Of a stretch of DNA of 52,788 bases, positions 1 to 52,788 are shown piece after piece. The notes under the pieces are model-generated. The model ran no database searches and had not been told where the DNA came from. It saw nothing but the letters and a program-made list of their open reading frames with translations. How positions within the stretch are numbered: the first letter of the stretch is position 1; each line of letters starts with the position of its first letter. The position numbers and the translations under genes are program-made. This stretch comes from an uncultured Bacteroidales bacterium (GTDB taxonomy: Bacteria; Bacteroidota; Bacteroidia; Bacteroidales; F082): assembly GCA_946405575.1 (NCBI GenBank), contig CAMJHP010000017.1, forward strand, positions 1 to 52,788, read 5' to 3'.

Positions 1-2
1 CT

Positions 3-30
3 GGATTGCTTCGCTCCGCTCGCAATGACG
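3..30. repeat. Dispersed palindromic repeat inside coding frame
   Basis: The sequence starting GGATTGCTTCGCTCCG and ending CGCAATGACG resembles a short repeat I recall as scattered in many bacterial genomes, including Bacteroidota. It has short inverted segments (GCTTCGCTCCGC...). Here it is in frame with the receptor barrel and contributes GLLRSARNDD. Only this one copy is recognised in the window, so assignment as a repeat rests on recollection, not on copies seen here. Confidence 0.5.
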
Positions 31-1094
31 ACACACGAGAGAATCAGTTCAGTAATGACATCCGTTGGCATAAATACCAGCCTGCTGCAGGTGCCTATTT
101 CACCTACGACCGTCGCCGCGTGAATGTGTCACTCGTTTTGCCTGTTCAGTTGCGTTATCTGCATTTGGACGACCGCCTCGGCAACAGTTCCGACCCACAA
201 ATCAAGGTTTTGTCCCAGCCTTCGCTTTCGTTCCGTTATGATTTCAGCCATAACTGGAAAGTGAGCGCCAAGATTGCCACCTACAACAACACCCCGAGTT
301 TGCGGACGCTTTATTCGGGTTACATCTTGCAGAATTACAGAACCTTATCGCACTACGACTGCCCTTTGGCCGACACCTACGGTGCCAACGGTTCGCTAGC
401 TTTTTCGTACAAGAATGTGATGAAATATGCTTTTGGTGACTTGTCGGTGAACTACAACCGCTACCGCAACGAGGTGATGTATGCGCAATCTTTTGAGGGC
501 AACACTATGGTCATCACTGCCGTGGAGTTGCCGAGTTGGGGCGATTACCTGTCTGTTTCGTTGTTTGCGGGCAAAGGCTTCAGTTGGAAAAAGTTGAACA
601 TTAACGCAAAATGTTCCTACGGATTGGGTCGGTCGCCGCATTTGGTGCAAAATCAAGTGGCTACATATTACAACCAAGGCTGGAACGCCAACCTAACCGC
701 CACCATCGCCTTGACGGACTACATCTTTTTCAGCAACAAAGGCAGTTTTAGTCGGATGATTTCTTCCTTGGACGGTTTCAATGGTGACAGCCAGCCGATT
801 GTGAGCCTCATCGACAACGCCAATCTGAGTGTGGTGTTGCCTTTCGGTTTGTCCGTCACGCCCTCGGTAGAGTTTTATCACACCTGTTCCGAAGGCCGAA
901 CGGACAATTTCGTGCTTTTAGATTGCAGCCTCGGTTACACCTTCCGCAAGGTCAAGTTTACCTTGGATGTGAACAATATCCTTAACACGGAGAGTTTCGT
1001 TTACTCCTATTATTCAGGGATTTATGGATATTATTCGGCTTACTCGATTCGCCCGAGGACTGTGATGCTAACGGCGCGGTTTAAGATGTTTTGA
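3..1094 (+). CDS. TonB-dependent receptor, C-terminal barrel (5' partial)
   Basis: This is the last ~360 residues of an outer-membrane receptor of the TonB-dependent, carboxypeptidase-regulatory-like type common in Bacteroidota. The sequence shows alternating hydrophobic/aromatic strands, the phrase LDVNNILNTESF near the end (typical of the last barrel strands) and a C-terminal Phe (TARFKMF) as expected for an outer-membrane barrel. The plug domain and signal peptide lie outside the window. The reading frame is open to the left edge, so the TTG at 6 should not be taken as a real start. The first codons fall inside a palindromic dispersed repeat (3-30) that is read in frame, giving GLLRSARNDDTR, a peptide that looks foreign to the barrel. 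Substrate cannot be told. Either the repeat is inserted into a loop, or the gene is broken just upstream. Confidence 0.8.
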   Translation, partial: GLLRSARNDDTRENQFSNDIRWHKYQPAAGAYFTYDRRRVNVSLVLPVQLRYLHLDDRLGNSSDPQIKVLSQPSLSFRYDFSHNWKVSAKIATYNNTPSLRTLYSGYILQNYRTLSHYDCPLADTYGANGSLAFSYKNVMKYAFGDLSVNYNRYRNEVMYAQSFEGNTMVITAVELPSWGDYLSVSLFAGKGFSWKKLNINAKCSYGLGRSPHLVQNQVATYYNQGWNANLTATIALTDYIFFSNKGSFSRMISSLDGFNGDSQPIVSLIDNANLSVVLPFGLSVTPSVEFYHTCSEGRTDNFVLLDCSLGYTFRKVKFTLDVNNILNTESFVYSYYSGIYGYYSAYSIRPRTVMLTARFKMF

Positions 1095-1108
1095 AACTAA
1101 AAAGATGT

Positions 1109-1116
1109 TATTTTTG
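1109..1116 (+). promoter_or_regulatory. Possible -7 box for the S41 peptidase gene
   Basis: TATTTTTG matches the Bacteroidota -7 consensus TAnnTTTG and lies 26 nt before the ATG at 1143. The nearest TTTG upstream (1090-1093) is only 15 nt away instead of the usual 19-21, so the -33 element is poor. Confidence 0.4.
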
Positions 1117-1142
1117 CCCTCAAATTCTACGCTTTTCAAACC

Positions 1143-3230
1143 ATGAAAACACGCAACATCATTACCGCCTTGTTTTTGCTGTTTATCGGCAATGTGGCTT
1201 TCGCGCAGGAAAACTACCTCTGGCCTGTGGAAGGCAAAAAGGCCGGCGAAAGCATTCTTTATACCCCCCAGTCCTATATCGGGAAGGAACTGAACGCGAA
1301 CAACCTTATTGTCGCGACACCGCTGAATACCAATATCTTGGCTCCTGTGGACGGTACCATCGTTTGGTTCAATTATTTGCTTCAGTCGGCTATGAACTAC
1401 AGCACTAGTTATCACAGAACGCCCACCGATTATCCTCAGGATTCGCTGTATTTTGTGGAATCGGGCGAAAAGGATGTGCAGTTCATCAACCTCGAAGTTG
1501 GGATAGAAACCGCCGACAAATCAACGGTTTACATTTCGGGTTTGCGACCTTCAACCCTGTTCAAGACGGGACAGAAAGTGCAACGTGGCGAGGTCATCGG
1601 CAGGGGTGGCTATTTCTATAAGAAAATCAACGAACCCTGCATCTGCATTTCGATTTCCAAAAACAAAATGGTCGCTGACCCGATGACGCCTTTTGGCCTG
1701 AAAACGACCTTCCAAGAACCCAATTTGGAACGGAAAACCGGCTTCACCAAGGAAGAAGCCACCGTAGATTACAACATTTTCGTCAATGCATTGAAAGAAG
1801 GCTTCCCTGGATTGTATGACTATGTTTCCGAGGCTGAATTTGAGCAATTTACGGCCTCAATACGGGAAAGTTTTGGTGAAATGGTAAATGCCTTTGAATT
1901 GGAAAAAGCTCTACGCACCACCATCAGCGTCCTCCGCGACGGTCACACTGCATTGATGAATCCAGCCCCTAATGACAATCCCAAATTTTCCACCATTGAT
2001 TTCGGCATACAAGGCGACTCGATGGTTGTGACGCGGGCAGGACTTGCCGATACCAAATACTATGGCAAACGCATCCTGACCGTTGACGGCATCCCTTGCG
2101 ACTCGATGAAAGCTCTCGTACAACCTTATCTCAACTTTTTCGACGGCTTTGTGGAAAGTTATCCTGATTTTGAGAACTTGTGTCAAATTGGTTTATGGTA
2201 TTGCTTTTTCATTCAACCTGAAACAAGTAATTATGACTTGTTGGTCGAATTTGCCGATGGCGAAACGAAAATATTCAAGGGCGGGAGTTACAAGACCAAA
2301 AATTGCTTTCCGCGGAGACCCAGTTGGCAAAATTGGTATTTCACCAACCAGCAGGAACCCATCAATTTCCATATGATTTCCGACACGACGGCCTATTTGG
2401 GCATCCGCGATTTTGACCTGAACCAAGTGGAAGTAGATCAAATCAAGGAATATGTAGCGCAGATGGTCAGCGACAGCGTCACCAACCTGATTATCGACCT
2501 GCGCAACAACGGTGGCGGCAACGAGGAAATGATGGCCGAAATCTATTCTTTCATTGCGCAAAAGCCTTTCCGTCAGGAGATTTGCCGAAAGGTGAACAAG
2601 CGCGGCAACTTCGACTTTTTCCGCTATAGCAGCAATCATATCGAAGGCCAAGAGATGTTCTCCGACTATACGCCAGCTCCCGACGATGACGGTTTCATCC
2701 TCGACCTCTCCGATGAATGGATGCAGCCCGATTCCGTGGTGAATTACAAAGGCAAGGTCTATCTGCTTGCCAACGAACGTTCTTTCTCCGCTGCAGCGAC
2801 CTTCGCTGGATGGGTGAAAAGCCAGAACCGAGGGGCCATCGTCGGGCGCGAAACAGGTTCCACTTACCATCAGATGAAAGCCGTCAAGTTTGAGGATCTT
2901 ATTCTTCCTAACTCGAAGTATATCATTCATTTCCCGCTGGTACAGACTGTAATGGACACCATAGTAAACGAGCGTTTCCCATATGGTCGCGGCGTGCTGC
3001 CTGATTATGAAGTGAAATTGGTATTGGACGAGCTTTCTAACCCAAACGACTCGGTCTTCAACTACACCCAGCAACTCATTCGCGATGGCAGGTACATCTA
3101 TTATGTTGAGCCTGAACCTGAGACATCGAACTTCGAGGAGGACGCGCGTCCCTTTCAATGGTGGTGGGCCGTAATAGGCGTGGCGGCTATTGGGTTGGTA
3201 GTTGGTGTGCTTTGGAAGCGTAAGAGTTGA
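1143..3230 (+). CDS. S41-family peptidase with degenerate M23-like N-domain and C-terminal membrane anchor
   Basis: A 695-residue exported protein. Residues 1-22 form a Sec signal peptide ending AFAQ. Residues ~50-185 resemble a LytM/M23 hybrid-motif fold (APVDGTIV, then YISGL, GQKVQRGEVIGRGG, and VADPMTPF), but the usual HxH is replaced by CICISI, so this domain should not bind zinc. Residues ~190-630 form an S41 peptidase of the tricorn/IRBP-like type: DGHT with His268, IIDLRNNGGGNEE, and NERSFSAAATF with probable nucleophile Ser549, followed by VGRETGST. The Lys used by CtpA-type enzymes is absent there, so a Ser-His-Glu triad is more likely. A single membrane helix with a basic tail (WWWAVIGVAAIGLVVGVLW then KRKS) ends the protein. 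Likely envelope-attached; substrate unknown. It is probably monocistronic, with a strong terminator after it. Confidence 0.8.
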   Translation: MKTRNIITALFLLFIGNVAFAQENYLWPVEGKKAGESILYTPQSYIGKELNANNLIVATPLNTNILAPVDGTIVWFNYLLQSAMNYSTSYHRTPTDYPQDSLYFVESGEKDVQFINLEVGIETADKSTVYISGLRPSTLFKTGQKVQRGEVIGRGGYFYKKINEPCICISISKNKMVADPMTPFGLKTTFQEPNLERKTGFTKEEATVDYNIFVNALKEGFPGLYDYVSEAEFEQFTASIRESFGEMVNAFELEKALRTTISVLRDGHTALMNPAPNDNPKFSTIDFGIQGDSMVVTRAGLADTKYYGKRILTVDGIPCDSMKALVQPYLNFFDGFVESYPDFENLCQIGLWYCFFIQPETSNYDLLVEFADGETKIFKGGSYKTKNCFPRRPSWQNWYFTNQQEPINFHMISDTTAYLGIRDFDLNQVEVDQIKEYVAQMVSDSVTNLIIDLRNNGGGNEEMMAEIYSFIAQKPFRQEICRKVNKRGNFDFFRYSSNHIEGQEMFSDYTPAPDDDGFILDLSDEWMQPDSVVNYKGKVYLLANERSFSAAATFAGWVKSQNRGAIVGRETGSTYHQMKAVKFEDLILPNSKYIIHFPLVQTVMDTIVNERFPYGRGVLPDYEVKLVLDELSNPNDSVFNYTQQLIRDGRYIYYVEPEPETSNFEEDARPFQWWWAVIGVAAIGLVVGVLWKRKS

Positions 3231-3239
3231 AAAATGCTA

Positions 3240-3275
3240 AAAAAGTCGTTTTTCTTCGTGAGAAACGACTTTTTT
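3240..3275 (+). terminator. Intrinsic terminator after the S41 peptidase gene
   Basis: AAAAAGTCGTTT (3240-3251) pairs perfectly with AAACGACTTTTT (3263-3274). The loop is short and the right arm is a T run. It starts 10 nt after the TGA stop. Confidence 0.85.
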
Positions 3276-3289
3276 CCAAACATGTTTCT

Positions 3290-3297
3290 TATTTTTG
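3290..3297 (+). promoter_or_regulatory. Probable -7 box for the alpha-2-macroglobulin gene
   Basis: TATTTTTG matches TAnnTTTG, 32 nt upstream of the ATG at 3330 and just downstream of the preceding terminator. No clear TTTG is found 19-21 nt upstream. Confidence 0.5.
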
Positions 3298-3329
3298 TAC
3301 TCTCGAAAATCAATTAAAACCTAAACGAT

Positions 3330-6300
3330 ATGAGTACAAAGCAAAGAATGAGAAGAATCGGCGGCATCAGCCTGATTGTCGGGGCGTTGCTGCTCTGCCT
3401 TCTGCCTTCGTGCGGCAAGAAGGAAACCAATGTTACTAAAGGACCGAAAACCTTTGTTGAGAAGATTCAGCCCATCAGTCAGGACTTGCTGCCTTTCTTG
3501 GACAGCTACACTTCGGGTGTCATCGCATACGGCGAGCCTATCGTGGTGCGTTTCAACAACCCTGCTGAGATGAAGGTGAAGTATGGCGAGGACCTTTCCG
3601 CCAAAGCCTTCGATTTCACGCCTGCCTTGAAGGGTAAGGCGGTGTGGATTGACGAGAATACCGTCGGATTCCAGTACGACAATATCGACAAGGAGCAGAA
3701 CTATGTCTGCAAGTTCAAGATGTCGGATTTCGTGAATGTGGCCGCCGACCAAACCCTTGAGTTTGGTTTTGGTGTGCGTCGCCAGAATTTCAGCCTCGTT
3801 ACGGTGCAACCCATCTGCACCTCAAATGAGGCGATGAACTATCTTATGCGTGTGGCTTTTGCCGTGCCTGTCGACCAAGACGAGGTCGCTAACCTGTTCA
3901 ATGAGTCGTTCCGCAAAAGCCATCCTGTGCAGGTGACCTACGCAGGCAACAATGTCTTTGATTTCGAATTGCAGAATTTTGAACGTAAAAATGCAGATTA
4001 TGAGGTGTCTGTGGCTCTCGATGGCAAAGCTTTGGACTGCAAGGCCAAGATGGATCGCAACCTAACGGTGTATGCCAAGGATACCTTTGTACCTGTGATG
4101 TTTGACGTTGACAAGGCGGGCTGCAAGGGCACGTTGCTTTTCTCTCAGCCATTGAAGGAGGACCAGAATCTTTCCGGTTTCGTCAATTTCAATGAAAAGC
4201 TTGGCTACAAGGCTGACATTAAGGGTAATAAGATTGATTTCTATTTTGACAAAACTTCCTTGTATAACTACCAGCTTTCGGAATTGCAGATGACGGTGGG
4301 TAGTGGCATTCGCGCTGCTAATGGTATGTTACTGCAAAGTGACTATCCATATGATTTCGACTTGACCGACAACCTGCCTAAGGTGCGCTGGACCGATGAC
4401 GGTGTCATCATTCCCAATGTGGACGAAACCACCGTTTATTTCGATGCTATTTGTCTTAATGCAGTGACATTGAGGATTATCCGTGTCTTTGACGACAACA
4501 TTCTTTCCTTCTTGCAAGAGAATGAACTGAATGAGACTTACAATGTTCGCAAAGCGGGTCGTTTGGAAAAGAAAGTGCGCCTCGCCATCGACAATCCGTA
4601 TGCCAACCAATGGAAGACTTTCCCCATCGTGCTTTCTGATTATATCAAGGTGGAACCTGGGGCGATGTACCAACTGAGCCTTAATTTCGGCCCAGCTGAC
4701 TATACTTTTGCTTCCGATGAGATGAAGAAAGCCGTGATGGACAATGATGCTAGGGAGGCTGATTATTGGGACGGCCAAAGCTATGATTACAAGCAATACA
4801 ACTATGATGGCGAATATGATGACCCCAATGGTATGTACTATTATAACTATGTGGAGCAAAAGAAGAACATCGTCGTCAGCGACCTCGCCGTGACCGCCAA
4901 GATGGGCCGCAACGATGTCGTTGATGTGTACGTCTATCAGATTTCGGATGCTAACCCTGCATCGGGTGCTCAGGTCAAGGCATACAACTTCCAAAAGCAA
5001 GAATTGGCAAAAGGTAGTGTTGATACTCAAGGTCATGTGCAGTTGCAATGCGCCAACCGCCCTGCATTTGTGGTGGCAACGGACAAGAAAGGCAGCAAAT
5101 CGGTTATTAAGTTGAACGACGGCAATGCCTTGTCGTACAGCCGTTTCGATATTGCAGGTGAGGCCGTCGAAAAAGGAGTTTCCGCTTTTGCTTATTCCAA
5201 CCGTGGCGTGTGGCGTCCGGGCGATGACTTGCAGCTCAACCTTATGCTCAACGATTTGGAAGGCGCAATTCCTGCCGATTATCCCGTCGTCCTTGAAGTG
5301 TTGGATGCCACGGGTCGCCTCTATGCCAAGCAGGTAAACACCCAACCTGTGAACGACATCTATTGCTTCACCGTCCCGACCAATGTGGCCGATGAGACGG
5401 GTCTGTGGACGGCTCGTTTCAAGGTGGGCACGAGCACCATCACCAAGAACCTGCGTGTGGAGACCGTGAAACCTAATCGCTTGGAAATCAAGTTTGAGCT
5501 GCCAGAGGTGGTCAGCCTTAGCAAGAACGAACGCGTCAACCTGACTTCAAGATGGCTCAACGGTATGAAAGCCAACGGTTTGAAGGCTGAAGTGGATGTG
5601 AAGTTACGCGGCGGCGAGACGGCTTTCAAGAATTTTGCCAATTATACTTTCGTCAACGAGACTCAGAGTTTTGAGCCTCAAGAGTTGTCGCTTTTCAGTG
5701 GTAACCTCAATTCGGAAGGTGTTGCCAATGTCGGCTTTGGCCCGTTGCAGGACGTTTATGCCGCACAGATGATGAACGGCACCTTCACGGTGAAAGTCTT
5801 CGAACAGGGCAGTGATTTCAGCATTGCCTCTTTCAAGACGAAACTCTCGCCCTACGAACGTTACGTGGGCGTTGATTTGCCCGAAACCACCTCAAAATAC
5901 GGCAGTTATTATGACACTGGCAAGGACTGGAAGTTCAACATCGCCATGGTGGGCGAGAATGGCACGGCCTACCAGTCAGCGGTGGCATTGGAGTATGCCC
6001 TTTATAAGTTGGATTCCTACTGGTGGTGGTCGAGCGAGGATCAGTATTCGCTGCAACGTTATGCCTCAGGTACTTACAAAGCTCCTGTGCAGAATGGCAA
6101 CCTAACCTGCAACGGCACGACCTCCGTCACGTTCAACATCCCGGATGACAAATGGGGTGGCTATCTCTTCGTTGTCAACGACAAGCAAGGTGGCAACATG
6201 TTTGCCAAGGTCATTTACTTCGACTGGGGCTATGGCCATTCTTCATCGGCTTCAGGCGCACCCGCACAATTGTCGATGAAAACCACGTCTGACAGCTATC

Positions 6301-8849
6301 AAGTGGGTGACAAAATTGTGGTGACTTTCCCCGCCAATGAAAAAGCAAAGGCACTCGTCACGGTGGAAGCTAACGACCGTGTGATGCAGACCCTGTTGGT
6401 CGAAAACCTCGGTCAAGAGGGTAAAGTGGAAATCACCGCCACGGAAGAAATGATTCCTAATGTTTATGTCTATGTCGCTCTGATTCAGCCGCATGATGCT
6501 AATAATGATATGCCGATTCGTCTCTACGGTGTGGTACCCGTGAAGGTGGAAAACAAGAAGCTGCAACTGCAACCTAATATCCAAATCCCCGAAACGGTCA
6601 ACACCAAGAAAAAGCTTGATGTGAAGGTGAGCGAAGCCAACAAACAGGCTATGACCTATACGTTGGCCATCGTCGATGAAGGCATCCTTGGCCTGACCAA
6701 CTTCTCTACGCCGAATCCTTACGGCTACTTCAATAGTAAGCAGGCGTTGAGCGTCCGCACGTGGGACAACTACGCTAATATTGTGGATGCGTTCAGTGGT
6801 GAGTTGGGCTCCGTTTACGCCATCGGTGGTGACGGCATTCTCAATCAAGAAATCACTTTGGACAAGCGCTTCAAGGCCTATGCAGTCACTTTGGGACCCT
6901 TCGAGTTGAAGGCTGGCGAGACCAATACCCATAGCTTCGAAGTGCCACAATGCTCTGGTGCCCTGCGCTTTATGGTGGTGGCCAAGGGTAATGGTAAGGC
7001 GTTTGGTTCAGCCGAAAAGCAGATGAAGGTGGTCGACCCGATTAATCTCTATGCCTCTGCACCGCGTGTGGTGGCTCCTGGAGATGAGTTGAACCTCAAG
7101 GTGCAGGTGCAGGCTCCCACAATGAAGAACAAGACCTTGCAAGTGAAGTTCGACAACAAGAACCTTGAACCTATTGGCACCCTGCCGACTACGGTGCAGA
7201 TTGACGGCAACGGCGAGGGCTTGATTGCCGTGAGGACGAACATCCCCAAGACCTTGGGCAATGTCGAATTGAAGGTGTCGGTGACAGGTGAAGGCTACAC
7301 CGCCGAGTCGTCGACGCTGATGCCGATTCGTATGCCTTACGCCGAGCGCAGAAACACCATCACCAAGGAAATCGAGGCGGGTCAGACGGTGAACGTGCCG
7401 TTTGAACTTGCTGGTATGGCGGGCACGCAACAAGGCAACATTACCGTGTCGTCGTTGCTGCCTGTCGACCTCTTTGGTCGCATCGATTACTTGATGGATT
7501 ACCCGCACGGTTGTCTCGAACAGCTGACTTCAAAGGCCTTCCCGCAACTCTATCTGAACTATTTCATCCAAGTCGATGACAAAGATAATGATGCTATGCG
7601 CAGCAACATCGAGTCGGCCATCACCAACCTGAAGTCGTATCAGAAGTCCGACAACTCGATGACCAATTGGATAGGTGGTCGTTACACCGACCCGTGGACG
7701 GAGATTTACGCCTTGCATTTCTTGGTTGAGGCCTACAAGCAAGGCTACAACGTGCCGCAGTACTTCTTGGACGGTCTTCTGAAATATCAGAGCGACCGCG
7801 CCAAGCAGTGGAAGAACAACCCCGACTACAAGCAGGGTGAGACGATCCAAGCCTATCGTCTCTTTGTGCTGGCGTTGGCTGGCAAGGCTGAGATGGGTGC
7901 CATGAACCGCTTCAAGGAACTTGAGATGAACTACGACCTGACCAAGGCCTTAACCGCCGCCGCCTTCGCCCAAACGGGTAAGACGAGCATTGCCCAGAAC
8001 CTGTTGCCGGTTGTTGAAGACGGTACGATGATGTCCGACTACTACACTTCCTTCGGCTCACGCACCCGCGACTTGGCTTTCCTGAGCTACGTCCAAATGC
8101 TTTGCGATGTGGACCAATCCACGGTGCAGAACAACATCAACAGCGTGTGCCGTATGATCAGTGGCGACCGTTGGATGGATACGCAGTCGACGGCCTTTGC
8201 ACTCTTTGTCTTGGGCAAGTATGCCGAAAAGATGGGTCTCAACAAGACCAACCTCTCCGCTACTGTGAAGGTGAATGGTGAGGAACGCACGCTGAATGCC
8301 AACATGGCTTCGGTTGGATATGGCTTCACGCCTAAATTAGGAAGCAACGTGGTCGAGATTAAGAACAACACCGACCAGAAGATGATAGCCAACCTCTTTA
8401 CCAAGACCTCTGTCGCTGAATACGACATGAACGAGAGCGGCAACTTCATCAACATGACGGTGAGCTACACCGACAAGAACGGCAACCCGGTCAACTTGAC
8501 GAATCTGACCGCTGGCACCGACCTCAAGGTGCAGATGACGGTGACCAACCCGAGCGAATATCAAGTCACGGAGCTGGCGTTGTCATACTACCTGCCTTCG
8601 GGCTGGGAGCTGGTGAACGACCGCTTGAGTGGCGACATGACTGGCAACGAAGGTGCCAAGCACCTCGACCTCCGCGACGACCGCGCCTACTTCTACTTCG
8701 ACCTTTCACCTCGTAGCAAGAAGACCTTTACCCTGAAGGCCAACGCCACCTACGAAGGCAACTACATGATTCCCGCGGTGCGCTGCGAGGATATGTATAA
8801 CGATGAGATTTATTACCAGATCCCTGCCAGAGGGTGTGTGGTGAAATGA
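3330..8849 (+). CDS. Bacterial alpha-2-macroglobulin lipoprotein (yfhM/ecaM type)
   Basis: An 1839-residue lipoprotein. The signal peptide ends in the lipobox LLPSC, with lipidated Cys28. The long tandem beta-sandwich (MG-domain) region includes GVWRPGDDLQLNLMLND, a typical MG2-like phrase. The thioester site is GCLEQ with Cys1395, Glu1397 and Gln1398, so it belongs to the thioester-bearing group expected to trap attacking proteases covalently. An alpha/alpha-barrel (TED) region and a C-terminal beta domain follow. A tyrosine- and aspartate-rich stretch near residues 470-500 is unusual. In many bacteria this gene is next to pbpC, and the pair is thought to protect and repair the envelope. Here pbpC lies ~9.9 kb downstream, at 18775, with a defence-type island in between. 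Confidence 0.92.
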   Translation: MSTKQRMRRIGGISLIVGALLLCLLPSCGKKETNVTKGPKTFVEKIQPISQDLLPFLDSYTSGVIAYGEPIVVRFNNPAEMKVKYGEDLSAKAFDFTPALKGKAVWIDENTVGFQYDNIDKEQNYVCKFKMSDFVNVAADQTLEFGFGVRRQNFSLVTVQPICTSNEAMNYLMRVAFAVPVDQDEVANLFNESFRKSHPVQVTYAGNNVFDFELQNFERKNADYEVSVALDGKALDCKAKMDRNLTVYAKDTFVPVMFDVDKAGCKGTLLFSQPLKEDQNLSGFVNFNEKLGYKADIKGNKIDFYFDKTSLYNYQLSELQMTVGSGIRAANGMLLQSDYPYDFDLTDNLPKVRWTDDGVIIPNVDETTVYFDAICLNAVTLRIIRVFDDNILSFLQENELNETYNVRKAGRLEKKVRLAIDNPYANQWKTFPIVLSDYIKVEPGAMYQLSLNFGPADYTFASDEMKKAVMDNDAREADYWDGQSYDYKQYNYDGEYDDPNGMYYYNYVEQKKNIVVSDLAVTAKMGRNDVVDVYVYQISDANPASGAQVKAYNFQKQELAKGSVDTQGHVQLQCANRPAFVVATDKKGSKSVIKLNDGNALSYSRFDIAGEAVEKGVSAFAYSNRGVWRPGDDLQLNLMLNDLEGAIPADYPVVLEVLDATGRLYAKQVNTQPVNDIYCFTVPTNVADETGLWTARFKVGTSTITKNLRVETVKPNRLEIKFELPEVVSLSKNERVNLTSRWLNGMKANGLKAEVDVKLRGGETAFKNFANYTFVNETQSFEPQELSLFSGNLNSEGVANVGFGPLQDVYAAQMMNGTFTVKVFEQGSDFSIASFKTKLSPYERYVGVDLPETTSKYGSYYDTGKDWKFNIAMVGENGTAYQSAVALEYALYKLDSYWWWSSEDQYSLQRYASGTYKAPVQNGNLTCNGTTSVTFNIPDDKWGGYLFVVNDKQGGNMFAKVIYFDWGYGHSSSASGAPAQLSMKTTSDSYQVGDKIVVTFPANEKAKALVTVEANDRVMQTLLVENLGQEGKVEITATEEMIPNVYVYVALIQPHDANNDMPIRLYGVVPVKVENKKLQLQPNIQIPETVNTKKKLDVKVSEANKQAMTYTLAIVDEGILGLTNFSTPNPYGYFNSKQALSVRTWDNYANIVDAFSGELGSVYAIGGDGILNQEITLDKRFKAYAVTLGPFELKAGETNTHSFEVPQCSGALRFMVVAKGNGKAFGSAEKQMKVVDPINLYASAPRVVAPGDELNLKVQVQAPTMKNKTLQVKFDNKNLEPIGTLPTTVQIDGNGEGLIAVRTNIPKTLGNVELKVSVTGEGYTAESSTLMPIRMPYAERRNTITKEIEAGQTVNVPFELAGMAGTQQGNITVSSLLPVDLFGRIDYLMDYPHGCLEQLTSKAFPQLYLNYFIQVDDKDNDAMRSNIESAITNLKSYQKSDNSMTNWIGGRYTDPWTEIYALHFLVEAYKQGYNVPQYFLDGLLKYQSDRAKQWKNNPDYKQGETIQAYRLFVLALAGKAEMGAMNRFKELEMNYDLTKALTAAAFAQTGKTSIAQNLLPVVEDGTMMSDYYTSFGSRTRDLAFLSYVQMLCDVDQSTVQNNINSVCRMISGDRWMDTQSTAFALFVLGKYAEKMGLNKTNLSATVKVNGEERTLNANMASVGYGFTPKLGSNVVEIKNNTDQKMIANLFTKTSVAEYDMNESGNFINMTVSYTDKNGNPVNLTNLTAGTDLKVQMTVTNPSEYQVTELALSYYLPSGWELVNDRLSGDMTGNEGAKHLDLRDDRAYFYFDLSPRSKKTFTLKANATYEGNYMIPAVRCEDMYNDEIYYQIPARGCVVK

Positions 8850-8871
8850 TTAGTAACGAAATGAACATCGT

Positions 8872-8897
8872 AGGGGCGGGCATGAGTGTCCGCCCTT
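8872..8897. repeat. Dispersed GC-rich hairpin / terminator-like repeat
   Basis: AGGGGCGGGCA (8872-8882) pairs with TGTCCGCCCTT (8887-8897) with two G-T wobbles and a 4-nt loop, followed by a T-rich run. It looks like the 'GGGGCGGGC...' dispersed repeat found between genes in many Bacteroidota, and it lies 23 nt after the macroglobulin stop. It may act as the terminator. Confidence 0.6.
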
Positions 8898-8935
8898 GTT
8901 GTTTTGGAAAAAGCGAGTTTTATAATTTGCCAAGA

Positions 8936-9000
8936 TTTCGGGGTCAACAAGCATTTTGATGAAATAAATTTCGGGGTCAGCATGATTTTTCTTTGAAAAA
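8936..9000 (+). repeat. Two imperfect 33-bp direct repeats upstream of the ATPase promoter
   Basis: The first copy begins TTTCGGGGTCAACA at 8936 and the second begins TTTCGGGGTCAGCA at 8969, spaced exactly 33 nt. Both continue with a similar AT-rich tail. They end directly before the -33 box at 9002, so they could be binding sites for a regulator of the DUF4143-type ATPase gene, or part of a mobile cassette carrying it. Confidence 0.55.
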
Positions 9001-9001
9001 A

Positions 9002-9033
9002 TTTGCGGGATAGAAATATTAATACTACTTTTG
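9002..9033 (+). promoter_or_regulatory. Bacteroidota-type promoter of the ATPase gene
   Basis: TTTG at 9002-9005 and TACTTTTG at 9026-9033 are separated by 20 nt, an exact match to the Bacteroidota -33/-7 consensus. The ATG at 9047 is 13 nt after the -7 box, so the leader is very short. Confidence 0.8.
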
Positions 9034-9046
9034 CGTCGGATTTTCA

Positions 9047-10393
9047 ATGGGTTATATTATGGATAAAGTGTTTAAGAGAAAAGTATACCATCAATTGTTG
9101 GAATGGAAAGAAACCGAAAATGGTCGTACAGCCATTTTGGTGGAAGGGGCACGGCGCGTGGGGAAGTCCACGATTGTGGAACTGTTCGCGAAACAAGAGT
9201 ACGAGACCTATATCCTTATTGATTTCAATAAAGCAAGTAAGGCAATTATCGCATTATGGGATGACTTGAATGATTTGAATGTGATTTTCCTCAAATTGCA
9301 ACAAGAATATCGGGTGACACTTCATGAGCGCAAGTCTGTCATCGTTTTTGATGAGGTGCAGCATTGCCCGAAAGCACGCCAGGCCATCAAATATTTGGTG
9401 CAAGACGGCCGTTACGATTATATCGAAACAGGCTCGTTAATCAGCATTCACAAGAACACAAAGGATATTACCATCCCGAGCGAGGAGGATAGCATAACGA
9501 TGTATCCGATGGATTATGAGGAGTTTCGTTGGGCAATGGGTGATACGGCCTCCATCCCGTTGCTGAAGCAGCAGTTTGAGAAACGCATTTCGTTGGGCGA
9601 TGACATCGCTCGCTCCAAGATGCGCAACCTTCGTTTGTATATGTTGGTAGGTGGTATGCCGCAAGCAGTAAATACTTATTTGGACACGAATAATCTGGGC
9701 TTGGTAGATAAAACCAAACGAGGAATTATAAAGTTGTATCTTCAGGATTTTCAAAAAATCGACGCTACTGGAAATGCAGAACGTCTGTTTAAGAATATCC
9801 CTGCGCAATTAAGCAATAATGCTTCGCGGTATCAGCCATATACCGTGATTGGTCAACAGACGGAGAGCAAGATGGCGGAGTTGTTGCAGGACTTGGAGGA
9901 GAGCAAAACGGTGTTGTTTTGCCACCATTGCACAGACCCGAATGTGGGACTGTCATTGAATAAAGATTTGAGCCGATACAAAATGTTTGTGGCCGATACA
10001 GGCTTGTTCGTTACACTTGCGTTTTGGGACAAACGTTACACTGACAATATCATTTATGATAAGCTGTTGAGCGACAAGCTGGAGGCTAATTTGGGCTATG
10101 TGTACGAGAATTTAGTGGCGCAAATGCTGGCTTCGGCTGGAAATGAATTGTATTACTACACTTTCGCCAAGGATGCGAAACATAATTACGAGATAGACTT
10201 CATATTGTCTCGAGGCAATAAGATTTGTCCGATAGAAGTTAAGTCGTCGGGATATAAGACCCACAAGTCTTTGGATGCTTTTTCTGAGAAATTTTCATCG
10301 CGTGTGGGTGAGCGTTATCTTGTTTATACCAAAGACTTGCGCAAGGATGGTGAAACAACGCTGTTGCCGGTTTATATGACGGGGTTGATATGA
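9047..10393 (+). CDS. AAA_14/DUF4143-type ATP-binding protein
   Basis: A 448-residue protein of the family with an N-terminal P-loop ATPase and a C-terminal DUF4143 restriction-endonuclease-like region, abundant in Bacteroidota. The Walker A motif is GARRVGKST (34-42); Walker B is VIVFDEV with Asp102-Glu103. ETGSLISI follows as the sensor-1-like segment. Near the C-terminus, EIDFIL...ICPIEVKSSG resembles a PD-(D/E)XK core. The cellular role of the family is not established; members are often patchily distributed and close to defence or mobile genes. An in-frame ATG at 9059 is a possible alternative start. It is the first gene of the block inserted between the macroglobulin gene and pbpC. Confidence 0.85.
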   Translation: MGYIMDKVFKRKVYHQLLEWKETENGRTAILVEGARRVGKSTIVELFAKQEYETYILIDFNKASKAIIALWDDLNDLNVIFLKLQQEYRVTLHERKSVIVFDEVQHCPKARQAIKYLVQDGRYDYIETGSLISIHKNTKDITIPSEEDSITMYPMDYEEFRWAMGDTASIPLLKQQFEKRISLGDDIARSKMRNLRLYMLVGGMPQAVNTYLDTNNLGLVDKTKRGIIKLYLQDFQKIDATGNAERLFKNIPAQLSNNASRYQPYTVIGQQTESKMAELLQDLEESKTVLFCHHCTDPNVGLSLNKDLSRYKMFVADTGLFVTLAFWDKRYTDNIIYDKLLSDKLEANLGYVYENLVAQMLASAGNELYYYTFAKDAKHNYEIDFILSRGNKICPIEVKSSGYKTHKSLDAFSEKFSSRVGERYLVYTKDLRKDGETTLLPVYMTGLI

Positions 10394-10468
10394 GATTGTT
10401 TTGGGAAAAGAGATAGTTGATTGGGAAAAATTGTTTAATATTGCAGATTGAATTAAACAACTCGTGAC

Positions 10469-12634
10469 ATGAAGGATTATATCCAAATAGGAATAGAAAA
10501 AGGACTTGTTTCTTTCAACGAAGATAAATCACGTATTACATACGTCAATCAAAACAAGGAACGGAATTACAATAATCCAGAAGAAAAGGTACAGGCTGAG
10601 ACCTACCTTAAGTTGATTTTGGATTACAATTATCCTGTCAGTAGAATAAGGCAATTTGTTCCAGTAACGATGGGTCGAGAAGTCAAAGAGGCTGATATCG
10701 TGGTTTATGCCGATGAAATGTGTTTGTGCCCACATATTTTGGTTGAATGTAAACGGCAAGAGGTTAGCGAGGCAGAATATCAGCAAGCGATAGAGCAAGC
10801 CTATAGCTATGCTTTTGCTTTGCCTTCCGATGTAAAATATGTTTGGGTGACTTCTGGCATCAAGTCCGATTATTTTGAAGTAGATAAAAGCCAAAACACA
10901 AGAAATCAATTGCCTGATATTCCACAATATGGAGTAGAGAACATTGCTAATTACAAATATGTTTATGGAGCTCAATATTTGCCCGAAGAAAAAGGCAAAC
11001 AAAAGTTTTTTGACCTTTCAGTCATTGACCAATCTGAATTGACTCGTAGATTCAAACAAGCTCATGAAGCTTTGTGGGCTGGAGGGCAATTGAATCCTTC
11101 AGAAGCTTTTGACGAATTGGACAAGCTGATTTTCTGCAAGATATGGGATGAAAGGAAACCAAGAAAAGTTGGCGAACCGTATGATTTCCAAATCATCACA
11201 GTATCTAAAACAGAAGAAAAGGATGAGCGCAAACGCCGCTTGATTGAGAATGATAATCTTTATAACCGTGTAAAAGCGCTTTATGAGGAAGGTCGAAAGC
11301 GTGATGCTGAGGTGTTTCGTGACAATATTAGATTAACGCCCGAGAAGATTAGAACCGTTGTGAGCTATCTTGAAAGTGTAAATTTAGGTGATACAGACCT
11401 TGATAGCAAAGGTCGTGCTTTTGAGACTTTTATGGGATCATTCTTCCGAGGTAATTTTGGCCAATATTTTACACCGCGCGAAATAGTAAAGTTCATTGTG
11501 GATGTGTTGCCCATCAAGAATGATTCTAAGGTTCTGGATACATCTTGTGGCAGTGGCGGTTTCCTCTTATATGCATTAAATAAGGTGCGTAATCAGGCTA
11601 CTGAATTCTATCCAAATCACAATAATGATGTAAGACAACATGAACGTTGGTTCAAACATTGGCATGACTTTGCCGAGAAAAATCTTTATGGTATCGAAAT
11701 CAGTGAACAAATTTCGCGTGCGGCCAAGATGAATATGATTATCCATGATGATGGCCACACTAATGTCATCACTTCTGATGGCTTAGTTTCCGATGAAACA
11801 ATATTAGCAAAAACGAATAATTCAGGGTTTAAATACGGCACTTTCGATTTCATCATAACAAATCCACCTTTTGGCAGCACTATCCGTCAAAGCGAACAGG
11901 CATATTTGAAGACTTATCAGTTGGGAAAAAAAGAAGAAGATTGGTTGGCCGTAAAGGCAATGCCTGAAAACATTAGGGACGGACAAAGCACAGAAGTGCT
12001 ATTTATAGAACAAGACTATAAGTTTTTAAAAGAAGGCGGATATTTGGCAATTGTACTTCCTGATGGTATTCTGACCAATAGCAGCATGCAATATGTGAGA
12101 ACCCAAATTGAAGACTGGTTCCGCATCGTTGCAGTGGTTAGTATGCCTCAAACCGCATTCACGGCTAATGGTGCTGGCGTGAAGAGTTCAGTATTGTTCC
12201 TTAAGAAGTGGAAAAAAGAGCAGACCAAGGAACTTGTTGATGCAAAGAAGGACATTGAATCCAAATTGTTGAAAAACAGCAATTATCTTTTGCATCGTCA
12301 GACTTGGGATTTGGAAATTAGGGAAAAACAAAGAGACAAAGCAAATGACATAAAGACAAAGCAAAGGATAACAGCTACGGCTGCAAAGCAAACCGATGAG
12401 TATAAAGCTTGGAATTCCGAACTGCTTGCCGAATATGCCAGCAAAGTAGAGGAGCTTAAAACTCAATTGATAGAGGAATACCAACAAACCAAGCAGAGCA
12501 AACTTCCTGATTATCCTATTTTCATGGCTATTGCAGAAGAAATAGGTTATGATGCCACTGGAAAGAAAACGGCTAATAATGAGTTGGATGTTATTGGTGA
12601 AGAATTAAAGAAATTTATAAATAATATTGATTAA
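10469..12634 (+). CDS. Type I-like methylase HsdM with N-terminal PD-(D/E)XK nuclease domain
   Basis: A 721-residue fusion. Residues ~35-150 resemble the HsdR N-terminal nuclease domain: Asp76, then Glu93-Cys-Lys95, then Gln110xxxTyr114, so the PD-(D/E)XK residues and the QxxxY motif typical of type I nucleases are all present. Residues ~310-560 form an N6-adenine methylase: SAM motif DTSCGSGG (357-364) and catalytic NPPF (465-468). A lysine- and glutamate-rich helical C-terminus (~570-680) probably contacts HsdS. It is the first gene of a tight operon (2-nt gap to the next gene). A weak -7 box, TAATATTG, lies at 10436-10443. No HsdR helicase/motor gene is present in the window, so the system either cuts without translocation, uses a motor elsewhere, or only methylates. 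Confidence 0.88.
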   Translation: MKDYIQIGIEKGLVSFNEDKSRITYVNQNKERNYNNPEEKVQAETYLKLILDYNYPVSRIRQFVPVTMGREVKEADIVVYADEMCLCPHILVECKRQEVSEAEYQQAIEQAYSYAFALPSDVKYVWVTSGIKSDYFEVDKSQNTRNQLPDIPQYGVENIANYKYVYGAQYLPEEKGKQKFFDLSVIDQSELTRRFKQAHEALWAGGQLNPSEAFDELDKLIFCKIWDERKPRKVGEPYDFQIITVSKTEEKDERKRRLIENDNLYNRVKALYEEGRKRDAEVFRDNIRLTPEKIRTVVSYLESVNLGDTDLDSKGRAFETFMGSFFRGNFGQYFTPREIVKFIVDVLPIKNDSKVLDTSCGSGGFLLYALNKVRNQATEFYPNHNNDVRQHERWFKHWHDFAEKNLYGIEISEQISRAAKMNMIIHDDGHTNVITSDGLVSDETILAKTNNSGFKYGTFDFIITNPPFGSTIRQSEQAYLKTYQLGKKEEDWLAVKAMPENIRDGQSTEVLFIEQDYKFLKEGGYLAIVLPDGILTNSSMQYVRTQIEDWFRIVAVVSMPQTAFTANGAGVKSSVLFLKKWKKEQTKELVDAKKDIESKLLKNSNYLLHRQTWDLEIREKQRDKANDIKTKQRITATAAKQTDEYKAWNSELLAEYASKVEELKTQLIEEYQQTKQSKLPDYPIFMAIAEEIGYDATGKKTANNELDVIGEELKKFINNID

Positions 12635-12636
12635 GT

Positions 12637-14166
12637 ATGAAACTTACTGGAATTATTGAGCAGGCTTTTAGAGGGCAAGTCTTATTTCGTGGCTTTGCCA
12701 CTTTATTTAATCTCGCTAGGATTTCTAAAGGTACCGAATACCAAAGAGATGTTGATAGTGATCGTCTGAATGAGATAACTGATTATTTTAATTCATCTCA
12801 ATATATGTTTTTTCCAGAATTAATTTTTGGTTGGTACATAAACGATAATACAATCCAGAGATATTTGAATGATCTTTCTGTAAGCACATTTCAAACAGTA
12901 GAAGGTATAAAATTCAAAAAAGCTAGATACACATTACCTGAGACAAACTATATTTTGGGTGATAATCCAACAACGAAAACTTTCACTATAGAGATACCCG
13001 AAAGAATTGTTGCTCTAAAGTTATTTAATCGTATTGATGGAAACCATCGGTTATCCGCAATTGATCAAATTATTAGTGATAATTCAAATGATGAAATTGG
13101 TAACAAAATAGTTCCCTACTCTGTATTGCTCCAATTTGCTACAGAAGAGCCTCATTCTGAGATTGATGCAAAAAGATACGAAACAGCATATTTCCATCTT
13201 ATTAATTCAAAAGCGAAACCTCTTACAACTGAAGAAAACCTTAAATCAATACTAACAGAAGGACTTTTCTCACAGATAGAGAAACAGGAATTGTTATCGT
13301 TAGATGAGGCTCAAATTCAGTATATTGAAAACTTGGGTAGGACTATTTCAGAAAACTCCATTGATTTTCTTAATAAGGTGTTTAATAAAGACTATTACTC
13401 TTATAGCGTTTCCTTAATCCAAGGTTTTATTCAGCAAGGTGAATTTTATGAAGATGGTAAATCAAAAGAAATCATCAATGCTGTTAAATACATTAACAGC
13501 GTTTATGTGACAAAAAGAGTAAAAGAACCGACAAAAGACATTCTTCTGGCCTTAACTGTTGTTTATTTGAAAGAGAATACTGTTTTTGAAAAATTTCTTG
13601 ATTGGGTTAATAAAAATGAAGTAGGTAATATTCACGAACTCTTTTTTGAGAACATTATTGATTTATTCAACAACATTCATAAACAGAGATCATACAAGGT
13701 TTTTGTTGCCATGCCATACATTTCATTTAAACGTGTAAACGAATACAACATATTATTCAGGGAAGTCCTTTCCGACATATCAAAGAAGACGGGGTTTGGA
13801 TTAGAATTAATTCCAATAATGAGATTTAGAGGGGAATCTCAACGAATAGACCACCGACTAATTGAAAAAATTAAGGAATGTGATATATTCATAGGAGACC
13901 TAACAACAGTAAATAACAATGTGATTTTTGAAATAGGTTTAGCAGAAGGAAATAATAAAAAAATATTACTTATCAGATCTGAAGAAGATACCGCTCGATT
14001 ACCTTTTGATGAGGCAACAAAACTTGATAAAGGAAAACTGATTCCATTTGATTTAGACAAACTTCAATATATTCCTTACTCTAATTCTGGATATTATAAT
14101 GATATAAAGTCAATTATGAGAAATAATTTACCGGTTATTCTTGAACAATTAAAGAAAGAAGGATGA
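12637..14166 (+). CDS. DGQHR/DndB-like protein fused to TIR/deoxyribosyltransferase-like C-domain
   Basis: A 509-residue protein encoded in visibly AT-rich DNA. The N-terminal ~250 residues carry QRDVDSDRLNEITDYF and RIDGNHRLSAI; DGNHR (134-138) corresponds to the DGQHR signature of DndB-like proteins. Residues 354-505 form a separate Rossmann-like domain beginning KVFVAMPY, with DIFIGDLTTVNNNV and FEIGLAEG (Asp421, Glu432) and a later LPFD. This pattern fits the nucleoside deoxyribosyltransferase/TIR-like superfamily, whose members cleave N-glycosidic bonds or act as NAD-consuming effectors. It sits between hsdM (2-nt gap) and hsdS (ATGA overlap), so it should be made with the modification complex. 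Family assignment of both halves is from motifs only. Inferred role: sensor fused to effector. Confidence 0.65.
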   Translation: MKLTGIIEQAFRGQVLFRGFATLFNLARISKGTEYQRDVDSDRLNEITDYFNSSQYMFFPELIFGWYINDNTIQRYLNDLSVSTFQTVEGIKFKKARYTLPETNYILGDNPTTKTFTIEIPERIVALKLFNRIDGNHRLSAIDQIISDNSNDEIGNKIVPYSVLLQFATEEPHSEIDAKRYETAYFHLINSKAKPLTTEENLKSILTEGLFSQIEKQELLSLDEAQIQYIENLGRTISENSIDFLNKVFNKDYYSYSVSLIQGFIQQGEFYEDGKSKEIINAVKYINSVYVTKRVKEPTKDILLALTVVYLKENTVFEKFLDWVNKNEVGNIHELFFENIIDLFNNIHKQRSYKVFVAMPYISFKRVNEYNILFREVLSDISKKTGFGLELIPIMRFRGESQRIDHRLIEKIKECDIFIGDLTTVNNNVIFEIGLAEGNNKKILLIRSEEDTARLPFDEATKLDKGKLIPFDLDKLQYIPYSNSGYYNDIKSIMRNNLPVILEQLKKEG

Positions 14167-15572
14167 CACACCAAGTACCTCAACATATTGACCCAAACAA
14201 GATTTTCCTTGTCAATCGCTCAGAGATTGAAAGAAGATTAGAGCCAGAGTTTTATAGGCCGTCTATTGCGTCTCTTGAAAAGCGTATTAGATCATTAGCC
14301 ACTCGTAAACTAAGAGATTATGCTTTGTATATGGCCGGGGGAGCCACTCCTAAAAAGACAGAAGCAGGTAAGTATTATTCTGATTCGGAATCTGGAATAC
14401 CATTCTTGAGAGTTCAGAACCTACAAACCAATGGTGAATTGTCTTTGGATGATTGTGTATATATCAGCAAAGATACTCATAATGGGTTACTTCAAAGAAG
14501 TCAAGTTGCAGAAGGAGATTTGCTTGTTAAAATAACTGGAGTTGGTCGCATGGCAATCGCTTCCGTTGCCCCCAAAGGCTTTGTTGGGAATACAAATCAA
14601 CACATGGTTGTAATTAAGACAGGTGATGCTGCCATCAGCAAATACTTAGCTCGTTATCTTAATCTTGACATCATTGAACAAATTGCATCTCGTCATTCCA
14701 CTGGAGGCACAAGACCTGCATTGGATTATCCTTCATTGAAAAACTTACCAATCATTGAGGGGATAAATTTTTCAATAATTGACGATGCTATCGCTCTTAA
14801 GAAACAAAAAGAGCAACAAGCCGAAGATCTTTTAAATAGTGTTGATGATTATTTGCTAGGCGAGTTAGGAATTGAACTGCCAACAATACGTAACACCTTG
14901 AAAGACCGCATTTTCCTTTTGAACAGAAGAGAATTAGAAGGCAGATTTGATCCAACGGTCTATAAGGATGGCATAAAACTTATATCAACAAAATGGAACA
15001 ATGTAAAACTTTCAAAAGTTGCATTTGTCAATCCGAGTGGTACATATAAAGGTAAAAGCGTAGAAACACCCATATCATTTGTTCCGATGGAAGTTATTGA
15101 TGAGAGATTCTCTGAGATAATGACAATGGAAGAAACGACGATTGAACAATCATCTGGCTTTACAAAGTTCAGGGAAGGAGATTTGCTTTGGGCGAAAATC
15201 ACTCCTTGTATGCAAAATGGGAAATCGGCAGTGGCAAAGAATCTTAAGAACGGTTTAGGGTGCGGCTCAACCGAGTATTTTGTTTTACGTCCAAAGGATG
15301 AGCGCCTTGCAATAGAATATTTACATGTAATTCTTCACATGAAATGTGTTAGAGAAACGGCCATGCTCTATTTTGGAGGTTCAGCTGGTCAGCAGCGAGT
15401 CTCCTCTTCTTTTCTAGAGAACTTTAATCTTCCATTGCCGCCTAAAGAAAAGCAGGTTGAGATTGCCAATCATGTATATAAAATGCGCCAACAAGCAAAA
15501 GCCCTGCAAGAAGAAGGAAAGGCGATATTGGAGCAGGCTAAGAGAGAGGTTGAACGGATGATACTTGGATAA
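14163..15572 (+). CDS. Type I restriction-modification specificity subunit HsdS
   Basis: A 469-residue protein with two target-recognition halves separated by helices. The halves start with related segments, IFLVNRSEIERRLEPEFY (residue ~14) and IFLLNRRELEGRFDPTVY (~248), revealing an internal duplication. Each half has the GxxP/PLPP type segments expected after a recognition domain (LKNLPI, NLPLPPKEKQVEIANHV), and the final helix is glutamine/lysine rich (MRQQAKALQEEGKAIL). It should give the methylase a bipartite DNA target. The ATG overlaps the stop of the previous gene by 4 nt (ATGA), indicating translational coupling. The intergenic distance to the next gene is 5 nt. Confidence 0.9.
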   Translation: MTHQVPQHIDPNKIFLVNRSEIERRLEPEFYRPSIASLEKRIRSLATRKLRDYALYMAGGATPKKTEAGKYYSDSESGIPFLRVQNLQTNGELSLDDCVYISKDTHNGLLQRSQVAEGDLLVKITGVGRMAIASVAPKGFVGNTNQHMVVIKTGDAAISKYLARYLNLDIIEQIASRHSTGGTRPALDYPSLKNLPIIEGINFSIIDDAIALKKQKEQQAEDLLNSVDDYLLGELGIELPTIRNTLKDRIFLLNRRELEGRFDPTVYKDGIKLISTKWNNVKLSKVAFVNPSGTYKGKSVETPISFVPMEVIDERFSEIMTMEETTIEQSSGFTKFREGDLLWAKITPCMQNGKSAVAKNLKNGLGCGSTEYFVLRPKDERLAIEYLHVILHMKCVRETAMLYFGGSAGQQRVSSSFLENFNLPLPPKEKQVEIANHVYKMRQQAKALQEEGKAILEQAKREVERMILG

Positions 15573-15577
15573 TATTG

Positions 15578-16618
15578 ATGATTATGGATAGATCAGATTT
15601 TGCTCAAAGGCTGAATTCAATTGTCATTCCAGAAGGAATATCTGAAGAAGAACGCAACAAAAGCGTTCTGCCTATTTCTGAAGCCTTGGTTCAGATGATG
15701 CCAAATAGTCTATTCAGATATAGACCATGTGACGAAAACAATCCTGAACAACTCAAGAATAACATAGAAGCATTTCGGGATGATAACATTTACGCATCTA
15801 CCGCAGACAAATTCAATGATCCGTATGATACATTAGTGAGATATGATATTAATAGCATAAAAAAACTGGTTAGTTCATTGTTTTTACCCGATACTTTGAT
15901 CCAGATAAAGAAATATCTTGAGCAAGGAAACAACTTCCCTGAATCTTGGAAGCAATATTATCCCAGTTTAGATTTAGATAATTTGAAAACACAATTTCTT
16001 GGTTTTGATATAAATGCGGCAGAAGAATATATTGAAAACCAAAAAAAGAAAGTCCTTTCAAACATTGATTTCTATTATCCGATATTGGCGGAAATGAGCA
16101 AAAGGTTTGTCACAATTGCTTGTTTTTGTGAGAGTGTCCAGTCAATAGCAATGTGGAGCCACTATGCTTGTTCTCATCAAGGATTTGCTTTAGAATATAA
16201 TTTTAGAGCAACATTGATAAAAGGCTTTGAAAATTGTGCATTATTCCCAGTGATTTATGATGATGAGCGTTATGATGCATCTTCTTTTATGGCATACAAT
16301 TTTCTAAATTTTATGGGAGTCAAAATACTGAATCCAGATGCCATGTCTCACATTAAATGCTCACTGCACAAAGCAAAACTATGGGAATACGAAAAAGAAT
16401 GGCGAATACTAAATTACACACCACGAATTACAATAACGGACGTTCCGTCTGTAATTCATTATTCACCAATCGCAATATATTATGGAGCAAAAATGCCTTT
16501 CCAAATAAAAATGCAATTACATGAAATCGCCCAAAGTAAAATGATGACGGAATATGAAATGTTCATAGATTATTCTTCTCCGAAATATGAAATGTGCTAT
16601 AGATTGTTTAATGGATGA
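15578..16618 (+). CDS. DUF2971 (abortive-infection-like) protein
   Basis: About 346 residues. It contains LFRYRP, IYASTADKFNDPYDT and, later, FCESVQSIAMWSHYACSHQGFALEY, the hallmark segments of DUF2971 proteins, which are often found near restriction-modification genes and have been linked to abortive infection. The frame is open from a TTG at 15575, but ATG codons at 15578 and 15584 are better starts. It begins 5 nt after the hsdS stop and is probably the fourth gene of the operon. The catalytic activity is unknown. A 111-nt gap separates it from the next gene. Confidence 0.75.
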   Translation: MIMDRSDFAQRLNSIVIPEGISEEERNKSVLPISEALVQMMPNSLFRYRPCDENNPEQLKNNIEAFRDDNIYASTADKFNDPYDTLVRYDINSIKKLVSSLFLPDTLIQIKKYLEQGNNFPESWKQYYPSLDLDNLKTQFLGFDINAAEEYIENQKKKVLSNIDFYYPILAEMSKRFVTIACFCESVQSIAMWSHYACSHQGFALEYNFRATLIKGFENCALFPVIYDDERYDASSFMAYNFLNFMGVKILNPDAMSHIKCSLHKAKLWEYEKEWRILNYTPRITITDVPSVIHYSPIAIYYGAKMPFQIKMQLHEIAQSKMMTEYEMFIDYSSPKYEMCYRLFNG

Positions 16619-16729
16619 ATCTTTGACTCATTTACATAACTGCATCTGTGATTATGGCTTAACCCTAATGTTAAAATGGACTATATGGCAAAAACCATTT
16701 ACAAGGAAATATTGAATTTAGGATAAAGA

Positions 16730-17299
16730 ATGAACGCCAAAACAAACATAATGCTCAGCACCTCAGTGTACGGATTTGAGCGGGATATTGTTCAAATCTG
16801 TGCATTGCTGAAAGAGTTGGGCTACAATGTGTGGAACTCGCATTTGGGAACTATCAAAGTGAACCCAAAATTGTCGAATTTGGAAAACTGCCTAAAGGCG
16901 GTGGAGGATTGCGACCTGTTTTTGGGTGTCATCCGCACGCAATGCGGAACTGGTTATATTGGCGACAAAAACATCACCTTCGAGGAGATGAAGAAAGCCA
17001 TTGAACTTAAAAAGCCCTATTGGTTTTTGGTGCACAGGGACGTCACTTTTTCCCGAGAATTGTTCAAAAAGATGGAGCACCCTGAAGATGTCAAGTTCAA
17101 GGACAAGAAATTCTTTGATCCGTTATGTTTGGAAATGTACGATTTTGTCATCCAAACGGGAACACCCGTTGAGGCGAGAACTGGCAATTGGGTGCAGCCA
17201 TTCTTTACTTTTGAGGATATAGCCATTTATCTGAACACTCAATTCAGCGACAGGGATTTTATCAATCATTTAATGAACAAGGAGGAAAACAATGGATAA
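16730..17299 (+). CDS. DUF4062 (TIR-like) protein
   Basis: A 189-residue protein starting IMLSTSVYGFERDIVQICALLKEL, with CLKAVEDCDLFLGVI, TFEEMKKAIELKKPYWFLVHRDV and a C-terminal helical part. The order (S/T-S-V-x-GF-E-R near the N-terminus, then a D-L-F-L-G-V-I strand and a T-x-E-E motif) fits DUF4062, a small TIR/nucleotide-hydrolase-like fold usually found as a signalling front domain. Here it is a stand-alone gene whose last 8 nt (17292-17299) overlap the start of the AlbA_2 gene, so the two products are probably made together and may form one complex. The substrate is not known. Confidence 0.7.
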   Translation: MNAKTNIMLSTSVYGFERDIVQICALLKELGYNVWNSHLGTIKVNPKLSNLENCLKAVEDCDLFLGVIRTQCGTGYIGDKNITFEEMKKAIELKKPYWFLVHRDVTFSRELFKKMEHPEDVKFKDKKFFDPLCLEMYDFVIQTGTPVEARTGNWVQPFFTFEDIAIYLNTQFSDRDFINHLMNKEENNG

Positions 17300-18704
17300 T
17301 ACTTTCATCATAGACAACCTTTTGAGGCAGAACAAGAGCGACAGTTTGGAGTTTAGAGCCTCTATGAACAAAGATAGCATCGCAAAATCAGTCACCATCA
17401 TGATGAACGCGCATGGCGGAGACATCTTGGTCGGCGTTGATGCGAAAAAGAATGTGGTAGGACTGAAATCCTCAACAGATGTTGGTCGATTACTGAATGA
17501 TTTGACGTATGACATCCAACCTTCTGCCCCTATAGACATACAGAGTATTGTGTATCAAGAGAAAAACCTATTGTTGATACGAGTGTGGGAAGGCACCCAA
17601 AAACCGTACTCCTATAAGGGCATAATTTACCAAAGAGAAGGTCAAGGTTCAGCCACAGGAATGAATCAATTGATTGCCGACCGAAAAACCGCCGATGCCA
17701 ATTGGGAAAGAATGCCTGTGTTAAGTGCCAGCATGGACGACTTGGACTTGGAAGAGGTGCGCAAGACGATGGAATTGTATCGGCAATCGACTTCGAGAAT
17801 CAGTGCTGACGAGGAATCTTTCTTGACCGAAACTGGACTTATTCAGAATGGCAATCTGACCAATGCCTGCATTGTCCTTTACGCCAAAAATCCCATGCGG
17901 TTTGTCGTTCAATCTGGTATAAAACTATCTGTTTTTTCTTCTGAATCCGCCTCAGATTTGATTGATTCACAGAATTACGAAGGCAACGTGTTCAAGAATG
18001 TGGACGCGATTTTCCAATTTATTGACAATTGTTATTCGAAAGCTGTCAAGATCGACGGTCTCCTGCGCACGGAACGTTGGAATTATCCGAGAATAGCGGT
18101 CAGGGAAGGAATCATGAATGCCATTGTCCATCGGGATTATAATTCCTATCAAGGTTTTTTGCAGATTTCTGTATATCCCAACCATCTGGATATTGCTAAT
18201 TATGGCGTAACGGAGCCAATTCTTACATTCATTGAGTTTGGTAATTCGCCCTATTCAATGCTAAGGAATCCCGACATCGCTTTCCATTGTTATTATCGCC
18301 GACTGATAGAGATGAGAGGAACCGGTATTCCACGTATGTTGACTGATTGCAAATCAAATGGTTTTGCAATTCCTTCCTTTACGATAAGCAATCAAGTTGT
18401 AAAACTGACTTTCCCACAACTGCAATTGCAAAACTATTCTTCTGACAAGAATGATTTTGAAGCTTTGTTGGATGAATCCTTTGAATCGTTGAATGAAAAA
18501 GTAAAGCAACGAATGATAGCAATTCTATCAACCATCGATAAGTATCCTGGTTTGCGAACCACAACAATAAGCGCCAACACGGGTATTCCTATTAAGAGTG
18601 TTGAACGTCTTCTTTCTGAATTAAGTCGTGTGGGGGTGGTCTGTTATCAAGGGTCAAAAAAGACAGGAGGATATCATCTTGTAAATCAAAGCGATGATTT
18701 GTAG
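17292..18704 (+). CDS. AlbA_2 (Schlafen-like) / HATPase_c_4 / winged-helix protein
   Basis: A 470-residue protein. Residues 1-120 are an AlbA_2/Schlafen-like domain (ESLEFRA-type start SDSLEFRASMNKD, then MMNAHGGDILVGVDAKKNVVG). Residues ~270-390 contain YPRIAVREGIMNAIVHRDYNS, typical of the GHKL-type HATPase_c_4 region, and EMRGTGIPRML. The C-terminus is a winged helix (TTTISANTGIPIKSVERLLSEL, a clear HTH). Such proteins are annotated as RecG-like ATP-binding or transcriptional regulators and recur in defence neighbourhoods. It overlaps the DUF4062 gene by 8 nt. A NEGI-encoding tandem repeat follows the stop in another frame. Confidence 0.8.
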   Translation: MDNTFIIDNLLRQNKSDSLEFRASMNKDSIAKSVTIMMNAHGGDILVGVDAKKNVVGLKSSTDVGRLLNDLTYDIQPSAPIDIQSIVYQEKNLLLIRVWEGTQKPYSYKGIIYQREGQGSATGMNQLIADRKTADANWERMPVLSASMDDLDLEEVRKTMELYRQSTSRISADEESFLTETGLIQNGNLTNACIVLYAKNPMRFVVQSGIKLSVFSSESASDLIDSQNYEGNVFKNVDAIFQFIDNCYSKAVKIDGLLRTERWNYPRIAVREGIMNAIVHRDYNSYQGFLQISVYPNHLDIANYGVTEPILTFIEFGNSPYSMLRNPDIAFHCYYRRLIEMRGTGIPRMLTDCKSNGFAIPSFTISNQVVKLTFPQLQLQNYSSDKNDFEALLDESFESLNEKVKQRMIAILSTIDKYPGLRTTTISANTGIPIKSVERLLSELSRVGVVCYQGSKKTGGYHLVNQSDDL

Positions 18705-18713
18705 GATGCAAAA

Positions 18714-18761
18714 ATGAGGGAATAAATGAGGGAATAAATGAGGGAATAAATGAGGGAATAA
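18714..18761 (+). repeat. Four perfect copies of a 12-bp tandem repeat
   Basis: The unit ATGAGGGAATAA occurs four times without interruption, starting 10 nt after the AlbA_2 stop and ending 13 nt before the pbpC ATG. Read in one frame (from 18713) it gives NEGI repeated; read from each ATG it gives the mini-ORF Met-Arg-Glu-stop. I recall NEG-type repeats as linkers in AlbA_2/HATPase_c_4 proteins, so this may be the remnant of a second such gene or of a longer C-terminus. The NEGI frame is closed upstream by TGA at 18695-18697. Confidence 0.85.
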
Positions 18762-18774
18762 ATCAACCTTTCCA

Positions 18775-21090
18775 ATGCACTGTTTCGCAAAACATAAGAA
18801 ACTCAAAGTATTAACGTTGGCCCTAATCGGCCTTTTCCTCGCCTTCCTCTGCATTCCCGTGCCGCGCTTCGACAAGCCGTATTCGACGGTCCTGACGGCG
18901 AAGAACGGCGAATTGCTCGGCGCGAAGATCGCCGATGACGGGCAGTGGCGCTTTCCTGCTACCAACAATTATTCATCAAAATATGTGGCCTGCCTCTTGG
19001 AATATGAAGACCGATGGTTTTTCTTCCATCTTGGCTTCAACCCTGTTTCGTTTGTGAAATCATTCATCGACAACATGAAAGCTGGCGAGGTGGTCAGAGG
19101 GGGTAGTACGATTTCGATGCAGGTGGTGCGCATGTCGCGCGACAACCCGCCACGTACCTATGCCGAAAAGCTTTGGGAGGTAATCTTGGCCATGCGACTG
19201 GAACTGCATTATTCCAAGAGGTCTATCCTTAATATGTACGCCGCCAATGCGCCCTTCGGAGGCAACGTGGTCGGCATCGACGCGGCGGCGTGGCGTTATT
19301 TCCACACCACGCCAGATGAACTTTCTTGGGGCGAGGCGGCTACCCTTGCCGTGCTGCCCAATTCTCCGGCTCTGATTCACCCAGGCCGTTCCCGCGAGCG
19401 ATTGGAACAAAAACGCAATGAATTGTTACTGCGTTTGCCTCGTTCCAAAACATTCATTCCCAAGAAGTTTAATGCTCTTAAGTTGTCCGAAGAAAATGCC
19501 GAGTTGGCTATGATGGAGAACGTCCCCGACAAGCCTTTCGACATGCCTATGCTGGCTTATCACTATCTCAGCGACCAAGACAGAAAGCATCACGGACAGC
19601 ATATTGCTTCCACTATTGACTACAACTTGCAGCGTTCGGTGATAGACATCATGCACCGCCACTATGAAACCAATGTGATGAACAACATCGACAATGCGGC
19701 TGTTTATGTGGTTGATTATCTGAATGATGAAATCATTGCCTACGTGGGCAACAACAGCGACGCCGAAGATGCCGCTATGGTTGATATGGTGAAGGCACAA
19801 CGCTCCACAGGTAGCATTCTCAAGCCCTTCCTCTTCGCCGCTATGCTTGACGAAGGAACGCTTTTGCCTCAAATGGTCCTGCCCGACATTCCGATGAGCC
19901 TTTCGGGCTTCACGCCGAAGAACTACAGTGGTGAGTATTGGGGCGCAGTGCCTGCCGACAAGGCCTTGCAGAACTCTTTGAATGCGCCTTTTGTGCATCT
20001 GTTGCGCGAATATGGCCAACAAAGGTTTTATGCACTGCTCAAGCAGTTGCCGCTAAAAGGCATTGTTTTCGATGCGGAACATTATGGGCTTTCGCTCATT
20101 GTGGGTGGGGGAGAGGCGTCGCTTTTCGACATCACCAACGCCTACGCAAAGATGGGGCGCAAGTTGGCCGTTTATGTAAATGAAAACTATAATGCGAAGA
20201 TAGATGAGAAGGAGTCACCGTTCTCGGCAGAGGCTATCGCAGAGACCTTTAACGTGATGAAAGGTTTGACGCGTCCCACGAGCCAGATAGGATGGGGCGG
20301 CTTTTCTTCTTCAGCGCAGGTGGCTTGGAAGACAGGCACCAGCTTTGGGTTCAAGGACGCTTGGGCGGTCGGCCTCACGGACCGTTATGTGGTTGGTGTT
20401 TGGGTGGGCAATTCCGATGGTGAGGGCCGTCCGGGATTGACGGGTGTCGGTGTGGCTGCCCCGATTCTTTTTGATGTGGTTAGTAAGTTGAACGACAGCT
20501 ATCGCTATCCCGCTAACACCTCTGAAAGTATTGAGATTGAGGTGTGTGCCGAGTCGGGCTATCCCAAGTCGGAGTACTGCCAAAACACGAAGAGAATCCG
20601 TGTCTGCAATGTGGAGAACCAAACGGGTGTGTGCCCTTATCATAAAAAGGTGTTTTTGGATGAATCGCGCCAGTATCAAGTGCGCCCCGACTGTTATCCC
20701 ATCGACCAGAAATGTTATGAGGTGTATTATGTGCTGCCCCCTGTGATGGAATGGTTCTACAAGAAGCATTCGCCTTTGTTCCGCCCTTTACCAGCTTTCT
20801 ATCCAGGTTGTGGCACTGCCCATCCTGATGAGGTGATGGCTTTCGTCTATCCCAAGAGCGATGCCAAAGTGACTATTCCCATCGGCATCCGAGGCGACCG
20901 CCAGCAGGTGATTTTCGAGATCGCCCATCGCAACCCGCAAAAGACCATCTTTTGGACTTTGAACGATGAATTTTTAGGCCAAACACGCCTCAACCACCAG
21001 ATGCCCATCGATGTAGAAAAAGGCATTTATCGCCTTCGTTGTGTGGATGAGGATGGGGTGGAGTTGAATAGAAGGATAGTGGTGCAATAA
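18775..21090 (+). CDS. pbpC: Penicillin-binding protein 1C (bifunctional glycosyltransferase/transpeptidase)
   Basis: A 771-residue inner-membrane protein with one N-terminal helix (~11-27). The GT51 glycosyltransferase domain shows YEDRWFFFHLGFNP and GGSTISMQVVRM. The transpeptidase domain has SxxK as Ser347-Ile-Leu-Lys350 inside RSTGSILKPF, SLN at 401-403 and KTGT at 519-522, so all catalytic motifs are intact. The C-terminal ~100 residues form the BiPBP_C domain (PLFRPLPAFYPGC onwards) characteristic of PBP1C. It polymerises and cross-links peptidoglycan. The expected partner is the alpha-2-macroglobulin at 3330-8849. It is convergent with kdsC. Confidence 0.93.
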   Translation: MHCFAKHKKLKVLTLALIGLFLAFLCIPVPRFDKPYSTVLTAKNGELLGAKIADDGQWRFPATNNYSSKYVACLLEYEDRWFFFHLGFNPVSFVKSFIDNMKAGEVVRGGSTISMQVVRMSRDNPPRTYAEKLWEVILAMRLELHYSKRSILNMYAANAPFGGNVVGIDAAAWRYFHTTPDELSWGEAATLAVLPNSPALIHPGRSRERLEQKRNELLLRLPRSKTFIPKKFNALKLSEENAELAMMENVPDKPFDMPMLAYHYLSDQDRKHHGQHIASTIDYNLQRSVIDIMHRHYETNVMNNIDNAAVYVVDYLNDEIIAYVGNNSDAEDAAMVDMVKAQRSTGSILKPFLFAAMLDEGTLLPQMVLPDIPMSLSGFTPKNYSGEYWGAVPADKALQNSLNAPFVHLLREYGQQRFYALLKQLPLKGIVFDAEHYGLSLIVGGGEASLFDITNAYAKMGRKLAVYVNENYNAKIDEKESPFSAEAIAETFNVMKGLTRPTSQIGWGGFSSSAQVAWKTGTSFGFKDAWAVGLTDRYVVGVWVGNSDGEGRPGLTGVGVAAPILFDVVSKLNDSYRYPANTSESIEIEVCAESGYPKSEYCQNTKRIRVCNVENQTGVCPYHKKVFLDESRQYQVRPDCYPIDQKCYEVYYVLPPVMEWFYKKHSPLFRPLPAFYPGCGTAHPDEVMAFVYPKSDAKVTIPIGIRGDRQQVIFEIAHRNPQKTIFWTLNDEFLGQTRLNHQMPIDVEKGIYRLRCVDEDGVELNRRIVVQ

Positions 21091-21092
21091 AC

Positions 21093-21144
21093 CGGCCCTT
21101 CGACCCTTCGATAGGCCTTAGGGACCGCAGGCTCAGGGACCTTG
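21093..21144. repeat. Degenerate dispersed repeat between pbpC and kdsC
   Basis: The stretch contains CCCTTCGATAGGCCTTAGGG and GCAGGCTCAGGGACC, a rearranged version of the widely scattered CCCTTCGACAGGCTCAGGGACC-type element. It lies exactly between the two convergent stops and may end both transcripts. Confidence 0.55.
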
Positions 21145-21147
21145 CAT

Positions 21148-21663
21148 TTACCACGCATATGCTTCCGCCGTCATCCATTTTCCCTGTACTTTGAGCACGC
21201 GCTCGATCACATCACGAACAGCACCTTTGCCGCCAGGGCATTCGCTGACAAACTTGCTGATGGCTTTCACTTCGGGAACGGCGTCGGCGGGACAGGCAGG
21301 CAGACCCACGCACTGCATCACGCGCAGGTCGGGGATGTCATCACCTATGAAGATAATTTCCTCGGGCTTCAGATTGTTTTCCTTCATGTACTCGTTGAGT
21401 TTCAACACCTTGTCGGGGATACCGGTGAAAACGTCGGTCACACCGAGGCTGTTCATACGGACAATGGTCGAGGGACAGACGGCGCCCGAAATCACAGCCA
21501 CATTGTAGCCCAATTTGGTAGCCAATTGTATCGCATAGCCGTCTTTCACATTGGTGGCGCGCAGGGGATGACCTTCAAAGTCGCAGAAAACGGTACCGTC
21601 GGTCATCACACCGTCGAAGTCGAAGATGAAAGTGGTAATAGGGGAGAAGTCTATTTCGTTCAT
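21148..21663 (-). CDS. kdsC: 3-deoxy-D-manno-octulosonate 8-phosphate phosphatase (KdsC-type HAD)
   Basis: A 171-residue, cap-less HAD phosphatase. The nucleophile motif is FDFDGVMTDG near the N-terminus, followed by VAVISG (motif II) and IGDDIPDLRVM (motif IV), with a conserved late GGKGAVRDVIE segment that is typical of KdsC tetramers. It removes phosphate from KDO 8-phosphate in the lipopolysaccharide inner-core pathway, in the cytoplasm. Length agrees with the family. It is divergent from rsfS across 163 nt. A -7 box (TATTTTTG on the minus strand, 21683-21690) lies 19 nt upstream of its ATG. Confidence 0.9.
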   Translation of the reverse strand: MNEIDFSPITTFIFDFDGVMTDGTVFCDFEGHPLRATNVKDGYAIQLATKLGYNVAVISGAVCPSTIVRMNSLGVTDVFTGIPDKVLKLNEYMKENNLKPEEIIFIGDDIPDLRVMQCVGLPACPADAVPEVKAISKFVSECPGGKGAVRDVIERVLKVQGKWMTAEAYAW

Positions 21664-21682
21664 TGAGGCTTGTTTTGAGGCT

Positions 21683-21690
21683 CAAAAATA
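21683..21690 (-). promoter_or_regulatory. Probable -7 box for kdsC
   Basis: Plus-strand CAAAAATA is TATTTTTG on the minus strand, an exact TAnnTTTG. There is no TTTG at the ideal -33 distance. Confidence 0.45.
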
Positions 21691-21731
21691 GGTAATTTTT
21701 CGCAAATGCCGATGGATTGCGCAAAAATGCT

Positions 21732-21739
21732 TAAATTTG
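21732..21739 (+). promoter_or_regulatory. Probable -7 box for rsfS-ftsH-LUD
   Basis: TAAATTTG is an exact TAnnTTTG, 87 nt before the rsfS ATG. The transcript would include the imperfect inverted repeat at 21751-21811 as its leader. Confidence 0.45.
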
Positions 21740-21750
21740 CAGGCTAAAAA

Positions 21751-21811
21751 TGACGCGAGACTGCGAGACATTAGACCGTGAGAGGTTTCGAAGTCCCGAA
21801 GTCACGCGTCC
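21751..21811 (+). repeat. Imperfect 19-bp inverted repeat in the rsfS leader
   Basis: The arm at 21751-21769 (TGACGCGAGACTGCGAGAC) and the arm at 21793-21811 (GTCCCGAAGTCACGCGTCC) are complementary at 15 of 19 positions. Each arm also contains a direct repeat (GCGAGAC twice; CGAAGTC twice in the right half). It would form a stem-loop in the rsfS leader RNA or be a dispersed palindromic element; the sequence alone does not decide. Confidence 0.6.
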
Positions 21812-21826
21812 CGTATTCAATAAAAT

Positions 21827-22204
21827 ATGAGAGTAAGACATCAAAACGATAATGTTGAAGAGATTGTGGCCGCAACCATCGAGGCCATGGAAGCCGTGAA
21901 AGGCAAGGACATCGTCACCCTCGACTTGAGGGAAATCACTACAGCCGTGACGGACTATTTCGTCATCTGTCATGCGCCTTCCAAAACGCAGGTGGATGCC
22001 ATCGCCGACAAGGTGGAGGATTTGGTCTTCGAAAAGACTCACACCAAACCCTATCACGTGGAAGGACGCGACAATACGGAATGGATTTTGATAGATTTCG
22101 TTGATGTCGTGGTTCATGTATTCTTGGAATCGAAGCGAAGCTATTATAAGTTGGAGGAGCTTTGGGCCGATGCAGAAAGAATCGTGAAAGCGGCAGAAGA
22201 ATAA
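21827..22204 (+). CDS. rsfS: Ribosome silencing factor RsfS (Iojap family)
   Basis: A 125-residue protein with the family's full fold: DIVTLDLREITTAVTDYFVICHAPSKTQVDAIAD, then HVEGRDNTEWILIDFVDVVVHVF and a C-terminal YYKLEELW. RsfS binds uL14 on the large ribosomal subunit and blocks joining to the small subunit when nutrients are limiting. It lies 25 nt upstream of ftsH and is probably co-transcribed with it, a common arrangement in Bacteroidota. Confidence 0.93.
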   Translation: MRVRHQNDNVEEIVAATIEAMEAVKGKDIVTLDLREITTAVTDYFVICHAPSKTQVDAIADKVEDLVFEKTHTKPYHVEGRDNTEWILIDFVDVVVHVFLESKRSYYKLEELWADAERIVKAAEE

Positions 22205-22229
22205 TTTTTTCAAAATCAATTGTTTACAA

Positions 22230-24257
22230 ATGGATAACAACGAGACTAAAGGGACTGGCAACAATCCAGACCAGTCCACTCAGCCCAACCAACCGAACCA
22301 AAAGCCCAACGGCAAGAAACGGTTCAATTTGATGTGGGTGTATGCCATTTTGGCAATTGTCCTCATCGGGTTGAATTTCTTGGGCAGGGATTCGGTTACA
22401 CCCCAGGAAGAAATCGATCAGGGCAAACTTATTGAGATGCTGAAGAGGGGAGAGGTGGGCAAGATTGAACTTGTTAACCGCGAGGATGCCGAAGTTTATC
22501 TGAACCAGAAAGGACTGATGGTCTATTTCCCTGAAGTGAATGCCAATTCAGATGGGTTCACATCAACACCTAATTATATCTATAAAATCGGTTCTTTGGA
22601 CCGTTTTGAAGAGATGGTCGAAAATGCCCAGCTTGAAGTTACTGATCCGGTATATATCACGAATGTGAGACGCAACAATTGGATGTCCGATATCCTCGGA
22701 TGGATAATCCCCTTGGTGCTGATTATCGTGTTTTATATCATTCTTATGCGTGGTATGGGTCGTAATATGGGCGGCGGCGCGGGATCGATTTTCAACATCG
22801 GCAAATCACGGGCGCAGCTCTATGACAAGAATACCAGTGTGAATGTCACATTCAAGGATGTGGCAGGTCTGGAAGAAGCCAAAGTCGAAATCATGGAGGT
22901 TGTTGACTTCCTGAAGAATCCTGAGAAATACACCAAGTTAGGCGGTAAAATCCCGAAGGGCGTTTTGTTGGTAGGCCCTCCCGGAACAGGTAAGACTTTG
23001 TTAGCCAAGTCGGTTGCGGGTGAGGCCAATGTGCCTTTCTTCAGCCTTTCAGGCTCCGACTTTGTGGAGATGTTCGTTGGCGTAGGTGCATCGCGCGTCC
23101 GTGATTTGTTTAACAATGCCAAGGCAAAATCGCCATGTATTATCTTCATCGATGAGATTGATGCCATTGGTCGTGCCCGTGGCAAGAGTGCTATCACAGG
23201 TGGTAACGATGAACGTGAAAGCACTTTGAACCAACTACTTACGGAAATGGACGGTTTCGGCACCAATTCAGGTGTCATCGTGTTGGCAGCCACCAACCGT
23301 GCCGACATTTTGGATAAGGCCCTGCTTCGAGCGGGTCGCTTTGACCGTCAAATTTATGTTGAGTTGCCTGATATTGTTGGCCGTAAGGAAATTTTCGAAG
23401 TGCATATGCGTGGCTTGAAACTCGGTAATGATGTCGATAAGGACTTCTTGGCCAAGCAAACCCCAGGTTTCTCGGGTGCCGACATCGCCAACGTGTGCAA
23501 TGAGGCCGCTTTGATGGCTGCTCGAAAAGGCAAGGAAGAAATCGACAAACAGGATTTTTTGGATGCTGTCGACCGAATTATTGGAGGCCTTGAAAAGAAG
23601 AATAAAATCATCACGCCCGAGGAAAAGAAGGTTATCGCTTTCCACGAGGCAGGTCATGCCACGACGAGTTGGCTGCTGCAATATGCACATCCGTTGGTGA
23701 AGGTGACCATTGTGCCACGTGGCAATTCGCTCGGTGCGGCTTGGTATTTGCCAGAAGAGCGTCAAATTACAACCAAGGAACAGATGTATCATGAGATGAT
23801 AGCAACTTTGGGCGGACGCGCTGCCGAACAGGTGGTTTTTGGACAGATATCAACTGGTGCTTTGTCAGACCTTGAAAAGGTAACCAAACAGGCCTTTGCT
23901 ATGGTTACCTACTATGGCTTGGATGAGGAAATTGGTAACATCAGCTACTATGATTCGACGGGTCAACAGGACTACAGCCTGACGAAGCCCTATAGTGAAA
24001 AGACCGCAGAAACCATCGATAAGGAGGTGAGTGCCCTTATCGAGAAAGCTTATAAGGAGGCTATTGCCATTTTGACAGACCATAGAGAAGGTCTGTCGCA
24101 ATTGGCCAACAAGCTCATCGAGGAGGAAGTCATCTTTAGCGAGGATCTGGAACGTATCTTTGGAAAGCGTCCTTGGGGCAATTCGGAAGACGAGAAACTG
24201 AAGAACGCTGCACTGAAAAAGTCGGAAGAACAATCAACGGAAGAAACAAAAGCATAA
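22230..24257 (+). CDS. ftsH: ATP-dependent zinc metalloprotease FtsH
   Basis: A 675-residue membrane protease. Two transmembrane helices (~35-55 and ~150-170) bracket a small periplasmic domain. The AAA domain has Walker A GPPGTGKT (249-256), [15 protein letters not shown] as Walker B, and the second region of homology with [22 protein letters not shown]. The zinc site is HEAGH (472-476). It degrades membrane and regulatory proteins; in Gram-negatives it also controls lipopolysaccharide synthesis. Residues 1-30 form a charged, Asn/Gln/Pro-rich cytoplasmic tail, longer than in E. coli. The C-terminus is also acidic. There is a 3-nt gap to the LUD gene. Confidence 0.97.
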
Positions 24258-24260
24258 GGT

Positions 24261-24935
24261 ATGGCTTGGGATAATAAAGGAGAGAACAAGGATGCCACCT
24301 TCAAGGAACAGATACTCGCCAAGGTGCGCAATGCCCTTATTGAAAGGCAAGAGGCTTTGTTCAAGGATATCGACCAACGCACTGAGACATGGGTACCCAT
24401 CAAGGAAGAGGACGGTACAGCTATCACCTTCGTGCAGAATTTCAAGGAACATGGTGGCATTTTCGTTTATTTGGAGAGCGAAGCCGAGTTTGCGGAGTGC
24501 ATTAAGCAACTTGCCCCCGAAAACGGGTGGGAACCATTGTGGTGTACCAGCCCCGATATGCAACAATTGTTGGATAAATATGGCATTCCTTATTCCGAGT
24601 GTAAGGATCGCGAGTCTAAACAGAAACTCGTTAGCCTGACTGGGTGCGAGTGCTTGGTGGCACAAACTGGTAGTATCGTCCTTTCCGACGCATTGACACA
24701 GACCCGCGAAGCTTATGCGTTGCCTGACATTTTGCTGGTGTATGCCACTACGGAACAAATCGTTCCTGGGATGCGTACGGCTTTCCAGACCATAAAGCGG
24801 AAATATGCCAAAAACAAACCCTCGCAACTGACCTTCATCACTGGGCCGAGCCGTTGCACTGACATTGAGCAGACTTTGGTCATCGGAGCCAGTGGCATCC
24901 GCCAAGTGGCGGTGTTTTTGGTTGACGAGGAATAA
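24261..24935 (+). CDS. LUD-domain protein (LutC/YkgG-like)
   Basis: A 224-residue protein with the LUD fold: long N-terminal helix, then CECLVAQTGSIVLSDALT, PDILLVYATTEQIVPGM and FITGPSRCTDIEQTLVIGASGIRQVAVFLVDE, where the final GPSRTADIE-like motif is diagnostic. LutC belongs to the lactate-oxidation LutABC complex, but no lutA or lutB is present, so a housekeeping role linked to ftsH co-transcription (3-nt gap) is as likely. Followed by a palindromic repeat. Confidence 0.85.
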   Translation: MAWDNKGENKDATFKEQILAKVRNALIERQEALFKDIDQRTETWVPIKEEDGTAITFVQNFKEHGGIFVYLESEAEFAECIKQLAPENGWEPLWCTSPDMQQLLDKYGIPYSECKDRESKQKLVSLTGCECLVAQTGSIVLSDALTQTREAYALPDILLVYATTEQIVPGMRTAFQTIKRKYAKNKPSQLTFITGPSRCTDIEQTLVIGASGIRQVAVFLVDEE

Positions 24936-24945
24936 TGTCTTTTGT

Positions 24946-25013
24946 AGGGCTGTCGTATTACGGCAGCCGCTGTTTACGAATCATTACAGCGGCTGCGATA
25001 ATGTGACAGCCTT
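24946..25013. repeat. Nested palindromic repeat, copy 1
   Basis: Outer arms AGGGCTGTC (24946-24954) and GACAGCCTT (25005-25013) enclose perfect inner arms GCAGCCGCTGT (24963-24973) and ACAGCGGCTGC (24986-24996). A second copy in the same orientation lies at 26151-26217. Both have the same nested layout and the GGGCTGTCGTAT(T/C)ACGG core. It is a REP/MITE-like element and may also terminate the ftsH operon transcript. Confidence 0.85.
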
Positions 25014-25055
25014 ATAAATATAATTGTGGATAATATTCAAATAAAGCGGAAAATA

Positions 25056-25086
25056 TTTGTTTTAAATGATTTTATTTGTATTTTTG
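25056..25086 (+). promoter_or_regulatory. Bacteroidota-type promoter of the DUF4249-like lipoprotein gene
   Basis: TTTG at 25056-25059 and TATTTTTG at 25079-25086 are separated by 19 nt, an exact consensus match. The ATG at 25115 follows 28 nt later. Confidence 0.8.
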
Positions 25087-25114
25087 CCGTGTCATTTCTT
25101 AAAACTATGAAAAG

Positions 25115-26152
25115 ATGAAAAAAATCTACCTTCTGCTTTGTTTGCTTTATGCCACCCTATTTTTTTCTTGTTCGACCGACATTGACCTCTATGCTGATTA
25201 TAAGCAGGTACCCATAATATATGGCCTCCTTGATGCCACATCTGATACCAACTTTGTAAGGATTGCCCGCGCGTTCTATGTGGAAGGTGATGCTTATCAG
25301 TCAGCCACCAACCCTGATTCGAGTAATTATCCAGGCAAGTTGGATGCCCGTATCATCGAATACCGCGATGGCGATAGCATCCGTGAAATTGTTCTTGACA
25401 CCATCACGATTCACAATAAAGAACAGGGCATATTCTATGCACCTGACCAAAAGCTGTATTACACCACAGAGCCAATAAACTGGAATGGAGCGAATAATCG
25501 TTACAGTTATCAGCTTAAGGTCGTCCTTCCTGAGCGTACATTGACAACGAAGACCGATGTAGTGGGCAATAGCCAATTCGACATACAGAGTTTGGCTGTT
25601 AATTTCTCGAAAGAATATTTTGGTATGGTACCCCGACGTTTCCTGTTTTATCCAGCTACCAATGCCACGTTCTATGATGTCAGTATGAGGTTCACTTTTT
25701 TGGAACAACGTACGCCCGATGGTGATTCGGTGCCCCGCACTATGATATGGGATGTCGGTACTTTTTTTGAAAGTTACCTTTCTACGAATATGGATGGCGA
25801 GGCTTTTGTCTTTACCTATCGCCCTGAGACTTTCTATGAAAAGCTGGAAGAGTTTATTGGTGACGACACTAATGTTGTGGGCCTGAGGCGTTACATCGAC
25901 GATTATTCTGTTGAAGTCACTATTGCGGCTGGCGGTGAGAAACTGCGACAATATATCTACGAAAACGACCCATCGAATGGTTTCGTTGGTGGCGACAATG
26001 AATTTACCCTCATTGATGACGGCTATGGGGTGTTTTCCTCGCGGATGACGATAAAGCGCTATGTGCGTCTTGGTGGAGAAACGGTGCCCGATTTGGTGAA
26101 AGAACGCAAATGGGGATTTAAATTTATTGGAGGAGAACCTATAGAAATGTAG
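25115..26152 (+). CDS. DUF4249-like lipoprotein
   Basis: A 345-residue lipoprotein with a signal peptide ending in LFFSC (Cys20). The phrase VPIIYGLLDATSDTNFVRIARAF resembles the start of DUF4249 proteins, Bacteroidota lipoproteins often found beside TonB-dependent receptors; no receptor is adjacent here. The remainder is beta-rich with no catalytic motif recognised. Its stop codon TAG (26150-26152) lies at the first bases of repeat copy 2, and copy 1 lies upstream of its promoter, so the gene with its own promoter is framed by two direct copies of the repeat. Probably faces the periplasm or the cell surface. Confidence 0.7.
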   Translation: MKKIYLLLCLLYATLFFSCSTDIDLYADYKQVPIIYGLLDATSDTNFVRIARAFYVEGDAYQSATNPDSSNYPGKLDARIIEYRDGDSIREIVLDTITIHNKEQGIFYAPDQKLYYTTEPINWNGANNRYSYQLKVVLPERTLTTKTDVVGNSQFDIQSLAVNFSKEYFGMVPRRFLFYPATNATFYDVSMRFTFLEQRTPDGDSVPRTMIWDVGTFFESYLSTNMDGEAFVFTYRPETFYEKLEEFIGDDTNVVGLRRYIDDYSVEVTIAAGGEKLRQYIYENDPSNGFVGGDNEFTLIDDGYGVFSSRMTIKRYVRLGGETVPDLVKERKWGFKFIGGEPIEM

Positions 26153-26217
26153 GGCTGTCGTATCACGGTCGCCGCTGTTTGCAATTTTTACAGCGGTTGC
26201 CACAATGTGATAGCCCT
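26151..26217. repeat. Nested palindromic repeat, copy 2
   Basis: Outer arms AGGGCTGTC (26151-26159) and GATAGCCCT (26209-26217), inner arms around CGCCGCTGT and ACAGCGGTTGC (26190-26200), less perfect than copy 1. It overlaps the lipoprotein stop codon and lies between convergent genes, so it may end transcription from both sides. Confidence 0.85.
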
Positions 26218-26225
26218 ACAGGCAA

Positions 26226-27191
26226 TTATTTCAACGTATCAATGATGTTTTCAATGCTGATGCCTTCAGCTTCAGCAGTATAGTTGCGGATAATACGGTG
26301 CCGCAAAATCGGGATGGCCACGCGTTGCACGTCTTCGATGTCGGGGGAGTATTTCCCTGTCAGCAAGGCGTTGGCCTTGGCACCGATAATAAGATATTGG
26401 GAAGCACGAGGACCTGCTCCCCAGCTGAGGTAACGGTTGGCCCAGTCGTGGGCTTTCTCGGTATGGGGACGAGTCTTTGCCACCAGATTCACCGCATATT
26501 CGTATACATTGTCGGGCACAGGCACGCGGCGCACCAACTGTTGGAAATACAAGATTTCTTCTGGCGACAACACCGCATTCACTTCGGTCACACTGCCCAC
26601 AGTGGTGTTCTTCACAATGTCGATTTCCTCCTCGTACGAGGGGTAGTCAAGCATAAGGTTGAACATAAAGCGGTCCAACTGAGCTTCGGGTAGGGGATAG
26701 GTGCCTTCTTGCTCGATAGGGTTTTGGGTGGCCAGCACGAAGAACGGTGCCTGTAACTTATAGGTCTTGCCCGACACGGTGATACTCTTTTCCTGCATGG
26801 CTTCGAGTAAGGCAGCCTGTGTCTTGGGTGGTGTACGGTTGATTTCGTCGGCCAGAACGATATTGGCAAAGACAGGACCTTTGATGAACTTGAATTGTCT
26901 TGACTCGTCAAGAATCTCTGTACCCACGATGTCGGAAGGCATCAGGTCGGGGGTGAACTGGATGCGGCTGAAACTCAAGCCCAGAGCCTTTCCGATGGTG
27001 TTGACCAAAAGAGTTTTAGCCAAGCCTGGTACGCCGACGAGCAACACGTGGCCTTGGCTGAAGATGGACAGAATGGTGTTGTGGATGATGTCATGCTGTC
27101 CGACGATAACTTTCCCGATTTCTTTGCAAAGGGTTTCATATTTTGCGACCAATGCCTTTGCACCGTCGACATCTGAATTGTAGTTTGTCAT
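26226..27191 (-). CDS. MoxR-type AAA+ ATPase
   Basis: About 321 residues. Walker A is GVPGLAKT, Walker B VLADEINRTPPKTQAALLEAMQE, sensor 1 ATQNPIEQEGTYPLPEAQLDRF, all diagnostic of MoxR ATPases, which act as chaperone-like factors for maturation of partner complexes. The frame is open to 27203, but the ATG at 27191 overlaps the upstream TGA by 4 nt (ATGA), so it is preferred. Unlike the common arrangement, no DUF58 or VWA-domain partner gene follows; the gene ends the foldase operon and meets the lipoprotein gene head-on. Confidence 0.93.
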   Translation of the reverse strand: MTNYNSDVDGAKALVAKYETLCKEIGKVIVGQHDIIHNTILSIFSQGHVLLVGVPGLAKTLLVNTIGKALGLSFSRIQFTPDLMPSDIVGTEILDESRQFKFIKGPVFANIVLADEINRTPPKTQAALLEAMQEKSITVSGKTYKLQAPFFVLATQNPIEQEGTYPLPEAQLDRFMFNLMLDYPSYEEEIDIVKNTTVGSVTEVNAVLSPEEILYFQQLVRRVPVPDNVYEYAVNLVAKTRPHTEKAHDWANRYLSWGAGPRASQYLIIGAKANALLTGKYSPDIEDVQRVAIPILRHRIIRNYTAEAEGISIENIIDTLK

Positions 27192-28567
27192 TGAAAATTC
27201 CAATCGTAATAAAAATCATAATTCTTGTAAGCCTCGTCCAATCGGAGGTAGGCTTTGGCGGCTTTGTTGCTCACCCATTTACCGATGGCATCCTGGCGTT
27301 TTTGGCCTATAGCCCAATTCTGGATAAGGTTGTAGTCGTCTTTCAGGTTGGCTTGGTGGGCTTCAGTTTTCCGTTTGACCATAATGAGGCGAAAAGCGTC
27401 ATTGTTCTCGTTGGTGGTCATAGGCAAGGGGTCGCTGATTTCGCCCACTTCAAGTCGGCTGACGACGAAAGCCAGGTTCTTATACTCAGGATAGTTGCTT
27501 TCCAACTCTTGTAAATCTTGTAGGCTGAGCCAGTTACCTCCTGTGGAAGCATTGTTAAGATAACCTCCGTTACTCTTTGAGTCGTCGTCGCTGAATTTCT
27601 TACAGGCGTCTTCAAAGGTCATATCGCCGTTGCGGATGAGCATAGCCACTGAGTCGAGTAGGTTTTGGGCTTTCTCAAGTGCCTCAACTGGCACCTTGGC
27701 GGTAAGTAATATGTGACGGCAGTTGACCATATTGTCGCGTTTTTCAATCAGTTGAATAATATGGAAACCAAATTCCGTCTCTACCACATCAGAGATTTCA
27801 CCATCACGGAGGTTAAAGGCAACGTTTTCGAATTCTTGAGCCCATACACCTTTGCCTGTTAATCCAAGCTCGCCACCCTGACGGGCTGAACCAGGATCTT
27901 CGGAATAAAGCACTGCCATAGTGGAGAAGCTACTCTCACCTTCAAGGATGCGCTTGCGGATTTGATAGAGGCGGTCTTTCACTTGCAGCTTCTCGTCGAT
28001 ACTGACGGGTGGCCGTCTCACAATCTGTACAATTTCGTAGCTGGGACTGATGGTTGGTAGACTGTCTTTCGGAATATTGCGGAAAAAGTCTTTCACTTCT
28101 TTTGGTGTCACCACCACGTTTTCCATGATTTTGGCCTGCACCTGCTCTTGAAGCATTTGGTCTCTCACAGCTTGACGCACTTCATCCTTGATTTCCGACA
28201 TGCTCTTGCCGAATTGCTCTTCCATCTTCTCTTGGGAGCCGATTCTGCTTACAAAATAGCGAATACGTTGGTCCATCTGGGCTTCGACTTGTTCTTCGGT
28301 GACCGTGATACTGTCCATTTCGGCTTGGTTGAGCATGAGTTTCTGAAGCAACAAGTCTTCCAAGATTCGGGCACGCACTTCTTTTCCGGTGCCTTCGGTC
28401 ATGCCTTGCATACGGTATTGTATGTATTGGTTCTCAATATCAGATTGCAGGATGATGTTCTTTCCGACCACGGCCACCACCTTGTCAATCACTTGGGGCT
28501 GACGGTTTTGCGCCATCATCGGCAAGGCCAAAAACATAAACGCTATGATAATCCAGTTACTTTTCAT
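27188..28567 (-). CDS. SurA-like periplasmic peptidylprolyl isomerase
   Basis: About 459 residues from the preferred ATG at 28567 (MKSNW, followed by a Sec signal peptide ending MMAQ). The N-terminal SurA chaperone region (VIDKVVAVVGKNIILQSDIE) is followed by two parvulin (PpiC) domains: VRRPPVSIDEK...GGELGLTGKGVWAQEFE...VVETEFGFHIIQLIEKR, and NCRHILLTAKVP...SNGGYLNNASTGGNWLSLQDL. It is expected to escort outer-membrane proteins across the periplasm. It is third in a foldase series and overlaps moxR by 4 nt. Confidence 0.9.
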   Translation of the reverse strand: MKSNWIIIAFMFLALPMMAQNRQPQVIDKVVAVVGKNIILQSDIENQYIQYRMQGMTEGTGKEVRARILEDLLLQKLMLNQAEMDSITVTEEQVEAQMDQRIRYFVSRIGSQEKMEEQFGKSMSEIKDEVRQAVRDQMLQEQVQAKIMENVVVTPKEVKDFFRNIPKDSLPTISPSYEIVQIVRRPPVSIDEKLQVKDRLYQIRKRILEGESSFSTMAVLYSEDPGSARQGGELGLTGKGVWAQEFENVAFNLRDGEISDVVETEFGFHIIQLIEKRDNMVNCRHILLTAKVPVEALEKAQNLLDSVAMLIRNGDMTFEDACKKFSDDDSKSNGGYLNNASTGGNWLSLQDLQELESNYPEYKNLAFVVSRLEVGEISDPLPMTTNENNDAFRLIMVKRKTEAHQANLKDDYNLIQNWAIGQKRQDAIGKWVSNKAAKAYLRLDEAYKNYDFYYDWNFQ

Positions 28568-28663
28568 CACTTCAAAATTCAAAAATTTAAAATTCAAGAT
28601 TTTAATGGTTTTTCTACAGACTTCAGGAACGAGATTGTTGAGCCCGTTGAAACTCCATCTTGT

Positions 28664-29545
28664 CTAATCAGCATTATATAAAGTAGGCGAACCCACATAG
28701 ACTTCGAATGCCCGATCCCGCTTTGCTTTCTCGTAGAGTGAGGCTTTCATTTTCTCAATTAAGGCCTGTTTGCGTTGGGCTAAGATGACACTCTTGATGT
28801 TGTTGCGAACCATCTCAAGAGGAGAGGTGTTTTCTTCCAAAAGGTATTCCACGAAACGCACCATATAGGTATATTCGTTCATATCGAAGCAGACAAACTT
28901 GTTTTTTCTCAGGAAGCTTTCTGCATTAAAGATTTCAATTGGGATGATGTTTGTCAGGTCGTCAAGTCGCATCCAGTGGTCAACATCAACGTAACTCTTG
29001 ATGGCATAGTAGTTTGCTTGAATGTCAATGGCTTGCAGTAATAGGGTATCGGGGTCACTCAATAGTTTCTGGAATGCAGCTTTTTGTTTGCTATCCTCAT
29101 CAAGGATGACGTAGGCTACCTTAACCATTGTGTTGCGCAGTTGGAAGTCTTCCTTGTTCTGCTCATAATACGCGGCAATTTCGTATTCACTGACGGTGGT
29201 GTCCAATTTTTGGTTGATAAGTTGGCTTTCGTAGGCATAGATAACAAGCGAGGTCCGGTATTCTTCCATTTGTTTTTTGAAGTCAAGCTTATCTTTGTCC
29301 AAGTTGTTTTCAGCTTGATGGATAAGCACTTGTCTCATAATCCAAGAGTCGATGAAGGTGCTGACACGTTGGATGCTGTCCATAATGGTGGTTCCTTCAG
29401 GTACGATACCTTTTAAATCAGACTCATAGAGATATTTGCCATAGCATTCGGCTACAACGATTTCGTTTGAGCTTTTCTCGAAGTAGTCGCAGCCAGCCAG
29501 CAGCAATAGGAAAGCGATACCGATAAGAACGCCTATCTTTTTCAT
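28664..29545 (-). CDS. Lipoprotein of the foldase operon (SurA/PpiC-like helical chaperone)
   Basis: A 293-residue lipoprotein; signal ends in LLAGC (Cys19). It is mostly helical and contains WIMRQVLIHQAENNL and VSEYEIAAYYEQNKEDFQLRNTMVKVAYVIL, which mimic the chaperone helices and the linker before a parvulin domain, yet no recognisable PpiC active-site block follows. It probably works as a foldase-like chaperone without isomerase activity. It overlaps the upstream ppiD-like gene by 4 nt (ATGA) and is followed by a 96-nt gap before the surA-like gene. Confidence 0.7.
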   Translation of the reverse strand: MKKIGVLIGIAFLLLLAGCDYFEKSSNEIVVAECYGKYLYESDLKGIVPEGTTIMDSIQRVSTFIDSWIMRQVLIHQAENNLDKDKLDFKKQMEEYRTSLVIYAYESQLINQKLDTTVSEYEIAAYYEQNKEDFQLRNTMVKVAYVILDEDSKQKAAFQKLLSDPDTLLLQAIDIQANYYAIKSYVDVDHWMRLDDLTNIIPIEIFNAESFLRKNKFVCFDMNEYTYMVRFVEYLLEENTSPLEMVRNNIKSVILAQRKQALIEKMKASLYEKAKRDRAFEVYVGSPTLYNAD

Positions 29546-31563
29546 TGATACATCTTCCTGACTTTATCCAACACTTTCTCGTTGATTTTCACGGGATAGC
29601 GTTCTTTAAGCGACTGTACCCATTTCTGTTCAAGTTCCACCTGATAGTCGGAGGTGACGAGTCCACGGGCTTCTTTGAGGGTCTTTTGCTCGGGCTTGCG
29701 CACTTCTCTGATGCAGACAATGGTAGTCGATTGGTCGACAGTTGAGGAGATTTCGTTTCTCACTCCAGCCTTCCATTCTGTTTGGTCGACATATTGGTTG
29801 TCGCCTCTTTGATAATAACCTTTGCGAACAAAGGCATAGTTGATGGAGTCACGTTTGATGGCATTTTTCAGACTGTCGAGTTCGATGCCACTGTCGAGTA
29901 AGGCTTTCACCTTGGGTAGGGATTCATTGCGTGTCACGGTGATGATGGAAGCTTGGACACGGTCGCCCCACATGTATTTTGCGGCATTGCGTTCGTGGAA
30001 TTCTTTCAAGCCAACAGTGTCTTTTACAGCCTTGTTCCACACTTCGCTGTCCATAAGGTCGAATAGCATTATGCCGTCTTTGTATTCTTGAACTAAAGCC
30101 TTGAATTCCGGGTATTTATCCTCAAGATGAGCATCTGCATAATCCAAAATAGTTGTGTTGCGGAAACTCTCATAGAGCTGATAGGCATAAGTGGCAGGTG
30201 TGACATACTTCTGATTCGTCATATTGGACTTGATGTAGTCTACAAAATCCTTGACTTTGGTCGGGTTGCCTTCCATACTAAATAAGGTAGCATTCATATC
30301 CACATCGGTAGTGGGCTCGTAGGCATTGCGAAGAATGGTACTGTCAATAGTAGCCATAAAAGCTTCAAGATTCTTGTCGTTTTGCTTGAATTTATACTCG
30401 TTTTTCACTTGTTTGAGCACTACTTCTTCCGACTTTTTGGAACGCTGATCTTTCTCAATGCGCTCGCTCAAGCCTTTCGATTCCTTCTCGAAAGACCCTA
30501 CGCCCGACTTGCTCAACAATTTGATGATGTGATAGCCGTAGTTAGTGCGGACAGGTTGGGCTATTTGGTCAATTTCCAGCGACTTGCATGCTTCGATGAA
30601 TTCAGGAACGATGCGGCTGACAGTAAAATTGCTCAAAGCACCGTTGCGTGAAATGGTGCCTTTGTCGTCGGTATATTGTTTCACCATCTCATTCCAATTC
30701 TTGCCATCTTGGGCCATCAGTTCCTTGTAGATGTTGTCGGCCTTCTGCTTCATAGCCGCTTCGTCTTCGGCGGAGGCATCGAAGGGTAGTTGAAGAAAGA
30801 TATGAGCGGCTTGTATTGATCCCATAGCATCAGTAATGCTTTTCACTTTAATAATATGGTAGCCGAAATCGCTACGAACTGGCATTGAGATTTCGCCTTC
30901 CTTGGTGTTGTAGGCACCTGTCTCGAAAGGGTAAACCATATCGAAAACGGTGAAGTAACCAAGGTCGCCGTGGTTACCTGGGCGGGCAGGGGCCTGGTCG
31001 GTAGCTTTTGTCCCTTTTGCTGAAGGGTCGTCGGAATATTGGTCGGCCAAAGCACCGAAGTCAGCGTCTTTAGCCAGAGCTTTCTTGCGAATCTCCATAG
31101 CTTTGTTGTAAGCTTTCAAGGTGTCCGACGGCAAGGCGTTCTTGTCGCAGCGGACGAGGATATGCGAGGCACGGATATCCTTCAACTTGCGCTGATAGGC
31201 CTCCTGAAGCAGCTCGTCGGTGATATCGTCGCTGCTCATGAAAGGCTTGGCTAATTGCTTGCGGTAACCAGCCAGTTCTTTTTGGAACTTCGCGCTAGTG
31301 TCCAATTTCAAACGTTCGGCCTCCATCACTTTCATTCGAAAAGTGGTGAAAAGCTCAAGATATTCGTCAACTGACTTCTTTTCGATGACATCACTCTTGA
31401 GGTTGTTCTTGTAATACACATCACAGAATTCCTTCACGGTGACGTCTTGGTCGCCAATGGTCATCAACACCTGCTTGTCGAGTTTCGACTGCGCATTGGC
31501 AAATAAGGCTGGCATGACAAATGATGCCAACACAAACACTTTCAAAAAACTAAAGTTTTTCAT
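29542..31563 (-). CDS. Periplasmic parvulin-type isomerase with two PpiC domains
   Basis: A 673-residue exported protein with a signal peptide (ending ALFANAQ). It has a SurA-like N-domain and two parvulin domains: IRASHILVRCDK...GDLGYFTVFDMVYPFE...RSDFGYHIIKV (~130-240) and IQAAHIFLQLPF...NGALSNFTVSRIVPEFIE...RTNYGYHIIKLL (~245-350), followed by a long helical C-terminal half. It likely assists outer-membrane protein folding. It leads the three-gene foldase series and overlaps the next gene by 4 nt. No promoter is evident in the 43-nt gap upstream, so it may be read through from guaB. Confidence 0.9.
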   Translation of the reverse strand: MKNFSFLKVFVLASFVMPALFANAQSKLDKQVLMTIGDQDVTVKEFCDVYYKNNLKSDVIEKKSVDEYLELFTTFRMKVMEAERLKLDTSAKFQKELAGYRKQLAKPFMSSDDITDELLQEAYQRKLKDIRASHILVRCDKNALPSDTLKAYNKAMEIRKKALAKDADFGALADQYSDDPSAKGTKATDQAPARPGNHGDLGYFTVFDMVYPFETGAYNTKEGEISMPVRSDFGYHIIKVKSITDAMGSIQAAHIFLQLPFDASAEDEAAMKQKADNIYKELMAQDGKNWNEMVKQYTDDKGTISRNGALSNFTVSRIVPEFIEACKSLEIDQIAQPVRTNYGYHIIKLLSKSGVGSFEKESKGLSERIEKDQRSKKSEEVVLKQVKNEYKFKQNDKNLEAFMATIDSTILRNAYEPTTDVDMNATLFSMEGNPTKVKDFVDYIKSNMTNQKYVTPATYAYQLYESFRNTTILDYADAHLEDKYPEFKALVQEYKDGIMLFDLMDSEVWNKAVKDTVGLKEFHERNAAKYMWGDRVQASIITVTRNESLPKVKALLDSGIELDSLKNAIKRDSINYAFVRKGYYQRGDNQYVDQTEWKAGVRNEISSTVDQSTTIVCIREVRKPEQKTLKEARGLVTSDYQVELEQKWVQSLKERYPVKINEKVLDKVRKMYQ

Positions 31564-31606
31564 TTCTGATATTTTGTTTGCTTTTAATAACGAGATTTGT
31601 AAGATA

Positions 31607-32014
31607 TTATTTCAAACCGCCTTCTACTTCTAATCCGCTATCGAGAACGTGGATGTCGTCAACTTGAATAGCATCGAAAACAGTCTTGACCTGTTCGATT
31701 TGGTCAAGGTGGAGCATCAGTTGTCCTTGGGGACGCTTCTCGATCAAACCTTCCGGAAGTTTGTTCTTGAATATGCTGAGCATTGTGCTGAGTATTGTTT
31801 CGGTGCCAAAACCTGCATCTACACTTACCAGCAAGTCGCTGCCCACCATCTCAAGGATAGAGAGATTAGCCGAGAATTCCTTCTTCACGAAGCTCCGGCT
31901 GAAAAGATAGGTCACGCGAATCGTTTTGGGGTCAACGTAGGCAAAGGAAATGATTTGTTCGGTTTTTTCTTTTAGGATAGACTGCAATTCAGGGAAGGAA
32001 ATAGAGGCCTTCAT
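31607..32014 (-). CDS. Conserved-looking protein of unknown function
   Basis: A 135-residue soluble protein starting MKASISFPELQSILKEKTEQIISF. It shows alternating beta strands and a helix, no signal peptide and no catalytic motif I recognise. It lies 21 nt downstream of guaB and 43 nt upstream of the ppiD-like gene, with the same strand, so it is probably in the same transcript. It is not a shadow: it fills the only good frame in this interval and its composition resembles a real protein. Confidence 0.6.
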   Translation of the reverse strand: MKASISFPELQSILKEKTEQIISFAYVDPKTIRVTYLFSRSFVKKEFSANLSILEMVGSDLLVSVDAGFGTETILSTMLSIFKNKLPEGLIEKRPQGQLMLHLDQIEQVKTVFDAIQVDDIHVLDSGLEVEGGLK

Positions 32015-32035
32015 TTTTATCTTGATTTTGTTTAT

Positions 32036-33574
<1,539 letters not shown>

Positions 33575-33614
33575 TCAATTTTTCGATTGTGGAGGTAAAG
33601 CAGGCCTAAAAATG

Positions 33615-33642
33615 CAAATGCCACCAAGTTCGATGGCATTTG
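33615..33642 (-). terminator. Intrinsic terminator after sbcC
   Basis: CAAATGCCA (33615-33623) and TGGCATTTG (33634-33642) form a perfect 9-bp stem. On the minus strand, the direction of sbcC, the stem is followed within a few nt by a run of T. It lies 55 nt beyond the sbcC stop. Confidence 0.65.
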
Positions 33643-33697
33643 TGTTCAAAACAAGAATTTAGGTCAAGTCTAGACAATCCTTGCCCTGTTTATCCAT

Positions 33698-36600
33698 CTA
33701 CGGATAGAATTTAATTTGGCTACTCCCCGAATTGCCGTTTTTGACGACGCGTATCTGAGTCGTGATCCGCTCGCTCATAGTGTCGGTGTGGCTGATGACA
33801 CCTACTTTCTTGCCTTGTTTCGACTGGAGCATGGCAAGTGAATCGATGACGGTGGACAAAGTGTCGGGGTCGAGTGAGCCGAAACCTTCGTCGATGAACA
33901 AATTCTCAAACGAGACATTGCGCGACGACAACGAGGAGAGGCCCAAGGCAAGACCTAAACTGACGATGAAAGTCTCGCCACCCGAAAGCGATGTGATGTC
34001 GCGCACATCGTCGGCACGGTCGTGGTCGATGACGCGGATGCCCAACGAATGCTTTACTTGAGTCAGTTCGTATCGGTTGTTGAACTTACGGATTTCAGCA
34101 TTGGCATGTTCGATGAGGAAGCTCAAAGTGTAGCATTGCGCAATCTTGCGGAGTGTCTTTCCATCGCTGCCGATGGCATCGGTGATGTCCGTCCAGTCGT
34201 CTTTCAGTTTCGTCAAACGATCCAGTTCGGCAGCATTGCTACCGAGTTGCGCCACAGCATCTTGGTGGTTTTTCATCTTTGTGCGGGCATTAATGAGTGC
34301 TTCATTGGGTTCACGGCCTTGCAACTCGTCACGCTCTTGTGTCAGTTCATCGCGTGTCTTTTCGGGTTGGGCCTTTTGATGCTCCTCAAGTGCTTTCTTG
34401 GCACTCTCCAGCAATGAAGTGGCCGACACGGCCGCATCGTTGAGCACCTGTTTCTTACGTCTGATGGCCTCCCAGCGTTCGTTAGGGACAGCGCTTACTG
34501 ATTCGATATCGGTTATTTGGATGGTCTTGATGCGTTCTTCTTCCGCGTTATAGGCATCCGTCCATTGCTGAAGCGCCGTTTTCTTTGACTCCAGTTGCGA
34601 CTGATCATGCTCACGTTGTTCTTTCAATGAGGTCAACACGCCACCCGCCTCCTTTCTCTTGCCGTCCAATAGTACGATGCCATTCTTCTTTTTGCTCACC
34701 TCATCTTCGTTGTCCTCCTTGGCTTTCTCCAATCGGGCTTCAACGGCATCAGGCTGTTCGCCATCGAGTTCGGCTTGGAATTGCTTTTGTAAGTTTTCCA
34801 ATCTTTCCTTTGCTTCTGTCCATACCGCAATGGCTTTGTCCAAAGCCGATTTCTTTTCAGTTTGCTGGTCGGTGAGATTGGGCGTTTGGGCTTTCGTTGA
34901 TGCCAAAGCGGTTTCAGCATTGGTACACGTTTCTTTCGCTTTATCCATCAGCTCGCGCGAGGTTTGTTCATAGTTAGAAAATGCCTTTTCGGCGTTCTCC
35001 TTTTTTGTGGTCAGCGTAGCAATCTCAGCTTGCGCCTTGTTAAATGCCTTCAATGCGGCATTGGCATCCTGGCACCTTTTGATGAAGGCAGGATGCAACG
35101 CCTCCAGTTCCTCTTTTGTCTGCGGGAATTTGGGATGTTGTTCGAGCAACTCCTTCCATTGGTTTTCAAGGCTGGACATTTCCTTGTCCAATTCCACCAA
35201 CCATTGACAATTTGACTCGATTTCCCTCACATTGCCCTCCTTTTCTTTGGTCAGTCGGTTTACTGTTTCCGTATCTTCCTTCAAGTTCTGCTCTTTTAAC
35301 TTCAGCAGAGAGTTCAATTCGGTTTCAACCGCTTCAAACTTGGCCGCATCGTATGTGTAAGGATGCTCCAAAGCACCGCAGAGAGGACAAGGTTTGCCTT
35401 CTTCGAGCAGGGAACGATGCATCGCCCATGCTTCGCTTGACATTAAGGTATAGCTTCTGCGTAGCGTTTCCACTTCTTTGCTCAGGGTCTCAATGTCGAT
35501 AGGGGCTAAGAGGGTGTCTATCCTCTTGTTTCTACGCTCCAACTCGCTTCGCTTTGCCTTCTTCGCCATTTTATCCTGACGTGCCTTTTCAAGCCTGCCC
35601 AACACATCGATGGCGTTTTTCAAGTCGATCAGAGCCTTTTCCGAACGAGTCGAGTGGCTTTGCAGCTCATCGGCATCTTTTCCTTCGATTTCCTTTTTCT
35701 TATCCTCCAAGGCTTTACGGGCGGTTTCCACGGCAACACGAAGCACTTCTTTTTGTTCTGTGACCTTTGTCTCGGTCTCTTTCATTGCCTTGACGGCCGA
35801 AGCAACTGCATCTTGCGCCGCTTTCACTTGTGCCTCATTGTCTGACACGGCTTTTTGGGCGGCTTGCCACTCCTTTTCGGCCTCTGCTTTCGTTTGAAGG
35901 CGTTCTTTGAGCGTTTCCTTGGTGGAGTCAATCTTCGTCAGCAGCTCACGCGCGACCTTGATATGCGGGGCTTTCTCCTCAATCAGTTTTTTGATTTCAG
36001 CGGCTTTCTGTTCCAGTTGCCTCAAGAGGTCCTCCTCCTGTTTTTTACGCTCCTCTATCTTTTTGATTTCGGCTTCGCTGGTGGAGATTTTGCTTCCGAG
36101 GCTTTCGATTTCCGCTTCGAGTCGTTTGGTTTCGCGCAAAATGTCGATGGCTTGTTCCAAAGCGTCGTGCAGGCCGAGTTGTTCGATGTCGTCTTTGATT
36201 TGCTCCAACGCTTCCTTGGCCTCGTTAAGTTTGGCTTCTTGTGCTTTGACGGATGCGGCTTTGGCTTCATCGTCGACATACCATTGCAGGCTTTCTTTCA
36301 CCTTTTGCAATGCATCGGCTAGTTGCTTTTCCGTGGCTTCAAGTTGGCTGATTTCTTCTTGAAGCTGTTGTAATTGCTCCTCCGAGAGCTTATTTTGCTC
36401 TATGGCCGCAACCGAAGAATTCATATTCCTGAAATCTTCCATGGCCTTGTCCTTCATCGCTTTGATTTCGCGGGCGATGCGTGAATAGGTTTCCTCGCAG
36501 CCTACGAGTTTTTCCAACAGCTCGTAACGCTCGTCCTCCTTGGCGGTGAGGAAATTGGCAAACGAACCTTGCGCGATGAGCACGGTACGCAAGAACTGCT

Positions 36601-37099
36601 CGTAGTCGAGGCCGATGATGTTGGGCAGTTGCTCCCAGTCGGCTTCTTTTTCAACGGGCTTGCCGTTCACGTAGGTGATTTTGAAGAGCGTTTTGATGGC
36701 GTTTTCGTAGTTTTTTTGTTTGAAGGCCACCGACCATTCCGCACGATACACGCAACCGTCGTTGGCGAGGAAGGTCAGCTTGCTATAGCCGAACTTTTTG
36801 CCGTGAGTGAGGATGTTGCGGGGGTCGGTGGGAGGAAGTCGGTTCTTTTCAGTGGTATCAGGCTCTCCGTAGATCTCGATGCTCTGGTTTCTGTCGCCTT
36901 TTTTCTTCGGATAACGTGGTGCGCGATTGTAAAGAGCAAGGCAGATAGCATCGAGTATGGTTGATTTGCCGCTACCCGTCGGGCCGACGATGCTGAAGAT
37001 GCTGCTTTCGCCCAGGGCACCTTTTTCAAAATTGATGACTTCGCCTTCCTTTTTGTCCAACGAGGCGAGGTTGAGTATTTCCAATTTGATGAGTTTCAT
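33698..37099 (-). CDS. sbcC: SbcC, ATPase subunit of the SbcCD nuclease
   Basis: An 1133-residue SMC-like protein. Walker A GPTGSGKST (39-47) is at the N-terminus, long coiled coils fill the middle, and a zinc hook CPLC is formed by Cys571 and Cys574 (in GKPCPLCGALEHPY). The C-terminal lobe has LSGGETFIVSLGLALGLSSL and LFIDEGFGSLD (Walker B). With SbcD it opens hairpins and trims protein-blocked or double-strand DNA ends. It starts 5 nt after the sbcD stop, so the two are co-transcribed. The hook sits almost exactly in the middle of the protein, as expected. Confidence 0.96.
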   Translation of the reverse strand: MKLIKLEILNLASLDKKEGEVINFEKGALGESSIFSIVGPTGSGKSTILDAICLALYNRAPRYPKKKGDRNQSIEIYGEPDTTEKNRLPPTDPRNILTHGKKFGYSKLTFLANDGCVYRAEWSVAFKQKNYENAIKTLFKITYVNGKPVEKEADWEQLPNIIGLDYEQFLRTVLIAQGSFANFLTAKEDERYELLEKLVGCEETYSRIAREIKAMKDKAMEDFRNMNSSVAAIEQNKLSEEQLQQLQEEISQLEATEKQLADALQKVKESLQWYVDDEAKAASVKAQEAKLNEAKEALEQIKDDIEQLGLHDALEQAIDILRETKRLEAEIESLGSKISTSEAEIKKIEERKKQEEDLLRQLEQKAAEIKKLIEEKAPHIKVARELLTKIDSTKETLKERLQTKAEAEKEWQAAQKAVSDNEAQVKAAQDAVASAVKAMKETETKVTEQKEVLRVAVETARKALEDKKKEIEGKDADELQSHSTRSEKALIDLKNAIDVLGRLEKARQDKMAKKAKRSELERRNKRIDTLLAPIDIETLSKEVETLRRSYTLMSSEAWAMHRSLLEEGKPCPLCGALEHPYTYDAAKFEAVETELNSLLKLKEQNLKEDTETVNRLTKEKEGNVREIESNCQWLVELDKEMSSLENQWKELLEQHPKFPQTKEELEALHPAFIKRCQDANAALKAFNKAQAEIATLTTKKENAEKAFSNYEQTSRELMDKAKETCTNAETALASTKAQTPNLTDQQTEKKSALDKAIAVWTEAKERLENLQKQFQAELDGEQPDAVEARLEKAKEDNEDEVSKKKNGIVLLDGKRKEAGGVLTSLKEQREHDQSQLESKKTALQQWTDAYNAEEERIKTIQITDIESVSAVPNERWEAIRRKKQVLNDAAVSATSLLESAKKALEEHQKAQPEKTRDELTQERDELQGREPNEALINARTKMKNHQDAVAQLGSNAAELDRLTKLKDDWTDITDAIGSDGKTLRKIAQCYTLSFLIEHANAEIRKFNNRYELTQVKHSLGIRVIDHDRADDVRDITSLSGGETFIVSLGLALGLSSLSSRNVSFENLFIDEGFGSLDPDTLSTVIDSLAMLQSKQGKKVGVISHTDTMSERITTQIRVVKNGNSGSSQIKFYP

Positions 37100-37104
37100 G
37101 TCGT

Positions 37105-38382
37105 TCAGTCGTTTGATTCGTTTTTGATGCCGCTTAATAAATCTGCGAGCAAAGCAGTTTGGTCTACGTTCATGTCGGTGCCGTGTTTAATGAGATAAGC
37201 CTCTTTTAGGGTCTCCATCGGGTCGCGGTTCAGGATGTCGTCGAGGCTTTTCATCTGCCGACTTCCGACGATGGTGGAAACATCAGTTTGTGGTATGATT
37301 TTTTGGATTTTGCAAAGCACGGCATTCTTCGTGTTCATCAGGTCTTCAAGTTCTCTAATGTCATCGTTGTTTGCCCTGTCCATCTTCACTTTGAGGACGA
37401 CATAGGAGTAGTCGTCGTCGGGCTTTTCGTGAAGTCGGTCGGGAAGTGCCTTCTTGATGAGCGTCTTGAGTTTGGCTGGCGACAGTTCGGCGTCGTCGTC
37501 GGGCAAAACCACGAGTTTGTGCTGAGGTTCGTAAACGATTTGTTCCACTTTAGGATGTCGACCCACCTCGAAAGTCACGAGGTCAATGCCGTGAGTGTAG
37601 TCTTTTTCGGCAAACGACATAGGCAAGACGCTTCCCGAATAGCGTGCCCAATCGGTATTCCAGATGTGTTGGCGTTTGTGGATGTGGCCGCAGGTCAGGT
37701 AGTCGGGGTGGTCGGTCCAACCTTCCATATTCACTTCTTCTTGTCCGCCGATGACGATTTTCTCGCTATAGTCGCTCTTTGCGATATCGGCACCTTTGGC
37801 GTACATATGGGCCATCATCACCAAGGTTTGGCCAGGATAAAGCTCCCTTGCGCGGTCGGTTATGGTATGCAGGAAAATATTAACGCCCTGCGAGTAGTTG
37901 GCGTTTTGCACTACATCGCTGCGAAGGTAGGGCACAGCCAGCACCACGACTTGTTCTCCATCGCTGTTGCTCACGGGAATCAGGAGATCGTCATAATCCA
38001 CTTGCCAATAGCCTTCTTCGTTTTCGGTGGATTGCTTCCATTTGCGATGCACGGTGCCACGAATCTCCACCTTGTGGCGTGTGAGCATAGGACGTGGTGC
38101 TTCCAGCCGACTTGCTGAGTCGTGGTTGCCGGCGGTGATGACGACTTGCATTTGTGGACAAGCTTGCGTGGCATCGGCCAAGAATTCGTAATACGCTGAT
38201 TGGGCGGCTGCTGAGGGGTTGCCATTGTCGAACACGTCGCCCGCCACGAGCAGGGCATCGGGCTGGTGGGTATTGATTTGGTCCAAAAGCCAGTTTAGGA
38301 AATGCGTGTGTTCCGGCAGTCGGTCGTTTCCGTGAAACAGGTTGCCCAAGTGCCAGTCGCTGGTTGCAATGATTTTGATCAT
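37105..38382 (-). CDS. sbcD: SbcD, nuclease subunit of SbcCD
   Basis: About 425 residues from the ATG at 38382 (MIKIIATSDWHLG). Metal-binding phosphoesterase motifs are DWHLG (Asp9, His11), VAGDVFDNG, TAGNHDS, MMAHMYAKG and LTCGHIHKRQ. The frame extends 39 codons further to 38499, but that stretch is unlike the family and begins close to the predicted transcription start, so it is excluded. It is an Mn-dependent exonuclease/endonuclease acting with SbcC. First gene of the sbcDC operon. Confidence 0.95.
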   Translation of the reverse strand: MIKIIATSDWHLGNLFHGNDRLPEHTHFLNWLLDQINTHQPDALLVAGDVFDNGNPSAAAQSAYYEFLADATQACPQMQVVITAGNHDSASRLEAPRPMLTRHKVEIRGTVHRKWKQSTENEEGYWQVDYDDLLIPVSNSDGEQVVVLAVPYLRSDVVQNANYSQGVNIFLHTITDRARELYPGQTLVMMAHMYAKGADIAKSDYSEKIVIGGQEEVNMEGWTDHPDYLTCGHIHKRQHIWNTDWARYSGSVLPMSFAEKDYTHGIDLVTFEVGRHPKVEQIVYEPQHKLVVLPDDDAELSPAKLKTLIKKALPDRLHEKPDDDYSYVVLKVKMDRANNDDIRELEDLMNTKNAVLCKIQKIIPQTDVSTIVGSRQMKSLDDILNRDPMETLKEAYLIKHGTDMNVDQTALLADLLSGIKNESND

Positions 38383-38510
38383 AGTGATTGGTATTTGAAA
38401 ATACTGTGGAGATGGAGGAGAATGAACCTCCCGCAACCTCCCGTTGATAATCAGTTGTTTACAGAATTTCAAGGACAATTGGTCGCAAATACGACACATT
38501 TTTCACTTCG

Positions 38511-38518
38511 CAAAGATA
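38511..38518 (-). promoter_or_regulatory. Probable -7 box for sbcDC
   Basis: Plus-strand CAAAGATA is TATCTTTG on the minus strand, an exact TAnnTTTG. It implies a ~120-nt leader before the ATG at 38382. The -33 element is poor. Confidence 0.45.
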
Positions 38519-38552
38519 TGCAGTTCCCGCCACATGCGAAAGGCTTTTGTTT

Positions 38553-38585
38553 AAAAAAATGACAATCAATCCTGTCCGATTGTCA
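38553..38585 (-). terminator. Intrinsic terminator at the end of the WYL-linked gene cluster
   Basis: TGACAATC (38560-38567) pairs with GATTGTCA (38578-38585). In the minus direction the stem is followed by seven T. It would end transcripts arriving from the lipoprotein gene at 38783, before the sbcDC promoter. The rest of the gap 38586-38782 shows nothing recognisable. Confidence 0.65.
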
Positions 38586-38782
38586 ATCGACAAGCGGGAC
38601 TCAAGGAGAGCGGCCATTGATGTGATTCAGACGAGGTTGTTTATGTGAATGCCACTGAGTATCAGGATGATTGTTGGAGCGTGTTGGACGAAAACTGTAT
38701 AGCGATAAATCTATGTGAAGGGTCGGAATGCGACTGATTCCGTGTAGGATCTAACCTTTGATTTGTTTGGGGCGGGGGATAA

Positions 38783-39451
38783 TCAATCATCCATTTCACA
38801 CAATTCTTCGATTGATGGATAATTGGCATATTCCTCCAATTTTGCGTCCATCGAACAGATGCGTTTGCCTTCGCAATCGAAGGCTTCAATACGGTTGTAT
38901 CTACCGCCACAGGGATAATACTCATAGCTTTGCATAATAAGGAATTGATTTTCCTCGCTAAGCCCAATAAAACCTCTATTTGTCGGCAAGCATATAGCTT
39001 CTTTCTTTCCAAGTTCAACGATAAAACTCTCCACATTCCTATAATCACAGCATCCTTCCACCAACAGTTTTAGGTTTTCATCAGGATAGGAAATGATGGT
39101 AACGCGCTGAATCGTTGGAATGGTATCGGCGGGCATGGTGAAGGATTCGGTTGTGTTGTATCTGGTGCCATCAGTATCTAGATGGGTCAGAAGCATCATC
39201 TCCGATTTTTGTTTTTGCTTGTCGTAAGCCCATAACGAAACCTGTTCAAGAGGAGGCCAAATTCCGATAGAATCGTCATCGTATGCTTCAACATTGGTAA
39301 ACACAGCATAATGAGAGTCTTCCGCAACAAGCTTTGCTGTAGTGGGAATACCATAATAATCAATCTTTGACTTGTGCTGTTCTGTCCTATTGCAGCTCAA
39401 CAATACTGCAAAGAACAAAACCATACGAATCCACAATGTTATGTTTTTCAT
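38783..39451 (-). CDS. Lipoprotein of unknown function
   Basis: A 222-residue protein with a signal peptide and the lipobox VLLSC (Cys20). The mature part is acidic and beta-rich, with CCDYRNVESFIVELGK and CGGRYNRIEAFDCEGKRICSMDAKLEEY, which suggest a small beta-propeller-like or sandwich domain with several Cys residues. No family is recognised. It is the last gene of the minus-strand run that begins at the DUF2130 gene, 34 nt after its neighbour and before a terminator. Confidence 0.6.
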   Translation of the reverse strand: MKNITLWIRMVLFFAVLLSCNRTEQHKSKIDYYGIPTTAKLVAEDSHYAVFTNVEAYDDDSIGIWPPLEQVSLWAYDKQKQKSEMMLLTHLDTDGTRYNTTESFTMPADTIPTIQRVTIISYPDENLKLLVEGCCDYRNVESFIVELGKKEAICLPTNRGFIGLSEENQFLIMQSYEYYPCGGRYNRIEAFDCEGKRICSMDAKLEEYANYPSIEELCEMDD

Positions 39452-39485
39452 GGGTTAATTCTTATCTGTTATACTCAATATCAAT

Positions 39486-40307
39486 CTACATTGCTCTTTT
39501 CAAAAAGTCTAATTCGTTTTTGGCTTCAGGATGGCCCATCTCTGCCGCTCTTTTCAAATATTTCACGGCCTTTTTTCTTAATTGTTGGTCGCTACTCATA
39601 GAGAGCAAACGCCATTCTTGCCATAAGGAATCCGCTTTCTTATGTTCGGCCTGTTCCCTGTACCGATCCACACCCTTGTCTCTGTCAATAACATACCTAC
39701 TCAAATCATCATATTCCATTTGCTTAAGTATTTCAGTTCGTACTTCTTCGGTCGTGTATGGAGATTCGGTCAATATGTAGTTTATCATCCTTTTTGCCTT
39801 TGGTTCATCCTTTTTGCCTTGAAAAACGCTATCACACGCCACCGTATAAGTAGGAAATGTGTCGATGCCCATATACCATAGAAACAATGACTCAATATTG
39901 CCAATGCCAAAAGCAAGCATATCCCATATTTCCTCATCTTTTCGACAAATATATAAATACTTAAAGGCATCATCATCTATCGAACCGAAGTCCAGATAGC
40001 CTGTCATCCATTCGATGATGTAATCTGAAATTGGTTTGACCAATCGAAGACATTCCGCCAAGATCTGGCATCGTATATGACTATCAGGGATCAGCAGGTA
40101 ACATTTTTCAAGAAAGAACCTGTCCAAGTCAAAATCTACCTGTTTGAACGCTTCCCATGCAGACAAACAATCAGGATCGATGTCTTTATCTTGATATATT
40201 CCTGTGTATTCCTCAAGGCAACAGTATGCAAAGACCTTTTTCTTTATGATTTCCTTATCTACTTCGCCTCTTGGTGAATATTGTTTATCAAACGGATTCA
40301 TTGGCAT
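39486..40307 (-). CDS. Protein of unknown function with a C-terminal SEL1-like repeat
   Basis: About 273 residues, cytoplasmic, strongly helical and rich in Asp, Tyr and Cys. The C-terminus QQLRKKAVKYLKRAAEMGHPEAKNELDFL matches one SEL1-like (TPR-type) repeat, suggesting a protein-interaction role; earlier regions (ISDYIIEWMTGYLDFGSIDDDAFKYLYICRKDEEIWDML) look like helical repeats too but are not assignable. ATGs at 40307 and 40301 are both possible. Nine nt separate it from the upstream small gene. Confidence 0.6.
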   Translation of the reverse strand: MPMNPFDKQYSPRGEVDKEIIKKKVFAYCCLEEYTGIYQDKDIDPDCLSAWEAFKQVDFDLDRFFLEKCYLLIPDSHIRCQILAECLRLVKPISDYIIEWMTGYLDFGSIDDDAFKYLYICRKDEEIWDMLAFGIGNIESLFLWYMGIDTFPTYTVACDSVFQGKKDEPKAKRMINYILTESPYTTEEVRTEILKQMEYDDLSRYVIDRDKGVDRYREQAEHKKADSLWQEWRLLSMSSDQQLRKKAVKYLKRAAEMGHPEAKNELDFLKRAM

Positions 40308-40316
40308 CTTTGGTTA

Positions 40317-40562
40317 TTATTGCAAATGTTCTTTTATGGTTTCCCATTCATTATTAATATCTTCCATAATAGCAGATGGTTCTTTTATGCTGTTCCCGTC
40401 AGTAAGGATAGCTATTGAAGTGTTTGCGATTTTCAAAGCATCCAGAATAGCCTGTTCTTTGCCAGTTCCGTATGCAAATTCATTCCGTGATAGAATCGCG
40501 CCCAGCGAAGTCTTATAAATGTCGTAGAACTTTTCTTTTTGATAATCAGTCATTTTGTTCAT
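40317..40562 (-). CDS. Small protein of unknown function
   Basis: An 81-residue protein starting MNKMTDYQKEKFYDIYKTSLGAIL; predicted mostly helical, no signal peptide, no known family. A second ATG three codons in is an alternative start. It lies 13 nt after the esterase gene and 9 nt before the SEL1 gene on the same strand, which supports it as a real member of the operon. Confidence 0.5.
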   Translation of the reverse strand: MNKMTDYQKEKFYDIYKTSLGAILSRNEFAYGTGKEQAILDALKIANTSIAILTDGNSIKEPSAIMEDINNEWETIKEHLQ

Positions 40563-40575
40563 TGTATTTTTCTGT

Positions 40576-41184
40576 TTAATGAGAGAAAACTTGTTTTCGA
40601 ATCAACTTCAACGCTCTGCTGCCAAGGCGATGTCCCTCTTTCCTTTCAATAAGAATCGTGTAACCATAGCCGAAACAAATCGCCTGATTTGACAGTACTC
40701 CTTCTGGGCCTATCAATTCATCGTGAATACAGAATAAGGCATAATCATGTTCGCCAGATGTTGGTTCATGCGTTTGGATAAACTCCTCAAATCTGCGGCA
40801 CACACCTTCATCAAGGATATATTGCTGTATTCCATCTTGCCGTGGGACGAAGTAGTCTTTAGTGCCGAACCCGACCGATTTGCGAATAAGATCCGCAATA
40901 TTGCAAGCTGGATTACAGATGATACGAAAAGCCTCACCAATATTTACATACATTAGATACAGTCCACCCAACGAGGTTCCAAGCAATACATAGGGCCTGT
41001 AGGTTTCGATTGCAGCATTGATGATTTTAACCGACTGTGCCAAATCTTCATTAACTTCCACGGCATACCAGTCGAACATTGGCAAATGCTTTTGCACGGA
41101 TTGGAGCGTGTCGGTATTGGCTCCAGAGCCTAATCCGTGGACATAAATTCCTTTTTGTAACGGACTATTGTTTATAGTTATCAC
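40576..41184 (-). CDS. YqiA-like alpha/beta-hydrolase
   Basis: A 202-residue esterase-like protein. The oxyanion segment is YVHGLGSGANTDT; the nucleophile elbow is GTSLGG with Ser71; Asp155 (in CIHDELIG) and His185 (in KEGHRLG) complete the triad. This matches the small YqiA/YcfP family, which hydrolyses short-chain esters in vitro and whose natural substrate is not established. Its ATG overlaps the previous stop by 4 nt (ATGA), so it is translationally coupled to the 411-residue gene upstream. Confidence 0.75.
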   Translation of the reverse strand: MITINNSPLQKGIYVHGLGSGANTDTLQSVQKHLPMFDWYAVEVNEDLAQSVKIINAAIETYRPYVLLGTSLGGLYLMYVNIGEAFRIICNPACNIADLIRKSVGFGTKDYFVPRQDGIQQYILDEGVCRRFEEFIQTHEPTSGEHDYALFCIHDELIGPEGVLSNQAICFGYGYTILIERKEGHRLGSRALKLIRKQVFSH

Positions 41185-42416
41185 CTTATTGATTTTTCTA
41201 TGGCTTTCAGTACGACCTCACACGGTTCAATCACCTTAATTGTCCGAAGTCCATCTGAACCACCGACTGAAAGTGTTATAAGACTACCTTCAGTTTGATG
41301 ATACCGAGCGATTTTCGTGGGTTCCACAGACACAATATATCTTATTCGGATAAAAACAGGCTTGTCATTGGCTTGCATCAACCTTATATAGCCTAGAATT
41401 GTCTCTTGGCATTTTTTCCGCCCTGACAATTCACTGCTTGCTATCATTGTCTCTAACGCGGCATCGCGAATGGTATGGTGTTCTTTTGATTGTTTTGGTT
41501 TCATTCTCAGTAATTCTTTGGGGAAGCAATCGGGGTGAATAATTTTGACCAACTCGAACAATTCCTCGGTTTTTTTCATCGCCAATTCCCTTGTTTTGTC
41601 ATCAAGCTTGTCAAAAGGATTCTCAACCTCATGGGCAAACGTCTTATTCTTTGGATGAATAATGCCTAATTCGTTCAGTCCAACAAACGACAACGAAAAA
41701 GCACTATTCTTGCCTATGAAAGCAATAGAAGAGGGTTTGTCGTTGGTTTCACGATCGACAATCTCCATTTCCTGTTTTTCGCCTTCAACCAAGAAGTTGT
41801 ACAGAAAACCTTTATACAACAGTTTCACTGGCCGCTCCCAAAACATGGGAGCGACGAGATCGTCAAAGACACATGGGAGAAGAACATCGCCCCTAAATGT
41901 ATATAATCCATACTTGCCATCCCACTTCGCCGTGAAGCCAAGACCGCCCGAACTGCGCCAATCAATCCGCACTTTTCCTTCTGGAGTTTTTATCTCACCT
42001 TGGGGTGTAAGGATAATCGTGGATTCTGGTTGAACAGGCACTTGGCCTTCATTGATACGAGGGCTGTGAATCAAAACGCAAACGTCACTAGCATAGTCAA
42101 CATAGTATTCATTTGTGCGTTGATGTGGCTTGTGATTTGAGATGCCGTATTTTTGTGAAATCAAAAACCCCCTAAGCCAATCCCAATCCCTTCTATCAGA
42201 AGATAAGAGAGGATCGAAATCGTCCTCTATGGTCTGTATGGTTTCGGACAAAATCACATCAATATTCCAACCTGCTTGTTCTGCAACTGAACGATACAAT
42301 CCAAATAAATCATCCTTGTCGATTTTGTCTTTTTCAAGGCAATATTTTATGTATGAATCCTCGAAAAACAGTTCAAGGTCTTTTTCTGAAATAGTGGTTT
42401 TTGCAATTGTAAGCAT
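41181..42416 (-). CDS. WG-repeat-like protein of unknown function, paralogue of 49468-50736
   Basis: A 411-residue soluble protein. Residues ~1-205 closely parallel the protein at 49468-50736: TTISEKDLELF versus TTINEKDIEQF, QAGWNIDVILSETIQTIE versus KAGWMIDSILSDTIQEIE, STIILTPQGEI versus STIILSPQGEI, and LLPCVFDDL versus LFPCIFDYV. The KWDGKYGLYTFRGDVLLPCVFD stretch resembles a WG repeat (a beta hairpin often found as a ligand- or protein-binding unit). The C-terminal halves differ more. No catalytic motif. It overlaps the YqiA-like gene by 4 nt. Confidence 0.65.
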   Translation of the reverse strand: MLTIAKTTISEKDLELFFEDSYIKYCLEKDKIDKDDLFGLYRSVAEQAGWNIDVILSETIQTIEDDFDPLLSSDRRDWDWLRGFLISQKYGISNHKPHQRTNEYYVDYASDVCVLIHSPRINEGQVPVQPESTIILTPQGEIKTPEGKVRIDWRSSGGLGFTAKWDGKYGLYTFRGDVLLPCVFDDLVAPMFWERPVKLLYKGFLYNFLVEGEKQEMEIVDRETNDKPSSIAFIGKNSAFSLSFVGLNELGIIHPKNKTFAHEVENPFDKLDDKTRELAMKKTEELFELVKIIHPDCFPKELLRMKPKQSKEHHTIRDAALETMIASSELSGRKKCQETILGYIRLMQANDKPVFIRIRYIVSVEPTKIARYHQTEGSLITLSVGGSDGLRTIKVIEPCEVVLKAIEKSIR

Positions 42417-42434
42417 AATGTATAAGTCTTATTG

Positions 42435-43061
42435 TTAGTCGTCGTTCAGTAGGTAAAATGAATAGGTACGGCTTCGCTCCAATACATCGTATTCCGTTTC
42501 CGTATGATAATGCAAGATGCTGGCATCCATGATGAAGTCCGTGCGTTCCGTGCCGTTTGTCGGCAATTCATCGTAAGGCATGAACAGTGTCGTCTTTGTC
42601 GTGCAGTCGTTGTATGTGGGTGAAGTGTATTGACCTACTATCACATTGCCGTTGACTGACAAATACTTTCTGTTGTAGTTCTTTTGTGCCAATGGCGATC
42701 CATCCTCATTGTAGAAACGCACCAGACAATACAAGTCTGCGTCTTTGAGATTCTTTGTCTCAAATTCCACCGTTATCGTCATGCCTTTTTCGCCGTCCTC
42801 ATGGGTGTTGTGGTCGACAAAAATATGCTTGACGGTGGCCGTTGGCTTGACTTCAGTGTTTTGTACCTGATGATAGGTAACGGTGTTGTCTTGCGTATCA
42901 TCATTCCTCTGAATGACAATCTCTTGCTTGTTGCCCTTCGAGAACGCCCAGCCAAAAATCTTGTAGGCCAATGCACCTTCGCCGAAGAGAAGCAATACCA
43001 GCGGAATGATAACAACAAGCAAGATGACAACAAGCAATATCTTGAACAAACCTTCAATCAT
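42435..43061 (-). CDS. Single-pass membrane protein of unknown function
   Basis: A 208-residue protein with one strongly hydrophobic N-terminal helix (residues 5-27, LFKILLVVILLVVIIPLVLL) lacking a signal-peptidase site, so it is probably membrane-anchored. The remainder is a beta-rich domain (MTITVEFETKNLKDADLYCLVRFYNEDGSPL...) that could be an immunoglobulin-like fold. No family is recognised. It is 3 nt downstream of the small gene at 43065 and 18 nt upstream of the WG-like gene. Confidence 0.6.
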   Translation of the reverse strand: MIEGLFKILLVVILLVVIIPLVLLLFGEGALAYKIFGWAFSKGNKQEIVIQRNDDTQDNTVTYHQVQNTEVKPTATVKHIFVDHNTHEDGEKGMTITVEFETKNLKDADLYCLVRFYNEDGSPLAQKNYNRKYLSVNGNVIVGQYTSPTYNDCTTKTTLFMPYDELPTNGTERTDFIMDASILHYHTETEYDVLERSRTYSFYLLNDD

Positions 43062-43064
43062 GGT

Positions 43065-43313
43065 CTATCTCCTTCCATAAACTTGATTATAATCATATTC
43101 TTCGTACTTCTTGGCAATCTGATGCAGATGATGCGCAAACTCGTTCCGTGTCGTGTAAATCTCGTATCGTCTGGCATACTCGTCGATGAGGTCTTCCAAC
43201 GAGACCTTTCTGTCATAATGATTGTTGATGGCATCTCGAACCGGATGTGACTTGGAGACTTCTGAAATGCCGTAACCGATGGCTCCAGATAATAAACTTT
43301 TGATTACACTCAT
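43065..43313 (-). CDS. Small protein of unknown function
   Basis: An 82-residue protein starting MSVIKSLLSGAIGYGISEVSKSHPV, with a short glycine-rich amphipathic start followed by charged helices. Function is not recognised. It is followed after 3 nt by the membrane protein gene; a 64-nt gap separates it from the SIS gene upstream, with no convincing promoter in it. Confidence 0.5.
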   Translation of the reverse strand: MSVIKSLLSGAIGYGISEVSKSHPVRDAINNHYDRKVSLEDLIDEYARRYEIYTTRNEFAHHLHQIAKKYEEYDYNQVYGRR

Positions 43314-43377
43314 AGTATTTCGGCTTTAACTGTTGTTTTGTTATGGCTTATTCTATTCGTTTTCAAATACTTCACTA

Positions 43378-44430
43378 TCAAAGCAATCCCTTAAACGGAG
43401 TGTTCTTCGGGAAACGTTTGTCTATGCCGCAAGGATTCTGGGGCGAACAGGGCTTTTCGTCATAAGCCTTGGCGATTTCGTCAAACAGGACATACATCTT
43501 GACGAGCAAATCCATCGTTGCCAAAGGAGAATCCAATGCTGTCTCGACCTTGATAACTGGGGTGTTACTAAGAAACACGTCTTTCTTGTCTCTCCAGGTA
43601 ATGCCCCAAATCAAGTCTTTTGCAAACTGCTGTTCTCTTGGCGTCAAGAAAAGGACGAGAGCCGAATCATTCAAATGCTTGGAAAGGAAGATAAACCTTC
43701 CATGACACCAGTTCCTATAGTCACAGAGTTGGACGCTGGCCATTCCTGACTCAACCATTTTCGACTCAAAATCGACGGCAACCGGCCTGCTCCAACCATT
43801 GTAAAGAACAATGTAGTTCTTGATGTCTTGGAGCTTGGGAATCTCACCTTCGACCCTTGGAGCATAATTGAAACAATGGTCAAGTGTCGTGTCAACATGT
43901 AGTTTGTTAAGCGTGTCGCCATCGTTGGTAAAAGCCTTGTAAAGCAGCCCGAACTTACAAATCACATCGATGGTGGCGATGAAAGATTTGGGCTGGGTGA
44001 GCCATTCATAGACAAGCCATTGGGACCCCGCCTTTTTAAGCGTTTTGACGACTTCGTTATCCTCTGTTTCCCTGACCAAGGCACAAGTGTTTTCGGGATT
44101 GACTTTTGCCGCTCGTTTTGCCACATACTTCTCATCCACTCCTTTCCCTGCAGTTGTCGTAAAGAAAACCTTGGAGGCCGCGAGTGCCTTGTCTGAAATG
44201 GACGACAAGGACAATGGTGTCAAAGCTTTTGCCATTCCTTGGTTAGCTTCATAGAGCAAAGCCGCGTAATCCATAGCGCTGAATGAGCCTCCGCTCCCCA
44301 AGCAATAAAGCGGCTGTTGCGGATGCTCCATGAAGAACTTTCTCAGTCCTTCCACATCCTGATTCCCTGCCCAATTTAATGCAGTTGGAATCATTGAAAG
44401 GGATTCGTTGAATTTGATTTTGTTTGACAT
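43378..44430 (-). CDS. SIS-domain-like protein
   Basis: About 350 residues. The N-terminal third contains LYCLGSGGSFSAMDYAALLYE and PLSLSSISDKAL, then VFFTTTAGKGVDEKYVAKRAAKV, matching the phosphosugar-binding order of SIS domains, though the SxS/T loop reads GGSFSA. A second lobe (YIVLYNGWSRPVAVDFESKMVESG) is like the second SIS half. No kinase or aminotransferase part is attached. The ligand could be a phosphosugar or a nucleotide. ATGs at 44439 and 44430 are both possible. It is 5-14 nt downstream of the DUF2130 gene. Confidence 0.6.
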   Translation of the reverse strand: MSNKIKFNESLSMIPTALNWAGNQDVEGLRKFFMEHPQQPLYCLGSGGSFSAMDYAALLYEANQGMAKALTPLSLSSISDKALAASKVFFTTTAGKGVDEKYVAKRAAKVNPENTCALVRETEDNEVVKTLKKAGSQWLVYEWLTQPKSFIATIDVICKFGLLYKAFTNDGDTLNKLHVDTTLDHCFNYAPRVEGEIPKLQDIKNYIVLYNGWSRPVAVDFESKMVESGMASVQLCDYRNWCHGRFIFLSKHLNDSALVLFLTPREQQFAKDLIWGITWRDKKDVFLSNTPVIKVETALDSPLATMDLLVKMYVLFDEIAKAYDEKPCSPQNPCGIDKRFPKNTPFKGLL

Positions 44431-44443
44431 GAGCTTCATTTAT

Positions 44444-45847
44444 TTATTCATCAATTACTTCGCCATCTTCTGCCTTGTGTGCTTCGTCAAATTTGGCCTG
44501 CATGGTGGTATTGTCTTTTGTTAATGCCTTGATGGTTAGGGCTTCAGCCTTTTTGTTGGCAAGACGCAGGTTATTCTCACTGCCGATGAGCGCATCCTTG
44601 ATTTTCTGCAAATGCGATATGGACTTGTCGATTTCTTCGATGGCCAACTTGAACTTCTCGCTCGCAAGACGGTAATTTTTCCCGAACTTGTCACGGAAAT
44701 CAAGTAATTGGTTCTCGAACTTGGTCACGTCGATAGACTGGCTCTTCGCCACGGCTAACTGCTGCTTGTATTCCAGGCTCTTTTTGGAGGTCTGCACGAG
44801 CAAAGAAATTATGGGCAGGAAGAACTGGGGCCGTATGACGTACATTTTGTCGTATTTGTACGAAACATCAACTATGCCGCCGTTATACAACTCATTTTCA
44901 GGCTCTAAGAGCGATACCAAGACGGCAAATTCGCAGTTTTTAGCTTTGCGGTCGGCATCGAGTTTCTTGAAGAAATCCTCGTTTTTGTGTTTGGTGGCTG
45001 TTTCGTCTGCCTCGTTTTTCATCTCGAACATGATGGAGACATATTCCGTGCCGTCGGGAGCGAAGTCGCGGAAGATGAAGTCGCCTTTCGATCCGCCCGA
45101 GGCATCATTGTCCTTTTCAAAATAGGCATGGGGCATTATTGGCCGCATCATTTGGTTGAATTGAATGCTACAATGCTGTTCAAGTGTCTCTCCGACCATC
45201 TTGGTTGACATCTTCATTTTCAGGTCTTTGTAGTAGTCAATCTGTTCCTGCTTCATGCGAAGCTCTTCCTCGTGTTTCTTGACAAGATTGGCCTCATTGA
45301 TTTGGGCTTCGCGTTTCTCAAGTTCCACAACGTTTTGTAGCTTTGAAATCTCAGCCTCTTTTGACCGAACAATCTCTTGACCCTTGTTTCGTTCCTCCAA
45401 CACAGCCAGTTCACGCTCTTTGGTACTTTGGGCAATGGTGGAATTAAGTTTCTCAATCTCAAGTTCTTTCTGAGCCAATGCTGTTTCCAATTCGCTTTTC
45501 TTTTTGGCTTCTGCACTTTCCAACAAACTATTCAAACGTGCAATTTCAGCGTCCTTCTCGCCTTGCAGTTTGAGAACGTCGGATTCTTTTTCGTTTGTCA
45601 AACGTGCTATTTCCTCATCCTTTGCCCTTAACTCCCGCTCTTTTTGGTTGAGTTGCGATTGGAACGATTGTTCTTTCTTTGCATCGGCCAGTGCTTGTTC
45701 TGCTTTATAACGCTCATTGGCTTCTTCCATCCGATGCTTGATTTCGGACTCGAATTCTGCATTTCTAACTTGGCTCACGATGGCAGCATAGTCGGCTTCA
45801 TCGACGGAAAACACGTTTCCACACTTAGGGCATTTAATTTCTCTCAT
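44444..45847 (-). CDS. DUF2130 coiled-coil protein with PD-(D/E)XK-like core
   Basis: A 467-residue protein. An N-terminal Cys-x2-Cys ([11 protein letters not shown]) suggests half of a zinc ribbon. Residues ~20-220 form a long coiled coil rich in Glu/Lys/Ala. Residues ~225-385 contain GDFIFRDF and [10 protein letters not shown], fitting a DUF2130 PD-(D/E)XK-like nuclease core (Asp ... Glu-Met-Lys). DUF2130 relates loosely to RmuC-like DNA-end proteins; its function is not settled. It heads a minus-strand run of nine genes and is preceded by a -7 box and the TACGAAC palindrome (45892-45927). Confidence 0.8.
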
Positions 45848-45891
45848 GGTCTTTTGTTTTTTTGGATTAATATTGTTTTTGAGTTACGTTG

Positions 45892-45927
45892 CAAAATTAT
45901 GACGCACCTACGAACATTTTGTTCGTA
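45892..45927 (-). promoter_or_regulatory. Promoter with WYL-type operator, site A1 (DUF2130 operon)
   Basis: Minus-strand -7 box TAATTTTG (plus-strand CAAAATTA, 45892-45899). The perfect palindrome TACGAAC-ATTTT-GTTCGTA (45909-45927) starts exactly 9 nt upstream of it, covering the -33 region. The same layout recurs at 46496-46531 and 52174-52209. The -33 TTTG is missing, which fits an operator replacing or masking it. Confidence 0.85.
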
Positions 45928-45936
45928 ACCATTAAA

Positions 45937-46467
45937 TTATTCGCAAACATATTCCTTGAAGTTGGAATCGGCTCTTCTTAATTTGGGGTTGAAACATTTT
46001 TTCTCTTGATACTTGGTTTCATCCTCGTAGAAAACTTTTGGGACTTTACTCCAAAGTTCCATCCTGCCGCCAGGCAAATCTGAAAACGGGCTGGCGTTAT
46101 CGAGCCAGTCGCTGTCATAGGACTGGGAGTATTTGCCCAAGATGACACATTCACCGTCCACCCCTTCCATCTCGCAGAAGGTGGCGACAAAAGGTAGCGA
46201 CCACTCTCCGTCCTCCTGGTGATAGGAGAAGCCACACACTGACTTGGTAGGGATGAACCAACGCAGTATGCCGCCCAAGTCGATGAACGGTTTTGTCTTG
46301 GGGAAAAGTGGCAAGTGGGAAATCTCGTTAGGGTTGCGACGATAGTATCCGGCAACCACAATAGACCTCATCTGTTCCGGGCGTACGGCTTTGGGATTGA
46401 TGCTGTATTCGGTTTCATTGTCGATTCGCAGCACCACGATTTCTTCAGACTGATAGATTGTTTCCAT
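45937..46467 (-). CDS. Protein of unknown function under both operators
   Basis: A 176-residue soluble protein: METIYQSEEIVVLRIDNETEYSINP, then WFIPTKSVCGFSYHQEDGEWSLPFVA, and a C-terminal part rich in Tyr, Asp, Glu and Lys. No signal peptide or known family. It is transcribed alone or with the DUF2130 operon (90-nt gap containing site A1). Its 206-nt upstream region has two tandem promoters, one with each palindrome type (46496-46531 and 46591-46630), which makes it the point where the two WYL regulators are predicted to meet. Confidence 0.55.
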   Translation of the reverse strand: METIYQSEEIVVLRIDNETEYSINPKAVRPEQMRSIVVAGYYRRNPNEISHLPLFPKTKPFIDLGGILRWFIPTKSVCGFSYHQEDGEWSLPFVATFCEMEGVDGECVILGKYSQSYDSDWLDNASPFSDLPGGRMELWSKVPKVFYEDETKYQEKKCFNPKLRRADSNFKEYVCE

Positions 46468-46495
46468 AGCTTATTGATTTTTTAGTTTCACGATG

Positions 46496-46531
46496 CAAAA
46501 GTATGAATGAGATACGAACGTTTTGTTCGCA
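46496..46531 (-). promoter_or_regulatory. Promoter with WYL-type operator, site A2
   Basis: Minus-strand -7 box TACTTTTG (plus-strand CAAAAGTA, 46496-46503), then TACGAAC-GTTTT-GTTCGCA at 46513-46531, again 9 nt upstream. One arm differs by a single base (GTTCGCA). It would give a ~20-nt leader for the gene starting at 46467. Confidence 0.85.
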
Positions 46532-46590
46532 GCCTTTGGTGTTTTTGTATTAACGATGCCAGTCATAACCATTTATTTTGAATTACGGGG

Positions 46591-46630
46591 CAAAGAAACA
46601 GCAAACTTGAGCCAAATTATAGCTCAAGTT
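46591..46630 (-). promoter_or_regulatory. Promoter with second operator type, site B2
   Basis: Minus-strand TTTCTTTG (46591-46598, one mismatch to TAnnTTTG) lies 5 nt from a 27-bp palindrome: AACTTGAGC (46604-46612), CAAATTATA (46613-46621), GCTCAAGTT (46622-46630). The spacer is nearly identical to that of site B1. It lies just after the smaller WYL gene and reads towards the gene at 45937-46467. Confidence 0.75.
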
Positions 46631-46673
46631 GAAAATTGGTAATAAAAAACGAAATTAAATTTCTATTTCAAAG

Positions 46674-47447
46674 TCATCTATACATTGCTGGCAGTTTCTT
46701 GATTCCTAACATTATTAAATCGGAATAAAGAAGAGAATCTTCATCGAAAAAACTATTATGACGGTTCAAATCAAGTTCTTCAATGTACTTCTTAAGCGAA
46801 AAGTTTTCGGGATAATTTGTGGCTGTCTCACCAACCATTTCACATACCTCGCTTATATCTTCCAACCTGTAAGTCCTTATTTGACCACTCCACTTGCTCT
46901 TGGCAGTAAATAGACCAATGACATACCAATGTTCCGCAGCCTGAAGCATCGCTAAAGGGCAGTAATACTCATAACGAAAATCTATATCCTCGCAATTTCT
47001 CATAGAAGGGTCTTTCCGCGCTTCTTCCAATGAAATGAAAATCCTGAATTGTATCACCGTCCTTTGTTTGACAAACTGAACCATAATGGGCAGAAGCGGA
47101 TGGTGCTTCACATCATAGTCTATGATTCTGTCCTTCAGAAGAGGGTCTTCTTCGATGGCTGTCTGGACGGACAGCGTATCAAGAAATCTTGACATCCATC
47201 TATCTTGTTGCTCGTCTTCAAGAATGGAGTATTTATATCCTCCCTTTCGCTCACATACGATTCTCATGTCGAATGTCCCTTGAATTGCCTCCAAATGATT
47301 CCGGAAGGTTTTCTTGGGAAGCTCCTCGCCATATTCATTCAATTGGGAGCGAAGCCAAAGCGCATTGATTTCCTCATACGAGATTGGCCCGAATGTTCTG
47401 ATGGTGTTGATCAGCCAAAGATACTTTTTTAATAGGTTGTTTGCCAT
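46674..47447 (-). CDS. WYL-domain transcriptional regulator (short form)
   Basis: A 257-residue regulator. Residues 1-75 are a helix-turn-helix (YLWLINTIRTFGPISYEEIN and KKTFRNHLEAIQGTFDM). Residues ~120-210 form the WYL-type sensor domain with YYCPLAMLQAAEHWYVIGLFTAKS and RTYRLEDI; the tryptophan-tyrosine pair is in WYVIG. WYL proteins bind a small ligand or single-stranded DNA and often repress stress or defence genes. Its promoter carries palindrome B1 (47469-47508) and a related palindrome (B2) lies just past its stop, so it probably represses itself and the next gene. Confidence 0.8.
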   Translation of the reverse strand: MANNLLKKYLWLINTIRTFGPISYEEINALWLRSQLNEYGEELPKKTFRNHLEAIQGTFDMRIVCERKGGYKYSILEDEQQDRWMSRFLDTLSVQTAIEEDPLLKDRIIDYDVKHHPLLPIMVQFVKQRTVIQFRIFISLEEARKDPSMRNCEDIDFRYEYYCPLAMLQAAEHWYVIGLFTAKSKWSGQIRTYRLEDISEVCEMVGETATNYPENFSLKKYIEELDLNRHNSFFDEDSLLYSDLIMLGIKKLPAMYR

Positions 47448-47468
47448 GAGGGGTTATGTTTTTCGCCG

Positions 47469-47508
47469 CAAAGATACAAATAACTTCGGCCAAATAATAG
47501 CCGAAGTT
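47469..47508 (-). promoter_or_regulatory. Promoter with second operator type, site B1 (short WYL gene)
   Basis: Minus-strand -7 box TATCTTTG (plus-strand CAAAGATA, 47469-47476), then a perfect 9-bp palindrome 5 nt away: AACTTCGGC (47482-47490), CAAATAATA (47491-47499), GCCGAAGTT (47500-47508). The same arm and spacer lengths and the same 5-nt distance occur at B2. Confidence 0.85.
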
Positions 47509-47533
47509 GTGTCGCGCAAAAAGAAAAATCTAT

Positions 47534-47568
47534 CCCACTGGGATTGATTCTTTTCCAATCCCAGTGGG
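47534..47568. repeat. Perfect 13-bp inverted repeat
   Basis: CCCACTGGGATTG (47534-47546) and CAATCCCAGTGGG (47556-47568) flank a 9-nt loop. It lies in the 322-nt gap between the short WYL gene and the gene at 47770-48225, upstream of operator B1. It may be a dispersed repeat or a terminator for the upstream transcript, although no T run follows in the minus direction. Confidence 0.8.
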
Positions 47569-47640
47569 ATTGTATTGTCGTTGTTGCTAACCTTGGACAA
47601 ATGAGGTTCGCTCAACAGACAATAGGAACATTTATGCTTG

Positions 47641-47735
47641 GCCAACAATATTGGCTACTCTGCCCCTTGTAGTTTTGGCCATTACACGCGCAAGACAACA
47701 AGCGAGTTTGTCCGGTTTGACAGATTCGCTTGTCT
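47641..47735. repeat. Two further inverted repeats downstream of the 47770-48225 gene
   Basis: GCCAA-CAATA-TTGGC (47641-47655) and a larger hairpin with arms AGACAACAAGCGA (47693-47705) and TCGCTTGTCT (47726-47735). Together with the repeat at 47534-47568 they fill the gap 47509-47769, in which no gene is seen. Confidence 0.55.
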
Positions 47736-47769
47736 AGCATCATAGAATTGTTCGGTTGTTCAACATTAG

Positions 47770-48225
47770 TTAAGATCTTTCCGCTCTCCAATCCATGCCC
47801 AAAAGCTCAAACATGTTGTTTAACTGGCTTATTTTACGGTCAGTACCAGAATGAGTCAACACAAACCAAGTACTTCCGTCTGTATCTCTGCATTCCCTCA
47901 CCCAAGTATCTTTTTCGACATTTGGCCTTTCTCGACTTACAATTTGAGTGTTTTGATTATCATGAAACCTTTGGTATCCAATTTCCTCTATTGCGAATAA
48001 TAAAGCATCAATAGGCGGAAATGTACTGGAAACACCGTCATGCAGAATTCTTATACCATTTCTTCTTCCTTCTGCATTTATTTGTTGTGTTACCTCTACT
48101 TCGGTCATGTTAGGGATAAGTGTAATTGTAACCCTATAGCCATCGGCCAATAATGTTTGTAATTCTTCGTTGTGAGATTCAAGTATTCTTTCAATCTCAC
48201 GCTTTACTACTTCTCTTTCTGGCAT
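47770..48225 (-). CDS. Protein of unknown function
   Basis: About 151 residues from ATG 48225 (MPEREVVKREIERILESH). The frame opens earlier (48285), but the first 20 codons overlap the previous gene and look unnatural. An amphipathic helix is followed by RVTITLIPNMTEVEVTQQINAEGRRNGIRIL and WFVLTHSGTDRKISQLNNMFELLGMDW. It has no signal peptide and no recognised family. It lies 35 nt after the LRR gene and is probably co-transcribed with it. Confidence 0.55.
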   Translation of the reverse strand: MPEREVVKREIERILESHNEELQTLLADGYRVTITLIPNMTEVEVTQQINAEGRRNGIRILHDGVSSTFPPIDALLFAIEEIGYQRFHDNQNTQIVSRERPNVEKDTWVRECRDTDGSTWFVLTHSGTDRKISQLNNMFELLGMDWRAERS

Positions 48226-48260
48226 AGTTTTAATTATTAAGTTTAAGTTTAGAAGATTAG

Positions 48261-49370
48261 TTATTTTATGGTTTTGTATGCACAAATCTTGCAGTTACCA
48301 GATGAGTCAATGTCGGGATTTGCCAATGATTCTGGAATAAAGATATTTCCATAACAACCTCCAAATGCATCAGATTCAATGACTTCAACACTCTCTGGAA
48401 CTACAAAAAGAGGAAGATCTATCTCATCAAAAGCACCTTGTGCAATGCATTTTACACTATCTGGAATACTCGTTTTTGGACATCCTGCAATTAGCTTATT
48501 ACATGCTGTCTCGACAATGGCATTGCAATTGTCACGGGAATCATAAATGGGATTATCTGATGATACCACAATTGAGGTGAGGCCATCACAATTTGAGAAA
48601 ACACCACAACCAATGCTTGTTACATTTTTTGGGATTATTATAGATTTCAATTTTATACAACTCGCAAAAGCCTCGTCGCCAATGCTTATTACACTATCTG
48701 GAAATATCAAAGAATTCAACTCGAAGCAGTGCGCAAATGCCCTATCACCAATTCTTCTTACACTATTGGGAATAATGATAGATTTTAAATACTCACAATC
48801 CGAATCCGAAAAAGCAGCAGGGCCAATGCTTGTAATGTAATTTGGTATAGTCATTTCATCAAGTTCATAATGATACAACTTGCAATCTTTTAAACAGACA
48901 TCTCCATTTTTCTGCTCAATTTCAAATCGACAATCTCGCCAGCCGTTGATACAAACACTTGTTACGCCTTCAGGAATTGAGGTGTTTTGGCAATCGGCTA
49001 TTATCATTTTTTCCGACGTTTCAATAATCGCATTGCAGTTGTCTCGAGAATCAAAATACTTGTTCCCTGACTCTACCACTATTGAGGTCAGTCCGACACA
49101 GCCATCAAACGCACTATCACCAATTCTTTCCACATTTCGTGGAATGAATATAGAAGTGAGACCCATACATCCCAAAAATGCACCACCGCCAATAAATCTG
49201 ACACTATTTGGGATGACAACAGAGGTTAATCCTCCACAATCACTAAACGCATCATCATCTATAGATGTTACTCCGTCAGGAATCACGATTTCTCCTTTAA
49301 CATCCTCTGAACACTTCGTCAAGACAACCTCACCGTCTTGATTTTCAATTGTTAACCATTTGTTTTCCAT
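48261..49370 (-). CDS. BspA-type leucine-rich repeat protein without signal peptide
   Basis: A 369-residue protein built of LRR_5/BspA-type repeats of ~23 residues: VIPDGVTSIDDDAFSDCGGLTSV, VIPNSVRFIGGGAFLGCMGLTSI, FIPRNVERIGDSAFDGCVGLTSI and several later ones, plus two YDSRDNCNAI(V/I)ET linker blocks that mark an internal duplication. BspA proteins are usually surface-exposed, but this one has no signal peptide (starts MENKWLTIENQDGEVVLTK), so it is likely cytoplasmic and part of a protein-recognition device. It lies 98 nt after the WG-like paralogue. Confidence 0.85.
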   Translation of the reverse strand: MENKWLTIENQDGEVVLTKCSEDVKGEIVIPDGVTSIDDDAFSDCGGLTSVVIPNSVRFIGGGAFLGCMGLTSIFIPRNVERIGDSAFDGCVGLTSIVVESGNKYFDSRDNCNAIIETSEKMIIADCQNTSIPEGVTSVCINGWRDCRFEIEQKNGDVCLKDCKLYHYELDEMTIPNYITSIGPAAFSDSDCEYLKSIIIPNSVRRIGDRAFAHCFELNSLIFPDSVISIGDEAFASCIKLKSIIIPKNVTSIGCGVFSNCDGLTSIVVSSDNPIYDSRDNCNAIVETACNKLIAGCPKTSIPDSVKCIAQGAFDEIDLPLFVVPESVEVIESDAFGGCYGNIFIPESLANPDIDSSGNCKICAYKTIK

Positions 49371-49467
49371 ACCATTGTTTATTCTTAAGTTAATAATTGT
49401 TCTTTTTGACGCTAAACTTCTACCAACAAATAATAGTTCAATTTGTGTTTTTTTTAATGCTTGATTT

Positions 49468-50736
49468 TTAGTCTATTGCATGTTCTTTTCTCACATAATC
49501 AACAACCCTTTGAGCTACCGGCTTCCCCACATATTCAGACAATATAAAGAAAAGCTCATCCTCTGGAATTTCAGCGATACAAGAATAACCCTTATTGTCC
49601 ATATAACCGTATAATGCATCACTTGCAGCCACCCACGTTAATTCACATGCATAATAATCGTTTCTATCATATTCTTCCTTTTTGCTCACTTTATAAAAGT
49701 CTTCCTGATTTTCTGTTAGATATGCAGTAATTTCAGGGATGACTATTTTTCTTTCTTCCATTTTGGAATGAACACCTTTCTTTGATTCCTCTTTCTCATC
49801 AGGTTTGACTTTATCAGGAAAAACTTCAACTCCAGATAGAGTTAAAAGCTCATCTTTTGTAAAAATGTGATGATATGAACATAGTTCTTTTCTCAAATCA
49901 TCTTTGTTTTCTTCTATTAACCTTTGCTGTTCTTCTTTTGGAAGATTGCTAAATGTATCCTCTCCTTCTTGATTATAAATGGTAATCGCCCCATGATGTA
50001 TTTCACCGTCATTCACAAATCCAAGACAAACAACCTGATACACCTTGTCATCACTTTGGAAACAAAAACATCTGTTTGAATCTTCGGCCATCATTGCCAA
50101 ATGGTCTTTTTCTATTTGTGAGACCGTTCCTAACAGAATATATTGATACTTGCAGCCTTTGTATTGTATTTTTCCGATATGAAGGTATTCGTCATTTTGA
50201 ACATAATCAAATATGCAAGGGAAGAGAGGTGTGCCTTTCTCCGAATAAATCCCAAACATCTCTTTCCAACGAGCCGTAAAGCCATGACATCTTGAAAGAC
50301 TTCTCTCGTTAAGCCATACTTGTCCCTCTTGTACCATTATCTCTCCTTGGGGTGAAAGAATAATGGTGGAAGTAGGTTTTACTATTTCTTGATTCCTAAC
50401 GATATGTGGACTATTCACCAATACACAATCATCGCTTGCAAACATGATACAGTATTCATTCGTACCACCTCTTGGGTATTCTATGAGAATGTCATACTTT
50501 TCAGAAATCAAGAACCTTCTAAACCAAGTGCGTACTCGCCAATTCTCAATTTCCTGTATGGTGTCTGACAGTATAGAATCTATCATCCAACCTGCTTTTT
50601 CAGAAACAGCACAAAGGGATGCAGACACTCTTTCTTGCGATTGATTCTCTATTTCAAGGTTGTAACCCATGTGAGAAGAAAGCAGAAATTGTTCTATGTC
50701 TTTCTCGTTAATCGTGGTTCTATTGACTCTAATCAT
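49468..50736 (-). CDS. WG-repeat-like protein of unknown function, paralogue of 41181-42416
   Basis: A 422-residue soluble protein whose first ~205 residues match the protein at 41181-42416 closely (matched segments are listed in that entry). It adds a lysine/glutamate-rich linker (~310-330) and a distinct C-terminal part: PEITAYLTENQEDFYKVSKKEEYDRNDYYACELTWVAASDALYGYMDNKGYSC. The ARWKEMFGIYSEKGTPLFPCIFDYV stretch is WG-repeat-like. It is 68 nt downstream of the small DUF4177-like gene. Role unknown; the shared N-domain suggests two related adaptors in one locus. Confidence 0.65.
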   Translation of the reverse strand: MIRVNRTTINEKDIEQFLLSSHMGYNLEIENQSQERVSASLCAVSEKAGWMIDSILSDTIQEIENWRVRTWFRRFLISEKYDILIEYPRGGTNEYCIMFASDDCVLVNSPHIVRNQEIVKPTSTIILSPQGEIMVQEGQVWLNERSLSRCHGFTARWKEMFGIYSEKGTPLFPCIFDYVQNDEYLHIGKIQYKGCKYQYILLGTVSQIEKDHLAMMAEDSNRCFCFQSDDKVYQVVCLGFVNDGEIHHGAITIYNQEGEDTFSNLPKEEQQRLIEENKDDLRKELCSYHHIFTKDELLTLSGVEVFPDKVKPDEKEESKKGVHSKMEERKIVIPEITAYLTENQEDFYKVSKKEEYDRNDYYACELTWVAASDALYGYMDNKGYSCIAEIPEDELFFILSEYVGKPVAQRVVDYVRKEHAID

Positions 50737-50804
50737 ATTTTTTCACTGTTCCGTGTCGTGCGCAACTTTATATAAGACTTCATTTATTGTTCTTAATAAA
50801 CTCT

Positions 50805-50996
50805 TTATTGTGTTTCTTTGTCTGTCAATTCTCTTTGAAGTAGCAAAACGCATCCACAATCATTGCCCAACACATAAGAAGATATCTGGACAATCCTCCA
50901 TCCATTATTCAACAAATCCTTCAATTCTGGAGGGAATTCAACTTCTTCATACCACTCGCGACCATTAAATTCAACTCTAAATAATTTTTGTTCCAT
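50805..50996 (-). CDS. Small DUF4177-like protein
   Basis: A 63-residue protein: EYN/VEFNGREWYEEVEF, then LKDLLNNGWRIVQISSY and DCGCVLLLQRE. The order 'LN-x-GW-x-(5)-S' followed by a terminal VLLLxR strand resembles DUF4177. It lies directly downstream of the long WYL regulator, and its own promoter region (51048-51083) contains a -7 box and a weak copy of the TACGAAC palindrome. Confidence 0.55.
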   Translation of the reverse strand: MEQKLFRVEFNGREWYEEVEFPPELKDLLNNGWRIVQISSYVLGNDCGCVLLLQRELTDKETQ

Positions 50997-51047
50997 AGCA
51001 ATTGCGTTTTAATTATGTTTTGATTTGTTTTTCTAATTTTTACGATG

Positions 51048-51083
51048 CAAATTTACAAATTTCTCACAAACATTTCATTCACA
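51048..51083 (-). promoter_or_regulatory. Promoter with degenerate WYL-type operator, site A4
   Basis: Minus-strand -7 box TAAATTTG (plus-strand CAAATTTA, 51048-51055) followed, after 9 nt, by CACAAAC-ATTTC-ATTCACA (51065-51083), which keeps 5 of 7 and 4 of 7 arm bases of the TACGAAC-N5-GTTCGTA consensus. The spacing is identical to sites A1-A3. It partly overlaps the 3' end of the long WYL gene. Confidence 0.5.
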
Positions 51084-52146
51084 ACCCCAAATATCTGTCA
51101 CTCATTCCTTTAATCCGTTCCTCAATCTCCTTGCGAATGTTTGTCGGCTCCAAAACAACCAGCTCCTGTCCATAAGAGCAAAGCTCACGAATCAACTCAT
51201 AGTTTCGTTTGCAGTCAATCCTGAAGAAACGGCCTCCTTGCAGAGAGGAATAGGCTTTGCGCAAAGCCGCTTCTTCCAAATTCAGGGTCTTTTGTGATTC
51301 GTGCAAAGGCTTGGTCATCACATAATCCACCGAAAAGTCGCTGACCCAAAAGACAATTTGATTGATAGGCTCCGCTTCATAAATGGAGACCCCGATAACA
51401 TCCTCAAACAACTCGTTCAAGTTGCCGTCGTATTCCTTGTATTTAACCGATGGGAGTGGCACAATCTTGTCCATGCGGTCTAAAGGGAAGCATTTCAATT
51501 TGTCGTTTTCCACTTTTTTCGCAAACAAGTACCATCTGCCGTTGTATTGCCGCAACAAATAGGGATGCAGATTATAAACGCGGTCGTTTTCGGGTGCGGT
51601 GAATTGATGGTAATGCAGCTCTATGACTTGCCGCTGCGATATGGCCGTAAACAACTCACCAAAAAGATTGGTGTTTTCCAAAGGATTCTTGGTGAGCGAG
51701 ATGATAGGCTGGTCGGTCGATGACGGACGAAGGCTTTGTCGGAGCCGCTCAAGACCTTCCAACTTTGGCAATCCATCGAACTGGCCAAGCAGCGAAAACA
51801 ATTCCCGCAACAGGTATTGTTCCTCCGAACTCAGTTTTTGCTTGAAAATGGAGAAAGACGGATCCGCGTATCTCAAGCATTGCTTCTTATAAGTTCTATT
51901 CCTTTCGTAATTATCATAGTCAACCGAATACCTTTCTATCTCTACCCAAAAAGGGCCTTCGTTTTCAAGGAAGTGAATGTCTTTCTCGATGGTGCGACGC
52001 ACCACGCAATCGCCATCAGGCCGCATTTCGGCAAGACGGCGGTTGACCTCTTTCGTCAAGTCATCGAGGGAATAGTTGTGATACCGGTCGCTCAACAGCT
52101 CGTCCAGTATCTTGTATCGCATGATGGCGTTTTTGTTGATGGGCAT
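51079..52146 (-). CDS. WYL-domain transcriptional regulator (long form, BrxR/CapW-like)
   Basis: A 355-residue regulator with the layout of defence-linked WYL repressors. Residues 1-95 are a winged helix (YKILDELLSDRYHNYSLDDL, VVRRTIEKDIHFL). The WYL domain (~160-250) has VIELHYHQF, YNLHPYLLRQYNGRWYLFAKKV and KCFPLDRMDKI. The remainder (~265-355) is a WCX-like dimerisation part (VSDFSVDYVMTKPLHESQKT). Such proteins bind palindromes as dimers and release them when nucleic-acid ligands appear. The TACGAAC palindrome in its own promoter and at two others in the window makes it the likely A-site repressor. Confidence 0.85.
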   Translation of the reverse strand: MPINKNAIMRYKILDELLSDRYHNYSLDDLTKEVNRRLAEMRPDGDCVVRRTIEKDIHFLENEGPFWVEIERYSVDYDNYERNRTYKKQCLRYADPSFSIFKQKLSSEEQYLLRELFSLLGQFDGLPKLEGLERLRQSLRPSSTDQPIISLTKNPLENTNLFGELFTAISQRQVIELHYHQFTAPENDRVYNLHPYLLRQYNGRWYLFAKKVENDKLKCFPLDRMDKIVPLPSVKYKEYDGNLNELFEDVIGVSIYEAEPINQIVFWVSDFSVDYVMTKPLHESQKTLNLEEAALRKAYSSLQGGRFFRIDCKRNYELIRELCSYGQELVVLEPTNIRKEIEERIKGMSDRYLGL

Positions 52147-52173
52147 AGGACTCTTTTTATTGAAACATCGCTA

Positions 52174-52209
52174 CAAAGATAATCTTTTTTTACGAACAAT
52201 TAGTTCGTA
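52174..52209 (-). promoter_or_regulatory. Promoter with WYL-type operator, site A3 (long WYL gene)
   Basis: Minus-strand -7 box TATCTTTG (plus-strand CAAAGATA, 52174-52181), 28 nt upstream of the ATG at 52146. The perfect palindrome TACGAAC-AATTA-GTTCGTA (52191-52209) starts 9 nt upstream of the -7. This predicts autoregulation. Confidence 0.88.
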
Positions 52210-52633
52210 ACATAGGCTGCTGCAAAATTACAAAACAACCTATGCCAAGAACGGGCTTAGGTTTTTTGCATAATATCCACAAAAAAGCCAGCCCAGTAAT
52301 CGCTTGATTATCAAGGCTGGCTTATTGGTTCAGGTCGATTGATCGGCCCAAGTGGAGATGGAGGGGCGGTTGGCATAATTTTACATAATTTTCTTTGATA
52401 ATTAAATATCTGTTATTTAGAGGTTTATCATAAAAATGGCATTATGTAGAATCATACTCCATTGAAAGGCTTTATGAATTCGGGGGACTACTTGCGCGCC
52501 GAGATTTTCGATGTTGATATTATGCAAACACAATTTGTTCATGTCCTTATAAACCAACAACAAGCGACCCGAAGGCCGACCCGCCTACACACACACTTTT
52601 CCCTTCACAGCCGCAGATTTGCGAAAAAACACG
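52210..52633. other. Gene-free stretch
   Basis: Apart from the hairpin at 52285-52323 I see nothing functional. An AT-rich segment lies at 52375-52450. A 71-codon plus-strand frame (52462-52677) has an unlikely composition and runs through the terminator hairpin, so it is not called as a gene. Confidence 0.5.
52285..52323. terminator. Perfect 9-bp hairpin in the gene-free stretch
   Basis: AAGCCAGCC (52285-52293) pairs with GGCTGGCTT (52315-52323), preceded by A6 and so followed by T6 in the minus direction. It may end leftward transcription before the long WYL gene. Confidence 0.65.
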
Positions 52634-52663
52634 AAAGGCAGCCCTCAAACGAAGGCTGCCTTT
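52634..52663 (-). terminator. Intrinsic terminator of the gene at the right edge
   Basis: AAAGGCAGCC (52634-52643) and GGCTGCCTTT (52654-52663) form a perfect 10-bp stem. In the minus direction it is followed by CGTGTTTTTTC, a T run. It lies 30 nt past the stop at 52693. Confidence 0.8.
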
Positions 52664-52692
52664 CATATTCGGGTTAGACGATTGTTGTAGGG

Positions 52693-52788
52693 TTAGTATT
52701 CGTAGACATCCCAGCCAGATGGGATACCGTTGTTACCCGTGGTCCAACAGGATGCACCCTTGGCCTTGGTGAACGTGCCGTAAGGTTT
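52693..52788 (-). CDS. 3' end of a minus-strand gene (partial)
   Basis: The last 31 codons of a gene that continues beyond the window, reading KPYGTFTKAKGASCW, then TTGNNGIPSGWDVYEY and a TAA stop at 52693-52695. The composition (Gly, Trp, Tyr, Asn) suggests an exported or surface domain; no family can be named from this short piece. A perfect terminator follows, which supports the stop as real. Confidence 0.6.
   Translation of the reverse strand, partial: KPYGTFTKAKGASCWTTGNNGIPSGWDVYEY

Follow-up and report, generated by a model that had tools for sequence, protein, structure and literature searches.

The window, a stretch of 52,788 nucleotides from an uncultured Bacteroidales bacterium, carries towards its end an island of minus-strand genes in which one combination of palindrome and promoter box recurs three times (Table 1). 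The palindrome, TACGAAC-N5-GTTCGTA (19 bp), is exact before the DUF2130 gene and before the gene of a long WYL-domain regulator, WYL1, whose start codon lies about 28 nt further on; the copy before the gene of the 176-aa protein has one mismatch. On the minus strand each palindrome is followed, after 9 nt, by a TAnnTTTG box (TAATTTTG, TACTTTTG or TATCTTTG), a motif whose centring on -7 is taken from an excerpt of PMC7366714. A sequence search of the window confirmed what a sequence-only reading had reported here: the palindrome at three positions, the box exactly 9 nt off at each (3/3), a single base off in one copy, and one site in front of the long WYL gene. The mismatch is no defect, because that arm position is A or G in 17/17 sites compared, with T or C in the opposite arm. 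Spacers and flanks vary among the three sites while arms and box distance stay constant.

Table 1. Features of the island (positions in the window).
Feature	Position	Strand	Remarks
208-aa protein	42435..43061	minus	possible end of DUF2130-led operon
82-aa protein	43065..43313	minus	counterpart in related locus L018 71% identical
353-aa protein	43378..44439	minus	immediately downstream of DUF2130 gene; weak, below-cut-off NagB-II-like match
DUF2130 protein, 467 aa	44444..45847	minus	predicted target; predicted long helix, possible nuclease core
WYL1 operator 45909-45927 with -7 box TAATTTTG 45892-45899	45892..45927	minus	before DUF2130 gene
176-aa protein	45937..46467	minus	predicted target
WYL1 operator 46513-46531 with -7 box TACTTTTG 46496-46503	46496..46531	minus	before 176-aa gene
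27-bp palindrome AACTTGAGC-N9-GCTCAAGTT 46604-46630, 5 nt from TTTCTTTG	46591..46630	minus	upstream of 46513 WYL1 operator
WYL2, second WYL-like regulator, 257 aa	46674..47447	minus	weak WYL match, PADLOC only
27-bp palindrome AACTTCGGC-N9-GCCGAAGTT 47482-47508, 5 nt from TATCTTTG	47469..47508	minus	before WYL2
WYL1 regulator, 355 aa	51079..52146	minus	Pfam WYL and WCX, predicted winged HTH, predicted recognition helix RRTIEKD
WYL1 operator 52191-52209 with -7 box TATCTTTG 52174-52181	52174..52209	minus	before WYL1
Tentative third palindrome of the WYL2 type, with 2 symmetric differences, 6 nt from TAATTTTG	52237..52263	minus	upstream of WYL1 operator

WYL1 belongs to a family of 1968 proteins (E<=1e-50) and joins a WYL domain (PF13280, 49 bits against a cut-off of 21.8) to a WCX domain (PF25583, 31.2 against 23.9). 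Its N-terminus has no Pfam HTH match, and the winged HTH comes from the structure model alone (mean pLDDT 81.7, pTM 0.54), with helices at 5-18, 27-41 and 50-62 and strands at 70-79 and 84-93; with this modelled HTH, the protein has the wHTH-WYL-WCX composition of WYL transcription factors. The activators PafBC and DriD head the fold search (E 5.9e-15 and 7.8e-15), followed by CapW (4.8e-10) and BrxR (1.9e-9). The matches run along the length of the PafBC and DriD chains, with query-normalised TM-scores against the full-length chains of just 0.26-0.45. Aligned to PafB, whose pocket residues are as given in an excerpt of PMC11804915, R214 is kept as R224 and R211 is replaced by P221; of the two arginines with which PafB senses ssDNA only one is thus present, and the aligned CapW and BrxR chains display the same one-arginine pattern. 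A second WYL-like gene, WYL2, with 27-bp palindromes of its own, adjoins one of the three WYL1 sites and had escaped the sequence-only reading. Rfam searches of five sources returned three tRNAs and nothing else.

The low-confidence model of the DUF2130 protein holds a possible PD-(D/E)XK core (D256 with E275-x-K277), and the protein may be a nuclease of that type; no paper on DUF2130 function was found, judging from literature search entries. The 176-aa protein has no family in Pfam, PADLOC or NCBIfam. Ten window proteins scanned for defence systems matched the WYL models and, weakly, LmuB, CARF and Cas3c models, with no CBASS protein among them. In related loci, some of the WYL1-type sites lie immediately ahead of reverse transcriptase, AAA ATPase or helicase genes, and the defence-type genes of these loci include a retron-type RT, an AAA_15 ATPase, SbcC, DpnI, a ShosA-like protein, and PIF1 and UvrD helicases. 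Other sites precede genes with no known family; the targets of both L018 sites, one of them directly ahead of the counterpart of the 82-aa protein, and of the L062 site at 1424 match no Pfam family. The local regulon first proposed for the long WYL gene is supported, and its purpose, originally called unknown, is amended to a predicted defence island with presumed anti-phage genes, on the strength of the defence-type genes behind some relatives' sites.

At up to 2 mismatches the palindrome alone occurs at 11 places in the source genome, against 13 for a backwards-read control. At up to 1 mismatch only the three window sites and one more (C36:4793) remain, and when the box at 9 nt is added, 3 places are left, all within the window, with 0 in the control. 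Chance is indeed a poor explanation of the geometry, and the boxed pattern is not common genome-wide, with these 3 places in an assembly that is 73.8% complete and so may have missed further sites. Across the order, the boxed pattern (up to 1 mismatch) was found at 10 sites in 4/295 genomes (backwards control, 5 single matches). These four are the genomes whose WYL1 is at least 47% identical, and no site is more than about 8 kb away from WYL1. It was found in 0/291 order genomes lacking a close WYL1, including three with a distant homologue (34-37% identity), at whose loci no such site was found. In the genus scan, the TNCGAAC form with box gave 5 sites in 2/99 genomes (control, 2 matches); WYL1 occurs in 20/99, and of these 20 only the two genomes with the pattern encode an E-K-D recognition helix. 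The pattern was not found in the other 18 WYL1-bearing members, because their own operator and helix differ, nor in any of the 79 lacking WYL1 at E<=1e-70. Conservation of the motif in genomes without the WYL gene is thus not seen for TNCGAAC; the TNCGAAA variant has three exceptions (G710, G713 and G732), each with one 1-mismatch match and no WYL1 at E<=1e-70.

Among 395 genomes of the class WYL1 was found at E<=1e-60 only in the source genome and in G021, and within the families of G292 and G111 (9 and 15 genomes) in those two genomes only. Carriage by phages or plasmids was considered and rejected: no viral contig was found that encodes a close relative or bears the exact operator-box pattern, and the plasmid matches, 18 records, are all below 60% identity (29-33% among the ten listed). 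No palindrome-box pair was found ahead of the WYL gene in six distant plasmid relatives, of which only that of Chryseobacterium oryzae shows a palindrome preceding a box by 8-9 nt, ahead of DUF2130.

Comparison of related loci ties the operator to its probable reader. In ten loci, 17/17 palindromes with up to 1 mismatch stand exactly 9 nt from their box. A looser operator definition gives 58/62 distances of 9 across 30 loci, with 4 at other distances, a count in which sites from related loci are non-independent and the definition was derived from the same 30 loci. The sequence of the 9-nt spacer is not constrained in the sites compared. Relatives with an E-L-D helix have TNCGAAA in place of TNCGAAC, in unchanged geometry: arm base 7 is C in 30/34 arms of EKD loci (7 loci, 17 sites) and A in 70/74 arms of ELD loci (17 loci, 37 sites). 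At the single IRTIQYD and the single LRTVQSD locus, 6/6 arms carry A7 and C5; a link between residue 54 and base 5 is merely suggestive, since 13/74 ELD arms are likewise C5. A site stands immediately before WYL1 in 16/17 ELD loci by script, and in the 17th (L065) by coordinates, whereas three of the seven EKD loci (L018, L021 and L062) have none there, so self-control is not universal. The palindrome tracks WYL1 across families and its base 7 tracks the predicted recognition helix. Co-occurrence, fixed geometry and covariation make WYL1 the very likely reader of the TNCGAAC sites, presumably as a dimer, and the unit of regulator, operators and regulated genes commands considerable confidence.

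Does WYL1 repress these promoters, or activate them? The first reading called it a dimeric repressor, a sign that lacks support: the 9-nt spacing and the missing TTTG -33 element fit an activator that contacts RNA polymerase, such as PafBC or SiwR, equally or better. A TTTG 18-22 nt before the box is found at 0/57 WYL-type sites against 17/109 control promoters, a depletion that follows from the operator occupying those positions; a smaller comparison, 0/11 against 7/41, gave no clear difference. TTG alone at 17-23 nt shows no difference (10/57 against 25/109), because some operators carry TTG in their 5-nt centre. With the box motif centred on -7, the operator would span about -39 to -21 and place one half-site near -26. 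This is compatible with the PafBC/SiwR-like position near -26 and poor -35, as far as positions reckoned from the box with the -7 placement excerpted from PMC7366714, rather than from mapped starts, allow. Given the invariant spacing and the absent -33 element, an activator is no less likely than a repressor, and activation is, by a little, the sign we favour.

The best overall explanation, to which we give a probability of roughly 0.52, is that WYL1 dimers sit on three 19-bp palindromes set 9 nt ahead of -7 boxes. An infection or DNA-damage signal would fill the WYL domain, upon which WYL1 would switch on its own gene together with those led by DUF2130. By touching the housekeeping RNA polymerase near -26, the dimer would substitute for the missing -33 element, as mycobacterial PafBC and SiwR do. 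The proteins so induced, among them a long coiled-coil protein that may be a PD-(D/E)XK nuclease, would act against phage or damaged DNA.

The strongest competitor, less probable though a serious one, has WYL1 as a BrxR/CapW-type repressor on the same sites, blocking RNA polymerase at about -39 to -21 until released by a phage-supplied ligand. BrxR and CapW, the best-studied defence-linked WYL proteins, are both repressors, acting through palindromes in their own promoters according to excerpted accounts (PMC9122588, PMC9122601, PMC9122589). WYL1 shares their pocket pattern, all 17 ELD loci have a site immediately before WYL1, and the Acinetobacter BrxR site, as excerpted, resembles the WYL1 operator in having half-sites 5 nt apart and overlapping -35. 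Yet simple occlusion needs no exact spacing, and here the distance is kept while the spacer sequence is free; the nearest folds are activators; and, in the same excerpts, CapW sites overlap -10, those of BrxR in E. fergusonii being downstream of it. That another DNA-binding protein, such as a chromosomal regulator or WYL2 from the same island, reads the TNCGAAC sites is improbable, given that they follow WYL1 and its helix and that WYL2 has different palindromes. A promoter cassette copied by recombination, without regulatory meaning, would suit the two near-identical copies in L019 (6934 and 9913) and is very improbable, since among the three window sites and most of the others compared the arms and the distance are constant but spacers and flanks are not.

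The activator reading extends, tentatively and at rather less than even odds, to a Bacteroidota-specific WYL family in which a 19-bp operator, 9 nt and TAnnTTTG replace the -33 element and switch on exchangeable defence cargoes, with specificity drifting by a two-residue code (K55 to C7; L, Y or S55 to A7; Q54 to C5) and islands insulated as private channels. The regulon as predicted makes an otherwise anonymous island in a Bacteroidales-like bacterium testable as an induced-defence regulon, a search for the operator could locate more genes under this regulator, and the WYL recognition helix and operator, changing together, offer a natural experiment. Of broad interest is the question whether some defence islands are turned on by WYL activators rather than freed from WYL repressors. 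Titles and abstract openings yielded no paper on a WYL operator of this type in Bacteroidetes, Bacteroidales or Prevotella.

Known systems each share part of this arrangement. BrxR of E. fergusonii and Acinetobacter is, like WYL1 in its relatives' loci, encoded beside defence genes (BREX/defence islands). Excerpted accounts (PMC9122601, PMC9122589) give it an inverted repeat with a 5-nt spacer in its own promoter, where WYL1 has the predicted operator 52191-52209, plus, for E. fergusonii, another site within the island. However, BrxR arms are 10-11 nt against 7, the site position differs, the chains have 291-295 aa against 355, and the portions of the accounts compared mention no fixed promoter distance. 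The CBASS repressor CapW shares the WYL family, palindromes (19-24 bp) and a one-arginine pocket, but its sites overlap -10 in the excerpted account (PMC9122588), whereas 9 nt separate the WYL1 operator from the -7 box at 3/3 window sites and in 58/62 cases across 30 loci. DriD of Caulobacter has a similar fold and is a homodimeric activator with a 20-bp pseudo-palindrome and a site before its own gene; its sites apparently lie at different promoter positions, with main contacts to beta and alpha-CTD (PMC12340889, in part). The mycobacterial activators PafBC, the best fold match, and SiwR bind an element near -24 to -26, about where a WYL1 half-site would fall, and the SiwR 19-bp palindrome, in the excerpted description, sits between the -35 and -10 elements and acts through -26 (PMC10693628). 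PafBC, unlike the predicted WYL1 dimer, is a heterodimer that touches the promoter through the PafB HTH alone; it governs the DNA damage response, and only one of its two pocket arginines remains in WYL1.

The predicted operators of the window are real, local and promoter-linked, and are tied by co-occurrence and by covariation of recognition helix and operator to WYL1, a 355-residue WYL regulator. The palindrome TACGAAC-N5-GTTCGTA that the sequence-only reading had placed at three positions is present at all of them, without mismatch in two copies and with one changed base in the third, and the geometry claimed to be identical is so, a TAnnTTTG box lying exactly 9 nt after each palindrome on the minus strand (3/3). 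The differing copy is not defective, because that arm position alternates between two letters among relatives. In the genome of origin, which is 73.8% complete, the composite pattern (palindrome plus box at 9 nt, at most one mismatch) is absent outside these three sites; the bare palindrome occurs at one further place with at most one mismatch, and with at most two is not commoner than its backwards control (11 vs 13). The closest candidate reader of the sites is WYL1: one of the boxes is about 28 nt away from the start codon of its gene; sites also precede a 176-residue protein without a known family and a DUF2130 protein.

Coordinates of features in the window and in relatives' loci (L-numbers)
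Feature	Sequence	Positions	Strand
WYL1-type sites	window	45909-45927, 46513-46531, 52191-52209	
WYL1 gene	window	51079-52146	-
WYL2 gene	window	46674-47447	-
27-bp palindromes	window	47482-47508, 46604-46630, 52237-52263 (degenerate)	
DUF2130 gene	window	44444-45847	-
176-aa gene	window	45937-46467	-
Paralogous island proteins	window	41181-42416, 49468-50736	
NagB-II-like gene (weak)	window	43378-44439	
SbcC/SbcD-like pair	window	33698-38499	
Untranslated promoter-to-RT stretch	L021	2046-2303	
Untranslated promoter-to-RT stretch	L022	14044-14304	
WYL half-protein, 314 aa	L020	6899-7843	
Its N-terminal relative	L023	8115-8780	
Duplicated WYL1 promoter	L019	6934-6969, 9913-9948	

Of 295 genomes from the order, 7, the present one counted, encode a WYL1 relative (E<=1e-40). 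The composite pattern (at most one mismatch) gives 10 sites in four of the 295: the four whose WYL1 has at least 47% identity, all sites within about 8 kb of its gene. The three genomes with 34-37% identical relatives lack it. Matches to the backwards control were five, all single and scattered. Two loci picked by protein similarity carry two sites (L018) and three (L019).

Among 99 genomes of the genus, 20 encode WYL1 (E<=1e-70), and the TNCGAAC pattern is confined to the present genome and G715 (2/99; control, 2 matches). Its scarcity among carriers resembles a refutation at first sight but is none, since nearly all the other WYL1 genes are preceded by TNCGAAA-N5-TTTCGNA-type sites of the same geometry. 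The predicted helix is RRTIELD in 16 of the other 18, IRTIQYD in G694, and in the broken copy of G702 was taken as E-L-D by eye; RRTIEKD is predicted in the window, L018, L019, L021 and G715, QRCIEKD in G021 and RRCIEKD in G111. G715 WYL1 is 58% identical to that of the window, no nearer than E-L-D proteins, so the operator tracks the helix and not overall similarity. The TNCGAAA variant (at most one mismatch) has 26 sites in 16 of the 99 genomes. Thirteen of these 16 encode WYL1; the remaining three (G710, G713, G732) hold one single-mismatch match apiece, and the control gave one match. In four E-L-D genomes (G747, G728, G693, G687) the sites deviate at more positions, the box distance being unchanged.

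A looser definition (CG in each arm, 4 or more of the 5 inner pairs, any letter at bases 5 and 7, box within 3-16 nt) was derived from the same 30 loci in which it was counted, and its counts represent related, not independent, sites. Boxes stood at 9 nt in 58 cases and at 5, 11, 15 and 16 nt once each. At arm base 7, E-K-D loci have C in 30 of 34 arms (T in 4) and E-L-D loci A in 70 of 74 (G in 4); L071 (IRTIQYD, two sites) and L020 (LRTVQSD, one site) have C5 and A7 in every arm. Two further TNCGAAC-like sites of L020, before another gene and with one arm base altered, escape this definition. L024, L025 and L026 have no site. In the tree, E-L-D and Q-Y proteins form one clade (support 98/96) with E-K-D distributed around it, so that, by eye, K-to-L at residue 55 would be one event and E-to-Q at residue 54 two. 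A link of residue 54 to arm base 5 is no more than suggestive, because C5 also occurs in 13 of 74 E-L-D arms.

Reverse transcriptases lie directly behind sites in L021, L022 (both retron-type by PADLOC), L066 and L072-L074 (these three assigned by similar N-terminus), with box-to-start gaps of 259-322 nt (314-322 nt in the last four loci). The long gaps are candidate non-coding RNAs; an Rfam search of the L021 and L022 stretches gave no match. Other direct neighbours are AAA_15-type ATPases (L019, L063, L069, L071), PIF1-like (L063) and UvrD-like (L022) helicases, a HATPase (L064), a HAD protein (L023) and weak aspartyl-protease matches (L023, L062); both direct targets in L018 and one in L062 have no Pfam family. 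Wider WYL1 neighbourhoods hold SbcCD and DpnI (L018), a YhcG-type nuclease (L065), a ShosA/DprA-like protein (L023), and a histidine-kinase-conflict protein and NERD helicase (L021). In L020, two TNCGAAC-like operators are followed, in the same direction, by a 314-aa protein whose N-terminus is 52% identical to the L023 protein and whose C-terminal half is of WYL1 type (49-55% identical), a WYL half lacking its HTH. The near-identical promoter copies of L019 are separated by a short ORF like a truncated WYL1 start, following the first, and by other genes.

WYL2, a weak WYL match, has a 27-bp palindrome, AACTTNNGC-N9-GCNNAAGTT, at a distance of 5 nt from a TATCTTTG box. Another copy, also 5 nt from its box, here a weaker one, is found upstream of the 46513 WYL1 site, so that the 176-residue gene may be under the control of both regulators; the degenerate third lies upstream of the WYL1 operator. 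Such palindromes stand 5-6 nt from -7-like boxes beside the WYL2 gene, the 176-residue gene and WYL1. The exact pattern occurs in the genome at the first two places only, and with at most two mismatches is not commoner than its control (15 vs 15). The possible cross-wiring of the two WYL regulators is a lead, not a finding. In the sister locus L018, an SbcC/SbcD-like pair, similar to one further down the same strand in the window, sits between WYL1 and a WYL2-like gene.

A low-confidence model of DUF2130 (core pLDDT about 47-80) suggests an alpha-beta-beta-beta-alpha-beta core, with the restriction enzyme EcoT38I as best fold match (E 1.5e-3, TM-score 0.20-0.26); D256 and E275-x-K277 are invariant among 38 sequences, whose identity is 65% or more throughout. 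On a Chryseobacterium oryzae plasmid (L080), a distant WYL gene (32%) precedes, in this order, genes for DUF2130, a DNA methyltransferase and restriction subunit S, and a palindrome lies 8-9 nt ahead of a box upstream of DUF2130. This is an independent pairing, and with such a gene row DUF2130 may belong to a restriction system. Of 30 members of the genus, 8, the present one counted, gave a DUF2130 match, and 4 of these 8 are without WYL1 (E<=1e-70). In the window, the two paralogous island proteins are 37% identical over 278 residues, with no Pfam match, and many listed homologues of the NagB-II-like protein are about 550 aa, some with an HTH domain.

The WYL1-operator set belongs to the WYL defence-regulator kind, as a variant of it. 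Of the dimeric repressor first proposed at the three promoters, the shared regulator is supported, through co-occurrence and covariation; the repressing sign is not supported, and we lean to activation by WYL1 (probability roughly 0.55). The 9-nt spacing is constant while spacer letters drift freely, which favours activation: a protein contacting RNA polymerase needs exact spacing, and a repressor acting by occlusion does not. TTTG at 18-22 nt from the box is found in 0 of 57 WYL-type sites vs 17 of 109 control promoters, a depletion in related sites at positions that the operator itself fills; for TTG alone at 17-23 nt, sites and controls do not differ. A BrxR/CapW-like repressor at the same sites, a somewhat less probable reading, has the precedent of both proteins, and a known BrxR site overlaps -35 in the available text of PMC9122589. 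Among solved folds WYL1 comes nearest to PafBC and DriD, which favours activation, with CapW and BrxR next and full-length TM-scores low throughout; unlike PafB, which has two ssDNA-sensing arginines, the WYL1 pocket lacks one of them, like CapW and BrxR, which speaks for repression. On the side of activation by WYL1, the activator SiwR, as described in the available text of PMC10693628, binds between -35 and -10 and requires -26, at a palindrome of 19 bp, the length of the WYL1-type sites.
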